NCBI GenBank assembly: GCA_028696075.1
Contig: JAQVHS010000006.1
Location: forward strand, 1-64,000
DNA length: 64,000 nucleotides
DNA from: Candidatus Gastranaerophilales bacterium
Lineage (GTDB): Bacteria; Cyanobacteriota; Vampirovibrionia; Gastranaerophilales; JAILCC01
Direction: 5' to 3'
Shown here: positions 1-64,000 of the stretch, piece by piece
How the letters are laid out: every line of letters begins with the position of its first letter
Position numbering within the stretch: the first letter of the stretch is position 1
Program-made: the position numbers and the translations under genes
The notes under the pieces: generated by a model
Told to the model about the DNA's origin: nothing
Databases searched by the model: none
The model's input: only the letters and a program-made list of their open reading frames with translations

Positions 1-252
1 ACCGCTTTGTCCGTCCTGGCGGGGAGGTCTGTTCGGATTAAAATCGCGTCTTTGTCCTTGATAGCCGCCTTGTCCGTCCTGGCGGGGAGGTCTGTCCGGA
101 TTGAATTCACGTCTTTGGCCCTGATAACCGCCTTGTCCATCCTGGCGGGGAGGTCTGTTCGGGTTAAAATCACGTCTTTGCCCCTGATAGCCGCCTTGTC
201 CGTCCTGACGAGGAGGTCTGTTCGGGTTAAAATCACGCCTTTGGCTTTGATA
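1..252 (-). repeat. 63-bp in-frame tandem repeat inside infB
   Basis: Four copies with an exact 63-base period: the hexamer aggtct recurs at 25, 88, 151 and 214. The repeats probably continue past the left edge. Each copy encodes 21 residues of the type QRRDFNPNRPPRQDGQGGYQ, with D/E and N/D substitutions between copies. The low divergence points to recent expansion by slippage or recombination in the flexible linker ahead of the IF-2 G domain. Confidence 0.93.
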
Positions 253-582
253 TTGACCCTGTCTTTCGCCTTCCGGACGTTTTTGAGTATCATCGAAAGG
301 TTTAAAAGGACGCTGCGGATGTCTTACGGTGCTTGAATAAGCTTTGCCTTTTTCTTCTGGTTTACCGGTGGGCTCTATCTCGGCAGGCTCGTGTTTTTTT
401 TCCTGCACTTGCGGCTTAGGTTTTAAAGCATTTTTAAGCGCCGTTGCTTCTTGTGCTGAAATAGAGCTGGCAGAAACTTTTCCGGAAAGTTTTAGATGTT
501 TTTCAAGCAAAGTAATCACTTCCTTGGCAGGAAGATTTACTTCCTTTGCTAAATCATAAATTCTTATTTTATCCGATGACAT
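1..582 (-). CDS. infB: Translation initiation factor IF-2, N-terminal part (3' end outside window)
   Basis: The start is ATG at 582, with GGAG eight bases upstream, and the frame stays open to the window edge. The first residues (MSSDKIRIYDLAKEVNLPAK) match the IF2_N domain, the small helical module that opens bacterial IF-2. After about residue 60 the chain becomes low-complexity and rich in Arg, Gln, Gly, Asn and Pro, made of 21-residue repeats. The GTPase core that delivers fMet-tRNA to the 30S subunit lies off the window to the left. Upstream on the same strand is a terminator and then the HEAT-protein gene, so infB has its own promoter or leader within 583-762. A typical nusA-ylxR neighbourhood is not visible. 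Confidence 0.9.
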   Translation of the reverse strand, partial: MSSDKIRIYDLAKEVNLPAKEVITLLEKHLKLSGKVSASSISAQEATALKNALKPKPQVQEKKHEPAEIEPTGKPEEKGKAYSSTVRHPQRPFKPFDDTQKRPEGERQGQYQSQRRDFNPNRPPRQDGQGGYQGQRRDFNPNRPPRQDGQGGYQGQRREFNPDRPPRQDGQGGYQGQRRDFNPNRPPRQDGQSG

Positions 583-762
583 CAGTAACTCCGAAATATT
601 TCCTTACTTTAGTTGTAACACAACCGTTAAATTTATACAAATATTTGTGTACGATTAAAGGCTTTTTAGCTTTGCAAATCATTGCTGAATCGCCATTATA
701 GGAATAAAAACTACGAAGAATCCGTCCTAACGCTTCTTTAGCCACCTCTTTTGGCAGGCAAT

Positions 763-788
763 AAAAAACCCGCATATTTTATGCGGGT
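763..788 (-). terminator. Rho-independent terminator after the HEAT-repeat gene
   Basis: A perfect 8-bp stem (768-775 pairing with 781-788, ACCCGCAT/ATGCGGGT) with a five-base loop is followed on the minus strand by six T. It lies 30 bases after the stop of the HEAT gene and separates it from infB. Confidence 0.9.
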
Positions 789-817
789 CAATAAAAGAAA
801 GGAATGCTAACCGTGAA

Positions 818-1678
818 TTAGCCTGCTATAGGCTGCTTTCTGCTATCAACAGCAGCACCCGGAATATTTTGCCAGTTTGCTGCCATGATTTTTTTGAAAG
901 CTTTTAGAGCAGTGTCTTCTAATTCACCCAGCTCCTCGGCATTCATAATCAGTTCTCTCAAAGGCATAAGCGCTCTTGTGTCTCTTAAAACACCTAAAGC
1001 TGCCGCTGCCCCTGCTCTGACTAATTCATTTTCGTCAGATTTTTTAAGAACGTCAATTAGTGCCGGAACTGCCTCAATACCACCTAACTTCCCGAGAGAT
1101 GTTACTGCATAAATTCTTACATTTACCCATTCATCGTTAAGCATATCAATGATAGGTACTACGGCTTTTTTATTGCTTAATTCGCCTAAAGCCCTTGTTG
1201 CATCACATCTTACATTAACTTTTTCATGTTTTAAAGAAATAATTAATGCGTCCGTAGCAACTTCGCCGATTTCAATAAGGGCATCAGTTGCCGTGATACA
1301 GACTTGGCTGTTTTCATCACTTAAAGCTTCAACTAACGGTTCAACAACGATTTCACCGCCTAAACGTCCCAAAGCTCTTGCTGCACGAACTCTTACGTCA
1401 ACATTCCTGTCTTCTCTTAAAGATTCAATCAAAGGAATTGTTGCGGTTGAATCGCCAAGCTCGCCTAAGGCTCTGGCTGCATATAATCTTACAGAACCGT
1501 TTTTGTCATTTTTTAATACGTTAATCAAGGTTTCAACGGCTTTTAAATCGCCCATTTCACCTAAAACTCTTGCTGCATTATATCGAACTTTTTCCGAACC
1601 GCTGTTTTGCAGTTCAAAAATTAATTCATCAAATGTCTTTTTAGATTGTTTTTTACGACTACCTACACTTAAACTCAT
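818..1678 (-). CDS. HEAT-repeat protein (PBS-lyase HEAT-like family)
   Basis: A 286-residue protein built almost wholly of about seven HEAT-like repeats of about 31 residues (VRxxAARALGELGDxxAVxPLI), the pattern of the PBS lyase HEAT-like family. In photosynthetic cyanobacteria relatives of this fold (CpcE/CpcF) attach bilins, but the repeat alone only implies a protein-protein scaffold. The start at 1678 (MSLSVGS) is chosen because GGAGGAAACCC directly precedes it. A longer frame opening at 1732 has no ribosome site. There is no signal peptide or membrane segment. The gene is monocistronic, closed by the terminator at 763-788. No substrate can be inferred. Confidence 0.85.
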   Translation of the reverse strand: MSLSVGSRKKQSKKTFDELIFELQNSGSEKVRYNAARVLGEMGDLKAVETLINVLKNDKNGSVRLYAARALGELGDSTATIPLIESLREDRNVDVRVRAARALGRLGGEIVVEPLVEALSDENSQVCITATDALIEIGEVATDALIISLKHEKVNVRCDATRALGELSNKKAVVPIIDMLNDEWVNVRIYAVTSLGKLGGIEAVPALIDVLKKSDENELVRAGAAAALGVLRDTRALMPLRELIMNAEELGELEDTALKAFKKIMAANWQNIPGAAVDSRKQPIAG

Positions 1679-1952
1679 GGGTTTCCTCCAACATAACACT
1701 TTTTCATAAAAAGTTTTTACTACTGCCTTCACTTAGATTTATAAAAACAAATTTTCTTTTTTTATTGCCTTTTTTCTTAAAATCAAGGAAGTTTTTGTTA
1801 CAGAACTTAATAAGTGTGATTTTTACATTTATTAAGTAGCGTATTTATTATAATACCATATTTTTCAAATTTTTGCACTACTTTTTCAAAAAAGGGTAAT
1901 AATTATTTTTATAAAAATAGGGTTGTTTCTTATTCTTATTGCATTGTTTTTT

Positions 1953-3242
1953 TTAAATTTTTGCAAATAAATTGCCGTTAACAATTGTATTCGCATTTAC
2001 ATTAATAATATTATTACTTATATCCTTATCACTTTCAATTAAAAATTGTAAGTAATTGGAAGAGGTTGCTTTGTAAAGATTTCCATGTTTTTTCTTCTCG
2101 ACCAATACTTCTAAAGGCATGCCTTTTAAGCTTTTTAGAAAATTCAGCTTTTTATCGAGCGCTATTCCTTTTAATCTTTTTGCCCGTTGTTTTTTCACTG
2201 TTTCATCAATTTGGCAGGGCATTTGGGCAGCTTTTGTATATTTGCGTTTGGAATAGGTAAAAATATGCATATAAGAAATCGGCATATCCTTAATATTTTG
2301 ACATGTCAATTCAAAGTCTTCGTCCGTTTCGCCCGGAAAGCCCACAATCACATCAGCGCCAATGTTAAGCGCAGGAATATTTTGTTTTAAAAAATCCAGT
2401 TTTTGCTTTACCTCCTCTACCGTATATTTACGGTTCATAGCCTGCAGGGTTTTATCATTGGCGCTTTGCAGAGATAAATGCAGATGACTGCAGTTTTTCT
2501 TAGCCTTTACCAAAAAATCAAGCATTCTCTCATCAAGCTCGGTAGGGTCGACAGAACCAAGCCTGTAGCGGTGAAGTCCTTCCATAACCTCCAGTTTTTC
2601 AAGCAAATCAACTATATTTTCCTGAGGTATAAAGTCCTTCCCCCACTGTCCAAAGTGAATACCGCTCAGGATAATTTCTTTATAGCCTTTGTCTGTAAGT
2701 GTTCGAATGTTATTTAAAATTGTTTGTTCACGGCACGAGCGGCTTTTACCCCGTGCAAAAGGAACTATACAGTATGAACAATAATTATTACAGCCGTCCT
2801 GAATTTTAATCACGGCACGGGTTTTCGAGGTTAAAACGGGTTCTGTTTCGATAAAGTGTTCTTGTAACATTATATCCTGCACAAAAACATCCCGTCGGTT
2901 CTGATTAAGTACATTAACAATATCAAGTTTTTCGCTGTTACCCGCAATAGCAAATATATCGGGGTTATTTGCCAGATTATCTTTGTCTGTTTGCGCCAAG
3001 CAGCCACACAACACTACTTTTGTATGAGGTTCATGTTTTTTCGTTTTGCGGATAAGGTAAAGAATTTCATCATCAGCTTTTGAGGTTACGCTGCAAGAGT
3101 TAATGACCGTAAATTCCGTACTTTCGGTATTCTCCAACTTAGTATAACCGTTTTTTAACAGTTTTTGAACAATAAAATCGGATTCTATCTGATTTGTTTT
3201 ACAACCAAAAGTAAATATTTTAAAAGTTTTTGCAATAGCCAT
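1953..3242 (-). CDS. mtaB: tRNA N6-threonylcarbamoyladenosine methylthiotransferase (MtaB type)
   Basis: A 429-residue radical-SAM enzyme of the MiaB/MtaB family, which adds a methylthio group to t6A37 of ANN-decoding tRNAs. The UPF0004 domain has its cluster cysteines at C14 (TFGCKTNQIES), C50 and C79 or C81. The radical-SAM CxxxCxxC is C151-C155-C158 (CNNYCSYC). A TRAM-like tail ends the protein. The TFGCKTNQ opening and the length favour MtaB over MiaB or RimO. It is the last gene of a three-gene minus-strand run, starting 3 bases after aroE ends, so it is translated from the same message. Confidence 0.88.
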   Translation of the reverse strand: MAIAKTFKIFTFGCKTNQIESDFIVQKLLKNGYTKLENTESTEFTVINSCSVTSKADDEILYLIRKTKKHEPHTKVVLCGCLAQTDKDNLANNPDIFAIAGNSEKLDIVNVLNQNRRDVFVQDIMLQEHFIETEPVLTSKTRAVIKIQDGCNNYCSYCIVPFARGKSRSCREQTILNNIRTLTDKGYKEIILSGIHFGQWGKDFIPQENIVDLLEKLEVMEGLHRYRLGSVDPTELDERMLDFLVKAKKNCSHLHLSLQSANDKTLQAMNRKYTVEEVKQKLDFLKQNIPALNIGADVIVGFPGETDEDFELTCQNIKDMPISYMHIFTYSKRKYTKAAQMPCQIDETVKKQRAKRLKGIALDKKLNFLKSLKGMPLEVLVEKKKHGNLYKATSSNYLQFLIESDKDISNNIINVNANTIVNGNLFAKI

Positions 3243-3245
3243 TGT

Positions 3246-4094
3246 TTAAAACTCTTTCAAAGCGTTTAAAGCAGCTTGTTTCATAACGTCAAAGGAAGGA
3301 GTTTTGCCGCTCCAAATTTCAAAAGCCCGCAACCCTTGCAAAACAAGCATATCCAAACCGCCTATTGTTTGCAAGCCTAAAGATTGTGCGTTTTGGATGA
3401 AAAGAGTATCTTGCGGATTGTAAACCAAGTCGTATACCAAAGCTGTTTTTGGCGCTGCCGCCAAAGCTGCTTTATCAAGCGGTGATTGATTTTCATTCTC
3501 ACCGATTGTGCCTAAGGGAGTGGCATTAACAATAATATCAGTATTTTTCAGGTTTAGTGCTTTGTTTAAATCAGCCGTTTCAAAATTTACATCGGCAAAC
3601 TTGTTTTGTAACTCCCCGGCAAGTTCTCTGATATTATTCGGATTGCGTACAAAAAGCCTGATTGATTTAACCCCTGTTTGAACTAAGCCTGTTATCACCG
3701 CTCTTGAAGCTCCTCCTGCTCCTATCACGGCAGCTGATTTGAGATTTTGGCGCAAAGAGGGCGGAATTGCTTCCACAAACCCGTAAATATCGGTATTATA
3801 GCCTATAAGACATTTATCAGGAGTGATTTTCACCGTATTAACAGCGTTGATAAGCTTTGCATTATCGTCAATTTCATCCAAAAAGTCTAAAATATCAACT
3901 TTGTACGGAATTGTTACATTAAAACCGCTAAAATCATTGGTTTTAAAAAATTCGATTTGTGCTGCCAGTTTTGTTTGTTCGGTTTCAAATTTTTCATAAG
4001 AACCTTCAACCCCGATTTCTTTCATCGCAGCTGTTTGCATTGGTGCAGAAATTGAGTGTTTGAGCGGATAGCCTATTATGCCGAGTTTTAACAT
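3246..4094 (-). CDS. aroE: Shikimate dehydrogenase (NADP-dependent)
   Basis: A 282-residue, full-length AroE that reduces 3-dehydroshikimate to shikimate in the chorismate pathway. The N-terminal substrate domain carries the GYPLKHSISAPMQ motif, catalytic Lys65 (NVTIPYK) and Asp102 (YNTDIYG). The NADP-binding loop is GAGGASRA at 125-132. The C-terminal GLDMLVLQG helix is typical of the family. The gene lies 12 bases after the upstream coiled-coil gene and 3 bases before mtaB, forming one operon. Confidence 0.95.
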   Translation of the reverse strand: MLKLGIIGYPLKHSISAPMQTAAMKEIGVEGSYEKFETEQTKLAAQIEFFKTNDFSGFNVTIPYKVDILDFLDEIDDNAKLINAVNTVKITPDKCLIGYNTDIYGFVEAIPPSLRQNLKSAAVIGAGGASRAVITGLVQTGVKSIRLFVRNPNNIRELAGELQNKFADVNFETADLNKALNLKNTDIIVNATPLGTIGENENQSPLDKAALAAAPKTALVYDLVYNPQDTLFIQNAQSLGLQTIGGLDMLVLQGLRAFEIWSGKTPSFDVMKQAALNALKEF

Positions 4095-4106
4095 TGTTAT
4101 CTCTTA

Positions 4107-4643
4107 TTATTTTTTGCCGGTCAATATAAATAAATTGATTAATTCACCCAGTTGAGCCGCCTGTCTTTTATGGAGCTGTATTTTATGCTCAAGGGCTTTG
4201 ATATTAGTTTTGTATTCTTCAATGCTGTTTGCACAATCCCTGATTGAATTTCCGAGGTCTTCCTGAATATATTGCGCCTCTGACAAAACCGTTTTCATGG
4301 AAATGCCCATCGCTTCCATTGTTTGTCTTATAATTTGAGCGCCTATTTGTCTGTTAACTCCTTGCGGAAGCTGGCTTATAAGTTTTTTTAAAACCATAAC
4401 ATTTTCAGGCAGTTCCAAATCTTCGGCTTCTGAAGTTTCATATTTATATTCATGAAAAGCAGGCTCTTTAGGCTCTTGTAATTCTTGTGAAAAATTAAAT
4501 GCCGACAAAGACGGGGCTTCTTCTTTTTCTTCAAAAGTTTCGTCAGATGCAACCGGTGTGATTTCTATTTCATCTTTTTTTAGCGCTTCAACTATTTTTT
4601 TCCCTACACCTTCGGGTAATCTGGCTTGATTGTTTGGCTCCAT
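4107..4643 (-). CDS. Unknown protein with C-terminal coiled coil
   Basis: 178 residues. Residues 1-75 are acidic and low-complexity. From about 80 a conserved-looking segment (LPQGVNRQIGAQIIRQTMEAMGIS) leads into a coiled coil with heptad-spaced L/I to the end (ALEHKIQLHKRQAAQLGELI). There is no signal peptide, membrane helix or catalytic motif. The C-terminal half recalls small cyanobacterial proteins annotated only as hypothetical, but I cannot name a family. It is first in the operon with aroE and mtaB and is divergent from the LCP gene at 4765, sharing a 121-bp AT-rich intergenic region. Confidence 0.75.
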   Translation of the reverse strand: MEPNNQARLPEGVGKKIVEALKKDEIEITPVASDETFEEKEEAPSLSAFNFSQELQEPKEPAFHEYKYETSEAEDLELPENVMVLKKLISQLPQGVNRQIGAQIIRQTMEAMGISMKTVLSEAQYIQEDLGNSIRDCANSIEEYKTNIKALEHKIQLHKRQAAQLGELINLFILTGKK

Positions 4644-4764
4644 AGTCTCTCCTTAAACTTTCACAAAATGGTAATACAATTATATGATAAAAATAAAAAA
4701 ATTTTATAATAATATTTTTTTCTGATATAAAATATTATTAAAGCATTTTTTAGAGAGATGATAA

Positions 4765-6105
4765 ATGGACGATAAAAACAACAATAATCTACTTGAAGTA
4801 ACGGATGATTTTTTAAACGATAAAGAAGAATATTTTGAAAAATATGCCAAAAGCGAAAAAGCTGATACGTTTTTAACTAAATTAATAGTGATATCGGTTT
4901 TGTTAAGTTTTATTTTAGTAGGGGTCGTAATTTTTTCCCCGTTTGACAAATTAAACACCGTTAATTTAGGCGCTTGGTTTAAAAATGCAGCCCAAAAAGT
5001 TAAAAACAAAAATTCCATCGCAGAATCAAAAGAAGGGTTTAACCTCTTTCACAAGAGGGAAAACATATTACTTTTAGGGGTAGACTCCAACGGCGAGGAG
5101 TCAGACCCGTTTGAAAACACCAGAAGCGATACTATTATGATAATCAACCTGGACAGCGCTTCAAAAAGCGTGTCGGTTCTCTCAATACCCAGAGACAGCA
5201 AAGTTTATATAGCTCAAAGACATGGCATCGACAAAATCAACGCTGCCCATGCTCTTGGCGGGGTCGATTTAACCATACAAACCATTGAAGATATGTTCGG
5301 TATAAAAGTTCACCACTATATAGTAGCCAATACCCAAGGTGTTCAGGAAATAGTGTCGGCACTCGGTACAATTCCCGTTAACGTTGAAAAAAGGTTAAAA
5401 TATACCGATTATTCGGGGCGGCTTTTTATAGATTTACAGCCCGGAAAGCATGACCTCAACGCAAAACAGGTTGAAGAATTTATAAGATTCAGGCATGACC
5501 TTACAGGTGATATAGGAAGAACAGAGCGTCAAAGAATGCTGATGAAAGGTCTTGTAACAAGACTTCAATCACCTGATGTTATTGCCAAATTACCTGATAT
5601 CATTGCTATTACAAACAAATATATAAAAACGGATATGACGATTTTTGATTTAACCCGTTATGCGGGAATAGCAAAAAATGTTAATCTTGACGATGTACAG
5701 GTAGCAACGCTGCCCGGTCATCCTTCTCAAAACTCTATTGTAAGTTATTGGATTTTAGAGCCTGAAAAAGTTCAGGATATTATAGACAGATTAATTTACA
5801 GAATTGAACCGGAAACAGTATCTGCAGCGCCATTGAAAGTGAGTATTTTATATGACGGCAATCATAAAGATGCTGTGGAAGATTTTAAAGCTATTTTAAA
5901 AGACAATAATGCGGAAATTATTTGTGAACAAAAAACAAAGAAAGTTGTACCCGAAATAATTGCGCACAATACCAACTTTTCAACCCAAAATTACAAAAAT
6001 TTCAAACGTTTAATGCCGCCGTTAAAATCAGCGCACTTAACTTATGCGCCGGATTTGTACTATTGTGCGGAATCTGATGTTACTGTTGTTTTAGCAGGAG
6101 AATAG
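4765..6105 (+). CDS. LytR-CpsA-Psr (LCP) family cell-wall glycopolymer ligase
   Basis: A 446-residue type II membrane protein. It has a cytoplasmic tail to about residue 37, a single transmembrane helix at about 38-58, then the LCP domain (NILLLGVDSNG, RSDTIMIINLD, SIPRDSKVYI, GGVDLTIQTIE, RFRHDLTGDIGRTERQR). Family members transfer undecaprenyl-pyrophosphate-linked glycopolymers to peptidoglycan outside the membrane. A C-terminal LytR_C-like domain starts near residue 355 (LKVSILYDGNHKDA). The start has AGAGAG upstream. TATAAT-like hexamers at 4705 and 4726 are candidate -10 elements. The nitroreductase gene follows 8 bases downstream. Confidence 0.9.
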   Translation: MDDKNNNNLLEVTDDFLNDKEEYFEKYAKSEKADTFLTKLIVISVLLSFILVGVVIFSPFDKLNTVNLGAWFKNAAQKVKNKNSIAESKEGFNLFHKRENILLLGVDSNGEESDPFENTRSDTIMIINLDSASKSVSVLSIPRDSKVYIAQRHGIDKINAAHALGGVDLTIQTIEDMFGIKVHHYIVANTQGVQEIVSALGTIPVNVEKRLKYTDYSGRLFIDLQPGKHDLNAKQVEEFIRFRHDLTGDIGRTERQRMLMKGLVTRLQSPDVIAKLPDIIAITNKYIKTDMTIFDLTRYAGIAKNVNLDDVQVATLPGHPSQNSIVSYWILEPEKVQDIIDRLIYRIEPETVSAAPLKVSILYDGNHKDAVEDFKAILKDNNAEIICEQKTKKVVPEIIAHNTNFSTQNYKNFKRLMPPLKSAHLTYAPDLYYCAESDVTVVLAGE

Positions 6106-6113
6106 AGGTTATT

Positions 6114-6773
6114 ATGATTTTAGACACTATAAAAAGCAGGTATGCCTTAAGAAATTTTGACGCAAAAATGCCGTCTTTAGACGACATAAGAGATATTTTA
6201 GAAGCCGGCAGACTTGCCCCTTCATGGATGAATATACAACCCTGGCATTTTATTGTAGTAAAAGACCCCAACACAAAACAGCTTTTGTACAATTTGTCGC
6301 AAAATCAGCAGCATGTGCTTAATGCACCTGTTATTATTGCCTGTTGTTGTGATTTAAGCTGTTTTGATTTTGAAAATTTCAAAACAATGCTTGAAAAACG
6401 ACCCGGCATGACACAGGAAAGACTTCAATTTATATTGAATAACAAAGCTTTAAACCCTGCCGCGCATTCGCAGGAAATGGTAAGATTAAGAGCGGTAGAA
6501 GAGCTTACTTATGCAATAGCCTATATGACGCTTGAAGCTCATGAAAAAGGCTTAGAAACCTGCGTTGTAGGCGCTATTGGGAACGAACTTACCAATTCTG
6601 TTTCTGATGTTTATGCAGTGGTTAAAGAAGAATTGGAATTGCCTAAAAATGTTATCTTATCTTCACTTTTACTTGCAGGATACCCTGCAAACCCCGCCGA
6701 AGCACTATTGCCCAAAGACAGAAAAAGTTTTGACAGTGTAGTATCTTTTGAAAAATATTCGCAAGCCCAATAA
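6114..6773 (+). CDS. Nitroreductase-family FMN oxidoreductase
   Basis: A 219-residue protein with the family opening (IKSRYALRNFDAKMP), the FMN-contact segment LEAGRLAPSWMNIQPWHFIVV, and a C-terminal GAIGNE/LLAGYPA region typical of NfsA/NfnB-like flavoproteins. These bind FMN and reduce nitroaromatics, quinones or flavins with NAD(P)H. The physiological substrate cannot be read from sequence. A cysteine-rich patch (IIACCCDLSC, about residues 79-88) is unusual for the family. The gene follows the LCP gene by 8 bases with GAGG before the ATG, so they probably share a transcript. Confidence 0.85.
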   Translation: MILDTIKSRYALRNFDAKMPSLDDIRDILEAGRLAPSWMNIQPWHFIVVKDPNTKQLLYNLSQNQQHVLNAPVIIACCCDLSCFDFENFKTMLEKRPGMTQERLQFILNNKALNPAAHSQEMVRLRAVEELTYAIAYMTLEAHEKGLETCVVGAIGNELTNSVSDVYAVVKEELELPKNVILSSLLLAGYPANPAEALLPKDRKSFDSVVSFEKYSQAQ

Positions 6774-6798
6774 TTTTCGCGGATAAATTATTATACGC

Positions 6799-8085
6799 TC
6801 AACCGGACATCTGCAAGGACGGATACCTTTCTATATAAGCTTTTACGTCGAATTTGCCTTTTGCCCCTTTGAAAGTCATCGGTCTTATTTTGCCCGTAAC
6901 GGGGCGCTGCGCGAAAGCTCTGTCGTGAAGCCCGCCTATAGACCATAAAATACCGACATAACCGTTAGACGACGGTGCATCAAAAGCGTACTTATCGTTA
7001 AGATAAATACAACGCTCAAGAGCCGTTTGAGGGTTCGGACTCCACTCGGCAATCTTTTTTGCCCAATACATTCTCATATACCCATGGATAAGCCCTTCTT
7101 TTAACAGCTGAATTTGTGCCGCATTCCAAAGAGGATCAATGGTTTTGGCATTTTCAAGCTCTTCTGTGGAATATAAATAAGTTCTTAAGTCGGCAGAATG
7201 CTCCCTCAATGTTTCTTTTGCCCAATTTGGTATACCATCCAAACTTTTAAAGTCGCTATTGTAAAAACAAAAATTATCCGCCAGTTCTTTTCTCACAATT
7301 AACTCTTCTAAAAAAGCCTCTTTATCCGCATCTGCCGCATCTGACTTTATAACCTCAAGAGCTATACGCTGCGAAGAAATAAACCCCCAATTTAAATATT
7401 TGGAAAAGCCGGAAGTTACGTTTTTGTCGGGCTTATTTTTAAATTCTGCATAACAGGGTAACTTCTCTCCCATAAAATATCTAAGCTCATTCATTAAATC
7501 ATTTCTTAAAAGGTCTACACGGGGATATTCGCTCAAAAATTCCGATACACTCAGGTAAATTTTCCGTCTTAAACCCGAAGCATTGTACTCCTCTTTGTGG
7601 GAAACAAAAAACGCAGGTAAAACATTATGTCCGTCAATTTCAATAATTTTAAATTTATTTTCCGGCAAAAACTTACTTTCAATCGGATTAAAATCTTTTA
7701 TTACAAGAGCAGGCGGGTTATTTTGGAAATATTCGGATACCTGCTGCTCATCAGAAAAAATTTCATAGCAAAAATTTAAAGTTCTAAAATCCTGTTTTGT
7801 TACTTGAAACCTTGCCGTAAAGAAATTTTCTTTGGTTTTAAGCTCAAATTTCGGGATTAAAAAAATAATTTTTATTGCACGATTTAATTCGGTAGATTTT
7901 TGCACCGCATAATTCAATGCAAAATTATCATAACAGCGAAATTCCCTTGTTATCAAATAAACCACATCCCCGTCCGCTTCGGGCAAGGCATTCAACTCCA
8001 ATAAACGGTGAGGGTTAACAAACTTTTCCTCAGCAAAATAATTACCGGTGTAATCTAATAAATTATTTTTTTTAATTCGTTCCAT
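6799..8085 (-). CDS. phr: Class II deoxyribodipyrimidine photolyase
   Basis: 428 residues, typical for class II CPD photolyases, which use FAD and light to split cyclobutane pyrimidine dimers. The N-terminal photolyase domain has VVYLITREFRCYDNFALNYA. The FAD-binding part shows the class II signature HGYMRMYWAKKIAEW, then YLNDKYAFDAPSSNGYVGIL and WSIGGLHDRAF. These W/H/R/N positions match class II, not class I. No strong Shine-Dalgarno is seen before the ATG at 8085. It stands alone, convergent with the nitroreductase gene. A light-dependent repair enzyme is notable if the organism lives in a gut. Confidence 0.9.
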   Translation of the reverse strand: MERIKKNNLLDYTGNYFAEEKFVNPHRLLELNALPEADGDVVYLITREFRCYDNFALNYAVQKSTELNRAIKIIFLIPKFELKTKENFFTARFQVTKQDFRTLNFCYEIFSDEQQVSEYFQNNPPALVIKDFNPIESKFLPENKFKIIEIDGHNVLPAFFVSHKEEYNASGLRRKIYLSVSEFLSEYPRVDLLRNDLMNELRYFMGEKLPCYAEFKNKPDKNVTSGFSKYLNWGFISSQRIALEVIKSDAADADKEAFLEELIVRKELADNFCFYNSDFKSLDGIPNWAKETLREHSADLRTYLYSTEELENAKTIDPLWNAAQIQLLKEGLIHGYMRMYWAKKIAEWSPNPQTALERCIYLNDKYAFDAPSSNGYVGILWSIGGLHDRAFAQRPVTGKIRPMTFKGAKGKFDVKAYIERYPSLQMSG

Positions 8086-8157
8086 TTCATTGTTATAAAG
8101 GATTTTAGGATTTAGTCAATCCCCTTATCGCTTAATAGCAAAAATGATTTTCAAAGC

Positions 8158-8784
8158 CTATTCAAAGTTTTCTTCATGGTAAAAACCGCCGCCGCAAATG
8201 ATTTCAATAACTTTTAATAAAAACTCTCTTGCCGCATTTGACTGGTTAATTTTGTATTCAATATTGCCGATGTGTCTTATTTTCATAACAGCGTCTTTGT
8301 TCGGGTCGGAAGGCACGTACATGGACGCCATTTCGCAGCTTAAAACGCCCGGATATTGAAGGTCTGAAATATCCATAGAGGCGTTCTTAAAATCGCCGTT
8401 AAGCGCAATAATCCGACCGCAGAACATTGGTGCGTTATCACTTCTGTATAGGGCTTGGGGTTTGGTGTTGCCCCGCGTGGTAAAGCTGATACTGTGCCAA
8501 AGTATATTTAAAATCCCGACCGACTTGTCAGCATCAATTGTACAGCTGATATTGTTCGGGTTAATTCCTTTTTCTTCAAAGTTTTTTTTCATAGTCGCAA
8601 CAACTTCTTCCATGGTCTTCAACATATCTGAAAAAACTTTGTTTGTGTTTTTTGCTGAATCAGTGTGTTCACAATATTGCTTGTACATATGCGAAGTTAC
8701 AAGGCTAAGGCGTTCTTTAATTATGCTTGATTTTGAATTAGAGGTAACTGTGTCATTTTTGGAATAAAAAAATTCGCTGTTCAT
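8158..8784 (-). CDS. Unknown soluble protein
   Basis: 208 residues with no family I recognise. There is no signal peptide or membrane helix. The N-terminal third is Ser/Thr/Lys-rich and helical (MYKQYCEHTDSAKNTNKVFSD). The middle has alternating beta-like stretches (IGILNILWHSISFTTRG-type, PMFCGRIIALNG). GGAG stands about 12 bases before the ATG. It is the last chromosomal gene before the element at 9007. In an element-free chromosome it would lie just downstream of the tRNA-Gln gene on the same strand. Confidence 0.7.
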   Translation of the reverse strand: MNSEFFYSKNDTVTSNSKSSIIKERLSLVTSHMYKQYCEHTDSAKNTNKVFSDMLKTMEEVVATMKKNFEEKGINPNNISCTIDADKSVGILNILWHSISFTTRGNTKPQALYRSDNAPMFCGRIIALNGDFKNASMDISDLQYPGVLSCEMASMYVPSDPNKDAVMKIRHIGNIEYKINQSNAAREFLLKVIEIICGGGFYHEENFE

Positions 8785-8860
8785 TTATTAATATCTCCCA
8801 AGGTTGCTTTGATTTTATTCTACCCTTTATTTATCAATCATCCAAAAAATTAACAACTAT

Positions 8861-8890
8861 TTTACATATCGAAGATTTGTCGTTTATAAT
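8861..8890 (+). promoter_or_regulatory. Strong sigma70-type promoter (TTTACA-18-TATAAT)
   Basis: TTTACA at 8861-8866 and a consensus TATAAT at 8885-8890, spaced 18 bases, point rightwards. The predicted start is near 8897, with no ORF behind it. The transcript would run through GC-richer sequence to the terminator at 9138-9174. Confidence 0.6.
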
Positions 8891-9006
8891 AAACGGCTGC
8901 ATCCGTCAAACTACGCAACGTTCTTTGATGTTCACTTAGTTAGAGATTCAAACTCCATATAGCTGGAGAGGCGGTCTAGGGCTAAAATACCGGCAGATTG
9001 AGAATA

Positions 9007-9023
9007 TGGGGTGAAAGGATTCG
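9007..9023. repeat. Left attachment site (attL), 17-bp copy of the tRNA-Gln 3' end
   Basis: tggggtgaaaggattcg is identical and in the same orientation to 26986-27002, inside the tRNA-Gln gene. The flanks differ on both sides. A 17-bp exact match is far beyond chance in 64 kb, and the other copy coincides with the end of the serine recombinase gene. Confidence 0.85.
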
Positions 9024-9137
9024 CTTGAGATGTGGGTGAGGGTATGGAACCCGAACCTTACAGCTCAGGATACTCGAAGAGCAGAACCTCGCTTGTGTGA
9101 AAGCGCAAGTCAGGTTTGGATAGTTACCCGAATATGC

Positions 9138-9174
9138 AAAAAACTCCTTGGACTTTTGTTCTAAGGAGTTTTTT
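9138..9174. terminator. Bidirectional hairpin terminator
   Basis: CTCCTT (9144-9149) pairs with AAGGAG (9163-9168) and is extended by A6/T6 tracts on both sides, so it can work on either strand. It would end the Panacea toxin-antitoxin operon on the minus strand and any rightward transcript from 8897. Confidence 0.88.
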
Positions 9175-9237
9175 AAGCTCTGGCTTTAGTAGACGAGTTT
9201 AGAACTTATTTACTTGAAAATATAGGCTAATTTAAAA

Positions 9238-9651
9238 TCAGTTTCTAGAATAAATACAATGTTTATAATCAAAAATGATTATGTTAAATATATTTTTATC
9301 ATCAAAAAAACCAACAAATCTTGCCTCCTGAAAATTTGGTAATGTAAACTGGACAAACGTTACATCTTCAATTGGAAAAGATTGCAATCCGTCAATTTCC
9401 TTTTCAATATCATGGAAATGGAATTGTCTTTTTTGTTCAAAAATTTCTTTCCACGTTTTATTACAAAAATCAACTGATTGGAATAAAAAATTATAAAAAC
9501 AATTTTTATCCTGATTACTATGCTCAATTGTATAATAATCATTATCTTTAATATAATATTTAAAGGAAAATACTGGTTTGTCTTTAAAATAGCCATTATT
9601 ACTAGTCGCAAAGCTGTTTTTGGTATTAACTTTTTTTTGCTTGGATTTCAA
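9238..9651 (-). CDS. Putative toxin of a Panacea-type toxin-antitoxin pair
   Basis: 137 residues, 3 bases downstream of a Panacea-domain antitoxin gene on the same strand. That is the usual place of the partner toxin (antitoxin first). The C-terminal part (ARFVGFFDDKNIFNIIIFDYKHCIY) looks like the last strands of a small RelE-like or related mRNA-interferase fold, with a TWKEIFEQK segment before it. I cannot assign the toxin family, and Panacea antitoxins pair with many unrelated toxins. The operon ends at the hairpin at 9138-9174, beside attL. Confidence 0.6.
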   Translation of the reverse strand: MKSKQKKVNTKNSFATSNNGYFKDKPVFSFKYYIKDNDYYTIEHSNQDKNCFYNFLFQSVDFCNKTWKEIFEQKRQFHFHDIEKEIDGLQSFPIEDVTFVQFTLPNFQEARFVGFFDDKNIFNIIIFDYKHCIYSRN

Positions 9652-9654
9652 TTT

Positions 9655-10101
9655 CTAATCCTCTAGTAACTTTTTATAATAACTATACATTGAATCTAAA
9701 TTAATAATTTCACAAGGGCATTTTTGATATGCTTCTTGCCAAGGTTGTTCGTTGTGAGTCATACTTACAAGCTGTGTTGCAGAATAATCTAAAAATCTTT
9801 CACAAAATTCGTCCAAATAAGTTTGAATTTGGGGAGATAAACTTTCAAACTCCTTTTCCTCTATTTCTATTTCAATTGGTTTTCTATTAAAACCTTTATA
9901 CACATTATATACAGATGGAATTACAGGACCATATTGCCAAGCTTCTATATTATCTTCAAATAATTTTTCTTTATCAAAATTTACCAAATACCAAGCTTGT
10001 GCATAATATAATATTTTTTGTAATTTTAAATTTGTTATTAAATCTCCATTAATGTTAGCAGTATTTAAAATATATCTGGAAATTTCTATTGCATCTACCA
10101 T
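9655..10101 (-). CDS. Panacea-domain (SocA/DUF4065-like) antitoxin
   Basis: 148 residues with the family layout: an N-terminal helix with ISRYILN, then TNLKLQKILYYAQAWYLV, the EAWQYGPVIPSVYNVYK motif and a C-terminal SATQLVSMTHNEQPWQEAY block. Domains of this family (SocA, Panacea) act as antitoxins that bind the toxin, sometimes with a protease adaptor role. The start is placed at 10101 because AAGGG is 7 bases upstream; an in-frame ATG at 10107 has no spacing for it. The neighbouring gene at 9238-9651 is the likely toxin. Confidence 0.85.
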   Translation of the reverse strand: MVDAIEISRYILNTANINGDLITNLKLQKILYYAQAWYLVNFDKEKLFEDNIEAWQYGPVIPSVYNVYKGFNRKPIEIEIEEKEFESLSPQIQTYLDEFCERFLDYSATQLVSMTHNEQPWQEAYQKCPCEIINLDSMYSYYKKLLED

Positions 10102-10305
10102 AACCATACCCTTTTTGTAAATAATATAAGATTATAACATACGTTAAAAAACAATCCAAGATTAAAATTAAATTAATTCATAAATTATTGACCTTCTATT
10201 CACTCAAAAATTTGTCTTTTTTATAATCATTATTTATTATATTCTTCTTGTAACTTTATTATTGAAAAATATGCAAAATATTTTTATAGCAATAAAAGTT
10301 GCTTG

Positions 10306-11622
10306 TCAATATAGTGCATATAAAAAATTTGTTATTATCTTCCATTTTCCATTTGCAGAATTACTAGCAATCGGGTTATTGTTTTCATCCTCATACACCA
10401 TCCGAACAATTATATTATCTTTAGTAATAAGTTTATCTCCATTTTGATACCACAAATCAATAAAAATCTCTGCAATGGCTGGAGCTTCATCTACAATATT
10501 TGTAATCACAGAAGAAACATATTTTTTATCTTCCAATTCTTTTCTGAATTCTCCAGCCTTTTTTTTAAAATTATTATCATACACCCTATATAAAGAAGTT
10601 GCCAAATTACCATATTTAGATGATTTCCAATAAAATAAAAATTTTTTCAAAGAATGTTCTGGAGAATTTTCATCAAAAATAGAATTTTCGGTTATTTCTA
10701 ATGGAAAATAATCCGACTTAAACTCTCTGGCTTTCCATTCCTCAAGATTTTTTTTTGCTTTAATCATTTTATTTGAATGTTCTTCAATAAATTTTAAAGT
10801 TTCTAGCATAGACATAGGCTTTTGATTAAACTTTTTATCAAACTCCTTTTGTCTAGATTCTTCTGTTTTTAAATCTGATACCCAATCACCAATGGCAAAT
10901 AAAACATTCCATGTTTTAATCGCTACGATTTTATTAGCATAACCGAGATCTCGACCATGCAATATTCCATTTCTATAGGGCAATAAAATTTTTTCTGTAG
11001 TCGTTTTTTTCCTACTCTTATGAATTATTTCACTATATATTCTTTGCAAACTGGATGAATGCCCTGTTATAGAATCCCAAGCAGTTACTTCTGCACTTTC
11101 TCCGCTTTTTTGTTGTGGTGTTACATCACAAACTATGCCATCTATTATTATCAGAACAATTGGAATACAAGAATGGTATCGATTATTAACATAATCATCA
11201 TACGCCATTTTTAGCAATTCTTGCCTTTTGGTAATTGCTTCATCACGATGATAAATAGTTTGCAAATGATACTTAATTTGTTCGTCTGTAAAATAATTTA
11301 AAAGCTCTTCATTTGCATTATCAATATTACCATTTTTTGCCAGCTCTACACACTTTGCCATGAGTTCAAGATTCATCCCCCCATAAGCTAGCCAGCCATG
11401 TTCTATAAAAATGTCATTAAAAGCATCTGGAGTTTTGGTTAATAATTTACATTGTTTTTCCATATCATTAAATTGTGAGTTCAATTCTTTAGTTTCAACG
11501 AAAAGACCCGCAATATTTTTAAGAGTTCTAAATTCTTCTAATTGTTTAGTCATAGCAATTATTGTAGGATTGCTTTTTATTCCTTTTTTATTTTTCTTTG
11601 ACTTTCGATTTTGTTTTGGCAT
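10306..11622 (-). CDS. Large unknown protein with HEPN-like RNxxxH motif
   Basis: About 438 residues, starting at MPKQNRKSKKNKK with a weak GAGG; a frame from 11676 adds 18 residues. A Lys-rich N-terminal tail is followed by helical sequence. A segment YVNNRYHSCIPIVLIIIDGI leads to LLPYRNGILHGRD, where R235-N236-xxx-H240 (long-frame numbering) fits the R-x4-6-H catalytic motif of HEPN ribonucleases. A second domain of about 200 residues follows. HEPN proteins often act as abortive-infection RNases. I infer a defence role from motif and location, not from recognised homology. It is divergent from a small membrane-protein gene at 11834. Confidence 0.55.
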   Translation of the reverse strand: MPKQNRKSKKNKKGIKSNPTIIAMTKQLEEFRTLKNIAGLFVETKELNSQFNDMEKQCKLLTKTPDAFNDIFIEHGWLAYGGMNLELMAKCVELAKNGNIDNANEELLNYFTDEQIKYHLQTIYHRDEAITKRQELLKMAYDDYVNNRYHSCIPIVLIIIDGIVCDVTPQQKSGESAEVTAWDSITGHSSSLQRIYSEIIHKSRKKTTTEKILLPYRNGILHGRDLGYANKIVAIKTWNVLFAIGDWVSDLKTEESRQKEFDKKFNQKPMSMLETLKFIEEHSNKMIKAKKNLEEWKAREFKSDYFPLEITENSIFDENSPEHSLKKFLFYWKSSKYGNLATSLYRVYDNNFKKKAGEFRKELEDKKYVSSVITNIVDEAPAIAEIFIDLWYQNGDKLITKDNIIVRMVYEDENNNPIASNSANGKWKIITNFLYALY

Positions 11623-11833
11623 AACCTCGCACTTTTTAATATAAAGACTAACAATTAACTTTTTCATAAATAGCATCTGAGCTATTTATAGTATCAAAAT
11701 TATTAAAAATCTTTGGACATATTGATATACATCTTTTCATATAAAAATAACTCTCAGTTAATTTAATATCTAAAATATTAACATAAATTTGGGTTTTTTG
11801 TTTTTGTTATAATTATTTTAAGGAGCTGGTTAT

Positions 11834-12328
11834 ATGACTGATGATTTCAATATAAAACAACGTAATTGCGAAGATTGTATGCAAATAAATCAACTATTTT
11901 TAGATTTTTATTCAAAATTACATTCGGAAAATGAGAAATATACTTCTTTGGTTTTGAGTATTGGTTATGCTTCATTTTGTTCGATTCTTTTTACAACTAA
12001 CCAACCTCTTATCAAAGAATCAAGTTGTACATTCTTTATTTCTATTATTGCCTTGATTTTTTCCATTTTATTATTTGTTACCTATGAGGTTATAAAGATA
12101 AAAAATGGTCATGACTATGAAACTGAAATACTTAAGAATATAAGTAAAGTAATGGATGAAAATGTTAAGTTTAATTATAAGGAATTTAAGTTGTTAATTT
12201 CGAAAATTCAAACAGAAAAATTTTCTCATTTATTTAAGTATACACCAGCGTATTTTAAAGCCTGTATTATCCTTTCAATTGTTGCTTTATTCTTTTATCT
12301 TTTATCCATACTTATATATTTCATTTAA
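11834..12328 (+). CDS. Small membrane protein, three predicted helices
   Basis: 164 residues. Hydrophobic segments lie at about 40-58, 66-85 and 141-164, with a charged helical region of about 50 residues between the second and third. The layout recalls SLATT-type or other membrane effectors of defence systems, but no signature proves it. There is a good ribosome site (AAGGAG) and a TATAAT near 11808. It is transcribed away from the HEPN-like gene, with about 210 bases between their starts. Confidence 0.6.
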   Translation: MTDDFNIKQRNCEDCMQINQLFLDFYSKLHSENEKYTSLVLSIGYASFCSILFTTNQPLIKESSCTFFISIIALIFSILLFVTYEVIKIKNGHDYETEILKNISKVMDENVKFNYKEFKLLISKIQTEKFSHLFKYTPAYFKACIILSIVALFFYLLSILIYFI

Positions 12329-12341
12329 AATTATTTACTAC

Positions 12342-12461
12342 AATTTAGCCAAGCCATCATACTAGGATTTTGCTGATTTATAACATTTATATAATTAGCA
12401 ATTATCTTTGCATTTTTTAAAAAAATATATATAAGTATAGAGGGGTATTTAAATTAAAATT
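12342..12461 (-). pseudogene. Remnant of a gene 3' end, resembling the Xre-ImmA gene tail
   Basis: On the minus strand an open stretch without a start codon reads into a stop, ending VINQQNPSMMAWLNCSK. Over about 32 bases the DNA here (around 12343-12376) aligns with the last codons of the Xre-ImmA gene at 13866 (around 13873-13905), with about six mismatches. This suggests a decayed or duplicated 3' end. The rest of 12329-12686 is very AT-rich without a gene. It holds an AT-only inverted repeat at 12556-12588 followed by a T run. Confidence 0.35.
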
Positions 12462-12686
12462 TTAATAATTGCTAATATTGAAAATCAAGAAGAAGATAAG
12501 AATAAAACCCAAAGAATAAAAATCTAAAAAATTAAAATATTTAATCAAAAACAAAATAATATTAATAATGCAAATAATTAATATTATTTTTTAAGTATAA
12601 TTAGCATAGATTTATGTTAATTTGCTACTTAATATTATGCATTTTAATTTAATTCTGAGCTAAGTATAGCTTAATTAGGATTAACA

Positions 12687-13565
12687 ATGTATAAAAGATT
12701 TCCAACATATATAAAAAAAGAAATAAATACAAATTTTTATTTCGGAGATACGCGACAAGTAGAAAAAGAAATTATTACGACTTCATTGTGGCATCCATAT
12801 ATTAATAAAATATTTACGCTAAGAATTCATTTTGCTAAAATCAAGTACAACGTTTCCTTACCAAAAGAAATTTCCAAAGGCATTATTATGCCTTGGTGGT
12901 CTTCAAATTATAGTGAAATAGATAATCTTTTCATTCAAAAAGAAGTAATCGAAAGTAACGCTGACATAAAACAAGAACTAGAGTTATACTCTCGAAAAAA
13001 CAGTACTTCTTATATGTTTATTGAAGTTTTTCACAAAAAAGAAGCCGTTCCTCCTTATTTTGCATTTAGATTTTTTACAGAATTATTATCATTTGAATTG
13101 TTTTCTATTAATAAGCAAAATTACAAAGCCTTTAAAGATATTTTGAATACTAAATTTATTGATTTAATGGCAGAAAATGTTTTACCTTCATCTTTTATAA
13201 ATGACTTTAAACATATTGCTCAATCATTTGGAAAAATAATTGAAGATTATGATGTTATAATAGATATGCGAACAGATTATTTTATTAACAATTTAAAAAA
13301 AGATTTAAATTCTTTTAACAAAAAAATATTGAATGAGACTGAAAATGAAACATTAAGCCGTCTTTTTATAGTTCCTTATGCTTTTTTTCTAATTACATCA
13401 GAGCAAAATAAAATATTTAAAGTCTGCGAAAATTGTGGAGATATAATAAATTACAAGAACAACAAAAAATATTGCTCTTTAGTGCTTGAAGGCAAGGATT
13501 GTGCTAAAAAAGCAAGTAATAAAAGGTTTTATGCCAAGAAAACTAAGAAAAATAAACCCTACTGA
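12687..13565 (+). CDS. Unknown protein with C-terminal zinc-ribbon-like motif
   Basis: 292 residues, no family recognised. The N-terminal 200 residues are mixed alpha/beta with long helical stretches. The C-terminus carries CENCGDIINYKNNKKYC and a further Cys eight residues on, then basic residues. That C-x2-C-x12-C-type knuckle, with the neighbouring R-Y-rich tail, resembles the small zinc ribbons seen at the end of DNA- or RNA-binding accessory proteins. AGGA precedes the ATG. It lies between two imperfect direct repeats (12343 and 13873), as if part of a small cassette. Confidence 0.6.
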   Translation: MYKRFPTYIKKEINTNFYFGDTRQVEKEIITTSLWHPYINKIFTLRIHFAKIKYNVSLPKEISKGIIMPWWSSNYSEIDNLFIQKEVIESNADIKQELELYSRKNSTSYMFIEVFHKKEAVPPYFAFRFFTELLSFELFSINKQNYKAFKDILNTKFIDLMAENVLPSSFINDFKHIAQSFGKIIEDYDVIIDMRTDYFINNLKKDLNSFNKKILNETENETLSRLFIVPYAFFLITSEQNKIFKVCENCGDIINYKNNKKYCSLVLEGKDCAKKASNKRFYAKKTKKNKPY

Positions 13566-13649
13566 AAAATTTATACTTTTTGAAAATACAGTAGTTCTGT
13601 TTTGCCTGAAAATAAATAATAATTAAAAAAGGCAAAAAACAGGTGAAAA

Positions 13650-13871
13650 ATGCAAAAAGAAAAAATCATACCGTTTGGCAATAAACGCTCTTTAGTTATA
13701 GAAATTCCAACTAAAGTAAGTCGTAAAAGATATGTATATAAATTAAAAAAAGATAAGACGAAAATTTTTTTGTACATAAAATGTATTGTAGAATTAATGC
13801 GATGTCTTCAAATTATATTCATTATTTGGCAATCCCTTATAAAAATATTACTTAAAGATGAAATATCATAA
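13650..13871 (+). CDS. Possible 73-residue protein with C-terminal hydrophobic helix
   Basis: AGGTGA stands 5 bases before the ATG. The N-terminal half is basic (SRKRYVYKLKKDKTK) and the C-terminal half has one hydrophobic segment (CLQIIFIIWQSLIKILL). It overlaps the last 6 bases of the convergent Xre-ImmA gene. A membrane-bound peptide is possible, and so is a chance frame in AT-rich DNA. Confidence 0.35.
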   Translation: MQKEKIIPFGNKRSLVIEIPTKVSRKRYVYKLKKDKTKIFLYIKCIVELMRCLQIIFIIWQSLIKILLKDEIS

Positions 13872-15029
13872 TTGAGCCAAGTCATCATCCCAAGATTTTG
13901 CTAATTCATTCATTTTTGCAGTATCAATATTTAAAACTTCAGCACCCTTTTTCGTACTAATAATTTTTTTCTTTATTGCTTCTTTTACAAGTTTTGCTAA
14001 TTTGCCGCCAAAGTAAAAATTATCGGATAACGCTCCTAGCTCTATAGAATTTTCGTCAAGACTATTTAGTGAATTTAATGGGTTAAGTTCTTCTTTATAG
14101 GATAGCTTTGAATTAGGATATTTCTTCTTATACTCAAAATTAAATTTTTGCCAAATATTTATATTTATATTTTTACTTTCTAAAATTTCAGAAAGTCGAT
14201 ATAAAACAGCTTTATGGCTGACCTTGAATATTTGTTTAACCTTAATAACTCTGTCTATAAAATCAAAACTTACGCCCTTGTTCCATTCGTCAATAAAATC
14301 TTTTTCAGGCATTAGAAAATATGAAGCAAAAGTATTTGCTTCTTTTTCTTCAATTGTATCCTCTTCTAGATTAGGTTTGTCAAAAGATGTCAGATGCATT
14401 AGAATATGACCAAATTCATGTGCGACACTAAATATTCTTCTTTCAATAGGTATTCTATCCCAAGTGTTTACAACTATGACTTTTGAACCATCATCTTCTA
14501 ATATTGACAATCCAAAGAATGCATCAGATTTAAACTCTCTTGCATAAATTTTTATACCTGCTCTAGATTCCAATAAGCCACAAATGTCTCTAACGGGTTC
14601 ATTACCAATCTCTAAACGTGCCCTAGCTTTTTGTGCTAATTGTTCTATATTTTTAACCTCACTATCACATTGTAGTTTAGATAATTTATACTCGGTTTTA
14701 TCCCCTGTTTTTTGTTCAAGATAGTTATATTCATCAAGCCAGTCAGACACCAAGTATAAAATTTGCTCTCTTTTTTTAATGTTTTTTTTCTGTAACGCTC
14801 TAAATCTAACGTGCTTCAATTTTTTGGCTGGTTTAAGTAATTCATTAATAGTAATTGAAAAACAATCCGCAAGACTTTTAATAGTTGAAGTTGTAGGATT
14901 TGATTTTCCACTTTCAATATTGCGATAAGTCATTATAGATATTTTGGCTTTAACCGCAATTTCTTCTTGTGTTTTTTCATGCACAGTACGTAACCTTAAA
15001 AGGTTATATGCTAAATCTTCATTATTCAT
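13866..15029 (-). CDS. Xre-type regulator fused to ImmA/IrrE metallopeptidase
   Basis: 387 residues. The N-terminal helix-turn-helix (residues 5-65, KTQEEIAVKAKISIMTYRNIESGKSNP) belongs to the Xre/Cro family. The middle holds the zinc-peptidase motif HEFGH at 204-208 followed by a conserved acidic helix (EEKEANTFASYFLMP). Such ImmA-type proteins cleave repressors or antitoxins and switch mobile elements after DNA damage. The ribosome site GAGGAAGAG precedes the ATG. It points away from the tiny ORFs at 15205-15452. It may regulate this element or belong to a toxin-antitoxin-like locus. Confidence 0.85.
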   Translation of the reverse strand: MNNEDLAYNLLRLRTVHEKTQEEIAVKAKISIMTYRNIESGKSNPTTSTIKSLADCFSITINELLKPAKKLKHVRFRALQKKNIKKREQILYLVSDWLDEYNYLEQKTGDKTEYKLSKLQCDSEVKNIEQLAQKARARLEIGNEPVRDICGLLESRAGIKIYAREFKSDAFFGLSILEDDGSKVIVVNTWDRIPIERRIFSVAHEFGHILMHLTSFDKPNLEEDTIEEKEANTFASYFLMPEKDFIDEWNKGVSFDFIDRVIKVKQIFKVSHKAVLYRLSEILESKNININIWQKFNFEYKKKYPNSKLSYKEELNPLNSLNSLDENSIELGALSDNFYFGGKLAKLVKEAIKKKIISTKKGAEVLNIDTAKMNELAKSWDDDLAQL

Positions 15030-15204
15030 AACTCTTCCTCAATGTTTTAATGTATTATAGCAATTAAAAAAATATCTGTCAAAACACCAAAAATAATATA
15101 TATTGTAAAGAAATATTAAAATTTAGATATTATTCTATACATTTTTTCAAATAATGATAAAATAGCTATAGCAAGACGTTGAAAAAGCATGACCCGGAGG
15201 CACT

Positions 15205-15321
15205 TTGAAAGAAATATTTTTCAAATTAAATATTAATTCCCTGACTAATTCGGTCGAGATAGTTTTAAAGTTATATATGACTTTAATGGGATACAAAAAA
15301 GAGAGGAGAATTTGGCTATGA
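15205..15321 (+). CDS. Tiny ORF, 38 residues, TTG start
   Basis: The TTG start is preceded by a strong CCGGAGG at 5 bases. The product (LKEIFFKLNINSLTNSVEIV, then LKLYMTLMGYKKERRIWL) is amphipathic and basic at the end. Its TGA overlaps the ATG of the next tiny ORF in an ATGA, implying coupled translation. No family is recognised. Confidence 0.4.
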   Translation: MKEIFFKLNINSLTNSVEIVLKLYMTLMGYKKERRIWL

Positions 15322-15452
15322 AAAGATTTGTCGTAAATGAAAACGGTATTTTGTATTTAGTTACAAATTACCGTAAGGTAAACGGAATAATTCAAATATC
15401 TAAAGGTAAATTTTGGAAATTTCCGTTAAAATCTAAAAAAAGAGTAGCGTAG
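15318..15452 (+). CDS. Tiny basic protein, 44 residues
   Basis: ATG at 15318 with GAGGAG upstream (inside the previous ORF). The product starts MKRFVVNENGILYLVTNYRK and is beta-rich with a basic end (KFPLKSKKRVA). It is coupled by a 4-base overlap to the preceding ORF and followed within 30 bases by a terminator. This gives a complete minimal operon between the Xre-ImmA gene and the next module. Function unknown. Confidence 0.5.
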   Translation: MKRFVVNENGILYLVTNYRKVNGIIQISKGKFWKFPLKSKKRVA

Positions 15453-15479
15453 AGCTACCCTATAAATTCAAATATCTTT

Positions 15480-15506
15480 GGACAGAGTTAATTATTCTGT
15501 CCTTTT
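15480..15506 (+). terminator. Terminator after the tiny ORF pair
   Basis: GGACAGA (15480-15486) pairs with TCTGTCC (15496-15502), then TTTT. Confidence 0.8.
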
Positions 15507-15593
15507 CTTATACTATTAAAACATAATTTTAATTTTTTACAAACTATTTGTTTTCAGTTTTATTAATTTTGATATAATAAAATCGGAGGTATC

Positions 15594-16811
15594 ATGGAAT
15601 TAGCTCAAAAAGAAACATTACTGTTCATAATTTGGCTACTTTATGCAAAAACGGGAAATAATATTGCTTTATATAGAATAGATTTTTTAAAGGATTTATT
15701 ACCAGAAGATAAGAGAAATAATATTCCTGTTATTAAGAATTTTCAAAATCAAGAGAATAATAATACGCAGGCTATTAAAAAGTATCAAGAATTTGTAAAA
15801 GATATTTTTTGTATTTTAAATGATTTGAAATTCACTTTTGGTTGTAAATTGAAATTTAAAACACATTCTAAGTTTTTTGATGAACTAAATCAAGGTCTAA
15901 GTTGTGATGATTTTTGTATTGAAGGTTATAATACTTTTCTAGAGGAATTAAATCTATCAAATAATATTGAATCTTACTTTGAGCATATAAATAATTCTCA
16001 AACTTATAAAGAATATAAAACAAAACCCAATGAGAATAACCCAATAGAAGAATTTTCGCAAGGTTCAATTGATAAATATCTTTTACATTGGTGTTCTTGT
16101 GAAATTTCTTTCGATAAGGAAGAATTAAAAAACGAATTAGTTGTATATACAGAGCGGTTCAGTAAAGCAAATATTGACGGTGATTATAATAATCTTAAAG
16201 TTCATAAAAAAAATTTTGAAAAATTTTTAAAAAATACTACAAATAAAAAAGCTGAAACAAATTATATTATATTTAAGTTTAATGACCTTTGGAACTACGG
16301 CCAACATTTTAGAATGATAGAATATTTCATAGACTTAGTCTTGACAGGTGAGCTTGAAATTTTAGACGTGAAAAATAAAAATGTTTTTTCAGAAAAATCA
16401 TATGAAATTGTAGCTATAAAAAGAATACAAGCTGAGCTAAAAGAATCTGCAGAAAATGCAAAAAAAATACTGGTTTATATTAATGCAAAAAATAACATAC
16501 ACAGTATAATATTCAATAATATCGAACTTTGTACGTCTGCTTACCTGGGCACCAAAAAATCTGTAAAGCTGGGGCTATTTAACATGCTTATTCAAAACCC
16601 AAAGGGGGTAAGTATAAAAGAGCTTAAAAAACAAAATAATATAAATGATATTTCTAGTCCTATAAGCAAAATTAATGGCTGTATTAGAAATATAGCACCT
16701 GATAATCATCCATTGAAAAATCAACAAGCCAAACTAATTATATTAGAAGATGACGAAACTTACAGGATTAATACCGCTTATCATAATATCATTGAAACGC
16801 ACAACATATAA
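15594..16811 (+). CDS. Unknown protein, possible C-terminal winged helix
   Basis: 405 residues, no family recognised. It is rich in Asn and Lys. The N-terminal part is helical (KETLLFIIWLLYAKTGNN) and the centre is charged. The last 90 residues (VKLGLFNMLIQNPKGVSIKE, then LKKQNNINDISSPISKINGC) have the rhythm of a winged-helix DNA-binding domain. GGAGG precedes the start, and a strong terminator follows at 16838. It stands alone between two terminators, so it is an independent transcription unit of the element. Confidence 0.6.
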   Translation: MELAQKETLLFIIWLLYAKTGNNIALYRIDFLKDLLPEDKRNNIPVIKNFQNQENNNTQAIKKYQEFVKDIFCILNDLKFTFGCKLKFKTHSKFFDELNQGLSCDDFCIEGYNTFLEELNLSNNIESYFEHINNSQTYKEYKTKPNENNPIEEFSQGSIDKYLLHWCSCEISFDKEELKNELVVYTERFSKANIDGDYNNLKVHKKNFEKFLKNTTNKKAETNYIIFKFNDLWNYGQHFRMIEYFIDLVLTGELEILDVKNKNVFSEKSYEIVAIKRIQAELKESAENAKKILVYINAKNNIHSIIFNNIELCTSAYLGTKKSVKLGLFNMLIQNPKGVSIKELKKQNNINDISSPISKINGCIRNIAPDNHPLKNQQAKLIILEDDETYRINTAYHNIIETHNI

Positions 16812-16837
16812 TTATTAGTAGTAAGTATTCTTAGCAA

Positions 16838-16865
16838 GTTGCTGGCAATTAGCCAGCAACTTTTT
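16838..16865 (+). terminator. Strong terminator
   Basis: A perfect 9-bp stem GTTGCTGGC/GCCAGCAAC (16838-16846 and 16852-16860) with loop AATTA is followed by T5. Confidence 0.93.
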
Positions 16866-16900
16866 ATTACAAGCAAAAAAAATCTTGTCATTATAAGCAA

Positions 16901-17068
16901 ATGATGAACAAGAGAAAAGAAAAAATTAAAGATACAAAAGAATTTTGGCAAATTTACTACAAAGAGGATTTGTCAAATGAAGATGCCGTTGAAATTTCAG
17001 ATAATATGATGGCATTAATAAGTTTCCTTGATGAAATTGTTCAAAACCGCACTTTGACAATTAAATAA
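16901..17068 (+). CDS. Small acidic protein typical of mobile elements
   Basis: 55 residues (MMNKRKEKIKDTKEFWQIYY, then KEDLSNEDAVEISDNMMALI and SFLDEI). The pattern EFWQIYYKEDLSNEDAxEI resembles short proteins of unknown role found near replication or integration genes of plasmids and integrative elements. The start may be the second ATG at 16904; the ribosome site is weak. It lies just upstream of the Rep gene and may share its promoter. Confidence 0.55.
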   Translation: MMNKRKEKIKDTKEFWQIYYKEDLSNEDAVEISDNMMALISFLDEIVQNRTLTIK

Positions 17069-17213
17069 AGTTCAAAAAACACAAGAACCAAGACTTGCTT
17101 AATAAAAGCATAGCCAAAAACCTTTTGTAGTAGGCTATATATCTATTATTAATAAGTCAATAAATAAGTAATACCGTATGTAAGTACAAGTTAGAAATAG
17201 AATTGAGGTAAAT

Positions 17214-17969
17214 ATGGAAATATTAAATTTTGATCGTATAAAGGGGGCTTTTCCGAAAGATAGCTTGCTAAAAGTGCCTAACTTTATACAAAACGCAATT
17301 AATTATGGAGATGAAGTAATAAAATATCCTGAAAAAGTTCTTCAGAATTTTTTGGGAATAAAAGAGCTAAAAATAAGACGTAACGATGTTTTGTTTGATA
17401 TAACAGGCAAAATAAATGCAAAGAAAAATGATTTGGGCTATATTAACACCAAAAACATTGAAGAAACCTTCGTAAAATTTAATACTTACGGATTAATGGA
17501 TATAGATATTTCGAAGGCATTAAAACAGTCTGAAATTTTTATTGTTGATATTACTAAAGACCTACATCTTTTGGATATAACACCTGAAGAGATGATTAAA
17601 TCAATCAAACTATCAGTTTTGACAAGTACAGATAAGTTAAAAGTCTTGTCGTATGAGCATCAAGGCTTAATGATATTACCAAGAGGCAAAACAATTAAAG
17701 GGTCTATCTGTTTTTATAACAAAGGCATTGAACTTTGTAGTTCTAAGTCTTCTTCAAGGTATACATCTATTATTGGTGAGGATTTTGTACAAAATGCTAA
17801 CAATATTTTACGTTGCGAGAGACATATTTATGATAAAGCCACCATGCGTAAGGCTTTCAATCTACCTAAGAGTGATTCTAAAATTTATTTGCAAAAAATA
17901 ATTAACAGTCAATCTAACCCTATTTATGAAACAATACAAAATTTTACTCAAGGAAAGGAGCTTTTTTAA
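17214..17969 (+). CDS. Rolling-circle-type replication protein (phage G2P/X-like)
   Basis: 251 residues. The C-terminal half has YNKGIELCS and ILRCERHIYDKATMRKAFNL, matching the conserved strand and Leu-Arg-x-Glu segment of the phage/plasmid replication protein gpII/X family. Those proteins nick DNA to start rolling-circle replication. A nicking tyrosine cannot be pinned down by eye. GAGGT precedes the ATG. It heads a three-gene run with overlaps (TAATG with the next gene), which looks like the replication module of the excised circular element. It could also serve as the relaxase for mobilisation. Confidence 0.6.
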   Translation: MEILNFDRIKGAFPKDSLLKVPNFIQNAINYGDEVIKYPEKVLQNFLGIKELKIRRNDVLFDITGKINAKKNDLGYINTKNIEETFVKFNTYGLMDIDISKALKQSEIFIVDITKDLHLLDITPEEMIKSIKLSVLTSTDKLKVLSYEHQGLMILPRGKTIKGSICFYNKGIELCSSKSSSRYTSIIGEDFVQNANNILRCERHIYDKATMRKAFNLPKSDSKIYLQKIINSQSNPIYETIQNFTQGKELF

Positions 17970-18232
17970 TGAAAATCAATACAATATCAAAACTAATAAA
18001 AGCAGAAGGTATTTTAAGAATATGCGAAAACCATAATTATGATTTAGATTTAGTCAAAGACTTTATCAGAGTCCAATGTTCATTTGACAACTCTAAAGAC
18101 ATAACAAAAATAATGCGTGAAATAAAAGCTATTATTAAAGAGGATTTAATAAATAATCTCGAATATCCACGTTATAAAGCAGTTTACAATAAATTTATAG
18201 AAAAAATAAAAGGAGAAACTAATGTTAACTAA
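17969..18232 (+). CDS. Small unknown protein in replication module
   Basis: 87 residues, helical and charged. The ATG overlaps the Rep stop (TAATG), with GGAAAGGAG upstream. Its 3' end overlaps the start of the ATPase gene by 11 bases. This packing indicates one operon with Rep and the DUF3987-like protein. No family or motif is recognised. An accessory or copy-control role is possible from position only. Confidence 0.65.
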   Translation: MKINTISKLIKAEGILRICENHNYDLDLVKDFIRVQCSFDNSKDITKIMREIKAIIKEDLINNLEYPRYKAVYNKFIEKIKGETNVN

Positions 18233-19664
18233 ATTTAAACAAAATCTAAGCTTAGATGAGGTTTTAAATAATGCCCCCATCATAATAAAAAATACAATGA
18301 ATTTTTTAGAAAAGGTACAACCTAACTTAAAAAATACAATCAAACTATCTTTAACTCTTATTAAATTTATGCAAATGGTTAATTTTAAAAGGGTTTCATT
18401 TAAAGAACTAAATAACCATCGTATCTGTAATCTTTATCTTTTAGTTTTTGCTCCTAGCGGTAGTGGTAAGGATAAGGCGTTAAAAAATTTAAACACACAT
18501 ATTTTCAGAAAAGTACTTGATGAAATAAAAAATACTTATGACGAAAAATACGAGACGGAAAAAAAAGAAATAGCTAAAAAATATATTAATAAAGAAGCCA
18601 AAGCTGAACTTAAAAAATTACGTAAACTTACCCTTGAAACTAATAGTGCGACTCCCGAAGGAATTTGTCAAGATGCAGGTTCTCTTTTAAAGGTTGATTT
18701 TGGCTCGATTTTTATAAAGATATCAGAGTTAAGCTCAATGGAGCATCATGAATGCAAGAAATTCTTGAAGATGATCATTAGTTGTTATGATGGTGATTTT
18801 GATTCAAAATCTATTAAAAGCGAACAAAGATTAGATAATATTAGTTTTTTACCTATCAGCTTTGTAGGATTGTCGGATCCAAGCGAATTTTTTACAAGCC
18901 TAAAAAATGAAATCGAAAAGATGTTTAAAACAGGTTTGGCTAGACGTGCAATTACTGTTTTTCAACCTTATTATAAAAGTTCTCCTATCCCCGATAATTA
19001 TAGAAAGCAAATAGAACTAGCCCAGTGGTTTGCAGGTGAAACATCTGATGAAGTTAAAAATATTTTTAATCAAATTCAAATAGGCTCTACGTACACTATT
19101 GAAAATGAAGCTATTGATACTGTTTTGCTTAACTATAAAAGATATGTGCAAGAAGAAGGCAATCGTGAAGATGATGATATTTTAAAAAAAGAATTTCAAA
19201 ATAGAGAGCTTAAGGTGCTTAACATTGCTTGCTTATACGCTTCTTTAAATCATCCACAAGACTTGAGAATATCTGTAGATGACGTAAATCAAGCAATTAC
19301 TACTATTCAGTTTATTTCTGATGATATGAGATTGTTCATAGAGCATAAGCCTGACAAATTCGATGAATATGATAAATTTTTTAATTTTCTTGTTAAAAAT
19401 ACAGGGAAGAGATTCTCTAAAACTATATTGATTAATAATCACCATAATGAAATAGGTATGAAAAGAAACTACTTACGAAAAAATTTTTCAGACATAATAA
19501 TTATTTTAAAAGAGATAGCAGAACTGAAAGGTTATATGCTTAAAGAGGAGTATAACCAAAAACATAATGGTCATTTCATTATTTTAGTGGAAGAAACTAT
19601 CACCGAAGATAAAAAAGATTTTAAACTTTTAAATGGTAATGTCATTGAAAATGCTTTAGAATAA
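18222..19664 (+). CDS. DUF3987-like P-loop replication ATPase
   Basis: 480 residues. A Walker A motif at about 78-85 (APSGSGKDKAL) follows a strand (NLYLLVF), the arrangement of DUF3987/primase-associated proteins of plasmids and integrative elements. A central block (FGSIFIKISELSSMEHHECK, then KFLKMIISCYDGDF) provides the acidic Walker-B-like strand. The C-terminal 90 residues look like a helical DNA-binding domain. These proteins are thought to be replicative helicase-like ATPases. GGAG precedes the ATG. It is last in the Rep operon and closed by the terminator at 19692. Confidence 0.65.
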   Translation: MLTKFKQNLSLDEVLNNAPIIIKNTMNFLEKVQPNLKNTIKLSLTLIKFMQMVNFKRVSFKELNNHRICNLYLLVFAPSGSGKDKALKNLNTHIFRKVLDEIKNTYDEKYETEKKEIAKKYINKEAKAELKKLRKLTLETNSATPEGICQDAGSLLKVDFGSIFIKISELSSMEHHECKKFLKMIISCYDGDFDSKSIKSEQRLDNISFLPISFVGLSDPSEFFTSLKNEIEKMFKTGLARRAITVFQPYYKSSPIPDNYRKQIELAQWFAGETSDEVKNIFNQIQIGSTYTIENEAIDTVLLNYKRYVQEEGNREDDDILKKEFQNRELKVLNIACLYASLNHPQDLRISVDDVNQAITTIQFISDDMRLFIEHKPDKFDEYDKFFNFLVKNTGKRFSKTILINNHHNEIGMKRNYLRKNFSDIIIILKEIAELKGYMLKEEYNQKHNGHFIILVEETITEDKKDFKLLNGNVIENALE

Positions 19665-19691
19665 AGAACTTTTATAACTTTTAGAACTTTT

Positions 19692-19719
19692 AACCTTATT
19701 TTTTCAAATAAGGTTTTTT
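19692..19719 (+). terminator. Terminator after the replication module
   Basis: AACCTTATTT (19692-19701) pairs with AAATAAGGTT (19706-19715) and is followed by more T. Confidence 0.88.
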
Positions 19720-19855
19720 GTTTGGGATAATTTGTATATAAAGCATTTTACACTGCTGTTAAATAGCTAACAAACAGCCTTTACGAAGCTCTATGCATTC
19801 GTTTAACGACTATAGAAAATTTAATCAAAACCTTATATTAAAATAAAGGAGCAAA

Positions 19856-20116
19856 ATGGATAGAAGTGATCAAATTCAAAATCAAATTAACGATGAAATA
19901 GCAAGGTATAAAAGTAAAATAGCAATGCTTAGAAGACAGCTATCTCAAGCTAAAGACGCTGAGAAAAAAGAGCATGAAAATAAACGTAATAGGGAAAAAC
20001 TAGAGCGTGAAAGAGAAGAAAATAGATTTCAAAATCAACTGACCTATAAGCTAAAAACCAATGAAACCATGAGCAATAAAGATCTTATAGAACGACTAAT
20101 ACAGTTAACAAAATAG
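19856..20116 (+). CDS. Small coiled-coil protein
   Basis: 86 residues, highly charged and almost fully helical (KSKIAMLRRQLSQAKDAEKK followed by Arg/Glu-rich sequence). A good AAAGGAG precedes the ATG. Such short coiled-coil ORFs are common in plasmids and phages, and no function is evident. Its stop lies inside the stem of the following bidirectional terminator. Confidence 0.65.
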   Translation: MDRSDQIQNQINDEIARYKSKIAMLRRQLSQAKDAEKKEHENKRNREKLEREREENRFQNQLTYKLKTNETMSNKDLIERLIQLTK

Positions 20117-20144
20117 GGTTGGAATTTAAACTCCAACCCTATTT
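20111..20144. terminator. Bidirectional terminator between convergent genes
   Basis: A perfect 13-bp stem (20111-20123 with 20132-20144, core GGGTTGGA/TCCAACCC) has flanking A and T tracts. It serves the coiled-coil gene on plus and the M48 peptidase gene on minus. Confidence 0.9.
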
Positions 20145-20167
20145 CATTTCTTCCCAAGATTATAATT

Positions 20168-20890
20168 TTAATCCCAAAATCTGGGTTTCTTTGCATCTTG
20201 TTTAGCAATTGACTTTCCTTCGCTAACTAAGAAGTTCCTATAGTATTGATTATTAAGAGCATAACTGCTGGAAAGATACTGAGGATAATTTCTTTTTATA
20301 TAAAGATATACGGAAATCATTTTCTTTGATGTTTGAGTTGTTCTTAGGTACCAATCAGTACGTTTTTGTCCATTTGACTTGTTAATTATTGTAATCAAGG
20401 CAACAGGGTTGTAACCTGCCTTAACCATATAATCAACGGCTTTTTTATCCATATTACGGTCTGTTCTTTTAGCGTTAAAAAAGAAAAAGTCGTTTAAAAA
20501 GTATCTGAAATACCCCGAAATTAAACCCTGATAAGAATCTACTCCATGTGCTATTTCATGTGCTAAAATTGCGGCTAGTTCGTCTTCATTATCGATATAT
20601 GGCACTTGATCTAAACAAACACTTACTTCCCGATAATGATACAACTTGTTGTCAACCGACATCGAATGCTGTTTGTAATTAATTGGAATAGGAACAATCC
20701 CCCTATTACTCCAATGAGAATCAAAATTCATTCTCTCTGAAATATTGTTTGCATTTAAAATTTTAAATCCAACCCTTGTTGCATCCTCCGTAATCCTGTT
20801 GTACTTTGTCAAATCAATTTCCTGAGCAAATACCTGATTGCTTAAGATAAGTACTGACAATAACAGCAATAAACCCATAATCTTTTTCAT
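20168..20890 (-). CDS. Secreted M48-type zinc peptidase
   Basis: 240 residues. A signal peptide (MKKIMGLLLLLSVLILSNQV, cut near FAQ) predicts export. HEIAH at 111-115 is the gluzincin zinc motif. The helix that should give the third ligand reads MDKKAVDYMVKAGYNP, matching the M48 ExxAD pattern with Asp in place of Glu. That could alter or weaken zinc binding. Compact single-domain M48 proteins of this kind are periplasmic or outer-membrane proteases (BepA/LoiP relatives). Within the element it may act on the envelope or on entry of other DNA. That role is speculative. Confidence 0.75.
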   Translation of the reverse strand: MKKIMGLLLLLSVLILSNQVFAQEIDLTKYNRITEDATRVGFKILNANNISERMNFDSHWSNRGIVPIPINYKQHSMSVDNKLYHYREVSVCLDQVPYIDNEDELAAILAHEIAHGVDSYQGLISGYFRYFLNDFFFFNAKRTDRNMDKKAVDYMVKAGYNPVALITIINKSNGQKRTDWYLRTTQTSKKMISVYLYIKRNYPQYLSSSYALNNQYYRNFLVSEGKSIAKQDAKKPRFWD

Positions 20891-21084
20891 AAACTTTCTC
20901 CTTTCGAAACACTTTCGATATATCCATACATGTATTACATTTCTATAAAATGTAAAAATAATAATGAGTATAACATAAAGCGATTTTAAAAATCAACATA
21001 TGTTTCGTGTTTTTTAAAAACAAGAAACATGGTGGGTTATAAATGCGTCATATATAAGGTATTTTGATTAAAAAGGTAAAATAT

Positions 21085-21420
21085 ATGATATACGACGACA
21101 AAAAATTCATAGGAACAGTTATCAGAAATGCAAGGAAAAAAGCAAATTTAAGGCAAACCGAACTTGCGGAAAAAGTTGGTATGTCTGATAAAAACCTTGG
21201 TAACATTGAAAATGGTAAACAATTTCCTCAAGTAAATAATTTTTTAAGGTTATTAGAGGTTTTAAATTTATCAGTGGAAGACTTTGGTGTAAAAATATCT
21301 ACCATAGAAGACCAACCAAAAGAGCAACTAATAAAGGAAGCCTTATTATCAAATCCCGAAGACATTCAAATTTACTCAGAAATAATATCTTTTACCAAAA
21401 AACTTATGTTTAAAAAATAA
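21085..21420 (+). CDS. Xre-family transcriptional regulator
   Basis: 111 residues from the ATG at 21085 (AAAGG upstream); the frame also opens at a TTG at 21064. The N-terminal helix-turn-helix is clear (VIRNARKKANLRQTELAEKV, then GMSDKNLGNIENG). A short helical C-terminal part probably dimerises. It is transcribed away from the M48 gene and towards the AbiE pair, so it may be the element's second repressor. Confidence 0.85.
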   Translation: MIYDDKKFIGTVIRNARKKANLRQTELAEKVGMSDKNLGNIENGKQFPQVNNFLRLLEVLNLSVEDFGVKISTIEDQPKEQLIKEALLSNPEDIQIYSEIISFTKKLMFKK

Positions 21421-21541
21421 GCAGTTTACCGACAAAATTTTATAAATTTAAAATGTTCCTTTTTATTATATAGTTTTATAAAAAGAAAAGGCTTGGTAAA
21501 ACTATAGGTATTTATATAATAAAATTGTAAAACATAGGTTT

Positions 21542-22477
21542 TTATTTTAATTTTACAATTTCTACCTTCATTTTTTCAATAATTTCATCAAATGCTAGTG
21601 GATTTTTATAAAGTTCTTTATCATTTGTATAACCTTTTTTGAGAGATTTAAAAAAGGTATCATCGGGATTTATTGCAATATGGTTTAATAATTCACTTAA
21701 ATATATTGGCTTTAAACTAAAATATTTTTGTCCTATTTGATTTATATCATTAACTATTAAATTTAATTTCTCTTTATTTTCAAGCAATAACTGTATTTCA
21801 GAACTTTTTAAAAGCTCATAAATATCATAATAATGACGAGTTTTATTTACTAAAGTTTTTCCATTATCTTTATCATAAATTTCTTTGAGTGCAAAAAGTT
21901 TTTCAACAAAAATTCTTTCTAAGGATAAAACATTTATTAAAAAAGGTTTTGTATCATAATCATTGAGCTTTAAATGTACAAGTTTTTCAACATAAGAAGT
22001 TATAAATTTCTTTTCAATTTCCGGATAAATTCCACCACGATAACCAGGTTCTAGTAAAATTTCTTTACCTATCGCATTAGAAAAAGATGCAATAGTTGTT
22101 GGAAATTCGTAGTGAAAAGCACCATGTAACGTAGAGCGATCGTTTTTAATTGGTTTATAGGATAAAAATTCTAATGTTGAAGCAAATTTTCGAAGTGCTT
22201 TTAGTCTTTTTTCTTTTTGAGTTTTAGACTTTGTTTGTTCTGTTTCAATTATTAATAAGTCTATATCTTCTGAAAAACGCTCTATTAAATCATAGGCTTT
22301 TGCAAGACAAGTGCCACCTTTGAAAACTATTTCATCTGCAAAAATTGATTTTGCAAGGTTTTTTAGCAAATAAGTAACCCAATAATCTTTTTCAATAACA
22401 AATTCGCCTAAACCTACTTGTTTAGAGGCTTCTTGTATAAAATATTTAAAATCTTCATGCTGATGTAATTGCTTCAT
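21542..22477 (-). CDS. abiEii: AbiEii-type nucleotidyltransferase toxin
   Basis: 311 residues. The polymerase-beta-like nucleotidyltransferase core is visible: EKDYWVTYLL, then FKGGTCLAKAY (GG[ST] motif near 53-56) and SEDIDLLI (Asp71 and Asp73). AbiEii toxins modify tRNAs with nucleotides and arrest growth during phage infection. The start at 22477 (MKQLHQHEDF) directly follows the antitoxin stop (TAAAATG). An ATG at 22510 would overlap the antitoxin gene by 32 bases and has no ribosome site. It is paired with the AbiEi-like gene upstream. Confidence 0.85.
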   Translation of the reverse strand: MKQLHQHEDFKYFIQEASKQVGLGEFVIEKDYWVTYLLKNLAKSIFADEIVFKGGTCLAKAYDLIERFSEDIDLLIIETEQTKSKTQKEKRLKALRKFASTLEFLSYKPIKNDRSTLHGAFHYEFPTTIASFSNAIGKEILLEPGYRGGIYPEIEKKFITSYVEKLVHLKLNDYDTKPFLINVLSLERIFVEKLFALKEIYDKDNGKTLVNKTRHYYDIYELLKSSEIQLLLENKEKLNLIVNDINQIGQKYFSLKPIYLSELLNHIAINPDDTFFKSLKKGYTNDKELYKNPLAFDEIIEKMKVEIVKLK

Positions 22478-22478
22478 T

Positions 22479-23192
22479 TTATCTTTCAGGTTTAATTTGC
22501 CATTCTTCATAAAATTTTAACGAGTTTCCTGTATTCAAATATATCATAGAAGTTGGATTTATAGATTTTTTAAGTTTTAGCAAAAGTTTTTTATCAACGT
22601 CAAATTCTTGAGCAATTGCACCGATAAGAGACTTTACTCTAGGTGGTTCAAAAATGGCTGATTTTAAAAGTGAAGTCAAATTAGCTTTGTTTTCTTTTAT
22701 CAATTTTTTAATTTGTAATATGCTTTTTTCAACTGTAGTATCTGGAATTTTTTTTATATCAATTATTGCATCTAAAATTATTCGCTCTATTGCCCCACCA
22801 TCAATAGGCTTTTTTCTGTTTAAATACTTTATATTTTCATAACTTCTTGCTATTGCATCGCAAGAGATCGTAATATTATTTGCTACTTGTGTTGTGAAGC
22901 CTAATTGATTATATGCATTCATGCCTGAAATACAATAAAAAGAACTTTTATCTTTGATTTTAGCTATAGCAAAATTAATTTTATCAAAAGAAGTTTCACC
23001 TAAAATGGTTTGCTTTGCGCAATAATAATAACCTCGTTTAATACGTTTTATAACATTTGTTTTATGCAATGTGCTAAAAGCTTTTAGCACATTTAGCTTT
23101 GGCATGTTTTTAAAATCAACAATAGTCCAAATTTTGTCATAATTTTCTTCGGATAATATTTTTTTTTCTATTCTTACTTTTACTGATTTCAT
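22479..23192 (-). CDS. abiEi: AbiEi/DUF6088-like antitoxin
   Basis: 237 residues. The N-terminal winged helix (DFKNMPKLNVLKAFSTLHKT, then a basic IKRIKRGYYYC wing) and the following SSFYCISGMNAYNQLGFTTQ block match the AbiEi antitoxin/DUF6088 family. These bind their own promoter and neutralise AbiEii by a mechanism that does not need direct contact. The gene directly precedes the toxin gene. Inverted repeats at 23290-23333 and 23365-23388 lie upstream and could be operators. Confidence 0.8.
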   Translation of the reverse strand: MKSVKVRIEKKILSEENYDKIWTIVDFKNMPKLNVLKAFSTLHKTNVIKRIKRGYYYCAKQTILGETSFDKINFAIAKIKDKSSFYCISGMNAYNQLGFTTQVANNITISCDAIARSYENIKYLNRKKPIDGGAIERIILDAIIDIKKIPDTTVEKSILQIKKLIKENKANLTSLLKSAIFEPPRVKSLIGAIAQEFDVDKKLLLKLKKSINPTSMIYLNTGNSLKFYEEWQIKPER

Positions 23193-23289
23193 CTTTTATT
23201 CTCCTACTTTTAGTATAATCTATTTTTATATTTTTTCAAGTATTTACAAGTAAATTATTGAAATATTTTTAGCAAACGTCTTGATTTTT

Positions 23290-23333
23290 GAGAAAAGTGT
23301 ACATAAAATTAAAGTACAAATACACCTTTTCTC
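23290..23333. promoter_or_regulatory. Long inverted repeat upstream of abiEi and resolvase
   Basis: GAGAAAAGTGTA (23290-23301) faces TACACCTTTTCTC (23321-23333), a 12-bp arm with one bulge. It lies in the divergent region between the AbiE antitoxin and the resolvase gene. It could be an AbiEi operator, a resolvase site or a terminator. Confidence 0.4.
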
Positions 23334-23364
23334 TTTATACATAAGGGTTGTGGGCATATAAAAA

Positions 23365-23388
23365 GGTTAATCATTAGATTGATTAGCC
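23365..23388. promoter_or_regulatory. Second inverted repeat, resolvase upstream region
   Basis: GGTTAATCA and TGATTAGCC form a 9-bp stem (one G-U pair) around TTAGAT, 65 bases before the resolvase start. It is a candidate binding site for the resolvase or a regulator. Confidence 0.35.
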
Positions 23389-23452
23389 ATTTTGACACAT
23401 GGGAAATCAATAATTTAGAAAGAATAATGAAATAAAATGAAAGGAGTTTGCT

Positions 23453-24067
23453 ATGATTTATGGTTATTTAAGAGTTAGCACCTATTTGCAAGATACTCAA
23501 AAAAATAAAATGGGGGTTTTGAATTTTGCAAATGAAAAAAAATTAGGAAATGTTGAATTCATTGAGGAAACAATTACGGGTAAGATTCATTTTAGCAAAA
23601 GAAAATTGGGAGAATTGCTACAAAAAATTAAGCCGAATGATGTTTTGATAGTGCCTGAATTATCAAGATTAGCAAGGTCAGTAAGCCAAATATTAGAAGT
23701 TATAAACTTAGCTAAAGAGAAAAAATTTACCATATACTCTTTAAAAGAAGGGTTTTCAACATCTAATGAAAACCTTACTTCTACAATAACATCGACCATA
23801 TTTGCTTTGGTTGCACAGATTGAAAGAGATTTGATTAGTCTGAGAACGAAAGAAGCGTTGATATCAAGAAAGATGAAAGGCTTGCCATTAGGCAGACCTA
23901 AAGGTAAAAAAGGCAAGTCAAAGTTGGATCCGTATAAAGATAGAATTTTAGAGCTGAATAGATTAAATGTTCCTAAAAGCAAAATAGCAAGAGAGTTTAA
24001 TACAACGGTAGCTAACTTATACAATTATCTAAAAACGATTAATTACAAAGCTCTAAAGGCAGTCTAA
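23453..24067 (+). CDS. Serine resolvase/invertase
   Basis: 204 residues, the length of the resolvase/invertase class. Catalytic Ser9 lies in YLRVSTYLQDTQ. The conserved VPELSRLARSVSQI stretch and the long E helix (ISTIFALVAQIERDLI-type) follow. A C-terminal Hin-like helix-turn-helix (NVPKSKIAREFNTTVANLYN) follows GRPKGKKG. It would resolve multimers or invert a segment in the element. AAAGGAG precedes the ATG. It leads a tightly packed run with the methylase-like and HTH genes. Confidence 0.88.
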   Translation: MIYGYLRVSTYLQDTQKNKMGVLNFANEKKLGNVEFIEETITGKIHFSKRKLGELLQKIKPNDVLIVPELSRLARSVSQILEVINLAKEKKFTIYSLKEGFSTSNENLTSTITSTIFALVAQIERDLISLRTKEALISRKMKGLPLGRPKGKKGKSKLDPYKDRILELNRLNVPKSKIAREFNTTVANLYNYLKTINYKALKAV

Positions 24068-24856
24068 ATGGATTATCTTAGAGAATTTAATAAGCTTTTG
24101 CAAGAAGTTGATTATTCAAAAAGTATTTCGCAGAAGTTTAATGATTTTTTAACAATGACCGCATATTCTATAGCCCAACCATTCTATAGAAGCGATGAGT
24201 TTGAAGATAAGTATCTTGATGTAGCAAAAAACTATAAAAAGGAGCAACACAACAATTTTAGTGAAATGTTTACAATAGTTATAGACGCACTGGAGGTGCC
24301 TCAGGATTTTTTAGGACAAATCTTTTCTACTAATGCTATGGGTGCAAGCTATACGGGGCAATTTTTTACACCTTATCATGTTTCTAAACTAATGGCAGAG
24401 ATTCTTAACGTTGATGTAAAAGAAAAGCTCAAGCATAAAAACTTTATTACACTTTCAGAACCTTGTGTTGGCTCAGGGGGTATGGTAATTGCTTTTGCAC
24501 AAACAATGCAAGAGCAAGGCTTAAACTATCAAGATAAACTATATGTCGAAGCAGTAGATATTGATGATATTTGCTATAAAATGGCATATATCCAACTTTC
24601 ATTATTAGGTATCCCCGCAAAAGTAATCAAAGGAGATAGCTTGAACTTGAAGTTTCAAGAAGTACTTTATACCCCAATGTTTTTCATTAATAGTTTTGAT
24701 TACAAGTTAAAACTAATGCAAGATGAATTAGTAGCAGGTCAAAAAATAAATAAAGAAGCTGAATTCGCAGATAAAATTATAGAAATAACTGAGGTAAAAA
24801 AAGAAAGTTTTATTGAAGAAATAAGATTGAAGGATATTCAATTGAGGTTATTTTGA
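24068..24856 (+). CDS. N6-DNA-methylase-like protein lacking the NPPY motif
   Basis: 262 residues. GQFFTP (97-102) and the SAM-binding EPCVGSGG (131-138) match type I HsdM-like N6-adenine methylases, followed by EAVDIDD and GDSLNLKF. Where (N/D)PP(Y/F) should come, the protein reads YTPMFF (201-206), so the catalytic tetrad is absent. Such degenerate methylases are frequent in plasmids and integrative elements. They may bind SAM or DNA without methylating. The ATG directly abuts the resolvase stop. There is no restriction or specificity partner. Confidence 0.7.
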   Translation: MDYLREFNKLLQEVDYSKSISQKFNDFLTMTAYSIAQPFYRSDEFEDKYLDVAKNYKKEQHNNFSEMFTIVIDALEVPQDFLGQIFSTNAMGASYTGQFFTPYHVSKLMAEILNVDVKEKLKHKNFITLSEPCVGSGGMVIAFAQTMQEQGLNYQDKLYVEAVDIDDICYKMAYIQLSLLGIPAKVIKGDSLNLKFQEVLYTPMFFINSFDYKLKLMQDELVAGQKINKEAEFADKIIEITEVKKESFIEEIRLKDIQLRLF

Positions 24857-25446
24857 TGAGAAAACTTAATATAAATAAAAGTAGTTTTGAATTGAATAAA
24901 CTAATAACTACAAGTTTTTTGTATTCTAAAATAGAGCTTTCACTATCCGCCAGATTAGTTTTAAGGTGCATAGTGGACTATTGGAATGCAGCATTAGGTT
25001 ATGCATACCCGACACAAAAAACAATAGCAAAATGCACTGGACTTAGTGAAGTAAGCGTAGGGCACGCGATAAAAGAATTGGTGCTAAAACAGTTGATAGC
25101 AATAGAAAAGCAAAGAAAAAGAAATTACTACCACTTTACCATAAGCTTCTTTGTGTATCTTGAATTAGTACCCAAAGTAACTTATGGTCATACCTTAAAG
25201 AGATTTGGTAATATTCCCCAAGTAGCTTTAGACAATAATATATTAATAAATAAAGAAAATGCTTCTTTTTTAAATTTCCAATATAGCTTCAACGAAGAAG
25301 AACATTTTGATGAGGAAACGAAAAAACAAAATGAAATAGAAAGGCTTAAAATTATTTTAGATACATTAGAAAATAAACCATCACTTTCTAAATTAGCTAA
25401 AAAACTTCAAATACAGTTGAAAGATTTACAAAAAAACGAAAATTAA
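24856..25446 (+). CDS. Helix-turn-helix replication/regulatory protein
   Basis: 196 residues. A winged helix-turn-helix of the HTH_36 type is visible (LSARLVLRCIVDYWNAALGY, then YPTQKTIAKCTGLSEVSVGH and AIKELVLKQLIAIEKQ), as in plasmid RepA-like and phage replication proteins. The ATG overlaps the methylase stop (TGATG) with GAGG upstream, so translation is coupled. The C-terminal half is acidic and then Leu/Lys-rich. It could be a replication initiator accessory or a regulator. Confidence 0.7.
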   Translation: MRKLNINKSSFELNKLITTSFLYSKIELSLSARLVLRCIVDYWNAALGYAYPTQKTIAKCTGLSEVSVGHAIKELVLKQLIAIEKQRKRNYYHFTISFFVYLELVPKVTYGHTLKRFGNIPQVALDNNILINKENASFLNFQYSFNEEEHFDEETKKQNEIERLKIILDTLENKPSLSKLAKKLQIQLKDLQKNEN

Positions 25447-25523
25447 AAAAGTTATACCTTTTTAAAAGAAAATCTTTAATAAAACTATAAGATATAAAAC
25501 TTGTTTAATGGTAGAATAAATCT

Positions 25524-26993
25524 ATGAAAAAAAATTTACAAGAAAAAGCTGTTATATATACGAGAGTATCTAGCAGAGAACAGGAACAAGAAGGATATTC
25601 AATACCTGCTCAGCTTAAATTGCTTAATGATTATGCACAAAAAAATAATATTGATGTTATTGAAGAATTTATTGATAATGAAACTGCTAAAAAGGCTGGG
25701 CGGACCAATTTTGTTAGAATGATTGATTTTTTTAAAAAGAATCAAAACGTTAAAACAATTTTGGTTGAAAAAACAGATAGACTATATCGTAATTTCAAAG
25801 ACTATGTTTTATTAGAAAATTACAAACTTGATATTCATCTTGTTAAAGAAGGAACTATTTTAAGTGAGAATTCCCGTTCAAATGACAAATTTATTCACGG
25901 GATTAAAGTTTTAATGGCTAAAAACTATATTGATAATTTATCAGAAGAAGTTAAAAAAGGACAACGACAAAAAGCCGAACAAGGTGAATATCCGGGAAAA
26001 CCTCCTTATGGCTATTACAGATTGAATCATAAAATAATACATGTACAAGATGATGAAGCAAAATTCGTTAAAAGAGCATTTGAACTTTATTCAGAAAAAG
26101 AATTATCATTAACAAGATTAATCGAAGAATTATACAAAGAAGGTTTTATTTACAAACATAATAAAGTCAAAATAGGCAAAAGTAATCTGGATATCATGTT
26201 AAAAAATGTGTTTTATATAGGACAGTTTAAATTTAAAGATAAAATTTATGATGGAGTACATGAACCAATTATTAACCGAGCCCTTTTCTATAAAACGCAA
26301 GAATCATTTAAAAAAGATAATAAACCTGAAAAATCAAATAAAAGAAACTTTGCTTTTGTAGGTATGTTTAAATGTTCAAAATGTGGTTCTGCAATTACAG
26401 CTGAAATTAAAAAAGAAAAATATATCTATTATCATTGCACGGGTTGGCATAAAAAATGTTCTATTAAAAATAAAATGATAAAAGAAGAAATAATATCTTT
26501 ACAACTAGAAAAAGCCATGAAATATATTACGATAAAAAAAGAACATTCGAATTGGCTTAAAAGAGAAATAAAAGATTTTTTTAGTAAAGAACAAGAATAC
26601 CACCGTGATGAATTACTAAGGTTAAGTAAAAAAATAGATTTGCTTAAAAATCGTATTGATAAAATGTATATTGACTATTTAGATGGGATTATTTCAAAAG
26701 AAATATATTTATCAAAATCAAAGGAATGGAATGAAGAAATAGAAAATAATAGACTTATTATCCAAGCTCATGATAAAGCAAATAATAATTTCTTACAAAG
26801 AGGAATAGAAATTATAGAACTGGCTGAAAACCTTTATACAAAATATAAATTACTAAATAACTTTGAAAAGGCTAAATTGGCAAGAATTGTATTGTCGAAC
26901 TTTTATTCGGATGGTGAAAACATAAGCTATACATACAAAAAGCCCTTCGACATATTAGCCGAAGGACTATCTTTTAATAAAACTCTGGGGTGA
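25524..26993 (+). CDS. Large serine recombinase (integrase of the element)
   Basis: 489 residues with the three-part layout of large serine integrases. The resolvase domain has catalytic Ser16 in YTRVSSREQEQEGYS. The recombinase domain follows (KPPYGYYRLNHKI to IINRALF). The zinc ribbon is FKCSKCGSA with HCTGWHKKCS. A coiled coil spans about 360-425. These enzymes join attP and attB with no host factor except, for excision, a directionality partner. No clear Shine-Dalgarno is seen before the ATG. The stop codon lies inside the attachment repeat and overlaps the tRNA-Gln 3' end by 9 bases, so this is the integrase of the island. Confidence 0.92.
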   Translation: MKKNLQEKAVIYTRVSSREQEQEGYSIPAQLKLLNDYAQKNNIDVIEEFIDNETAKKAGRTNFVRMIDFFKKNQNVKTILVEKTDRLYRNFKDYVLLENYKLDIHLVKEGTILSENSRSNDKFIHGIKVLMAKNYIDNLSEEVKKGQRQKAEQGEYPGKPPYGYYRLNHKIIHVQDDEAKFVKRAFELYSEKELSLTRLIEELYKEGFIYKHNKVKIGKSNLDIMLKNVFYIGQFKFKDKIYDGVHEPIINRALFYKTQESFKKDNKPEKSNKRNFAFVGMFKCSKCGSAITAEIKKEKYIYYHCTGWHKKCSIKNKMIKEEIISLQLEKAMKYITIKKEHSNWLKREIKDFFSKEQEYHRDELLRLSKKIDLLKNRIDKMYIDYLDGIISKEIYLSKSKEWNEEIENNRLIIQAHDKANNNFLQRGIEIIELAENLYTKYKLLNNFEKAKLARIVLSNFYSDGENISYTYKKPFDILAEGLSFNKTLG

Positions 26994-27056
26994 AAGGATT
27001 CGAACCTCTGAATGCCTGGACCAAAACCAGGTGCCTTACCACTTGGCGACACCCCA
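26985..27056 (-). tRNA. tRNA-Gln (anticodon TTG)
   Basis: A complete cloverleaf: acceptor TGGGGTG/CACCCCA, D-stem GCC/GGC, anticodon stem CCTGG/CCAGG with loop TTTTGGT (anticodon TTG), and T-arm AGAGG-TTCGAAT-CCTTT. The discriminator base is G, as usual for glutamine tRNAs, and CCA is not encoded. The 3' end is the target of the integrated element. Confidence 0.95.
26986..27002. repeat. Right attachment site (attR) within tRNA-Gln
   Basis: The 17 bases are identical to 9007-9023 and cover the acceptor 3' strand and part of the T-arm. The integrase stop codon (26991-26993) lies within it. Confidence 0.85.
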
Positions 27057-27272
27057 ATGGATTAAATTTTTAATCATTATATAATTTTTCAAAAGCGTCT
27101 GAGCAAAACTCATATTTCGTTAAGTCAGCCGGGGTTTTGTGTTTGTCAAACTAAAGCTCGTAAACTCACTTTGTTTGTCGCAGCGATACTCTAATATCGC
27201 GGTCAATGTCTTCCTGCATCACAATCGCAACATCAAGCAGCAATAATATTTTAGCTAAGGCATAGGACAATG

Positions 27273-28886
27273 TCAACTCTGATTTTTAGTTAAACGATTT
27301 TGGATTTTCGTTGTAAATAAAGTAGTTAAAAGACTTGAAACGATGGCAACAGGCATGCTGACCATTTTTAAGGTGTTAGTCAAGAAGAACACACCTGCCC
27401 CTAACCAATAAGGTAAAAATCTGGGGTGCGGTTTAGTGTCTTCTTTTTTGGAAGACAGCATAGATTTGCCTGTTACGTAGGCACCCGGCGCTAACAAAAA
27501 TGCACTATCCAAAACAGCATCACCTGATTTGATGGCACGCAATCTGTGTGGTAAAGCGTATCGCTCTTGATGAATCGTTTTATGTAATTTACGGGAAAAA
27601 TTATCTATTTGTGTTTTTAAAGCTAAATATTCATTAGTTTGATAATGTTTAAGCAGGCTTGGATTAATACCGGCTTGAACATTATCAAGTTTAATATCTT
27701 TGCACTTAACAAGCTGCCTTATCTCTTCCATAATACCCAGTTTTTTATGCTGAATTTCTTCTTGTATTCCTTTTTGAAGGGAGATGATATAACCTTTGAT
27801 TGCCTTATAAGAAGCAAAGCCTTTTGTGGCTTCGTCTAAATTATCTAATTTTTTCAACAGTGCTGACATATAATCTGCTCTGGAGGTAACATCATTACCC
27901 GTAAGACTGTCTGTAATGGTATCAAAGCGATATTTGTGCAACAATTCGCTGACCTCTTGTAATAGTTTAGAGGTTCCCGTATTTTGATTATTTTTACTGA
28001 TAATCATAGATAAACGATCTAATATACCCTGTGCATTTTCAAAATTATATTCAATATTTTTAGAGATTGCGCTTGCTTTCTCTTTTAGTCCGGGCGGAAT
28101 AAAAGTAAGCCGTTTTTGTATTTGCTCCAATCGGGAATTATCGCTGCCTCTGAAATTATCCTTAAGTTCCTGCAGCAATACCTTCGCACGGGCGGTATAT
28201 TCTCTTAATTTGGCGGCACGGCTTGTTCCGTCCGGCATTAGATCCAAATTTACCGGCACGGGTTTTTCACTTGAAGTCTTTAGGATTTTTTCGGGAAGAA
28301 GTATCGAAATCTTTCCTTTTGTACTTGCTTCTATAACCTCTATTCTTCCGTTTAAAACTTTTTCAACATCTTCAAATTCTTTTAAAAGTTTTTGATACTT
28401 GGCTTCCGTAACTTTTATGTTTTGATTGGCAAAAAAACCGTTAATTTGTTTAGTCATCCGACCTAAGAAAGTTTGGTTATCATGTTTATTCAGATTTCTA
28501 AAGAAATATTCACGATGTTTATTCACAGTTCTGGTTGTACTTAGAATTTTACCCGTAACAAATCTTGTTCCGGTAAGAACTTTTTTAGTGATTTTTGTAA
28601 ATAAATCGTTTTGGTCTGCCAAATTCAGCCGTGCTATGCTTAAATCCAATGATTTATATATCTTAAGCATATTACTGCGTTTCAAACAAACGCCTGTAAG
28701 TCCAACCGCCAAAGCCCCGCCGGCTGTTGCGCTGGTGATAAAGCTTTCGGGTTTTTGTTGTCGCTTGATAACCAAGGGACGTTCAAATCTTGCCGCATAT
28801 ATTGTTCTGTCTGCGGTTTTAGATTTTTCATTTATAAACATAGGAAATGTATTATAGAATTTATTTGAGCTAATATATTTTTCCAT
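27273..28886 (-). CDS. Large unknown protein, membrane-associated
   Basis: 537 residues, no family recognised. A hydrophobic stretch lies at about 49-67 (SATAGGALAVGLTGVCL). A long Lys/Leu-rich helical middle follows (about 100-440). A second hydrophobic region is near the C-terminus (YWLGAGVFFLTNTLKMVSMP, then VAIVSSLLTTLF). The start overlaps the end of the upstream 621-residue gene by 17 bases, so the two are co-translated. They share a style (hydrophobic glycine-rich segments between helical blocks). The pair is likely lineage-specific, and an envelope role is only a guess. Confidence 0.65.
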   Translation of the reverse strand: MEKYISSNKFYNTFPMFINEKSKTADRTIYAARFERPLVIKRQQKPESFITSATAGGALAVGLTGVCLKRSNMLKIYKSLDLSIARLNLADQNDLFTKITKKVLTGTRFVTGKILSTTRTVNKHREYFFRNLNKHDNQTFLGRMTKQINGFFANQNIKVTEAKYQKLLKEFEDVEKVLNGRIEVIEASTKGKISILLPEKILKTSSEKPVPVNLDLMPDGTSRAAKLREYTARAKVLLQELKDNFRGSDNSRLEQIQKRLTFIPPGLKEKASAISKNIEYNFENAQGILDRLSMIISKNNQNTGTSKLLQEVSELLHKYRFDTITDSLTGNDVTSRADYMSALLKKLDNLDEATKGFASYKAIKGYIISLQKGIQEEIQHKKLGIMEEIRQLVKCKDIKLDNVQAGINPSLLKHYQTNEYLALKTQIDNFSRKLHKTIHQERYALPHRLRAIKSGDAVLDSAFLLAPGAYVTGKSMLSSKKEDTKPHPRFLPYWLGAGVFFLTNTLKMVSMPVAIVSSLLTTLFTTKIQNRLTKNQS

Positions 28887-30735
28887 TTTTAACTGCCTTC
28901 AGGTTCTTCTCAATATTTGCTTCTAATCCTTCAGAAGGTGCCAAAATGCCTTGTATAGCACCGGGGTCAACTTGAGGAGCATAAGAAGCTATAGGGTTGG
29001 GGATATAACGTATGTTTGATGTTTCCGGTTGCAGCATTGGAGCTGCAGGAATATTTGCGCTTGCAAAATCTTGTTGTGTTTGAATTATATCATTTTTTTG
29101 AGGGGTTTGTGTAGTATTTGTAAATTCTTCCATATTTACAAACGGTGTTTGAACTTGTCCGGATTTTGGCTGGGATTTCTTTTCTTCATCGGCGTATGAC
29201 GAATTTGTAGGTTTGCCGAATAATCCGTGTGTTATTTTTGCACAAAGTTTTGTTAACGGCGGAGTTAATACCATCATAATGAGTATCAAACGCATAGGAT
29301 ATCCTGTAATTCCTTTTAATGCGTTTTTAAATTTGCCTGCGAATGCCGCAAAATTGCTTACTTTACCGACCTGTACCAGTTTAGAAGGAGTCATATCTAA
29401 TCCTACACTCAATATTTTGCCTATCCAGGTTAAAGGTCTGTTTACTACATCCACCAAGCCTTTACTTTTGAATTTTTTAAACTTAACAAGACTGTCTATA
29501 GCTTTGTTAATCCGTTCAGGTCCGAACTTCGTAGTGATAGCTTTACTTATATCCACGGCACTTGTTGCTTTTTGAGGCAGCTTAATACCTAATTCCGAAA
29601 TGGCTGTTTTTATCTCGGGGGTAACAACAGCTCCCGGTTTATTTAAGTTTTCTAAAATGCCTTGAGCGCCTTTCCATACTTTTTTTCTGGTATTTATCAT
29701 ATCAGTCATTGTCTTCAGTTTGGTTATTCTTAGTGCGGACTTATCAACGTTTTTAATACCGAGCATTCTGTAGGCAAAACTTGTTGTTAACAAGACCATC
29801 AGATATCCGCCGCAGAAGTCAAGCAATGCCGCTTCCATAAACGTACTCAGCTTTTCGCCTTTAGGTGCATCCCAGGTACGCTTTAAACCTGCCGCCACAA
29901 ATATACTGTTCATTAATAATCCGAACCTGCCGCCTATTACACCTCCGCCAGCCGCTTCTGAAACACTCATAAATAATTTTTGGAAAAATCTTGTTATAGG
30001 GGTTTTGGCATTAGCAGCAATAAACGCTCTTGATTTATTGAGTTCTGCTACAAAGCGCATTGCTTTTTTGGAGTTTGCCAAAGGTAATTCTTTTAATGTG
30101 CCTATCGGGGTATTTTTTAACTTACTTGTAATATCTTTAACAATTTGTACTAAGTTGGCATTAGGCTTGGTTGATTGGGCAAGCAATCCGTCAATACCAA
30201 GTTTTTTAATCGTTGCAGGGTCTAATTTGCCTGCAAGCCCCAGAAAATATTCTGACGACGCTCGTGTCAGCCCTTTATACTGCGCTAAAGCCATGGCATT
30301 TTTGGGAGTAACGCCGATTTTAACCTTTTCGCCTATGTTTTTCATCCAATTTGGCATGCGTTGTGCCAAAAATCCCTGCGCTTTTTGTGCATGCAGCTGC
30401 ATTTTTGAATATACAGGCATCAATAAGTTATCAACCTTGCCTGTTGCTTTACCTATAATTGATTTATCAAAACTTTCCTGTAAAGTTACATTAGGATTTT
30501 TAAACGGATTTACTCTCGATAAAATTGTAGCCAGTCTGGATACTAAGTAACTAAAGCCTACTCCGCCGGCAACAAACGGAGAAAATTTCACAAATTCATC
30601 AGGCGTGGAAGGCAAGCCCATGCTTTGCAGCATGTTTAAAGCTTGCGGCTTATTTTCGGCAAGTGTTGCATCTAATCCGCCTGCACCAAAGTTATTGGCT
30701 GTTTGCACATTATTCTGATATAAATTAACAGACAT
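28870..30735 (-). CDS. Large unknown protein with hydrophobic segments
   Basis: 621 residues, no family recognised. Hydrophobic segments lie at about 52-70 (FVAGGVGFSYLVSRLATIL), 265-285, 310-330 and 485-505 (LILIMMVLTPPLTKLCAKI), separated by amphipathic, lysine-rich helices. The last 100 residues are Pro/Gln/Asn-rich and disordered. There is no classical signal peptide. It is first in a two-gene operon with the 537-residue protein. The protein style suggests a lineage-restricted membrane or envelope component, but nothing in the sequence fixes its job. Confidence 0.65.
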   Translation of the reverse strand: MSVNLYQNNVQTANNFGAGGLDATLAENKPQALNMLQSMGLPSTPDEFVKFSPFVAGGVGFSYLVSRLATILSRVNPFKNPNVTLQESFDKSIIGKATGKVDNLLMPVYSKMQLHAQKAQGFLAQRMPNWMKNIGEKVKIGVTPKNAMALAQYKGLTRASSEYFLGLAGKLDPATIKKLGIDGLLAQSTKPNANLVQIVKDITSKLKNTPIGTLKELPLANSKKAMRFVAELNKSRAFIAANAKTPITRFFQKLFMSVSEAAGGGVIGGRFGLLMNSIFVAAGLKRTWDAPKGEKLSTFMEAALLDFCGGYLMVLLTTSFAYRMLGIKNVDKSALRITKLKTMTDMINTRKKVWKGAQGILENLNKPGAVVTPEIKTAISELGIKLPQKATSAVDISKAITTKFGPERINKAIDSLVKFKKFKSKGLVDVVNRPLTWIGKILSVGLDMTPSKLVQVGKVSNFAAFAGKFKNALKGITGYPMRLILIMMVLTPPLTKLCAKITHGLFGKPTNSSYADEEKKSQPKSGQVQTPFVNMEEFTNTTQTPQKNDIIQTQQDFASANIPAAPMLQPETSNIRYIPNPIASYAPQVDPGAIQGILAPSEGLEANIEKNLKAVKNGKIY

Positions 30736-30836
30736 TATCCTACCTATGACCTATATAATTTAAAAAACATGTAAATTAAAATAATTGCCATAGCAGAATC
30801 GAACATAAGAAAAAATTTCTTAGCAAAAATCGATAA

Positions 30837-31313
30837 TTAATTTTTTACTTCTGCAGTTTCCGTTAAATTTTCCGTTCTTTCTAAATCTTCTTTTAAATCA
30901 GCTGCTGTTAATCTTATAACAGGTGAGTCATCATCTTTTTTAAGAATTATATTTTCAATCTGTGCCTGCAGGATGAAGCGTTTGCACAAAATACAAATAA
31001 AATCATGCCCGTAAATATACATTGCAGCACCTTTTGTGCGGTCCAGACCCGCCTGTATGATTGCATTTTGTTCTGCATGAATGGAACGGCAGGTTTCATA
31101 TCTTGTACCGGAAGGAATTTTGTTATGAATTCTAAAACAGTAATTGCGCTCTAAACAAGATTCAACTTTAGCCGGGGTGCCGTTATAGCCTGTTGCTTTA
31201 ATCATTTTATCAGCTCCCACTATAATCGCGCCCACCTGTGCGCGAAGACAACTGGAGCGTTTAGACGCTGTTTTTGCCATCTCTAAAAAATATGAATCCC
31301 AATCTAATACCAT
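30837..31313 (-). CDS. dCMP deaminase family protein
   Basis: 158 residues. The zinc site is complete: HAEQNAI at 79-85 (His79, catalytic Glu81) and C107-x2-C110 (FICILC, with Ile in place of the usual Pro before Cys107). The N-terminal WDSYFLEMAKTASKRSSC and the VGAIIVGADKMIKATGYNGTP strand match ComEB-like dCMP deaminases, which convert dCMP to dUMP for thymidylate synthesis. The C-terminal 25 residues are acidic and not conserved. It lies 18 bases downstream of the metzincin gene, so it may share that transcript. Confidence 0.85.
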   Translation of the reverse strand: MVLDWDSYFLEMAKTASKRSSCLRAQVGAIIVGADKMIKATGYNGTPAKVESCLERNYCFRIHNKIPSGTRYETCRSIHAEQNAIIQAGLDRTKGAAMYIYGHDFICILCKRFILQAQIENIILKKDDDSPVIRLTAADLKEDLERTENLTETAEVKN

Positions 31314-31331
31314 AAAAGCTCCTACTCCTGA

Positions 31332-32678
31332 CTACTTCATGTTTAATTTTGACATAATTTCCTGAATACATTTCTCCTCTTTAGCCTTGGGATTTCTGTA
31401 TAATAAATTTGTTACAAGGCTTTGAGCGTTGTATGCCTGATTATTTCTAATATATGCATTAGCCAGATTGCAATAAGCATGCGGGTTTGTAGGTTCAATC
31501 CTGATTAATGCTTTATACATAAGTTCGGTATTTTTTAAATCGTTGCGCTTGTAATAAATATTACCCAACGCTTTTAATGCGTCCGCATTATTCGGGTCCA
31601 AGGTCAAAGCTTTTTGATAAAATCCTATTGCTTCGTATTCATTGTCCAATGCTATATAAGTCTTTGCCACGTTTATATATCCGACCGGATTATAAGGCAC
31701 GGTTTGAATATATTCCAACCCTTGTTCCAATTTGGTATTTAACCTGTCTTCTTTGTTGCCGAATACGGAAGTGATAGAATTATCCGATGTGGAATAAGGA
31801 TTTTTGTCTATTTCATAAATAGCTTTTGCGGTATTTTTATCTCTTAAAGAAAGCTGTAACCTCCCCGGGTTACCTGTTTGATTGTAAAGCGCATACATAA
31901 TGTCGCTTTTATTATCGCTATGTCCCCAAATACCTATTGCATGCCCGAATTCATGGAGAGCTACGTTATAAACATCAACGGGTGTGAGCGGTTTATAATT
32001 CGGACCCTGGGTATATAAATCTACCTGAACAGCTGTAATATAACCATTTTGGCTTTTATGTTTTGTCATCCCCAAGATTTGATTTTGGGATTTTGGGGCA
32101 ATACCTTTAAATGTGATGACAATATCAGCATTTGGTTTTTCCTGCGTGTATACGTAGTCAAAATTGCCTTCAGAAGATTCTTTCCAGTTGCTAAGCGCGG
32201 TTTTTGCGCTATCAACGTACGCATTGTTAACCTTCAGGGAATTATCAATATAGATTTTTAAAGGCATATTTTGTTTATTCCAGACAACTAATTCGCCTGA
32301 AGTCGTAATTGCATTTTTAACGTAATTATCAATAGTACTTACGGCAGAAGGTTTTTCTTCCAAAGACGGTACAAAAGTTGCCAGCGCTTGTTTGGAATAT
32401 ATTCCCGCCTGTGAATTTGGCGCAAGCTGAACAACATAGCCGTATTCAACTTTGGCTCTGTCATAGTTCTTAAGATACATAAGAGTTTGGGCATAATAAT
32501 AGCGGCAATTAACATTATTAGGGTTCAGTTTAAGCGCTTCTACAAAATTTTTGCCCGCTTCCGTGTAATTTCCTTTGTTATAAAAACTTTGTCCAACCGC
32601 ATAATAATCAACCGCAAAAGCAGTTGAAGCTATACATAAAACCAACAAATTAAAGGCTAAAATTCTTAATATCTTCAT
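31332..32678 (-). CDS. Secreted TPR protein with metzincin protease domain
   Basis: 448 residues. A signal peptide (MKILRILAFNLLVLCIASTA, cut near FAVD) is followed by TPR repeats (26-100). A metzincin catalytic domain has HEFGHAIGIWGH at 242-253 and the Met-turn near Met261 (SDIMYAL). More TPRs follow (325-448, with the usual LDPNNADALKALGNIYYKRN pattern). The zinc motif is complete, so an active matrixin-like peptidase exported across the inner membrane is expected. TPRs on both sides of the peptidase are unusual and may present substrate or dock it to a complex. Upstream of the dCMP deaminase gene. Confidence 0.85.
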   Translation of the reverse strand: MKILRILAFNLLVLCIASTAFAVDYYAVGQSFYNKGNYTEAGKNFVEALKLNPNNVNCRYYYAQTLMYLKNYDRAKVEYGYVVQLAPNSQAGIYSKQALATFVPSLEEKPSAVSTIDNYVKNAITTSGELVVWNKQNMPLKIYIDNSLKVNNAYVDSAKTALSNWKESSEGNFDYVYTQEKPNADIVITFKGIAPKSQNQILGMTKHKSQNGYITAVQVDLYTQGPNYKPLTPVDVYNVALHEFGHAIGIWGHSDNKSDIMYALYNQTGNPGRLQLSLRDKNTAKAIYEIDKNPYSTSDNSITSVFGNKEDRLNTKLEQGLEYIQTVPYNPVGYINVAKTYIALDNEYEAIGFYQKALTLDPNNADALKALGNIYYKRNDLKNTELMYKALIRIEPTNPHAYCNLANAYIRNNQAYNAQSLVTNLLYRNPKAKEEKCIQEIMSKLNMK

Positions 32679-32756
32679 ATTTAAAAGATACTATATAACC
32701 GGGCTAAAATCAATGTGTTGTTAAGAAAATTAAGGGTTCAAAGGGGGTTTTATTTA

Positions 32757-33101
32757 TTATTCTTCTTCGTTATGATTTTTTATAATAACAAGCATTTCAC
32801 CGTCCTGAGTTAATTTTAACCGGTTTCTTGCCAATGATTCCACACCTTTGCTCGAATTGTATTTTTCAAGTTCTTCTCTTAAGAGTATGTTTTTTTGGGT
32901 AGCGACTTTATCAATAGATTCCAGTTTATTAATTTTGCCCCGTAAACTAACGTATTTAACGCTGTTCATTACAATGCTGTAGGCTAATTGTACAAAAAAT
33001 ATCAACAGTAAAATACTAAGCAAAGAAAGCCCCTGTTTTTTCCTTTTTGCCCTATAATTCCCTTCTGAAAATTTGTTTAATCCCTCATTAATTTTTTTCA
33101 C
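32757..33101 (-). CDS. FtsB/DivIC-like septum formation initiator
   Basis: 114 residues. A basic cytoplasmic tail (residues 1-25) and a single transmembrane helix (26-46) are followed by a leucine-zipper coiled coil (LRGKINKLESIDKVATQKNI). The end motif VESLARNRLKLTQDGEMLVI matches the FtsB/DivIC family, whose members bridge the divisome with FtsL and FtsQ. It is divergent from the TamB-like gene across a 146-bp region. Neither ftsL nor ftsQ is nearby. Confidence 0.82.
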   Translation of the reverse strand: MKKINEGLNKFSEGNYRAKRKKQGLSLLSILLLIFFVQLAYSIVMNSVKYVSLRGKINKLESIDKVATQKNILLREELEKYNSSKGVESLARNRLKLTQDGEMLVIIKNHNEEE

Positions 33102-33247
33102 AAAAAAATACCGGTCGATAACCCTATTTCATTCTAAACAATACATACGCCCGTGTCTATAATTGTAAATGTTCTTTACAATAGCAAAATCAGCATACAT
33201 TATATAAAAGGTATGCGAAATTGCATGATAATAGTATAATAAAGCTT

Positions 33248-36200
33248 ATGATATCTAAAAGAAAACGTTTTTTTATAAAATTTCTAAGCATAATAGTTGT
33301 ACTTTTCGGTATAATGACTGCGCTTATTTGGTATATTAATACAGTATCATCAAATACGGCTTTGGTTTCGCAGCTTATAACCTCTCAAATTTCACAGCTT
33401 CTGGATTTGGATTCTTATGTGGAGAACCCGCGGGCTTACGTTGATTGGGACTTGCAATACAAAATTAAAGCCGACAAACTTGTATTCAAAAATCCTGACG
33501 GCACTGATTTAGTATCAGGTGATAATATTGAACTGAATATTTTTGTGCCTGCGTTTGCATTCAAAAAAATTTATATCACTCAAATAAATACTAAAAACCT
33601 CTACGTAGACTTTGTCAGAGATAAAAATAATAAAATTAATATTATTGAAATTTTCAATATAAAAGGGTTTTTTGATATTTATTTCAAGAATTCCCATATC
33701 AGCGTTGATAAATACATAGTAAAATTTACCGATGAGTATAAGAACGCTGAAGAACACATGTTAATCACGGGCGATAGTATCGTACTCAGCAAATTTTCGC
33801 TTAACAAATATATGCAGCTTATAATGGACGGTATTGTAAGTTATAAAAAACATAAAATGCCGTTCTTTATTAATTACAACACCAAATTACCCGTTCAGGA
33901 CAAAAAGTATAACGTTGAAGTTTCTTTTCAAGATATGAATTTTCAGGATTATATCGGCTATATTCAGGAATTTAACCCGAAAATTAAAGTCTTCGGCGGC
34001 AGCGGTAATTTGAAGCTTAAAGTATCATCGAATAAATATTTTAACGTACAAAGTGAAATTAAAGACTTCACTCTTTCTACGGAAGAACATGATAACTGGC
34101 TGGATTTTCCTTCCGAATTAAAGTTGGAGTCCAAAGGGGCTTTGTCGCCAAATGATATTATAATAGATGATTTTAAACTTTTTTCAACTGATTTTGAGAT
34201 GGGGATGAAAGGCTCTGTAAAAGATTTGAAGGCAGCAAACCCCGGTATCAAAATTGATGCATACATAAAAGAAGGTTCTCAGGCAAGTTCTATTATAAAA
34301 TTATTCCCGTCAGATTTTAACTTTATGAAAGGAATGATTGGCAAAGCCATAAAGCATAAAGTCCGGGCTGATACAAGCGGTGAACTTAAAATCAGAGGCG
34401 GAGAAATTAACGGCGGTGTTCTGCTCGATAATCTGACTTTTAATGATGTTTACGGTTTACCGAAGTCTTCTCTTTTGCTTGATTTCAGAAAAGACAAGTT
34501 ATATTTGGACGGCAAAATCTTCGCTACCAAAAACAATACCGTGGATAAAGTTATGGTAACCGGTTATGTTAAATTCTTAAACGGTATTTTCAACGATATT
34601 AACGTAATTTCTACTGCGAATATTAAGCTGAGCGATGTTGTTCCGATACTTAATGTAATAAGCGATTTGATACCGTTTCCGACAGGACCTGTTCCTGATA
34701 TGAATATAAAACATGCCATGGGCGAAATTACCCTTAATATTAAGGGCAGCCCGCCGGATGTACTTTTAAACGGGATATTAAATTTCAGAAATGCGACTGT
34801 CGCTTATCCCGGGTTTTACGGTTTTATAGAAAACGGCTACGGCAGGCTGAATTTTGCCGGCGATAGAATTTTATATGAAGATATAAAAGGACAAGTTGAG
34901 GGGGTCAGAGCGACAGCTTTCGGCGAAACCCTTACCCATCAAAACGGATTAACATCATTCCAAATAGATGTATTAAATACGCCGTTAAACAAAGCAAAAA
35001 TATTTATTGACGGCAGTGAAATGCTTACTCATGTTTCGCAAGGACTCAAAATTTTAAAAAATCCCCAAGGATATGGAAGTACAAGCATTAATATTCAGGC
35101 ACAAAAGAATTCTGATATCCCGTACGTAAAAGGTAAAGTTAACATACATTCCGCTTCCGGTGAGATTGAGGGGCTTTATTATCCTGCAGTAAATGTAAGC
35201 GGCAGCGTGAATTTTGACAGTAATATTGCAAGATTGGATTTAAAAGGAATAATAAACGGGCTGGATACAAGGCTTAGCGGTACTATAGAAAAAGATTACG
35301 GCAAACTAAAAATACAATCGGCAAATGTGGATGTTAAAAAAGCGCAGGATATAATTTTTAAAAGTCCTATTTTGGCTGAAGCAAGAAACGCTTTTGAAGA
35401 GATTAACCTTATAGACGGCTTGGTAAGTCTGGACCTTATGCTTAACGGCAGTTTCAAGGATAACAACCTTCAATACTTTGCCGATATAGGCTTAAAAAGC
35501 GTAACTCTCAACTATTTAGATATAACGGCTCCTCTTGTATTAAATAAGGGGCAGATAAATGCACAACAAAACAATATATTTTTTGACAAAGTGGAAGGCA
35601 GTATTTTTGAAAGCCCTGTTTATTTAGACGGCGTAATAAGCAATATTAACCAAGCCAATGAATATACGGATTTGAGATTTGAAGTAAATAATTTTAATGT
35701 ATCAAGTATTAAATACATTGTCTGTTCCACGCTTTTAACTCCCGAATTTTCCAAGGCGTTATCTAACTACGATTATTTGGACGGATTTATCAGCATAAAT
35801 GCTCATATAAAGAATAAAGTTACGGCCATAAGTCTTGATTTTGATAATTTGTATGCAATATATTGCCCGTCAAAAGACGATGTACTGCTCAAATCCGGCA
35901 GATTATTTTTTGACGGCAGCAAAGTTGTTTTAAAAGATTTAGACGCACAAATTTCTAAAAGCACGTTTCTTGTAGACGGCACAATTACCGATTTTTCATC
36001 CAATCCGTTTTATGATTTAACCATAGCATCAAACATAGTGGGTGAAGATTTTAACAAAACTTTTTCAAAGATTTTAAATATACCTGTTGAGCTTGCCGGA
36101 AATCTTTATCTTCATACCCGATTAAAAGGCAATATGGAAAATTGGAATGTAAAATTGCGCTCTATGCTGGATGAAAATTCAAATATTTTTTATAAAGGGG

Positions 36201-37732
36201 CGGATTTAGGCAAAGATATAAGCAGATTTATTTTTGCCGATTTATCGGGTACCCGCAACGATTTAATTATTAACAAATTCAATATTTTTTCTCCGCCGAA
36301 AACTTCTAATCAAAGTCATCCTGCCAATCAGGATATTATGCTTGAGGCAAAAGGCAAAATTTATAATGCGAATTCAACTGCACCAAGCTTTGAAAACCTT
36401 AATATCGAGGCTTTGCAATATATAAATATATCGGTTTTAAATGCATTAATAAAAAGCTCCGATAATACCGCACCGTTTTTAAGCGAGGGCGAGATAAAGG
36501 GCAGTGTAATTGTAAACGGCAAAGCCGAAACTCCGTTGATTGAGGGCGAAGTAGAAGCCAAAGATGCAATTATACCTTCTTTAAACACCAATATTAAATC
36601 GGCAAAGGTTCAATTTTTAAAAGATTCTATTGAAATAGACAGCCCCGAAATAAGCATTGCAACCTCCAAAGCCGCTGTTAAAGCAACTTTGAATAACAAA
36701 CTGGATATGCCTCTTGTAGTTAAAAATGCTGAAATTATAAGCGAGAGCATTAACTACGATGAGATAAAAAACACATTCGAGTCCATAAATATCGGCAACA
36801 CAGAAGATGAAAACATCGTAGGAACAAGTTTACCACCTATTATCGTTGAGAAAGGCACCATTAAAGCTAAAGAATTTATTTACAGCGGTCTTTTGGCGAC
36901 CGATGCCAGCGCTGATTTTAAAGTTACACCTGACTGGTTCTGTATAATCAGTAACCTTGATACTGCGGTTACCGAAGGAAAATTAACAGGTGATTTAATT
37001 TATAATATTTATACCTCCGACCTGAGAGGGAATATAAAAGCAGAAAATATTCTCGCCAACGCATTTGCAACAACTTTCTTTAATCTGCCCAACGAAATTT
37101 ACGGTGATTTGAGCGGAACATTTAATTTTTCGACAAGGGGAACAGACCACGAACAGATAACTAAAAACATCAACGGCGTTGCTTCTTTTAACCTTGCAAG
37201 CGGCAGGATGATAAGACTTGGTTCAATAGAATACATGCTTCGGCTTGCCAATATATTTAAAGGCGGTATTTTCAGATTTAATTTGAATGCCCTGCTGAAC
37301 ATTTTTGCACCTAAAACAGGTTATTTCGATACTATTAAAGGTGATTTGCAAATTGAAGACGGCGTTATTATAAGTGATAACATTTTATCGGACAGTCCTG
37401 ATTTAAAATTGTTTATGGCCGGTTCATATAATATGAATAATTCCATAGTTAACGCCACTATAATCGGACAAATGCCAAAAGATGCCAATCAGGGAAAAAT
37501 TGCGCTGGGTTCTATCGGCAAAATTTCAATTAATTCGCTTACTTCAAAGCTGGTAAAAGCTTTTGAATCAGAAGAAAGTCAGGATGTAAGTTTTAATCCG
37601 TTTACTTATTTAAGAAGTATTCCCGGCTTAAATATTGATAAAAGCGATTACAGATTTTTTGTAGTAACTCTAAACGGTAACCTTTATACCGATAAATATG
37701 TCAAAGACTTCAAATGGATTAAAGCAAACTAG
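33248..37732 (+). CDS. TamB/AsmA-like giant envelope protein
   Basis: About 1494 residues. An N-terminal membrane anchor (ISIIVVLFGIMTALIW region, residues 14-33) is followed by about 1450 residues of repeated beta strands with alternating hydrophobic pattern (GNLKLKVSSNKY, LDGKIFATKN, VKGKVNIHSASGEIEG). The end is like the TamB/DUF490 or AsmA-like C-terminal fold. These bridge-like proteins span from inner to outer membrane and carry lipids in diderm bacteria. An upstream start at 33221 adds 9 residues; 33248 is preferred because a TATAAT at 33235 stands between. It supports a diderm envelope. Confidence 0.85.
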   Translation: MISKRKRFFIKFLSIIVVLFGIMTALIWYINTVSSNTALVSQLITSQISQLLDLDSYVENPRAYVDWDLQYKIKADKLVFKNPDGTDLVSGDNIELNIFVPAFAFKKIYITQINTKNLYVDFVRDKNNKINIIEIFNIKGFFDIYFKNSHISVDKYIVKFTDEYKNAEEHMLITGDSIVLSKFSLNKYMQLIMDGIVSYKKHKMPFFINYNTKLPVQDKKYNVEVSFQDMNFQDYIGYIQEFNPKIKVFGGSGNLKLKVSSNKYFNVQSEIKDFTLSTEEHDNWLDFPSELKLESKGALSPNDIIIDDFKLFSTDFEMGMKGSVKDLKAANPGIKIDAYIKEGSQASSIIKLFPSDFNFMKGMIGKAIKHKVRADTSGELKIRGGEINGGVLLDNLTFNDVYGLPKSSLLLDFRKDKLYLDGKIFATKNNTVDKVMVTGYVKFLNGIFNDINVISTANIKLSDVVPILNVISDLIPFPTGPVPDMNIKHAMGEITLNIKGSPPDVLLNGILNFRNATVAYPGFYGFIENGYGRLNFAGDRILYEDIKGQVEGVRATAFGETLTHQNGLTSFQIDVLNTPLNKAKIFIDGSEMLTHVSQGLKILKNPQGYGSTSINIQAQKNSDIPYVKGKVNIHSASGEIEGLYYPAVNVSGSVNFDSNIARLDLKGIINGLDTRLSGTIEKDYGKLKIQSANVDVKKAQDIIFKSPILAEARNAFEEINLIDGLVSLDLMLNGSFKDNNLQYFADIGLKSVTLNYLDITAPLVLNKGQINAQQNNIFFDKVEGSIFESPVYLDGVISNINQANEYTDLRFEVNNFNVSSIKYIVCSTLLTPEFSKALSNYDYLDGFISINAHIKNKVTAISLDFDNLYAIYCPSKDDVLLKSGRLFFDGSKVVLKDLDAQISKSTFLVDGTITDFSSNPFYDLTIASNIVGEDFNKTFSKILNIPVELAGNLYLHTRLKGNMENWNVKLRSMLDENSNIFYKGADLGKDISRFIFADLSGTRNDLIINKFNIFSPPKTSNQSHPANQDIMLEAKGKIYNANSTAPSFENLNIEALQYINISVLNALIKSSDNTAPFLSEGEIKGSVIVNGKAETPLIEGEVEAKDAIIPSLNTNIKSAKVQFLKDSIEIDSPEISIATSKAAVKATLNNKLDMPLVVKNAEIISESINYDEIKNTFESINIGNTEDENIVGTSLPPIIVEKGTIKAKEFIYSGLLATDASADFKVTPDWFCIISNLDTAVTEGKLTGDLIYNIYTSDLRGNIKAENILANAFATTFFNLPNEIYGDLSGTFNFSTRGTDHEQITKNINGVASFNLASGRMIRLGSIEYMLRLANIFKGGIFRFNLNALLNIFAPKTGYFDTIKGDLQIEDGVIISDNILSDSPDLKLFMAGSYNMNNSIVNATIIGQMPKDANQGKIALGSIGKISINSLTSKLVKAFESEESQDVSFNPFTYLRSIPGLNIDKSDYRFFVVTLNGNLYTDKYVKDFKWIKAN

Positions 37733-37860
37733 GTAGGGGGGCGCTTTTTATGCTGTCTTTGCTAACCCTGAAATAAATTCAGGATAAACTCCGTGAAGCA
37801 ATCCGCTCGTCAATCAGGCAATGCCTGACCTGCCTCCTGACTCTCAAGCTCTTCGCCTTT

Positions 37861-39063
37861 TCAGGCTTCTTCCTCTTCATCATCCTGTTCATGGGATGAG
37901 CATTCTAAATATACTTTTGGAACATCTTTTGACGGAATAAATCCAAACTCCTCAAACTTTTTGATTTGTCCTACAAGATTACCTCTACCCGCAGAGAGAA
38001 CCCCAAAAGCGCTTTCAAGTTTCTTTTGAGTTGTATGCAGGCTCGAGCCGACTTCATTTAATTTGTTTATAAGTGTACAAAATTTATCATAAACCTTATT
38101 CATCAAGCCGCCTACATCTTTCATCTTTTCGTTGAGATTTTGCTGCGTCCAGGTGTGTTTAATTATTCTAAGCGTACTTAACAGTGAAGAAGGACCTACT
38201 ATAATAATATTTTTTTCCATAGCTTCTTTTACTATGCCCAAATCCGTGTAAATCAAATGCAAAGAAGCTTCAACAGGCATGAACATAAGCACAAAATCAG
38301 GCGAATTAATGGTGTTTAAATGCTGATAGCCTTTTTGTGATAAATCTGTAATCTGACATTTTACATCATTTTTAAATTCTTTTAACCTGCGTTGTTTTTC
38401 TTCCGTATCATCCTCGTCTATGTAGTCAAAATAGCTCTTAAACGCAAACTTCGAGTCTATAACAATATGCCTGTTATCAGGCAGATAAACCACCACATCC
38501 GTACGCAAAAGCGACATATCTTCATCCCTGTGGCTTTCCTGCACCGAATATTGGACATCTTTTAACAGTCCCGAGCTTTGAAGCATTTGCTCAAGCAGTC
38601 CTTCCGCGTAAGCGCCTTTTGTATTTTGGTTCGTCCTGAGAGCATTAATAAGCGAAAAAGTAAGTTTTTCTATTTCAAGATTTTTTTGTTCAAGCCCTGA
38701 AATTTGCTCTTTCAGCATGGATGAATTTTTTTCTTCGGCAAGATTAAACGCTTCCACCTTTTGTTGAAATTCACTCAAGCGTGTTTTCATCGGTTCTAAA
38801 AGTTCTTTTAAACTCTCATTGCTTGAAGTTTGGAGCCTTGCCTGATTGTCCAAAAGTGCCTGATTAGCTATATTTTTAAACTCGGCTTTTAAAAGTTCCT
38901 TCAATTCATCAGTCGTGCTTGTATTCTGATTTAAAAGACTGTTTTCAGCTTCCAGTTTTGCATTCTGCTCTGTTAAAGTTTTATGCTTTGAACTAAGGAG
39001 TACAAAAGTTCCTGCCGCTCCGATTGCAAATCCTGCCAATGCCGCCAAAAGCAATTCCATCAT
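37861..39063 (-). CDS. rmuC: RmuC-family DNA recombination protein
   Basis: 400 residues. An N-terminal transmembrane helix (about 2-22) precedes a coiled coil (25-130). The RmuC core follows (GAYAEGLLEQMLQSSGLL, VYLPDNRHIVIDSKFAFKSY, FMPVEASLHLIY, LLSTLRIIKHTW), which resembles restriction-endonuclease-like folds. RmuC limits inversions between short repeats and acts on stalled replication structures. It starts directly after proS (TAAATG), so the two form an operon. Confidence 0.9.
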   Translation of the reverse strand: MMELLLAALAGFAIGAAGTFVLLSSKHKTLTEQNAKLEAENSLLNQNTSTTDELKELLKAEFKNIANQALLDNQARLQTSSNESLKELLEPMKTRLSEFQQKVEAFNLAEEKNSSMLKEQISGLEQKNLEIEKLTFSLINALRTNQNTKGAYAEGLLEQMLQSSGLLKDVQYSVQESHRDEDMSLLRTDVVVYLPDNRHIVIDSKFAFKSYFDYIDEDDTEEKQRRLKEFKNDVKCQITDLSQKGYQHLNTINSPDFVLMFMPVEASLHLIYTDLGIVKEAMEKNIIIVGPSSLLSTLRIIKHTWTQQNLNEKMKDVGGLMNKVYDKFCTLINKLNEVGSSLHTTQKKLESAFGVLSAGRGNLVGQIKKFEEFGFIPSKDVPKVYLECSSHEQDDEEEEA

Positions 39064-40782
39064 TTAACCTCTTATATATTTGATAACATCTTGAACAGCC
39101 TGTTCGGGAGTGATTTTAATCACTTCTCCGGTTTCTCTGATTTTGTATTCAACAAGCCCTTCAGCTACTGTTTTTCCTGCCGTAATTCTTACCGGGAAGC
39201 CTATTAAGTCCGCATCTTTAAACTTAACGCCCGCTCTTTCATCCCTGTCATCAAACAGAACTTCAATTCCCTGAGCCGACAGTTCTTCATACATTTTTTC
39301 AGATACTGCCATTTGAGCTTCGTCCATTGTGTTGACGGGAACTATTACAACGTGGAACGGCGCTATTTCCTTTGGCCATTTGATACCAAAATCATCGTGG
39401 AACTTTTCTACAGCCGCTGCTGCCGTTCTTGAAACGCCTATGCCGTAGCAACCCATTATGAAAGGTTTTTCCTTGCCGTCTTCATCACAAAAAACAGCTT
39501 TCATTTTTGCGGAATACTTCGTTCCCAGCTGGAAAATATTACCTACTTCAATCCCTTGAGAAATTTTTAAAGTCTTATTGCAAACAGGACAAAACTCTCC
39601 CGCCTGCGCCAATCTTATATCGGCTGTTTCAGGCAGGTCAATATCCGCTCCCCAACTGACACCCACATAGTGAACGTCATTTTGGTTTGCACCCGTTACA
39701 AAATTCTTTAAATCTTTAACGCTTAAGTCCGCAATAATTTTGCACTTTAAGCCTTTTGGTCCTATAAAGCCGGCTTGCGCGTCATAACCGCTGTTTTGCA
39801 TAAGTTCCGTTATTTCTTCGCAAGAGGCTATTCTTATATCTTGCCCGCCAACGGCGTTTTTAAGTTTGGTTTCTTCAACGGTTTTATCACCCCTGATTAA
39901 CGCCAGAACCGGTTTGTCATCTATTATATAAACCAAAGATTTGCAAATAGCGGATTGCGGGATTTTTAAAAATTCGCTCAACTCTTCAATAGTCTTAATA
40001 TTAGGGGTATCAATAAGTTTAAATTCCGAAAAACCACCGTCTAAAACAGCTTCAGGTATAACAGAGGCTGCAAAATTCGTGTTTGAAGCATAATCACATT
40101 CACTGCAATAAATTACGTCGTCCTCGCCGCTGTTGGTGTCTACCAAAACCATAAATTCATGGCTCAAGCTTCCGCCTATTGCGCCTGAATCACTTCTTAC
40201 CATACGTGTTTCCAGCCCGCATTTTGTAAAGATTTTTTTGTAAACATCAGCCATAATTTCGTATGATTTTTCCATACCTTCAACGGTAGCGTCAAAGCTG
40301 TAAGCGTCTTTCATTATAAATTCACGACCGCGCAAAAGCCCGAAGCGGGGGCGAATTTCATCTCTGTATTTGTTTTGAATTTGATATAAATTTACGGGAA
40401 GCTGTCTGTACGAGCGAATTCCCTCTCTGGCAACAAAAGTAACAACCTCTTCATGAGTAGGTCCGAGTGCAAGCATTTTTTCATGCCTGTCTTGAAAACG
40501 CATTAATTCTTTGCCGTAAACACTCCATCTGCCCGATTCTTCCCAAAGCTCCCGGGGTTGAATGATAGGCATAAGCAGTTCTTGTGCGCCTGATTTGTCC
40601 ATTTCTTCCCTGATAATTTTTTCAACTTTTTTTAAAACCTTCCACATTAAAGGAAGATATGTATAGACCCCGCTGGTTAATTTTCTTATAAAACCCGCCC
40701 TGACAAGCAGCTTATGACTTGCAACTTCCGCGTCCGCGGGAAACTCTCTCAATGTTTCCACAAATAATTTTGACATTCTCAT
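39064..40782 (-). CDS. proS: Prolyl-tRNA synthetase (bacterial type with editing insertion)
   Basis: 572 residues, full length. Class II motif 1 region (VEKIIREEMDKSGAQELLMP), motif 2 with RPRFGLLRGREF, and motif 3 (GCYGIGVSRTAAA) are visible, then an anticodon-binding domain. The YbaK-like insertion between motifs 2 and 3 (about 240-390, LSEFLKIPQSAICKSLVY) hydrolyses Ala-tRNA-Pro. Large ProS proteins with this insertion are the typical bacterial form. AGGA precedes the ATG. Confidence 0.96.
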   Translation of the reverse strand: MRMSKLFVETLREFPADAEVASHKLLVRAGFIRKLTSGVYTYLPLMWKVLKKVEKIIREEMDKSGAQELLMPIIQPRELWEESGRWSVYGKELMRFQDRHEKMLALGPTHEEVVTFVAREGIRSYRQLPVNLYQIQNKYRDEIRPRFGLLRGREFIMKDAYSFDATVEGMEKSYEIMADVYKKIFTKCGLETRMVRSDSGAIGGSLSHEFMVLVDTNSGEDDVIYCSECDYASNTNFAASVIPEAVLDGGFSEFKLIDTPNIKTIEELSEFLKIPQSAICKSLVYIIDDKPVLALIRGDKTVEETKLKNAVGGQDIRIASCEEITELMQNSGYDAQAGFIGPKGLKCKIIADLSVKDLKNFVTGANQNDVHYVGVSWGADIDLPETADIRLAQAGEFCPVCNKTLKISQGIEVGNIFQLGTKYSAKMKAVFCDEDGKEKPFIMGCYGIGVSRTAAAAVEKFHDDFGIKWPKEIAPFHVVIVPVNTMDEAQMAVSEKMYEELSAQGIEVLFDDRDERAGVKFKDADLIGFPVRITAGKTVAEGLVEYKIRETGEVIKITPEQAVQDVIKYIRG

Positions 40783-40872
40783 AACGATTTTTCCTAAACT
40801 TAATTCAAGTCTTTTTCATCATACCAAAAACACAACCGCTTGACATTTTGATTTTGAAGAGCTTGTTTATAA

Positions 40873-41952
40873 TTAAATTCTTGCACCGTGGAATGCGCCT
40901 TTTAGCATTTGCTGCAGCTCAAGTTTGTTCTCGCTCGCCAACAAGGCGGCTTCGGACGTAATAATCTTGTTTTTAACCAAATCATGTAAATACATATTCA
41001 TTGTAATCATATCGTTAAACTTGCCGACTTTAATCATTTCGTATATTTCTTCAAGATTGTCTTTTAAAATATAATCTTTAATGGTAGAGGTAGCTACTAA
41101 AATCTCAAAAGCAGGTACACGACCTGTTTTATCGGCTTTTCTAATCAATTTTTGTGCAACCGTACCTACAAGATTATCCGCCAGTTGTTGTTTTATATAC
41201 GGTCTTTCATAAGGTTCAAACAGATTAATAATCCTCATAACGGTCTGAACCGCGTCCGTCGTATGAAGAGTGGCAAACACAAGGTGTCCCGTATCGGCAG
41301 CCTTAAGCGCTTCCGATGCCGTAGCCCTGTCTCTGATTTCACCTACCAAAATAATATCAGGGTCTTGTCTTAAAGAATATTTCACCCCGCTTGCATAATC
41401 AGGAGTGTCAACTCCGACCTGGCGCTGGGAAAAGATACTTTTTTCGTTCTTGTAAAGATATTCTATCGGGTCTTCAATAGTAACAATGTGTCTGTTTTTA
41501 GACTGGTTAACATAATCGAGCAAACACGCCAGGGTTGTAGATTTGCCGCAGCCTGTAGGACCTGTAATAAAAACTATCCCTGACGCATAATCAGAAAAAA
41601 GTTTAATATTCTGGCTGATATTCATATCTTCAAATGACGGAATATCATAGGGAATAACTCTCAATACAAACATGGGTTTTTGCAGGCTTAAAGCGTAATT
41701 CACACGAAACCTTGATACTTCGGGAATTTCAAAAAGAAAATCAAGGTTAGAAGCCCCTTCCAAATTAACGTGCGCAGGCTTGAGGGTTGTTACAATATCC
41801 TGCATATTTTCAAGTGAAATTTCAGGAAGATTGGTTTTAAGTATAATACCGTCTTTACGGCAAATAGGCGGTTCTCCCACATGAAGGTGTATATCGGAGA
41901 CCTTTTTTTCTACAAGTTGTGTTAAAAAACTGATTACATTAAAATTACCCAT
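40873..41952 (-). CDS. pilT: Type IV pilus retraction ATPase PilT
   Basis: 359 residues. The PilT N-terminal domain (VEKKVSDIHLHVGEPPICRK) precedes Walker A GPTGCGKST at 131-139, the Asp box (VTIEDPIEYLY), Walker B (DIILVGEIRD) and the His box (GHLVFATLHTTDAVQT). The order and length match PilT rather than PilB. It powers pilus retraction in twitching or DNA uptake. It starts 3 bases after the phosphoesterase gene, so both come from one message. No other pilus genes are in view. Confidence 0.94.
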   Translation of the reverse strand: MGNFNVISFLTQLVEKKVSDIHLHVGEPPICRKDGIILKTNLPEISLENMQDIVTTLKPAHVNLEGASNLDFLFEIPEVSRFRVNYALSLQKPMFVLRVIPYDIPSFEDMNISQNIKLFSDYASGIVFITGPTGCGKSTTLACLLDYVNQSKNRHIVTIEDPIEYLYKNEKSIFSQRQVGVDTPDYASGVKYSLRQDPDIILVGEIRDRATASEALKAADTGHLVFATLHTTDAVQTVMRIINLFEPYERPYIKQQLADNLVGTVAQKLIRKADKTGRVPAFEILVATSTIKDYILKDNLEEIYEMIKVGKFNDMITMNMYLHDLVKNKIITSEAALLASENKLELQQMLKGAFHGARI

Positions 41953-41955
41953 AAA

Positions 41956-42843
41956 TTAATTTCCTGTTTGTTCTATTACAAAACTGTCTTCTTCATTGGC
42001 TTGTCCCATCGGAACAAGTTCCTGTTTTATTTCAAATTCACTCGGTTTGGCGAATAAATACTTCGGTTCATAAGTAACTGTAATAATTTTATACTCATGC
42101 GGCGGTGATACAAAAGCAGGGGCGCTTAAATGATAAATTCCTTTTTTGTATATAAACTTGTCCGTATGAAAATGCCCTGAAATTATTGCTATAACGTTAT
42201 CATGCCCGTTTAAGACCGTAAAATATTTATCAACATCAACCGTATCGTGAGAATATTTTTTAGTGGGGGGAATGAGCGGAAAATGCTGTGCAATAATAAC
42301 TTTTTTATTTTTGTATTTTTCAAGTTTTTTATCAAGCCAGTCAAGGGTTTCTTTTTTAAAATGCCCGCTTGGGGAAGGCATCATCTCGTTAGCGCCGTCA
42401 ACAACGATGAAAACTATATCTTTATTGGCTTTAAAGACATAAGACGGTCCTTTAAAAAGCATTGGAGGATGATAAAACCAAACAGTACGCATAAATTCTT
42501 TTTTACCAAAATGCTGGTGACGAAAAACTTCATGGTTTCCTATAACAACGTAATAAGGTTTATTAAGTTTATTTACAAGCTGCAAAAATAATTTCAAGTC
42601 GGTTCTGTTTGCCGTATCGATGTTATCGCCTGTAAAAACAACAAAATCAATATCATTGCGTTTATTAATCTGTTTCACGGCTTCCCTTAAATATTCCGCA
42701 GCAGCGCCGACTTTCCTGCCCCGGTAATCTTTGCCTTCAGAGGACAAGTGCGTATCAGAGAATTGTATAAACTTCAATTCCTTGGCACAAACACTGATTT
42801 GCAGTGCAATAAAGAAAAATAACGCTATTAATACTTTTTTCAT
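41956..42843 (-). CDS. Secreted calcineurin-like metallophosphoesterase
   Basis: 295 residues. A signal peptide (about 1-20) precedes FSDTHLS (Asp and His metal ligands), VFTGDNID, VIGNHE and AQHFPL and GHFHTDKF, the motif set of calcineurin-like phosphatases. Export points to a periplasmic nucleotide or phosphoester hydrolase. Upstream on the genome is the repeat zone, and downstream pilT starts 3 bases later. A link between this enzyme and pili is only suggested by that operon. Confidence 0.88.
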   Translation of the reverse strand: MKKVLIALFFFIALQISVCAKELKFIQFSDTHLSSEGKDYRGRKVGAAAEYLREAVKQINKRNDIDFVVFTGDNIDTANRTDLKLFLQLVNKLNKPYYVVIGNHEVFRHQHFGKKEFMRTVWFYHPPMLFKGPSYVFKANKDIVFIVVDGANEMMPSPSGHFKKETLDWLDKKLEKYKNKKVIIAQHFPLIPPTKKYSHDTVDVDKYFTVLNGHDNVIAIISGHFHTDKFIYKKGIYHLSAPAFVSPPHEYKIITVTYEPKYLFAKPSEFEIKQELVPMGQANEEDSFVIEQTGN

Positions 42844-42988
42844 GCATCACCCAAAAGCTTCATGGATTTATTATACTCTAATAAAAGACTATTATACAAG
42901 TTTAAGCGGTGAAAAGGAAGTTGAGAAGCTGAGAAGTTGTGAAGCTGAGAAGCTGGGAGACCGGGATTGGGTTTAAGAGGTTATTTTG

Positions 42989-43031
42989 CCGTCATTGCGA
43001 AAATGCGCAAGCATTTGAAGCAATCCATAGG
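42989..43031. repeat. REP-like palindrome, copy 1
   Basis: Starts CCGTCATTGCG and ends GCAATCCATAGG; outer arms ATTGC/GCAAT and inner arms AATGC/GCATT around GCAA. It resembles the GTCATTGCG...GCAATC repeats seen in many genomes. Other copies: 43107, 43231, 43329 and 57353. Confidence 0.9.
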
Positions 43032-43106
43032 AAAGCAGCTGGGAAGTTGGGAAGTTGAGAAGCTGGGAGACCGGGATTGGGTTTAAGAGGTTAATAGGTT
43101 ATTTTG

Positions 43107-43149
43107 CCGTCATTGCGAAAATGTGTAAGCATTTGAAGCAATCCATAGG
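43107..43149. repeat. REP-like palindrome, copy 2
   Basis: Same unit, with ATGTGTAAGC in place of ATGCGCAAGC. Confidence 0.9.
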
Positions 43150-43230
43150 AAAGCAGCTGGGCAGTTGGGAAGTTGAGAAGCTGGGAAGCTGTGGAGTTGG
43201 GAGGGCTTAAGGGGTGAAGAGGTTATTTTG

Positions 43231-43273
43231 CCGTCATTGCGAAAATGCGCAAGCATTTGAAGCAATCCATAGG
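43231..43273. repeat. REP-like palindrome, copy 3
   Basis: Identical to copy 1 over the 43-base unit. Confidence 0.9.
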
Positions 43274-43328
43274 AAGGCAGCTGGGAAGTTGAGAAGCTGG
43301 GAGGCTGTGAAGTTAAGAGGTTATTTTG

Positions 43329-43371
43329 CCGTCATTGCGAAAATGCGCAAGCATTTGAAGCAATCCATAGG
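43329..43371. repeat. REP-like palindrome, copy 4
   Basis: Identical to copy 1 over the 43-base unit. Confidence 0.9.
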
Positions 43372-43537
43372 AAAGAAGCTGGGAAGCTGGGAGGCTGGGA
43401 GGTCGAGGGTTTTAGGCGGTTAAAAGGCGAAGGGGTGAAGAGTTTCAGGAAGCTTGGCAGCTGAGAAGCTGGGAGGGCTTAAGGGGTGAAGAGTTCATTG
43501 TCGCCTTTTCAGGCTTCACACTCTGCTTGCGGCGCAT

Positions 43538-43570
43538 AAAAAAACCCAAGGTTTTGATTAATTCCGTGGG
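43538..43570 (-). terminator. Possible minus-strand terminator
   Basis: CCCAAGG (43545-43551) and CCGTGGG (43564-43570) form an imperfect stem, with seven T following on the minus strand. No minus-strand gene lies just upstream, so its purpose is unclear. Confidence 0.4.
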
Positions 43571-43757
43571 CTGGGTAATAAGGGGTATAAGGTTTAGGGT
43601 TTAATTAAAATCTCTCTTAAAATCTCTCTATGTGATTTCTTAGCTCTCATACTTTATTAAAAACATTTTGCCAAAAAATATTGCTATATTCCGTATATAT
43701 TTTGTAAATATTTGTAACAAAAACACATGGTTTTTAATATTTCATCATTAATATTGT

Positions 43758-43786
43758 TTGTGTAAGGGAAATGACGGTAGTATAAA
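43758..43786 (+). promoter_or_regulatory. Candidate promoter of the flagellar operon
   Basis: TTGTGT at 43758 and TATAAA at 43781 are spaced 17 bases. This is sigma70-like; I see no sigma28-type sequence. It lies 44 bases before the leader ORF. Confidence 0.45.
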
Positions 43787-43829
43787 AAACTGATTTTCCC
43801 CTGCAATATATAAATTAAAGGAGAAAAAT

Positions 43830-43859
43830 ATGTTAGAATTAAAGAAAAAACCACCTTAG
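43830..43859 (+). CDS. Nine-codon leader ORF ending Pro-Pro-stop
   Basis: ATG with an excellent AAAGGAG seven bases upstream encodes MLELKKKPP and stops with TAG. That stop lies at the ribosome site (AGGA) of the next gene, whose ATG is 8 bases further on. A nascent chain ending Pro-Pro-stop terminates slowly in known bacterial examples, so the position suits translational control of the flagellar operon. Translation is not proven. Confidence 0.45.
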   Translation: MLELKKKPP

Positions 43860-43867
43860 GAACTGAT

Positions 43868-44896
43868 ATGAATTTCAACATTTCAAATTTAGCAACGTTA
43901 GTATTTTCGGTAACAAAAGCAGCGGAGCCGCAAAAACCGTTAGAGTTAAAATCTTTTGACGTGGCAAAAGAAGCGCAGCAAAACCTTCAACAGGCAAATG
44001 TTCAAACAAACCTGCCCTCACCGAATCCTGCGGTAATAATCGTCAAAACACCAACAGTAATGAACAACATGCAGTTAAACATGTTTTTAAGAGATATGTT
44101 AAATCTGCCTAAAGATTGGCTGGAGCTGATGGTTAAGTTTTCGTCGGGACAAAATGATACTGTTTCCGCCATGCTCAAGAATTTGGCGGCAACGAACAAT
44201 CAGGGGTTAAGTTCGGAGGTTTTAAAACTGCTTCAATCAAACGCAAAAGTTGACTTACTTGCGCTTGCCCAGCTTTTGAAAAATAATTCGGGGCTTTTGG
44301 CGGATAAATTACTAAGGCTCGTCAATTCAAGCGGACTTAACCAAAGCAATATTGCCCAAATGAAGGAAATTATGCTGATAGGCGCATCTTTAGCATTAAA
44401 TGCCCAAACAAACCCTGCTGAATTTATAAGAAATATAATACAAATGTACTTGCCATGGCTGCCTTTACTGCCGCCCCAACAAAAGGATTTGGAGGAAATA
44501 ATGGAGCAGGCAGGCAAAAAAGAAAAGGATAATTCTCAAGTATTGTTTTATATTTCTACCGAAAAATCAGGTTATTTTAAGATAGAAATTATTTTGCTTG
44601 ATGAACCGGAAATTTTTATTACGCACATTGTTGAAAAAGCGGATGATGAAGTAAAATATAAAATTTTAGATAACCTTAAAACAATAATTAAAAAACACTC
44701 GCTGCGTGCTAAATTCTTCTTTTCACAAAGAGCGGAAAATTCGGAAGAAAAACCACTGCAAAAACAGCTTTATATAGTTAATTCAACCGATTCGATGATA
44801 GGGTTGTCTTTAATTCAGCTTATAGCAAGAGTTATCTTTGAATTTGACGAAAAATATTCTTTGCAGCAAACAAGGGAAGACAGACTGAAAGGTTAG
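43868..44896 (+). CDS. Unknown protein at head of flagellar operon, FliK-like candidate
   Basis: 342 residues. The N-terminal 230 are helical, Asn/Gln/Leu-rich (SSEVLKLLQSNAKVDLLALA). The last 110 form a beta-rich domain (SGYFKIEIILLDEPEIFITH, then a helix LKTIIKKHSLRAKFFFS). Its position ahead of hook-basal-body genes and this two-part layout (long variable N-terminal region, small C-terminal domain) recall hook-length control protein FliK, but no conserved FliK residues are clear. AGGA precedes the ATG. It is separated from the next gene by a 200-bp repeat-bearing gap. Confidence 0.55.
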   Translation: MNFNISNLATLVFSVTKAAEPQKPLELKSFDVAKEAQQNLQQANVQTNLPSPNPAVIIVKTPTVMNNMQLNMFLRDMLNLPKDWLELMVKFSSGQNDTVSAMLKNLAATNNQGLSSEVLKLLQSNAKVDLLALAQLLKNNSGLLADKLLRLVNSSGLNQSNIAQMKEIMLIGASLALNAQTNPAEFIRNIIQMYLPWLPLLPPQQKDLEEIMEQAGKKEKDNSQVLFYISTEKSGYFKIEIILLDEPEIFITHIVEKADDEVKYKILDNLKTIIKKHSLRAKFFFSQRAENSEEKPLQKQLYIVNSTDSMIGLSLIQLIARVIFEFDEKYSLQQTREDRLKG

Positions 44897-44990
44897 AAGC
44901 TTAGAAGTAGGGAGGCTTAAAAGGTGAAGAAGTGAAAAGCTTAAGGGCTGTCATCTTCTCAGCTTCACGGCTTCCCAACTTCCTCTAAAC
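44895..44990. repeat. Short-repeat cluster related to 42900-43490
   Basis: Runs of gaagcttagaag, ggtgaagaagtgaaaag and cttctcagcttcacggcttcc have the same unit style, here present in both orientations so that they could fold into a long imperfect hairpin. Confidence 0.6.
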
Positions 44991-45095
44991 GGATGATTTT
45001 TATAAAAATTTCTCAAGATTTAACTGTAAATGTCGATAGGTATAAATATTAAAATATGTAAAAATATTCCCTTAGGGAATAAACGGAGATAAGGT

Positions 45096-45794
45096 ATGAA
45101 GTTATTTGGCGGAATATATTTTGACGAGCGGGGTTTAAGCACTTCTATCCGCGGCATGCATATGCAAACCGAGCTGTTGAGTAATATCAACAACAATATA
45201 ACAGGGTTTGACAAAGTTGGGTTCCAAAAAGAAGAAGCCGTGGTTTCCTCTTTTGCGGAATTTATAGGGGTTCATGCCCTATCTACAGTAAAAGACGACA
45301 CCGTAGGCAGAATATATTCAACTAACAACAGGCTGGATTTTGCACTTGCAGACAAAGGTTATTTCCAGTATGAAACCCCCAACGGTATAAAATTAACCCG
45401 TGACGGCAGATTTAAAATGGACAAGGACGGACATCTTTTAACCAACGAAGGATACAAAGTCCTTGCCGCTGACGGCGCTCCTATTAAATTTCAAACCGTA
45501 CCCGAAGATTTAGAACTCGTTAAAGTTTCCAGTGACGGTTTAATTCAGGCCTTTAACAGAACGACAAATAAATTGGAGCGTATAGCTTCCTTTTCCGTAG
45601 TTGATAAAGACGGTCAAATTGCTGACAAACCTAACGTAAGGCAAGGATATATAGAAAGTTCCAACGTAAGAATGGAAGAGCAAATGTTTAATCTTATTCC
45701 GGTAAGAAGAAATTTTGAGGCCAACAGACAACTGTTTATCACACAGAACACCCTTCTCAACCGTACTTTGCAAGAATTGGGCAAAACATCGTAA
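45096..45794 (+). CDS. Flagellar basal-body rod/hook protein, FlgF/FlgG type
   Basis: 232 residues. The N-terminal rod-protein pattern (GLSTSIRGMHMQTELLSNIN, with NNITGFDK) and the C-terminal helix (NLIPVRRNFEANRQLFITQN) are typical of FlgF and FlgG, which build the rod. The centre (KDGHLLTNEGYKVLAADGAP) matches the FlgG-type core. The length fits FlgF or a short FlgG. A second paralogue follows after 18 bases, so the exact name cannot be set by sequence alone. Confidence 0.85.
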   Translation: MKLFGGIYFDERGLSTSIRGMHMQTELLSNINNNITGFDKVGFQKEEAVVSSFAEFIGVHALSTVKDDTVGRIYSTNNRLDFALADKGYFQYETPNGIKLTRDGRFKMDKDGHLLTNEGYKVLAADGAPIKFQTVPEDLELVKVSSDGLIQAFNRTTNKLERIASFSVVDKDGQIADKPNVRQGYIESSNVRMEEQMFNLIPVRRNFEANRQLFITQNTLLNRTLQELGKTS

Positions 45795-45812
45795 TTAAAG
45801 TGAGGTAAAACT

Positions 45813-46526
45813 ATGAAAAACCTGCAAGGCATAATATCAAGGTCAGTAAATAACGCTTCAATGCAGCTTGAGCGCTTAGGTACAGTGGCAAACACATCGT
45901 CAAATTACCTTACCGACGGCTACAAGAGCGTAAGATTTGAAAATTTTTTACAGGAAGACGGCAGAATTAACGGTGTAGAAAGAGTAGACTACCGCCAGGG
46001 CAGTATCTCTTCAACAGGACGTGAACTTGATATGGCGATTAACGGTACGGGATTTATTCCTGTTACCACACCTAACGGACAAATAGCTTATACAAGAAAT
46101 TGTTCTTTTAAAACTAATGAAGAAGGTCTGTTAGTTATGGCAGACGGTTCCGTGGTAGGAGAAGGGATTAAAATACCGGCTGCAACTACACAAGTTTTTA
46201 TTAAACCCGACGGCAGAGTATTAGCCGCTGATGAAAATAACTTGCAAGGCAACGAAGTAGGCAAAATTCAACTTGTTAAATTCAACAATTATGAAGGCTT
46301 ACAACTCATCGACAACAACAAAGTTGTTGCTACAAAAGAATCAGGCGAGCCTGTTTTGATAACGGAACACAAGCAATTTACACAAGGCTGCGTTGAGCGC
46401 TCAAACGTAAATATCAGAGATTCCATTAACGATATTTTGAGATTAAATGCCAGTTTGGTATCAAGCACAAGAATTATTAAATTCACTGATGAAATATACC
46501 AAAAAGCAATTAACCTGACTCAATAG
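45813..46526 (+). CDS. Second FlgF/FlgG-type flagellar rod protein
   Basis: 237 residues. The rod-protein opening (NNASMQLERLGTVANTSSNY), the middle GTGFIPVTTPNGQIAYTRNC, and the C-terminal helix (INDILRLNASLVSSTRIIKF) define the family. It follows the first paralogue by 18 bases and precedes flgB by 13 bases. One of the two is probably the FlgG distal rod and the other FlgF. GTGAGG is near the start. Confidence 0.85.
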   Translation: MKNLQGIISRSVNNASMQLERLGTVANTSSNYLTDGYKSVRFENFLQEDGRINGVERVDYRQGSISSTGRELDMAINGTGFIPVTTPNGQIAYTRNCSFKTNEEGLLVMADGSVVGEGIKIPAATTQVFIKPDGRVLAADENNLQGNEVGKIQLVKFNNYEGLQLIDNNKVVATKESGEPVLITEHKQFTQGCVERSNVNIRDSINDILRLNASLVSSTRIIKFTDEIYQKAINLTQ

Positions 46527-46539
46527 GAGGCGATAAAAA

Positions 46540-46887
46540 ATGAATTTTGAAGTACTACATCCGCTGGACAAATCCCAACTCGTTCTTGATGCCGTTGCAA
46601 AAAAACAACAGCTAATCGGCGCTAACATTGCTAATGTTAATACACCGGGGTATGTCAGACGTGATGTCAGTTTTAATCAGATTTTATCAACTGCAAACAG
46701 TCCGTTAGAAACAAAGTTAAGCGAAGCAATAGGCCCCAACCCTTTCTTTGTTCAGGAAGAAGGTCAGGTTGATGTCAAACAGGAACTAATAGATATGCAA
46801 AGAAATATGCTTTACTACACGGTAGCAACACGGCGTGTAAGCAGCGTAATAACACAATTAAGGTCAGTAACACAGGTAGGTAAATAA
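46540..46887 (+). CDS. flgB: Flagellar basal-body rod protein FlgB
   Basis: 115 residues. The order after the FlgF/G genes and before flgC fits FlgB. The conserved rod segment is present (QQLIGANIANVNTPGYVRRD), with the C-terminal MQRNMLYYTVATRRVSSVIT helix. FlgB forms the proximal rod. GGAGG precedes the ATG. Confidence 0.9.
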   Translation: MNFEVLHPLDKSQLVLDAVAKKQQLIGANIANVNTPGYVRRDVSFNQILSTANSPLETKLSEAIGPNPFFVQEEGQVDVKQELIDMQRNMLYYTVATRRVSSVITQLRSVTQVGK

Positions 46888-46889
46888 TT

Positions 46890-47333
46890 ATGGGATTAAT
46901 GGATGCTTTTAACATAGGTGCGCAAGGTTTAAGCGCTCACGCTCACAGGCTTGATATTCATGCGAAAAACATTGCCAATATCGATACGCCGAATTATGTA
47001 AGAAAAATTCCCGTACTGATTGCGCAGGATGATATTTCTTTTTCGGGTCTTATGAACTATATGAAAGACAGCGTATTCAGAAGCGGCACGGTTCCGTTTA
47101 CTGGCGGCGGGGTAGTGTTTAACGGTGTGGTTGAAGATACAACCCCCGGAGATATTATCTACAAACCCGGACATCCTGATGCTGATGCCAACGGATATAT
47201 AAGAACCTCCAACGTTAATCCTCTTGTGGATATGGCTGATGCTCAAATGACTTCAAGAGCTTACGAAGCGAGTCTGGCGGTCGTCAATATCACAAAAGCA
47301 ATGGCACAGCGTGCAGTAGAGATAGGAAAGTAA
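46890..47333 (+). CDS. flgC: Flagellar basal-body rod protein FlgC
   Basis: 147 residues. It starts 2 bases after flgB and has the FlgC pattern: AQGLSAHAHRLDIHAKNIAN with IDTPNY, the DDTTPGDIIYKPGHPDADANGY-type segment (here EDTTPGDIIYKPGHPDADA), and TSNVNPLVDMADAQMTSRAY. It is part of the proximal rod. Confidence 0.92.
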   Translation: MGLMDAFNIGAQGLSAHAHRLDIHAKNIANIDTPNYVRKIPVLIAQDDISFSGLMNYMKDSVFRSGTVPFTGGGVVFNGVVEDTTPGDIIYKPGHPDADANGYIRTSNVNPLVDMADAQMTSRAYEASLAVVNITKAMAQRAVEIGK

Positions 47334-47361
47334 AGAATTAGTTTAAAAGGGTAAGGTTGAA

Positions 47362-47943
47362 ATGTTTAGTCCTAAAATTCAAAGTTTAATAAATTCCAGC
47401 TCAGAAATGTCGGCGATGAAACGGGTTGTTGAACTTGAAACCATGGTTGAGCAAAAAACAAAAACCGTTGATACTCAAACAACAAAACCCTCAAAATTTT
47501 CAGACGTACTGCAAATGGTTCCGCCCGTAGAATTCAAATATCAAATTCAGGAACCTCAAAAAATAACCCGTTCCGATATTGCCCAAATGGTACAAAAAGC
47601 AGCGTCAAGCGCAGGAATAGACCCAAAACTTATAATGTCTGTAATAAAACAAGAATCAGGTTTTAACCCGAATGCAATTTCAAAAGCAGGCGCGCAGGGC
47701 TTGATGCAGCTAATGCCCGCTACCGCTAAGTCTTTAGGCGTTACAAATGCATTTAACCCTCAGGAAAACATTGAAGGCGGGGTTAAGTATCTGAAAGGAC
47801 TTTTGGATAGATTTAACGGCAACAAAATTTTAGCCCTTGCCGCCTACAATGCAGGACCTAATGCCGTTACAAAATACAACGGCATTCCGCCCTATGCGGA
47901 AACGCAAAATTACGTTAAAAGTATTTTAAAAAATTATTTATAA
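47362..47943 (+). CDS. Lytic transglycosylase (SLT domain) in flagellar operon
   Basis: 193 residues. The C-terminal SLT domain is complete: catalytic Glu in KQESGFNPNA, then ISKAGAQGLMQLMPATAKSL, GVKYLKGLLDRFNG, ALAAYNAGPNAV and YVKSILKNY. The N-terminal 75 residues lack a signal peptide and look like an export or docking tail. Placed between flgC and fliE, it likely does the peptidoglycan cutting that FlgJ does in proteobacteria, letting the rod pass the wall. It may be exported by the flagellar secretion apparatus. Confidence 0.9.
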   Translation: MFSPKIQSLINSSSEMSAMKRVVELETMVEQKTKTVDTQTTKPSKFSDVLQMVPPVEFKYQIQEPQKITRSDIAQMVQKAASSAGIDPKLIMSVIKQESGFNPNAISKAGAQGLMQLMPATAKSLGVTNAFNPQENIEGGVKYLKGLLDRFNGNKILALAAYNAGPNAVTKYNGIPPYAETQNYVKSILKNYL

Positions 47944-47955
47944 AGGAGGCAGCTG

Positions 47956-48285
47956 ATGGATAAAATGTTCCCAAAAATCAACTTAATATCTTCAATAAAC
48001 GACTCTAAGCTGAATGTCAACCAAGAGCCTGTTCGTTTTGATGAAATAAATTCCGACGATAAAATTGTAAGTTTTTCAGACACAATGGTAAATATGACCA
48101 AAAGCCTTAATAACGTTGCAAATTCACCCGACACTGCCATGCAGGATATGTTGACAGGCAACGGCGCGGATATTCATGATGTTATGATGGCTATTTCAAA
48201 AGCCGAAATGAGCGTAACTGTTGCTACACAAATTACGACAAAAGTCGTCCAAGCGTATGAAAAGATTATGGCAATTCAGGTGTAG
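47956..48285 (+). CDS. fliE: Flagellar hook-basal body protein FliE
   Basis: 109 residues. The C-terminal half matches FliE: SPDTAMQDMLTGNGADIHDV, then MMAISKAEMSVTVATQITTK and VVQAYEKIMAIQV. FliE links the MS ring to the rod. GGAGG precedes the ATG, 12 bases after the transglycosylase gene. Confidence 0.9.
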   Translation: MDKMFPKINLISSINDSKLNVNQEPVRFDEINSDDKIVSFSDTMVNMTKSLNNVANSPDTAMQDMLTGNGADIHDVMMAISKAEMSVTVATQITTKVVQAYEKIMAIQV

Positions 48286-48338
48286 AATGTATAATATAAA
48301 ATTAGTAGTAATGTAACTACAAAGGAAGTATAAAGAAA

Positions 48339-49973
48339 ATGGATTTTCAAAAATTACTGCAAAACAAAAATCTTATGATAGCTCTGGTAGTTACTGTTGC
48401 GGTTATTTTGGTTGCCGGTTTTTTCTTTTCGCTGACATCAGGGGGTAAAGGTTCCGATAAAGTAAATATTGACCCTAAAGATAACGAAAAACTCGGAAAA
48501 CCGACAGAACTTTTGACTTCCGACAACACAGGCAAAATTCTTGAAATAGAAGCGCTGCTCGCTAAACACAGAATTGAAACCGAAAGAGATTCTTCAGGCG
48601 GTTCAAAAGTAAAATTATTCCTGAAAAAAGATTGCACAAGAAAACAACGGGATGAAGCGCTGCTTTTAGTAGTTCAAAGCGGTCTTGCCGATGCTAATAT
48701 CGGACTTGAAGTTTTTGACAAAGGCGATTTTACCTCAACAAAAGACGATAAGAGAATTCGTCTTGCCCGTGCTATTAACGGCGAACTTTCCCGTTTAATC
48801 AGAAAAATCAAACCCGTAGAAAACGCTTCCGTATTTATTTCCATTCCGGAGCCTACAATTTTTACAAGTTTACAAAAACCTACCACCGCAACAGTGCAGC
48901 TGGTTTTGCCTGTAGGCGATAAACTTTCAAAAGATAAAATAAGAGCTGTAACAAACCTTCTTTTAGGCAGTATTTCAGGGCTTGAACTCGACAATATTTC
49001 CATTACTGATACAAACGGCAATGTATATTCAAGCATAGCAGGGGCGGACGATGACACCTTAGCAAAAATAGAAGAAAATGATGAATACATGAAAGCAAAA
49101 GTTCAAACCCAGCTTGATAAATTACTTGGCAAAGGAAACTACGTAGTAACCGTAAGCACTTATTTAAGACAAGCGCCCATAGAGCGCAACAGTATAATTT
49201 ATGACCCAAACAGAAACGTTGTTGTAAGCCAGCAAAAATTCAGCGAAAATCTTGGCGACAAAAATTCAGATAAAGGACAATTAACAGGCGCAACCAGCCT
49301 TTATCTTCCCGGCGGGCTGCCTCAGGCGGCTTCTTCCAATCAAAACAGAAATTATTCAAGAACAGCCGAAGAAATGCAGTACGGAGCAACTAAAACCCAG
49401 GTGGCAGAATATTTAAAACCCGGAATGATAGAAGATATCTCAATAGCCGTAACCATTGAAAATAACGCTATTCCCGAAACTATCACTCCCGATGAACTAA
49501 AAGAATTAATAGCAAGCGCTGCCAGTCCGAAAGTGAATGCGGAAAATGTCGAGATAGTTTTTGCAGACAGCGTACGCCCAACCCTTGCCGGAGATAAAGC
49601 AGTTAACCTGCCCGCACCCGAAGGCAGCGGCAACCCTTGGTGGACTATTGCGGTATTATTATTTGGCGGTTTAATCGTAGGGTTAATAACTCTTTCTAAA
49701 AAAATCAGCGCCGCCAAAAATGTTCAGGAGCGCCAAATACAAGAGTTAAAAGAATTAAATGCGCTTCAAGACAACCAGCTTCAAGCCGTAAATCAAAGAG
49801 CCCAAATTCTTTTAGCACAACAAGAACAATTGCAACAATCATTAAATAGCGTAAGGCAGCCTGTACAAGTAGAAGTACCCCGGGTAGAAACCCTTGTTCA
49901 GGATATTCACGAAACTGCCGACGATGAAGAACTTGCAATTCAATTAAAAAGCTGGATAGAACAAGTTGATTAA
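48339..49973 (+). CDS. fliF: Flagellar MS-ring protein FliF
   Basis: 544 residues. An N-terminal transmembrane helix (about 14-32) precedes the YscJ/FliF domain (ALLAKHRIETERDSSGGSKV; ARAINGELSRLIRKIKPVEN; ASVFISIPEPTIF). The FliF_C domain follows, then a second helix (WWTIAVLLFGGLIVGLITLS) and a short cytoplasmic tail (DDEELAIQLKSWIEQ) that binds FliG. It follows fliE and precedes fliG by 2 bases. Confidence 0.93.
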   Translation: MDFQKLLQNKNLMIALVVTVAVILVAGFFFSLTSGGKGSDKVNIDPKDNEKLGKPTELLTSDNTGKILEIEALLAKHRIETERDSSGGSKVKLFLKKDCTRKQRDEALLLVVQSGLADANIGLEVFDKGDFTSTKDDKRIRLARAINGELSRLIRKIKPVENASVFISIPEPTIFTSLQKPTTATVQLVLPVGDKLSKDKIRAVTNLLLGSISGLELDNISITDTNGNVYSSIAGADDDTLAKIEENDEYMKAKVQTQLDKLLGKGNYVVTVSTYLRQAPIERNSIIYDPNRNVVVSQQKFSENLGDKNSDKGQLTGATSLYLPGGLPQAASSNQNRNYSRTAEEMQYGATKTQVAEYLKPGMIEDISIAVTIENNAIPETITPDELKELIASAASPKVNAENVEIVFADSVRPTLAGDKAVNLPAPEGSGNPWWTIAVLLFGGLIVGLITLSKKISAAKNVQERQIQELKELNALQDNQLQAVNQRAQILLAQQEQLQQSLNSVRQPVQVEVPRVETLVQDIHETADDEELAIQLKSWIEQVD

Positions 49974-49975
49974 TT

Positions 49976-50932
49976 ATGTTATCAGAAGCAAACACACCAC
50001 AAGCCATAGAATCTTTTGCACAAAATCTTGCTACGCAGGCTAAAGACGCCTTTCCGCAAGATTTACCGCAAGAAGTACAGCAGTTCATATCAAATACCAT
50101 TTATGAATTTGTCAAAATGGCGGCAGAAGCGCTCAGCGGCGACACGAATACAAACTATAGCGATGAGCAGGCTGTTTTTATATGCCAGTCTATCGGCGAA
50201 TGGATGTTTCATAAAGGTATTGACAACTACAGGAACTCTATAGCCTCCGAAGATTGGGCAAATGTTCTTCAGCAGATTGCATCTGTTGTATTTGAAGTAG
50301 CAAAAGAAATTACGACGGGTATTGATACACAGGAACTTGTCGGCAAAATAGAACAGTATGTTCAGCAAACATACAAAAATATTCTGGAACAGCTGGCTTT
50401 AGCCGGAAAACTTCAAAAAAGCGTAGAAGAAGCCTCAAGTCAGTCTAATCTCAACGAATACATAGAACAAATAAATCATGACAGGGTTATGTCTCCGCAG
50501 GAAGAAGAACGTGAATTAAGGTTTATGACCATGGCAATGTATTTTAAATCACTGCCCCCGGACAAAGTGGAAAAAATGGTTACCGCGCTGAGCGCTGATG
50601 ATAAAAAACACATTTTGACATATATGACTATGGACAATCTCGAACAAATGGTAGACCCTGTTTTATACAGCCAATATCTGGAAAAATTCCACAATTCCAT
50701 ACCAAATGCCGAAAACAAAAAGAAGAAAAAAATTACATTTGCTAATTTAAAAAGTCTTTTACAAGAAACAACCCCTCAAAAAATAGCCCAAATAACCGCT
50801 TATGAAAGAGAAAATGTTAAGAATTTCTTAATACGCCTACAAAATGGTAGAATAAATCCTGATGAGGAAGATGTATTTTCACCTCAGGTATTAGAACTTA
50901 TAACCAAACATTTAATCCAAAAAGTGCAGTAG
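49976..50932 (+). CDS. fliG: Flagellar motor switch-like protein in the FliG position
   Basis: 318 residues between fliF and fliH, the constant place of FliG. The C-terminal half carries helical ARM-like sequence (QEEERELRFMTMAMYFKSLP, HILTYMTMDNLEQMVDPVLY), and the length is close to FliG. However, I do not see the familiar EFDDLV-type torque motif of FliG, so this is either a divergent FliG or a lineage-specific partner occupying its place. No clear Shine-Dalgarno; coupled to fliF by a 2-base gap. Confidence 0.6.
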   Translation: MLSEANTPQAIESFAQNLATQAKDAFPQDLPQEVQQFISNTIYEFVKMAAEALSGDTNTNYSDEQAVFICQSIGEWMFHKGIDNYRNSIASEDWANVLQQIASVVFEVAKEITTGIDTQELVGKIEQYVQQTYKNILEQLALAGKLQKSVEEASSQSNLNEYIEQINHDRVMSPQEEERELRFMTMAMYFKSLPPDKVEKMVTALSADDKKHILTYMTMDNLEQMVDPVLYSQYLEKFHNSIPNAENKKKKKITFANLKSLLQETTPQKIAQITAYERENVKNFLIRLQNGRINPDEEDVFSPQVLELITKHLIQKVQ

Positions 50933-50934
50933 TA

Positions 50935-51612
50935 ATGATTATTAAGAAAAAAAGAAAAAGCAACGATGACGACAATAAGCCTAAAAGCTCTGCCGCTGCC
51001 GAACTGACAGAATCTCAAAACAACATTGTATTTGAAACATTAAGCGATATATCAGACAGGCAGGAGCGCAGAAGGGGTGACAGGAGAAGAGGGTACCGCC
51101 GTATCGAAGACAGGAGCCTTGTTTCACGTGCGCAGGAAGAGGCTAATTTAATAAAAGAAAAAGCAAAAAAAGAAGGTATTCAAAAAGGCATTATTCTTGC
51201 CCAAAATGAAATAACCGAACTGAAAAAAGCTGTGCAGTCAATTATGGACGTAAAAAGAAAAGCATATGAAACTTATCAAAATGATATTGCTTTTATAGCG
51301 CTTGACGTTGCCCAAAAAATTCTGCAAAAAGAAGTTCAAGAAAATCCCGCAACCATCATTAATATTGTAAATAATGTAATTAAAGAAATATCAAAAGACG
51401 AAAATCGTATCACTATTATCGTAAATCCTATAGACAAAGACATTTTAATCAATGAATTGAATAAACAGGAGTCAAGAGTTAAAATGTGTGTAGAAACCGA
51501 CACAAAAATAGAACAGGGAAGCTGCAGGGTAATCACCCAAAGCGGACAAATTGACGCTGCTTTTTCAACACAGTTGCAAATAATTAAAAAAGCGTTTGAG
51601 GAAGGGTTATAA
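50935..51612 (+). CDS. fliH: Flagellar export-associated protein FliH
   Basis: 225 residues. A charged N-terminus has an Arg-rich stretch (RQERRRGDRRRGYRRIEDRS). A long coiled coil follows (EANLIKEKAKKEGIQKGIIL), then the FliH/HrpE-type C-terminal domain (LDVAQKILQKEVQENPATII, then IIVNPIDKDIL). FliH regulates the export ATPase FliI. No fliI gene is in this run, so FliI must lie elsewhere. It starts 2 bases after fliG. Confidence 0.85.
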   Translation: MIIKKKRKSNDDDNKPKSSAAAELTESQNNIVFETLSDISDRQERRRGDRRRGYRRIEDRSLVSRAQEEANLIKEKAKKEGIQKGIILAQNEITELKKAVQSIMDVKRKAYETYQNDIAFIALDVAQKILQKEVQENPATIINIVNNVIKEISKDENRITIIVNPIDKDILINELNKQESRVKMCVETDTKIEQGSCRVITQSGQIDAAFSTQLQIIKKAFEEGL

Positions 51613-51615
51613 CAT

Positions 51616-53724
51616 ATGGCAAAAGGAGGTGCATTATCAACATTGCCGATGAGTGAGTTTGTACTTGCTGTATTTGTGCTGTCGTTGATTTTGATTTTGC
51701 TGGTTGAACTGCCGACTTTTATGGTGGATATTTGTATTTCTTTAAATATTACCTTAGGGGTAGTTTTGCTGATGATATCCCTTTTTGTACAAAAACCGCT
51801 TGAACTTGCATCTTTCCCGTCTATTATCCTTATCGGAACAATGTTTAGGCTGGTTTTAGGTATAGCCTCCACAAGGTTAATTTTAGCCAGAGGTGAAGCA
51901 GGAGAAGCTATCCATGCGTTCGGTACTTTTGTAACAGCCGGCAATATGGTTGTAGGCGCGGTTATATTTATTATCATTACAATCGTACAGTTTTTGGTAA
52001 TTACAAAAGGCGCGGAAAGAATAGCAGAAGTTGCGGCAAGGTTTGCGCTGGACGCAATGCCCGGGAAACAGATGACTATTGATGCAGATTTTAACGCAGG
52101 GTTAATTTCACCGGAAGAAGCCGTCACAAAACGTGAAGACCTGCAAAGAGAATCCTCTCTTTTCGGTTCTATGGACGGCGCTATGAAGTTCGTAAAAGGT
52201 GATACCATAGCAGGTATTATTATTGTTGTAATCAACATTATAGGCGGTTTAGCCGTAGGGATGGGGATGAACGGGATGGAACTGGCTGATGCAGTACAAA
52301 AATATACCGTTCTTACCATCGGCGACGGTCTGTCTACGCAGCTGCCTTCATTATTAATGGCAATATCAAGCGGCATCGTAATGACCCGTTCTACCGCTGC
52401 AAGCTCCAGTTTAGGCAGAGACCTTGTTATTCAAATCTTAAATAAACCTTTCAGCTTGTTTTATGCTGCGGGATTTTTGGTATTAATTTCCGTAACAAGC
52501 CACTGGACAGGGCTGCCGGGCTGGTTTTTCTTTATATTTGCAATAATTTTAGCCGCAGGCGGTTTATCTATGCTTGTATCTCAAGACGTTCAGGCTCAAA
52601 TCGGACAGCTTGAAAATGTGAAACAAAACATGCAAAACCTTGTTAACCCTAACAAAATGTATGAAAGACTAGGAGTTGATGTGCTTGCCCTACAGGTCGG
52701 CACGGGTTTAATAGCAATAGCAGACCCTGAGCAGGAAGGACAACTTCTGCCGAAAATCGCGGCTTTAAGACAAAGAGTAACCGACGAATTAGGATTTATC
52801 ATTCCTAATATCCGTATTATGGACTCCACTGCCGTGGGTGAATATGAATACCTGATTGCAATAAGAGGCAATACAGTTGCAACCGGCGAAGTGTATCCCG
52901 GCAGATTTATGGTTATAGCAGACCAATGGGATGAAACAGGACTGCAGTTACCTCAAAATGTTGTTACATCAACAGACCCCACATACCAAACTCAAGCTTA
53001 CTGGCTGCTTCCGCAGGATATCCCGCAAGATGTACAGCTTACATACGTTGACCCTACAGATGCGATTGTTACCCATTTGCAGGATTGTGTAAGAAAATAC
53101 GTTGATGAAATTATGACCAAAACAGACGTACTAAAATTGATGGAACTTGTAAAAGCGCAAGACCCGACTTTGGTTAACGACCTTGTTCCGGCAATTATAT
53201 CAACCAGTGATTTAAGAAAGATTTTTGTAAACCTTATCAAAGAAAATGTTTCTATATTAGACATTGTATATGTGTTTGAAAGACTTTGCGACTATGCAAG
53301 GTTTTCAAAAGAGCCTGATATTTTATCGGAACGTTTAAGAGCCGCTTTAGGGCGTCAAATTTGTTTAAGGCACTCAAACGAACATAGCGTGTTATATGCC
53401 GTAACTTTATCTCAGGAATGGGAAAAAATTCTTGATGACAGCTGCCAAAGAACAGAGCTTGGAACAATGTTCCTGCTAAACCCCATGCAGGTTCAGGAGC
53501 TTATTGAAACAACCGCTTCAACACTTATAAGAGCACACCAGCATATAGGTTCGCAGCCAGTGTTGCTTTGTTCTCCAAGAATAAGACTGCCGCTGTTCCA
53601 GTTGCTTGAAAGACACATTCCGACGGTTGTTGTTATTTCATACAGCGAGCTTATAACCGATATAAGAGTAGAAGCGGTAGACACTATAGGCGAAGCGGAA
53701 ACAGACTATGATTATTCAATGTAG
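51616..53724 (+). CDS. flhA: Flagellar type III export gate protein FlhA
   Basis: 702 residues, full length. The N-terminal half has about eight membrane helices and the FHIPEP signature region (LASFPSIILIGTMFRLVLGI, then ASTRLILARG), plus the conserved FVKGDTIAGI loop. The cytoplasmic domain follows (VDVLALQVGTGLIAIADPEQ to the end). FlhA is the export gate that receives substrates. AAAGGAGG covers the start. It ends 2 bases before the convergent hemW gene. Confidence 0.96.
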   Translation: MAKGGALSTLPMSEFVLAVFVLSLILILLVELPTFMVDICISLNITLGVVLLMISLFVQKPLELASFPSIILIGTMFRLVLGIASTRLILARGEAGEAIHAFGTFVTAGNMVVGAVIFIIITIVQFLVITKGAERIAEVAARFALDAMPGKQMTIDADFNAGLISPEEAVTKREDLQRESSLFGSMDGAMKFVKGDTIAGIIIVVINIIGGLAVGMGMNGMELADAVQKYTVLTIGDGLSTQLPSLLMAISSGIVMTRSTAASSSLGRDLVIQILNKPFSLFYAAGFLVLISVTSHWTGLPGWFFFIFAIILAAGGLSMLVSQDVQAQIGQLENVKQNMQNLVNPNKMYERLGVDVLALQVGTGLIAIADPEQEGQLLPKIAALRQRVTDELGFIIPNIRIMDSTAVGEYEYLIAIRGNTVATGEVYPGRFMVIADQWDETGLQLPQNVVTSTDPTYQTQAYWLLPQDIPQDVQLTYVDPTDAIVTHLQDCVRKYVDEIMTKTDVLKLMELVKAQDPTLVNDLVPAIISTSDLRKIFVNLIKENVSILDIVYVFERLCDYARFSKEPDILSERLRAALGRQICLRHSNEHSVLYAVTLSQEWEKILDDSCQRTELGTMFLLNPMQVQELIETTASTLIRAHQHIGSQPVLLCSPRIRLPLFQLLERHIPTVVVISYSELITDIRVEAVDTIGEAETDYDYSM

Positions 53725-53726
53725 TT

Positions 53727-54839
53727 TTACAAAAACTCACTTATAACGCTGTTGCTAAGCAAAAATCCTTTTGTTGTTAAAAACACCCTGTCTTTTGCGA
53801 CTTTCATTAAATCAAGTTCGACTAATTTTTCTATTTGTTTTTTGTAGTCCTGCATAAAATCTTTACCGAATTTTTCGTTAAACGCTTTGATATCTATACC
53901 TTTTTTAAGCCTGAAGCCCAAAAAAATACTTTCTTCTAATTCGTCACCTTTGGTTATTTTTCGTTCTGTTATTTTGGTCAAAGGATTGTTAATATACATC
54001 TCCAAATCAATCTCATTGGAATATCTTGTTTTGTTCATATAAGAATGTGCCGCCAACCCGAAACCATAATATTCTTTTGCTTCCCAATAACAGTTATTAT
54101 GCTTCGATTCAAAACCTTTTTTGGCAAAGTTGCTTATTTCATAGTGTTCAAAACCTGCTTGAGTAAGCTCATCAACTATCTTGAGATAAAATTCCTCCTG
54201 TTTATCATCATCCGGTAAATTATCCGGCATATTTGAATAAAAAGCGCAGCCCTCTTCTATTTTTAGCCCGTAAGTCGAAACATGATTAATATCGAGGCTT
54301 TTTATTATATCTAAATCTCTTTGCAAAATTTCCATAGTTTGATTTGGCAGTCCGTACATTAAATCAACGCTTATATTATTAAAGCCGCAATCTTTCAGGG
54401 CTTCTACTGTTTCTGTTGTTTGCTTTGCATTATGTTTTCTGCCCAAATTTTTTAAAATATCGTCGTTAAAAGTTTGAGAGCCGACGCTTATTCTGTTTAT
54501 ACCCAAACGTTTTAACTCTTTAAAATATTTTGCGCTTGAGATTGCCGGGTTTATTTCTGTTGTTATTTCTGCATTTTCTGCTATATTAAACGCTGAATTT
54601 AATGCTGTTATTATATTTTTAAAATTTTCTATTTCAAGTATATTGGGCGTTCCGCCGCCAAAATATACCGTTTTAATAATGTTTTTTTTGTTTGAAAAAT
54701 ATTTTATTTCTTTAATCAAGCTGTTTATGTAATCTTTTTCTTTGTTTTTGTGTCCGTCAAAAGACACAAACGAGCAATAATTGCACTTTTGCAGACAAAA
54801 AGGTATGTGAATATAAATATTTTCTATCATATTGCCCAT
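53727..54839 (-). CDS. hemW: Radical-SAM HemW-type protein
   Basis: 370 residues. The radical-SAM CxxxCxxC is C15-C19-C22 (CLQKCNYC), followed by the FGGGTPN and GSQTFND motifs and the HemN_C-like end. The length and single N-terminal CNYC-type cluster fit HemW, a heme-binding chaperone-like protein, rather than HemN, which has an extra N-terminal stretch. A start 9 bases later (MIENIYIH) is also possible. It shares the 54840-55075 intergenic region with dnaN. Confidence 0.88.
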   Translation of the reverse strand: MGNMIENIYIHIPFCLQKCNYCSFVSFDGHKNKEKDYINSLIKEIKYFSNKKNIIKTVYFGGGTPNILEIENFKNIITALNSAFNIAENAEITTEINPAISSAKYFKELKRLGINRISVGSQTFNDDILKNLGRKHNAKQTTETVEALKDCGFNNISVDLMYGLPNQTMEILQRDLDIIKSLDINHVSTYGLKIEEGCAFYSNMPDNLPDDDKQEEFYLKIVDELTQAGFEHYEISNFAKKGFESKHNNCYWEAKEYYGFGLAAHSYMNKTRYSNEIDLEMYINNPLTKITERKITKGDELEESIFLGFRLKKGIDIKAFNEKFGKDFMQDYKKQIEKLVELDLMKVAKDRVFLTTKGFLLSNSVISEFL

Positions 54840-55075
54840 TGTTTAAAACCTGTAGAAAACCTGTTCAAAACCATGGTGGTTTTTAAAAGTTGTTGAAAAA
54901 TTGTCGGTTGTTTAAAAGTTATTGAAAGTTTTATACTTTTTCATGACAGTTTCTTTACATACAAAAGTCTTTATCAACAACTCTTTTCGAGGTTTTCTAC
55001 AAAAATTTGTTTCTCTACTACTACTATATATTATTTTATTTTATAATAAAATATAATAAAGAAGGAGAGAGTGTT
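54840..55075. other. Probable chromosomal replication origin (oriC) upstream of dnaN
   Basis: AT-rich 236 bp with a cluster of DnaA-box-like nonamers: TGTAGAAAA (54851), TGTTCAAAA (54862), TGTTGAAAA (54891), TTATCAACA (54971) and TTTTCTACA (54993). Read on the proper strand they are one or two bases from TTTTCCACA/TTATCCACA, the cyanobacterial and general DnaA boxes. dnaN-recF to the right and no dnaA match the cyanobacterial arrangement, where oriC sits next to dnaN. A TATAATAAAATATAATAAAG stretch just before dnaN gives promoter or unwinding DNA. Confidence 0.6.
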
Positions 55076-56200
55076 ATGGAATTTATCATTCAAAAAGAAA
55101 GTGTTATAGATTTTTTAAGATTAACTGAACATATATCAGCAATCAGAGGAATACAACCTGTATTATCAAATGTTTTTATTAAAGCTGTTAAAAATGAAAT
55201 AATTTTAAAAAGTACCGACCTTGATTTAGGCACTATAATTTATATTGAAGCAAATGTTGAAAAAGAAGGCGAAATAACCCTTCCTGCAAAAAAATTAAGT
55301 GATTTGATTTCAAGATTTCCGGATAAAGAAATCAAATTCTCTCTTAACTCAACAACAAATGTAACTTCAATAACCTGCGCCAATTCTAAATTCGACCTTT
55401 TAGGTATCAGCGCATCAGAATTTCCTCAAATAGTTGATGAAAAAGAAGTCGAAGAAAATAAAGAAAGAATTACCATAGAAATTGAACCCTTTATTAAATC
55501 AATTAAACTGACTTCTTATTCAACAATAAACTATGAATCAAACAATGTCTTAAGCGGAGTTTTATGCTCTATAAGTGATAAACATTTAGAACTTGTATCG
55601 ACTGACGGCAACAGATTATCAAGGGTTGTGGAAAAAATTGAAAGCGCATTGGATAAAGAATTTTCGACAATTATTCCATCTAAAACACTCAACGAATTTG
55701 TAAGGATGGCGGCTCTTTTTGATGAAAAAACAGTTGATATTATTAAAAAAGACAGCCAGGTTATATTCAAGTTTAAAAAAGCTATTTTGGTTTCCCGTGT
55801 TATAGAAGGTCAATACCCCAAGTATAAACAGCTTATCCCTGAAAATAACCAAAAATTCGCTATAGTATCAAAAGAAGATTTGATAAACGCACTTGAGCGT
55901 ACGGCTTTGATAGCTGAAGGAAGAACCAACATAGTTAAAATGACTTTTGAAAATAATCAGCTTATGCTCGAAGCCGATAATCCGGAAGTCGGTGATTGTG
56001 TTGATTTAATAGATGTGAAGTATGACAGTGAAAAACTAAGAATAGCTTTTAATTACAAATATTTGCTTGAAGCCCTTAAATATTTTGAAACACCGTTGGT
56101 TAAGTTTGAACTTAATACCCCTTTATCGGCTACTTTGGTTAAACCTAATTCATCAGAAAATTATCTGGCGCTTATAATGCCTGTTCAAATAAGAGAATGA
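55076..56200 (+). CDS. dnaN: DNA polymerase III beta sliding clamp
   Basis: 374 residues, full length, with three repeats of the clamp fold (STDLDLGTIIYIEANVEKEG; LSGVLCSISDKHLELVSTDG; SATLVKPNSSENYLALIMPV). The start at 55076 (MEFIIQKESVIDFLRL) has GAAGGAGAGAGTGTT upstream. An ORF extension to 55007 adds 23 residues and lacks a ribosome site. The clamp tethers polymerase III to DNA. Its stop overlaps the recF start in an ATGA. Confidence 0.96.
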   Translation: MEFIIQKESVIDFLRLTEHISAIRGIQPVLSNVFIKAVKNEIILKSTDLDLGTIIYIEANVEKEGEITLPAKKLSDLISRFPDKEIKFSLNSTTNVTSITCANSKFDLLGISASEFPQIVDEKEVEENKERITIEIEPFIKSIKLTSYSTINYESNNVLSGVLCSISDKHLELVSTDGNRLSRVVEKIESALDKEFSTIIPSKTLNEFVRMAALFDEKTVDIIKKDSQVIFKFKKAILVSRVIEGQYPKYKQLIPENNQKFAIVSKEDLINALERTALIAEGRTNIVKMTFENNQLMLEADNPEVGDCVDLIDVKYDSEKLRIAFNYKYLLEALKYFETPLVKFELNTPLSATLVKPNSSENYLALIMPVQIRE

Positions 56201-57285
56201 TTTTAAAAACACTGAAAATTTTAAACTTTAGAAACTATGATGAGCTTCAAATTGATTTTGACAAAAATAAAACCATCATAGTAGGCAGCAACGCCCGGGG
56301 TAAGACTAATATCCTTGAAGGCGTATATTATTTATCCTCATTGTCATCTTTTAGAACAAGCAATGACAAAGAGATGATAAAGTTTGATAAAGATTTTTTC
56401 AGGATAAGAGGAGAGATTTTTAAAAATGATACCGATATTTCGATTGAAGTTTGGTTGAACCCGCCGCGCAAAAAAATTCTGAAAGTTAACGATATCAAAA
56501 AAACAAAATCTAAAGAATTTCAAAACATAATAAACACCGTAAAATTCACAGTAGATGACCTTCTTTTAGTCAGAGGGACGCCAAAGGACAGAAGAAGCTG
56601 GCTTGATAGCGCTATATGTCAGGTTTATGGCGGTTATTACGACAGGTTGTTAAAGTATAACCGTATAAAAGACCAAAAAAACAACCTGCTTAGAAAAATA
56701 AAAGCTTGTGCTGTAAGCAGTTATGAAGATATTTTGAACGTATTTGACGAACAGCTTATAAACAGCGGTTCTAATATAATTTATTTGAGAAAAAAATACA
56801 TAAAAGAAATTGCGCCAAGGGCAAAAGAATTTCACAAAAATATTTCTGAAGGGAAAGAAGAGCTTGATATTTTTTATATTTCATCGATAGAGCCGGAAAG
56901 CGTAGAAGATATAGCGGAAAATTTTAAACAAAAGACCAAAGAGCGCAGACAGGAAGAAATAATAAGGGCAAAAACACTTGTTGGTCCTCATCGTGATGAT
57001 ATCGGATTTTGTATAAATTCGAATAATGCCCTTAGTTTTTCATCGCAAGGTCAGCAAAGAACCATAGTTCTGTCATTAAAGCTTGCCGAACTTAAGATTA
57101 TTGAAGAAAAAATAAACGAAAAACCAATTCTTTTGCTGGATGATGTTTTGGCTGAACTTGATAAAGAGCGTCAAAAATTTCTGCTTGATGCTATTGAAAA
57201 TGATATTCAATCAATAATTACAACAGTTGATGTGAATAACTTTGAGCCTGAATTTTTAGAAGGTGTGAAAGTGATAAATATTTAA
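56197..57285 (+). CDS. recF: Recombination mediator RecF
   Basis: 362 residues. Walker A GSNARGKTN at 30-38, the ABC signature FSSQGQQRTIVLSLKLAELK, and Walker B ILLLDDVLAELDKERQKFLL, which is the RecF form. RecF with RecO and RecR loads RecA at gaps. Coupled to dnaN by a 4-base ATGA overlap. The repeat zone starts shortly after its stop. Confidence 0.95.
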   Translation: MILKTLKILNFRNYDELQIDFDKNKTIIVGSNARGKTNILEGVYYLSSLSSFRTSNDKEMIKFDKDFFRIRGEIFKNDTDISIEVWLNPPRKKILKVNDIKKTKSKEFQNIINTVKFTVDDLLLVRGTPKDRRSWLDSAICQVYGGYYDRLLKYNRIKDQKNNLLRKIKACAVSSYEDILNVFDEQLINSGSNIIYLRKKYIKEIAPRAKEFHKNISEGKEELDIFYISSIEPESVEDIAENFKQKTKERRQEEIIRAKTLVGPHRDDIGFCINSNNALSFSSQGQQRTIVLSLKLAELKIIEEKINEKPILLLDDVLAELDKERQKFLLDAIENDIQSIITTVDVNNFEPEFLEGVKVINI

Positions 57286-57352
57286 TAAAATCCGCTGAAG
57301 AGGGGAAGCTGAGAAGCTGAGAGTAGGTTTAAGAGGTGAAGAGGTTATTTTG

Positions 57353-57395
57353 CCGTCATTGCGAAAATGCGCAAGCATTTGAAGCAATCCATAGG
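57353..57395. repeat. REP-like palindrome, copy 5
   Basis: Identical in sequence to copy 1 at 42989, 14 kb away, and again set in gaagctgagaag-type repeats (57296-57345). Confidence 0.9.
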
Positions 57396-57460
57396 AAAGA
57401 AACTAAGCGTGAGGGGATGAGATTAGGTTTAGGAGGTGAAAAGGTGAAGAGATTAAGAGT

Positions 57461-57640
57461 TCATCGCAGGCTTTTCGCAGCGCATCGGCTTACGCATTTG
57501 CTCCTGTGGGTATTGAGCCTATACTCACTTGCAATCCGCAAGCTCGAGGCTCAATTATCCTACGTCGCCATAGAAAGGTTTCGCCTTACAAAGCCTTGCC
57601 CTTCGGCAAGCCTTTTCAGGCTTCACACACTGCTTACGCA
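57461..57640. repeat. 180-bp direct repeat, first copy
   Basis: Starts tcatcgcaggcttttcgcag and ends cactgcttacgca; the copy at 57750 differs at only a few positions (catttg/caattg, gccat/gccgt, cttcgg/ctttgg). It contains nested inverted repeats such as TGAGCCT...AGGCTCA around CTTGC/GCAAG. Frames through it are artefacts. The interval 57286-57984 contains no credible gene. Confidence 0.92.
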
Positions 57641-57749
57641 TTTTTCCGCCTGTGCAATCATTGAAAGCAAAATTGCTATCGCAATTTGTTTCAATGTAGA
57701 TTGCTTCGCTACGCAACGGCGGTGGTATTATGCTTGCTACAAAGCCTGC

Positions 57750-57929
57750 TCATCGCAGGCTTTTCGCAGCGCATCGGCTTACGCAATTGCTCCTGTGGGT
57801 ATTGAGCCTATACTCACTTGCAATCCGCAAGCTCGAGGCTCAATTATCCTACGTCGCCGTAGAAAGGTTTCGCCTTACAAAGCCCTGCCCTTTGGCAAGC
57901 CTTTTCAGGCTTCACACACTGCTTACGCA
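57750..57929. repeat. 180-bp direct repeat, second copy
   Basis: Matches the first copy over its full 180 bases with few differences, 109 bases downstream of it. Confidence 0.92.
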
Positions 57930-57938
57930 AAAAAAAAG

Positions 57939-57957
57939 AGTTTCAATTTTGAAACTC
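57939..57957 (-). terminator. Terminator of the TPR gene
   Basis: GAGTTTCAA and TTGAAACTC form a 9-bp stem with a T9 run on the minus strand, 28 bases after the stop of the TPR gene. Confidence 0.85.
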
Positions 57958-57984
57958 ATATTTATCTGGCTTATTATATATTTT

Positions 57985-58629
57985 TTAAAATAAAAGTCTT
58001 AGATTGGTTTGACTTGATTGTTTTTTAGACTTACGGTTTGAGTTAATCTTGTGCATATAGCAGGATTTGAGATAATCTACATTGTCTGAAGGCAATGTTT
58101 TTGCCGCGGTTTCAAGAGTTGTTTGAGCTTCTTCATAACGATTTAAGGTACAAAGCAGAGAAATTTTTTGGTCAAACAACGAACACAACTGGTCGTCATC
58201 CAGTTTTGACGAATTTTCAAAAGCTAAATTGCAGCTGTCCAAGGCTTCTTGTGTTTTGCCTAAAATATCAAGCACATAGGCTTTTGAGCCGTAAGCTTGA
58301 GGCGAGTAGGGGTTTGATTTAATAGCGTTTTCATAAGCGTTTAAAGCTTCCCGTTCGTCTTTCCCGTGCAAAAGCCTGATATCCCCTATCAAAAGATGTG
58401 CTTTTGTGTGGGTTTTATCAAGCTCTACCACCTTATTTAATAATGTTAATGATTGGTTGTAATTTTTCAAATAAAACAAATCGCACGCTTCTCTGAAAGA
58501 TTTTTCAGCGTTGATGTTAAAAACTTTTTTAACCCTCTTTATACTGTTGGTAGTATTTTCCACCTTTTTCCCCAAATGTGATGTTTTCTTGAATAAAAAA
58601 ATAATAACATTTTTCATCACAACGGGCAT
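57985..58629 (-). CDS. TPR-repeat protein
   Basis: 214 residues. About four tetratricopeptide units span 45-180 (ACDLFYLKNYNQSLTLLNKV; AHLLIGDIRLLHGKDEREAL; AYGSKAYVLDILGKTQEALD). The first 40 residues are basic and hydrophobic at the start (NVIIFLFKKTS), without a clear signal peptide. The start may be the second Met (residue 5). TPR proteins form scaffolds, and no partner can be inferred. The C-terminus is Lys/Ser-rich. Confidence 0.75.
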   Translation of the reverse strand: MPVVMKNVIIFLFKKTSHLGKKVENTTNSIKRVKKVFNINAEKSFREACDLFYLKNYNQSLTLLNKVVELDKTHTKAHLLIGDIRLLHGKDEREALNAYENAIKSNPYSPQAYGSKAYVLDILGKTQEALDSCNLAFENSSKLDDDQLCSLFDQKISLLCTLNRYEEAQTTLETAAKTLPSDNVDYLKSCYMHKINSNRKSKKQSSQTNLRLLF

Positions 58630-58702
58630 TAGCGAGTTGTATACTAACTTTTAAAACCCTCAAACCCCATGTTACGTAAGGTATTTGGCTTTTGAGCCGT
58701 TA

Positions 58703-59320
58703 TTAAGAAAGGTTAAGCTCTTTTAAGCAGACAGGACAGATTTTTTTTTCGTTAAATTCCTGTATACTCATTACCCTGCCGCACTTTTCGCATACGGGAA
58801 AGCCTTTTGCTTTCATCCATTTTTGGGTCTTTAAATCCTTTATTATAAAATCAAACACTTTTTGTTTTTTTGTTTCGTCAAATGCGGTTTGTTTTTCTAA
58901 AGATTGTTTGATTTTAGCGATTTCTTCTTCATCAAGAACAACCCCGCCCAATTCTTCATCCGTCGGTTTTATGTTGTAAACCTCCTGTAGTTTAGAAGGT
59001 TTGTATTTATTGGAATTAATTTTTGGCGCTTGTGCCGTTGAAAAAACAAGGTTATCTATTTTTATGGCAAATTTAGCCTGAACTTTTTCTATAAGCTGCT
59101 TTTTAAAAAAAGATAATTCCTGAATAACTGCGCTTGAAGAAGCTGTTATTTTCAAGGTGGTTTTGTTATATTTTGTAGAAATATCCTCAACAAACGTCTT
59201 ACCTTTATACCTGTTGCCGGTTATTGCATCCCAGTATTCAACAAGCTGTGCAAAATTACTGTTTTTGTAATTTTGAGAGGTTTTTAGAATATCTTTAATG
59301 CTGAAAATATCTTCTTTCAT
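58703..59320 (-). CDS. dciA: DciA-like (DUF721) helicase-loader protein with zinc ribbon
   Basis: 205 residues. The DUF721/DciA core spans about 1-95 (LKTSQNYKNSNFAQLVEYWD, ITASSSAVIQELSFFKKQLI), the small KH-like domain that loads or stimulates the replicative helicase DnaB where DnaC or DnaI is absent. A charged linker follows, then a C-terminal zinc ribbon (CEKCGRVMSIQEFNEKKICPVC, two CxxC pairs). Location 3 kb from the probable oriC and dnaN-recF supports a replication role. Confidence 0.75.
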   Translation of the reverse strand: MKEDIFSIKDILKTSQNYKNSNFAQLVEYWDAITGNRYKGKTFVEDISTKYNKTTLKITASSSAVIQELSFFKKQLIEKVQAKFAIKIDNLVFSTAQAPKINSNKYKPSKLQEVYNIKPTDEELGGVVLDEEEIAKIKQSLEKQTAFDETKKQKVFDFIIKDLKTQKWMKAKGFPVCEKCGRVMSIQEFNEKKICPVCLKELNLS

Positions 59321-59390
59321 TTTATTATCTTAACATTAAAGCCTGCAAATATGATAATATAATTTTAGAAAATGATATTGGAGAAACCGA

Positions 59391-60542
59391 ATGAACAATT
59401 TTGATTTTTGCTGCCCTACAAGAGTGGTTTTTGGCAAAGACACCATTTCAAGCCTCAAGGAATTAATAAGACCCGATGAAAAGGTTTTGATAACATACGG
59501 CGGCGGCTCGATAAAAAAGAACGGAGTTTACGACCAGGTTAAAAAAGCGCTTGAAGACTATAATATAATTGAATTTGGAGGGATTGAACCTAATCCGACC
59601 TATGAGACCTGTATGCGGGCCGTTGAGATTGTAAAAAAAGAAAATATAACGTTTATATTAGCTGTAGGGGGTGGTTCTGTGCTTGACGGTACAAAATTCA
59701 TCGCAGCCGCTTCAAAATTTGGCGGTGAGCCATGGGATATTCTGGAAAAACAAGCCCCGACAACTTCTGCCATACCGTTAGGCAGTGTCATTACTCTTCC
59801 TGCAACAGGTTCAGAGATGAACTGCGGCGCTGTAATATCTAGAAAAGCAACCGATGAAAAACTTGCTTTTCATTCGCCTTACACTTTTCCCCGATTTTCA
59901 ATCATTGACCCTCAAACAACCTTTTCACTGCCTGAGCGCCAAACCATAAACGGTATTGTAGACACTTTTGTCCATGTAATGGAGCAGTATGCCACTTATG
60001 ATGTAAATACACCGCTGCAGGATGAATGGGCGTTCGGGATTATAAAAACCCTGATGAGAGAAGCGCCAAAAGTGCTTAAAAACCCAACCGATTATGATGC
60101 TCGTGCAAATATATTCTGGTGTGCGACAACGGGTTTAAACTACTGGATTTCTACAGGCGCTGTCCAAGATTGGTCAACGCATATGATAGGACATGAATTA
60201 ACGGCATTCTACGGGCTTGACCATGGGAAAACCCTTGCTATTGTAATGCCGAAATTGTGGAAAAACCAAAAACAAAACAAACTCGACAAATTGGCTAAAA
60301 TGGCAAAAGAAGTTTACGGCGCAACTCAAACCGACGAAAATGAACTTGCTGATATTACTATTGAAAAAACAGAAGCCTTCTTTAATTCCATAGGACAAAA
60401 AACAAAATTATCGGATTACGGCATAGATTCAAAAGAAGCCGCCGAAAAAATCAGAGAAAGATTTAAAGAAAGAGGCACTGTTTTGGGCGAAAGAGGCGTT
60501 ATTGACGCTGATGTAGCCCATGATATCGTTGCAGACTGTTAA
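59391..60542 (+). CDS. Iron-containing alcohol dehydrogenase (BdhA/YqhD-like)
   Basis: 383 residues. The opening (FDFCCPTRVVFGKDTISSLK) and the GGGSVLDGTKFIAAA cofactor loop are typical of type III, NADPH-linked alcohol dehydrogenases. Iron ligands are in DTFVHVMEQY, HMIGHELTAFYGLDHG and KTLAIVMPK. The sequence order resembles NADPH butanol dehydrogenases and YqhD, which reduce short aldehydes. An alcohol-forming fermentation or aldehyde detoxification role is inferred. Monocistronic, with promoter-like sequence ATGATAATATAATTTTAG upstream. Confidence 0.88.
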   Translation: MNNFDFCCPTRVVFGKDTISSLKELIRPDEKVLITYGGGSIKKNGVYDQVKKALEDYNIIEFGGIEPNPTYETCMRAVEIVKKENITFILAVGGGSVLDGTKFIAAASKFGGEPWDILEKQAPTTSAIPLGSVITLPATGSEMNCGAVISRKATDEKLAFHSPYTFPRFSIIDPQTTFSLPERQTINGIVDTFVHVMEQYATYDVNTPLQDEWAFGIIKTLMREAPKVLKNPTDYDARANIFWCATTGLNYWISTGAVQDWSTHMIGHELTAFYGLDHGKTLAIVMPKLWKNQKQNKLDKLAKMAKEVYGATQTDENELADITIEKTEAFFNSIGQKTKLSDYGIDSKEAAEKIRERFKERGTVLGERGVIDADVAHDIVADC

Positions 60543-60641
60543 TGCCCCTGAAAGTCAATAAAATCAATTAAAAAAACGTTATATTTTCAAATAAAATTTT
60601 ATAGTAAAATAAATTATCGGAAGAGCATAGAAGAATATGCC

Positions 60642-61955
60642 ATGCTAAAAAAAATAGCGACATTTGTAATAATATACTTGAGTTTATGCACAACAGGCTA
60701 TGCCATTGAAGATGCGAAAAAAATAAACCTGGATGAAGCTGTTAAAATCACTCTGGAGAACAACCTTGATTTAAAAGCGGCAAAGATTAACATCTCTATA
60801 GCCAAAAATAATATAAAAATGGCAAACCGGCTGCAAAATCCCGATGTAAATTTATTCTATAACCTTGGTAAAGCAGGCGCGGGAAACCCTCAACAAATAG
60901 GTTTAAGCGAAACTATTGAAATAGCAAAACGCTCTGCCAGAAAAAATCTTGCAAAATCTAACTTTGAGCTTGAAAAAGAAAAAGTTGAATTTACAAGCTT
61001 TGATTTAAAAATGGCGGTAAGGGAAGCGTATGTTAATTTAATGTCGGCGAAATCCGTTTTGACAGCGTTGAAAGAACAGCAAAAACTCCTGGAAGACCTT
61101 AAAAATATTGCTAAAAAAAGGGTGGAAGCGGGTGCAGCGCCGGAAATTGACCTGCTGCAAGCCCAAATTGCCCTCAATCAAATGACAACACAGGTTAATA
61201 CGGCGCAGGTCAATGTAAAAACCGCAGCGATGGAGTTTAACAAAATAATTAATGCCAAAAACGAGAATGCGATTGTTTATGACAGCAATGACGGTAATCT
61301 TTGGGAGCAAAAAACTTTTGCAATGCTTTTAACACCAAACCCTGCGGAAAATCTGCCTTTGTTTGATAATATTGTGAAAGACACTCTTAAAAACCGCTTC
61401 GATTTAAAAATCGCAAAAAACGAAATAGATGTTGCTAAAAAAAACCTTATTTTAATCGGAAGACAACGTATCCCCGATTTAGCCTTAATCGGCGGATATG
61501 CCTATCAACCTGATAGTATGTCTGATGACGGAACGTTTAAAACAGGCGCTTATGCGGGTGCAAGTTTGGTAAATTTGCCTTTGTTATACAGCTACAGGCC
61601 TGAAATTAAAAATGCTAAACTTCAATTAGAGCAGGCTGATTTAAAATATACTTCTGTGGAAAATAAGGCTGTAAAAGACTTAAAAAGCTCTTATGAAAAA
61701 TTTGTAACGGCAAAAATGAACCTTAATTATTACAATGACAATCTTTTAAAAAATTCCGAAGAGCTGGTAAAAATTTCTAAAAGAAGCTACGAGGTCGGTA
61801 AATCAAACTTAACGTCGCTTATCGTAATGGAACAATCATATAAATCAATAATACTTGGTTATAATTATGCTTTGGCAGAATATTACAACTGTTGGATTGA
61901 TTTTTTGAGAGATGTAAACACCGAGGAGTTTGATTTTAATGAAAAAAAGGTTTAA
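60642..61955 (+). CDS. TolC-like outer membrane efflux protein
   Basis: 437 residues. A signal peptide (MLKKIATFVIIYLSLCTTGY, cut after AIE) precedes two OEP (outer membrane efflux) repeats of coiled-coil helices (VREAYVNLMSAKSVLTALKE; VEAGAAPEIDLLQAQIALNQ; KRSYEVGKSNLTSLIVMEQS). It forms the outer-membrane duct of an RND pump and is the CusC/CzcC type here. Its end overlaps the start of the RND gene by 17 bases. No periplasmic adaptor gene lies between them. Confidence 0.9.
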   Translation: MLKKIATFVIIYLSLCTTGYAIEDAKKINLDEAVKITLENNLDLKAAKINISIAKNNIKMANRLQNPDVNLFYNLGKAGAGNPQQIGLSETIEIAKRSARKNLAKSNFELEKEKVEFTSFDLKMAVREAYVNLMSAKSVLTALKEQQKLLEDLKNIAKKRVEAGAAPEIDLLQAQIALNQMTTQVNTAQVNVKTAAMEFNKIINAKNENAIVYDSNDGNLWEQKTFAMLLTPNPAENLPLFDNIVKDTLKNRFDLKIAKNEIDVAKKNLILIGRQRIPDLALIGGYAYQPDSMSDDGTFKTGAYAGASLVNLPLLYSYRPEIKNAKLQLEQADLKYTSVENKAVKDLKSSYEKFVTAKMNLNYYNDNLLKNSEELVKISKRSYEVGKSNLTSLIVMEQSYKSIILGYNYALAEYYNCWIDFLRDVNTEEFDFNEKKV

Positions 61956-64000
61956 TCGTTTAATCAAACTGGCTGTTAACAAACAGCTTGTGTTTATAGC
62001 TCTTGCCGTTTTATTACTTTTAACGGGTATTTATTGCCTGAAAAATCTTGATGTAGAAGCATATCCCGATTTTACCAGTCCCATGGTGCAGGTTATTACA
62101 CAAATGCCGGGCAAGAGCGCCGAGGATATAGAGCGGCTTGCTACAATACCTTTGGAAAAGGAGTTAAACGGAATTCCACATGAGAAAAAACTTTATTCCA
62201 TTTCGTTGTTCGGGCTTTCGGTTATAAAGGTTGTTTTTGATGACGGATTGCCTTCGTCGTTAATACGCCAGCAGGTTTTAGAGCGGATTTATCAAACCGA
62301 TTTACCCGAAGGGGTCAAGCCCTCACTTGGACCTGATGCCTCTGCAATTGGTGAAATTTACCGATATACTTTGGAGTCTGATTATTATAACCCGATGACA
62401 CTGAAAGCTGTTGAAGATTGGCAAATGGAAAAACTTTTTAAACAGGTTCCGGGCGTTATCAGCGTAAACAGTTTTGGCGGTCCGATTAAGACTTACAGCG
62501 TTACTTTAGACCATGAAAAAGTCCGTTTTTATAATCTTGATGTTGGTGAAATTTTTGACGCTATTAAAGCTTCCAATTCCACAGCAGGCGGGCATTATAT
62601 TTCCAATAACGACCAGGCTTATATAGTGAGAGGGCTGGGGTTATATTCTAATATTCAAAGTATCGAAAATACGGTCATAAATTCAAAAAGCGGTATCCCC
62701 ATCAGAGTAAAAGACGTTGCAAAAGTTGAAATAAAACCATCTGTGAGAATAGGGCAGGTCGGTAAAAATTATAACGATGATGCGGTTGAGGGCATTGTTT
62801 TAATGAGAAAAGGCGAAAACCCTACAGAGGTTATTAAAAACCTTCAGAAAAAACTGCCAGAAATCAAAGCCCAGCTGCCCAAAGGCATTCATTTAGTGCC
62901 TTTTTATGAAAGAAGTGAACTTATTAATAATACAATGCATACAATCGGGCATAATGTGGTCTTGGGTATAGTATTTGTAATTATTGTGCTTTTTGCTTTT
63001 ATTTTGGACTTGCGTATTACTTTAATAGCTTCTTTGGTTATTCCTCTTTCGTTGAGTTTTGCATTTTTAATGTTTAAGCTTTTTAATATTCCGGCAAACC
63101 TTTTGAGTATGGGCGCTGTAGACTTCGGTATCATTGTTGACGGTGCTGTCATACTTATGGAAAATGTTTTCCGCGCTTTAACGTCTTATAAAGGTGAAAT
63201 GACCCGTGAAAAAAAAGAAAGTATTATTTACAAAGCGGTCAGAGAAGTTGCAAATGTCATAGTGTTTTCGACATTAATCATATTATGCTGTTTTATGCCG
63301 ATTTTTGCATTTGATTCTGTTGCCGGCAAGTTGTTTCATCCGTTGGCATTTACAATGGGATTTTGTTTGATTGGCGCTGTGTTGGCGGCTGTTTTTCTTT
63401 TGCCGCCGATCGCTGTAGTACTGATTCCTGATAAAAATCTGGTTGAAAAAGAAAACAAAATGATGGCAAAATTAACCGCTCTTTATAAAACAGCGTTAGA
63501 AAAAGTTTTTCTGCACCCTAAAAAATTTATTACGGCGACAGCAGCTATGTTTGCGAGTGCTGTTTTGATTTTCTGTTGTTTTTTGGGTTCGGAATTTTTG
63601 CCAAACCTTGATGAAGGCAATATTTGGCTCAGGGTAACGGTTTTGCCCAGAAGCTCAACAATTGCCCATTCTGTAGATATTGCACGTCAGGTAAGAGAGA
63701 TTTTGCTTGAATATGACGAAGTAAAAAACGTTATTTCCCATGTAGGCTCGGCGGATGACGGTACAGACCCAAATTTGCTCAGTAATATTGAAAATATGGT
63801 AGATTTAAAACTGGCTAAAGACTGGCGCCGCAAGTGGCACAAGGATAAACATAAACTTATTAATGATATGTCCGCAAAACTTGAGCAAATCCCCGGCATA
63901 ACAACCTATTTTACCCAGTATATTCAAGATAATGTGGAAGAAGCCGTTTCGGGTTCAAAAGGTCAGGTTGTTTTGAAAATTTACGGCAATGACCTTTATG
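61939..64000 (+). CDS. HME-RND heavy-metal efflux pump, 5' part (runs off window)
   Basis: The frame starts at ATG 61939 inside the TolC-like gene and stays open to the window end (about 687 codons). It shows the RND opening (NLDVEAYPDFTSPMVQVITQ, then the PGKSAEDIERLATIPLEKEL segment) and a membrane block with DFGIIVDGAVILMEN, the signature of metal-exporting CusA/CzcA transporters. Such pumps take Cu, Ag, Zn or Co ions. The first TM helix, periplasmic porter domain and TM2-6 are in view. The substrate cannot be named. Confidence 0.93.
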   Translation, partial: MKKRFNRLIKLAVNKQLVFIALAVLLLLTGIYCLKNLDVEAYPDFTSPMVQVITQMPGKSAEDIERLATIPLEKELNGIPHEKKLYSISLFGLSVIKVVFDDGLPSSLIRQQVLERIYQTDLPEGVKPSLGPDASAIGEIYRYTLESDYYNPMTLKAVEDWQMEKLFKQVPGVISVNSFGGPIKTYSVTLDHEKVRFYNLDVGEIFDAIKASNSTAGGHYISNNDQAYIVRGLGLYSNIQSIENTVINSKSGIPIRVKDVAKVEIKPSVRIGQVGKNYNDDAVEGIVLMRKGENPTEVIKNLQKKLPEIKAQLPKGIHLVPFYERSELINNTMHTIGHNVVLGIVFVIIVLFAFILDLRITLIASLVIPLSLSFAFLMFKLFNIPANLLSMGAVDFGIIVDGAVILMENVFRALTSYKGEMTREKKESIIYKAVREVANVIVFSTLIILCCFMPIFAFDSVAGKLFHPLAFTMGFCLIGAVLAAVFLLPPIAVVLIPDKNLVEKENKMMAKLTALYKTALEKVFLHPKKFITATAAMFASAVLIFCCFLGSEFLPNLDEGNIWLRVTVLPRSSTIAHSVDIARQVREILLEYDEVKNVISHVGSADDGTDPNLLSNIENMVDLKLAKDWRRKWHKDKHKLINDMSAKLEQIPGITTYFTQYIQDNVEEAVSGSKGQVVLKIYGNDLY

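Follow-up and report, generated by a model that had tools for sequence, protein, structure and literature searches.

The question raised by this locus is where, and by which signal, replication of the chromosome of a Candidatus Gastranaerophilales bacterium is started. The DnaA protein and the box it binds are regarded as close to universal. The window (the whole stretch of 64,000 nucleotides that was analysed) carries dnaN next to a cluster of DnaA-box-like nonamers. With a probability of about 0.93, the region 54840-55075 is the chromosomal oriC, read through an altered DnaA box that is matched by a replacement of DnaA residue 433. The evidence is computed: it comprises the box cluster, the DnaA-trio repeat and its spacing, the low duplex stability, the recurrence of these elements in relatives, GC skew in relatives and the correlation between DnaA residue 433 and position 6 of the box.

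Organization of the region upstream of dnaN

The 236 bp that separate a hemW-like gene from the start of dnaN (55076) include seven matches to TTWTNWACA, all within the 162 bp of 54840-55001; the left-hand five lie on the minus strand, the right-hand two on the plus strand. The TTWTCNACA form accounts for four of them and the two best are TTTTCTACA. The sequence-only reading had listed five nonamers in 160 bp; the cluster is confirmed, and the count is corrected to seven in 162 bp by the TTWTNWACA search. Its placement of dnaN-recF directly beside the boxes is borne out by profile matches. The features of the region and of its neighbourhood are the following (boxes and nonamers by pattern match):

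53727-54839, minus strand: hemW/hemN-like radical SAM gene, far side of the origin (PF04055, PF06969)
54840-54848, minus strand: DnaA-box-like nonamer TTTTAAACA, weak form
54851-54859, minus strand: putative DnaA box TTTTCTACA
54862-54870, minus strand: DnaA-box-like nonamer TTTTGAACA, weak form
54891-54899, minus strand: DnaA-box-like nonamer TTTTCAACA
54909-54917, minus strand: DnaA-box-like nonamer TTTTAAACA, weak form
54971-54979, plus strand: DnaA-box-like nonamer TTATCAACA
54993-55001, plus strand: putative DnaA box TTTTCTACA, the trio-side box of the unwinding system
55015-55026, plus strand: DnaA-trio repeat CTACTACTACTA, 13 bp past the box at 54993-55001
about 55019-55059, no strand: predicted A+T-rich unwinding element, lowest duplex stability in the window
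55076-56200, plus strand: dnaN, sliding clamp (PF00712, PF02767, PF02768)
56197-57285, plus strand: recF (PF02463; named from position and length, no specific model)
58703-59320, minus strand: DciA, predicted helicase operator of replication initiation (PF05258, 33.6 bits, cut-off 24)

A 180-nt direct repeat (57461-57640 and 57750-57929, 98% identical) is found downstream of recF.

Duplex stability over 40 bp is lowest, for the whole window, in the stretch that starts at 55019 (rank 1 of 63,959 when 40-step stretches are ordered by nearest-neighbour energies), and the trio repeat runs into it. DnaA-trios have the consensus 3'-GAT-5' and a spacer peak of 10-13 bp (PMC8287927, in part). The combination that defines a basal unwinding system, at least three trios no more than 16 bp from a DnaA box, is found here as TTTTCTACA, a 13 bp spacer and CTACTACTACTA. 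Three elements by which a bacterial oriC is recognised occur together: a box cluster, a low-stability stretch and replication genes as neighbours, namely dnaN, recF and, 1.4 kb beyond dnaN-recF, the gene coding DciA. The order of elements is that of the Bacillus subtilis basal unwinding system, in which boxes 6/7 and DnaA-trios likewise combine box, a 13 bp spacer, CTA repeats (3'-GAT-5') and an A+T-rich element (PMC8287927, in part); B. subtilis differs in having a tandem box pair, while here there is one trio-side box with T at position 6.

DnaA binding, unwinding and helicase loading at this origin are inferred by analogy with B. subtilis and related systems. DnaA is predicted to bind the box array, and the dnaN-proximal TTTTCTACA (54993-55001) would seed a DnaA-ATP oligomer that extends over the trio repeat at 55015-55026. 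This oligomer would open the A+T-rich element at about 55019-55059, where the helicase would be loaded, possibly assisted by the DciA encoded close by.

Recurrence in relatives, GC skew and the position of dnaA

The box-spacer-trio arrangement was sought in relatives with an open pattern, in which the box is free at four positions (TTNNNNACA), the spacer spans 6-18 bp and at least three CTA/TTA follow, in the 600 bp upstream of dnaN. It is present in 22 of the 58 genomes whose DnaA has K433 (0.31 expected), in 21 of the 26 genomes in which residue 433 was not extracted (0.29 expected), in 4/10 T433 genomes (0.09 expected) and in 9/29 D433 genomes (0.01 expected), with all matches in these four groups on the dnaN-facing strand. 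It is absent from these 600 bp in the Q433 (0/3), R433 (0/4) and G433 (0/5) genomes, for which 0.00, 0.00 and 0.02 are expected. The strict pattern TTWTCTACA-N9..17-YTAYTAYTA has a single match in the organism's own 1.84-Mb genome, at the origin site, and none in the reversed control. Among 60 relatives 38 genomes have it, with 58 matches in all, whereas the reversed control gives 17 matches in 13 genomes. In 36 of these 38 genomes a match lies no more than about 300 bp upstream of dnaN, as obtained by subtracting the listed coordinates. The match of G054 lies ~1.2 kb upstream of dnaN and that of G034, a genome that also yields one control match, lies 5.5 kb upstream and points away; three further matches are found elsewhere than at dnaN (G005, G024, G059). 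The strict pattern is not found in 22 of the 60 relatives, G014 among them. No TTWTNNACA site is present within 500 bp of dnaN in 6/58 K433 and 12/29 D433 genomes, nor in the 915 bp upstream of dnaN in the Gastranaerophilales contig L002, whose dnaN is 46% identical.

A loss of the dnaN-side origin in genus g21 (G034, G044, G050, G058) was considered and rejected, since two of its genomes carry TTTTCTACA farther upstream: four boxes 850-975 bp from dnaN in G044 and two at 687-719 bp in G058. There are none within 1.5 kb upstream of dnaN in G050. The origin boxes of G044, G058 and G054 lie 0.7-1.4 kb upstream of dnaN, which would fit an insertion of DNA that separated the two. Genomes of family f12 (for example G064, G069, G074, G088 and G092) have in common, by eye, a ATACATGTAA motif lying between their dnaN-upstream boxes, which may be another site bound at the origin. 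In 3/60 genomes (G024:C3, G047:C22, G052:C5) the sliding clamp is encoded a second time, by a divergent gene (25-27% identity).

GC skew, which had been proposed as a check of the origin assignment, was sampled as one stretch per contig position. It gives a clear answer at dnaN in G061 and G014 and a mostly clear one in G030; the own contig (C6, 106.7 kb) gives only -0.006 to the left of the origin and +0.064 to the right, with an island and a flagellar operon lying to the left. G061, a member of the class assembled as one contig of 2,212,179 bases, was sampled in 20 stretches with a total of 400 kb out of 2,212 kb: 10/10 are positive on one side and 10/10 negative on the other. Its skew changes sign between 1,737,000 and 1,738,301, with dnaN at 1,737,812, and the opposite switch, in the 0.62-0.72 Mb interval, is roughly half a chromosome away from dnaN. 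In two genomes of the same order the stretches to the left of dnaN are all negative (7/7 in G014, 8/8 in G030) and those to the right are positive (13/13 and 8/9, respectively). The skew switch at dnaN in relatives thus identifies the dnaN-side site as their origin and, very probably, as the origin here.

Two regions to the left of the origin have features of their own. The low-GC island at about 8800-27000 of the window falls to 25% GC against about 37% and codes for two serine recombinases (23453-24067, 25524-26993); it looks like an integrated element. A flagellar-type cluster on the plus strand (about 43800-53700, including FlhA at 51616-53724) lies immediately left of the origin.

The boxes could instead be merely DnaA-regulated promoter elements of dnaN, with the real origin elsewhere, for instance at dnaA. 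Their position immediately 5' of dnaN would suit such a role and the skew of the own contig leaves the choice undecided, but a trio repeat and an unwinding element are not promoter features. Moreover, the skew of G061 switches at dnaN and not at dnaA, which is found at 1.03 Mb, 0.71 Mb away, and the 265 bp upstream of the own dnaA have one TTWTNWACA and no TTWTCTACA. On these grounds a role limited to the promoter is rejected as very unlikely. That the cluster arose by chance in an A+T-rich intergenic region, in a window where TTWTNWACA is common (80 sites against a shuffle mean of 43), is rejected as next to impossible, as resampling of the intergenic region gives a mean of 0.44 sites and seven or more in 0/5000 cases and as the box-trio pattern recurs in relatives.

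Other density figures agree: the second-densest 162-bp stretch of the window has 3 TTWTNWACA sites against 7 at the origin, and 3 is also the maximum per 162 bp across 40 resampled 64-kb sequences. All density figures for TTWTNWACA are flattering because this nonamer was picked after the boxes were seen; the recurrence in relatives is independent of that choice. Genome-wide, TTWTCNACA has 224+181 matches against 174+180 in the control. The site 54840-55075 is very probably oriC because its box-spacer-trio arrangement occurs once in the genome and lies at dnaN in most relatives that have it, and because the sampled skew switches at dnaN in two relatives and mostly in a third. The earlier proposal of an oriC adjoining dnaN is therefore upheld, on the box cluster, the trio, the low-stability stretch and the recurrence at dnaN.

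The absence of dnaA from the 64-kb window, also remarked from the sequence, is confirmed: the single dnaA that a PF08299 profile search detects in the genome lies on contig C7, near 82.9 kb. The comparison that had been drawn with Synechococcus holds too, as S. elongatus PCC 7942 has its origin at dnaN, marked by a skew switch, and a distant dnaA (PMC7198777, in part). The use of this arrangement in support of the taxonomic placement is weak. Within the class, dnaA lies no more than 4 kb from dnaN in 14/16 genomes of family f8 and 2/2 of f13, against 0/62 in the other families; the same proximity is found in 11/29 genomes of the other classes of the phylum. The dnaA-dnaN split is therefore common in the phylum but is not a taxonomic marker.

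Box position 6 and DnaA residue 433

In the literature the cyanobacterial box is given as TTTTCCACA and the general one as TTWTNCACA, both with C at position 6 (PMC4674748, in part). The strong box here, TTTTCTACA, differs from TTTTCCACA at this position and none of the seven nonamers of 54840-55001 has C6. The description of the boxes as cyanobacterial-type is thus only partly right: an origin on the dnaN side with a distant dnaA is supported, the published cyanobacterial box sequence is not. Position 6 was counted in TTWTNNACA sites of the 500 bp upstream of dnaN (a shorter stretch in G016, 383 bp, and G023, 156 bp) for the 109 genomes in which residue 433 and this stretch are both available (each is available in 135):

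D433, 29 genomes: C 87, T 4, A 3, G 1 (95 sites; reversed control 26)
K433, 58 genomes: T 171, A 79, G 12, C 10 (272 sites; reversed control 132)
R433, 4 genomes: G 6, A 5, T 1 (12 sites; reversed control 5)
Q433, 3 genomes: A 3/3, all in G061 (reversed control 2, so the sites are barely above control)
T433, 10 genomes: A 6, T 5, G 4 (15 sites; reversed control 16, so the sites are not above control)
G433, 5 genomes of family f11: A, C and G one each (3 sites; reversed control 0)

For the TTWTCNACA form upstream of dnaN the separation is complete, with C6 in 80/80 sites of D433 genomes against 0/157 of K433 genomes. Outside the origin, three K433 genomes have T 69, C 19, A 135 and G 39 at position 6 of this form, and T versus C differs between origin and this three-genome background with p = 3.4e-9 (Fisher), the sites not being independent. 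Positions 4-6 of the trio-side box read TCT in 20/23 boxes of K433 genomes and 23/23 of genomes with residue 433 not extracted (43/46 together), and TCC in 10/10 of D433 genomes. The second commonest nonamer of K433 genomes is TTTTGAACA/TTATGAACA (37/272 sites), possibly a weaker class of DnaA site to judge from its sequence.

The own DnaA reads NRKHTTV in domain IV where E. coli reads GGRDHTTV, and has K at the position of D433. This lysine was aligned to D433 of 1j1v through the domain of a relative and an alignment of 135 DnaAs. The column holds D in 47/47 DnaAs of the other classes of the phylum and in 0/88 of the own class, which has K in 64, T in 12, G in 5, R in 4 and Q in 3. It is the sole column of the 61 in domain IV that fully separates the class from the others; residues 399, 434 and 435, which also contact DNA, are largely kept. 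Base-specific contacts are made at positions 399, 423, 432-435 and 438-439, and Proteobacteria and Actinobacteria are described as keeping the 433-434 pair with high conservation (PMC5043019, in part).

A switch in DnaA-box recognition across the class is proposed from these alignments and counts, in which position 6 would have changed from C to T or A in step with a substitution of D433, mostly by lysine, at the start of the recognition helix. Box sites and residue 433 appear to have changed together throughout the class. From this we infer that residue 433, which we take to be the residue contacting base pair 6, reads box position 6.

Neutral marks of descent, laid down on the same branch with no functional link, would be another explanation of the joint change. 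A tree was built from 112 of the 135 DnaAs (frames of at least 380 residues) with the last 95 residues left out, that is, without domain IV. On it residue 433 changes at least nine times, but D versus non-D just once or twice; the main association is therefore close to a single event. Two further observations are in line with shared descent: G114 has R433 with T6 (one site) beside its sister G115 with K433 and T6, and the T433 family f12 has T6 in 3/5 trio-side boxes (TTTCTTACA twice, TTACTGACA, TTACTAACA and TTATTTACA). Against it, 433 is a base-contacting position (PMC5043019 and PMC7561715, both in part) and no other domain IV column sets the two groups wholly apart. Boxes turn over fast, yet position 6 follows the residue in the TTWTCNACA counts, and side branches shift as well: the trio-side box of the R433 family f15 is, by eye, TTATTGACA in 3/3, and Q433 in G061 goes with TTATCAACA in 3/3 sites. 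The explanation by descent is thus rather unlikely, and a functional link between box and residue is preferred.

How far this link amounts to a code is a separate matter. A residue-to-base rule that pairs D433 with C6, K433 with T6, R433 (f15) with G6 and Q433 (G061) with A6, and by which recognition in this class would have been rewired, is tentative and somewhat doubtful. The pairs D-C, K-T, R-G and Q-A are favoured by classical protein-DNA contact rules. A strict one-to-one code for every residue is rejected: the T433 and G433 lineages are irregular, f11 (G433) giving no clear rule from its 3 sites in 5 genomes, and G114 is contrary. The T433 genome G071 seems, by eye, to use TTATCAACC; it and G061 lie on very long branches of the DnaA tree.

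Relation to known systems and significance

S. elongatus differs from the present system in its box, TTTTCCACA (PMC4674748, in part) against TTTTCTACA together with K at the D433 position here. For this species an unwinding-system sequence was predicted and DnaA was purified for unwinding tests (PMC8287927, in part). The closest parallel to a class-wide box change is that of Epsilonproteobacteria (core TTCAC), which is likewise accompanied by changes at the start of the recognition helix (PMC5043019, in part). There, box position 5 and residues 435, 438 and 439 vary and 433-434 are kept, in contrast to position 6 and residue 433 here. A literature search of partial coverage turned up no description of this origin, of its box or of the changed residue, and a search for the box TTTTCTACA returned nothing on DnaA by title and abstract start.

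Origin finders search either for TTATCCACA or for a motif specific to the species (parameters in PMC8287927, in part), and can miss or misplace origins with changes at position 6. The arrangement upstream of dnaN provides a dependable origin landmark for genomes of this group that are available only as contigs. The class represents a natural experiment on how specificity can shift in an essential initiator and its many sites while viability is kept, and the change in box and residue opens direct in vitro tests. If the residue-to-base rule is true, box and initiator would have co-evolved at least three times within one phylum; origins could then be predicted, and initiators made orthogonal, from one residue.
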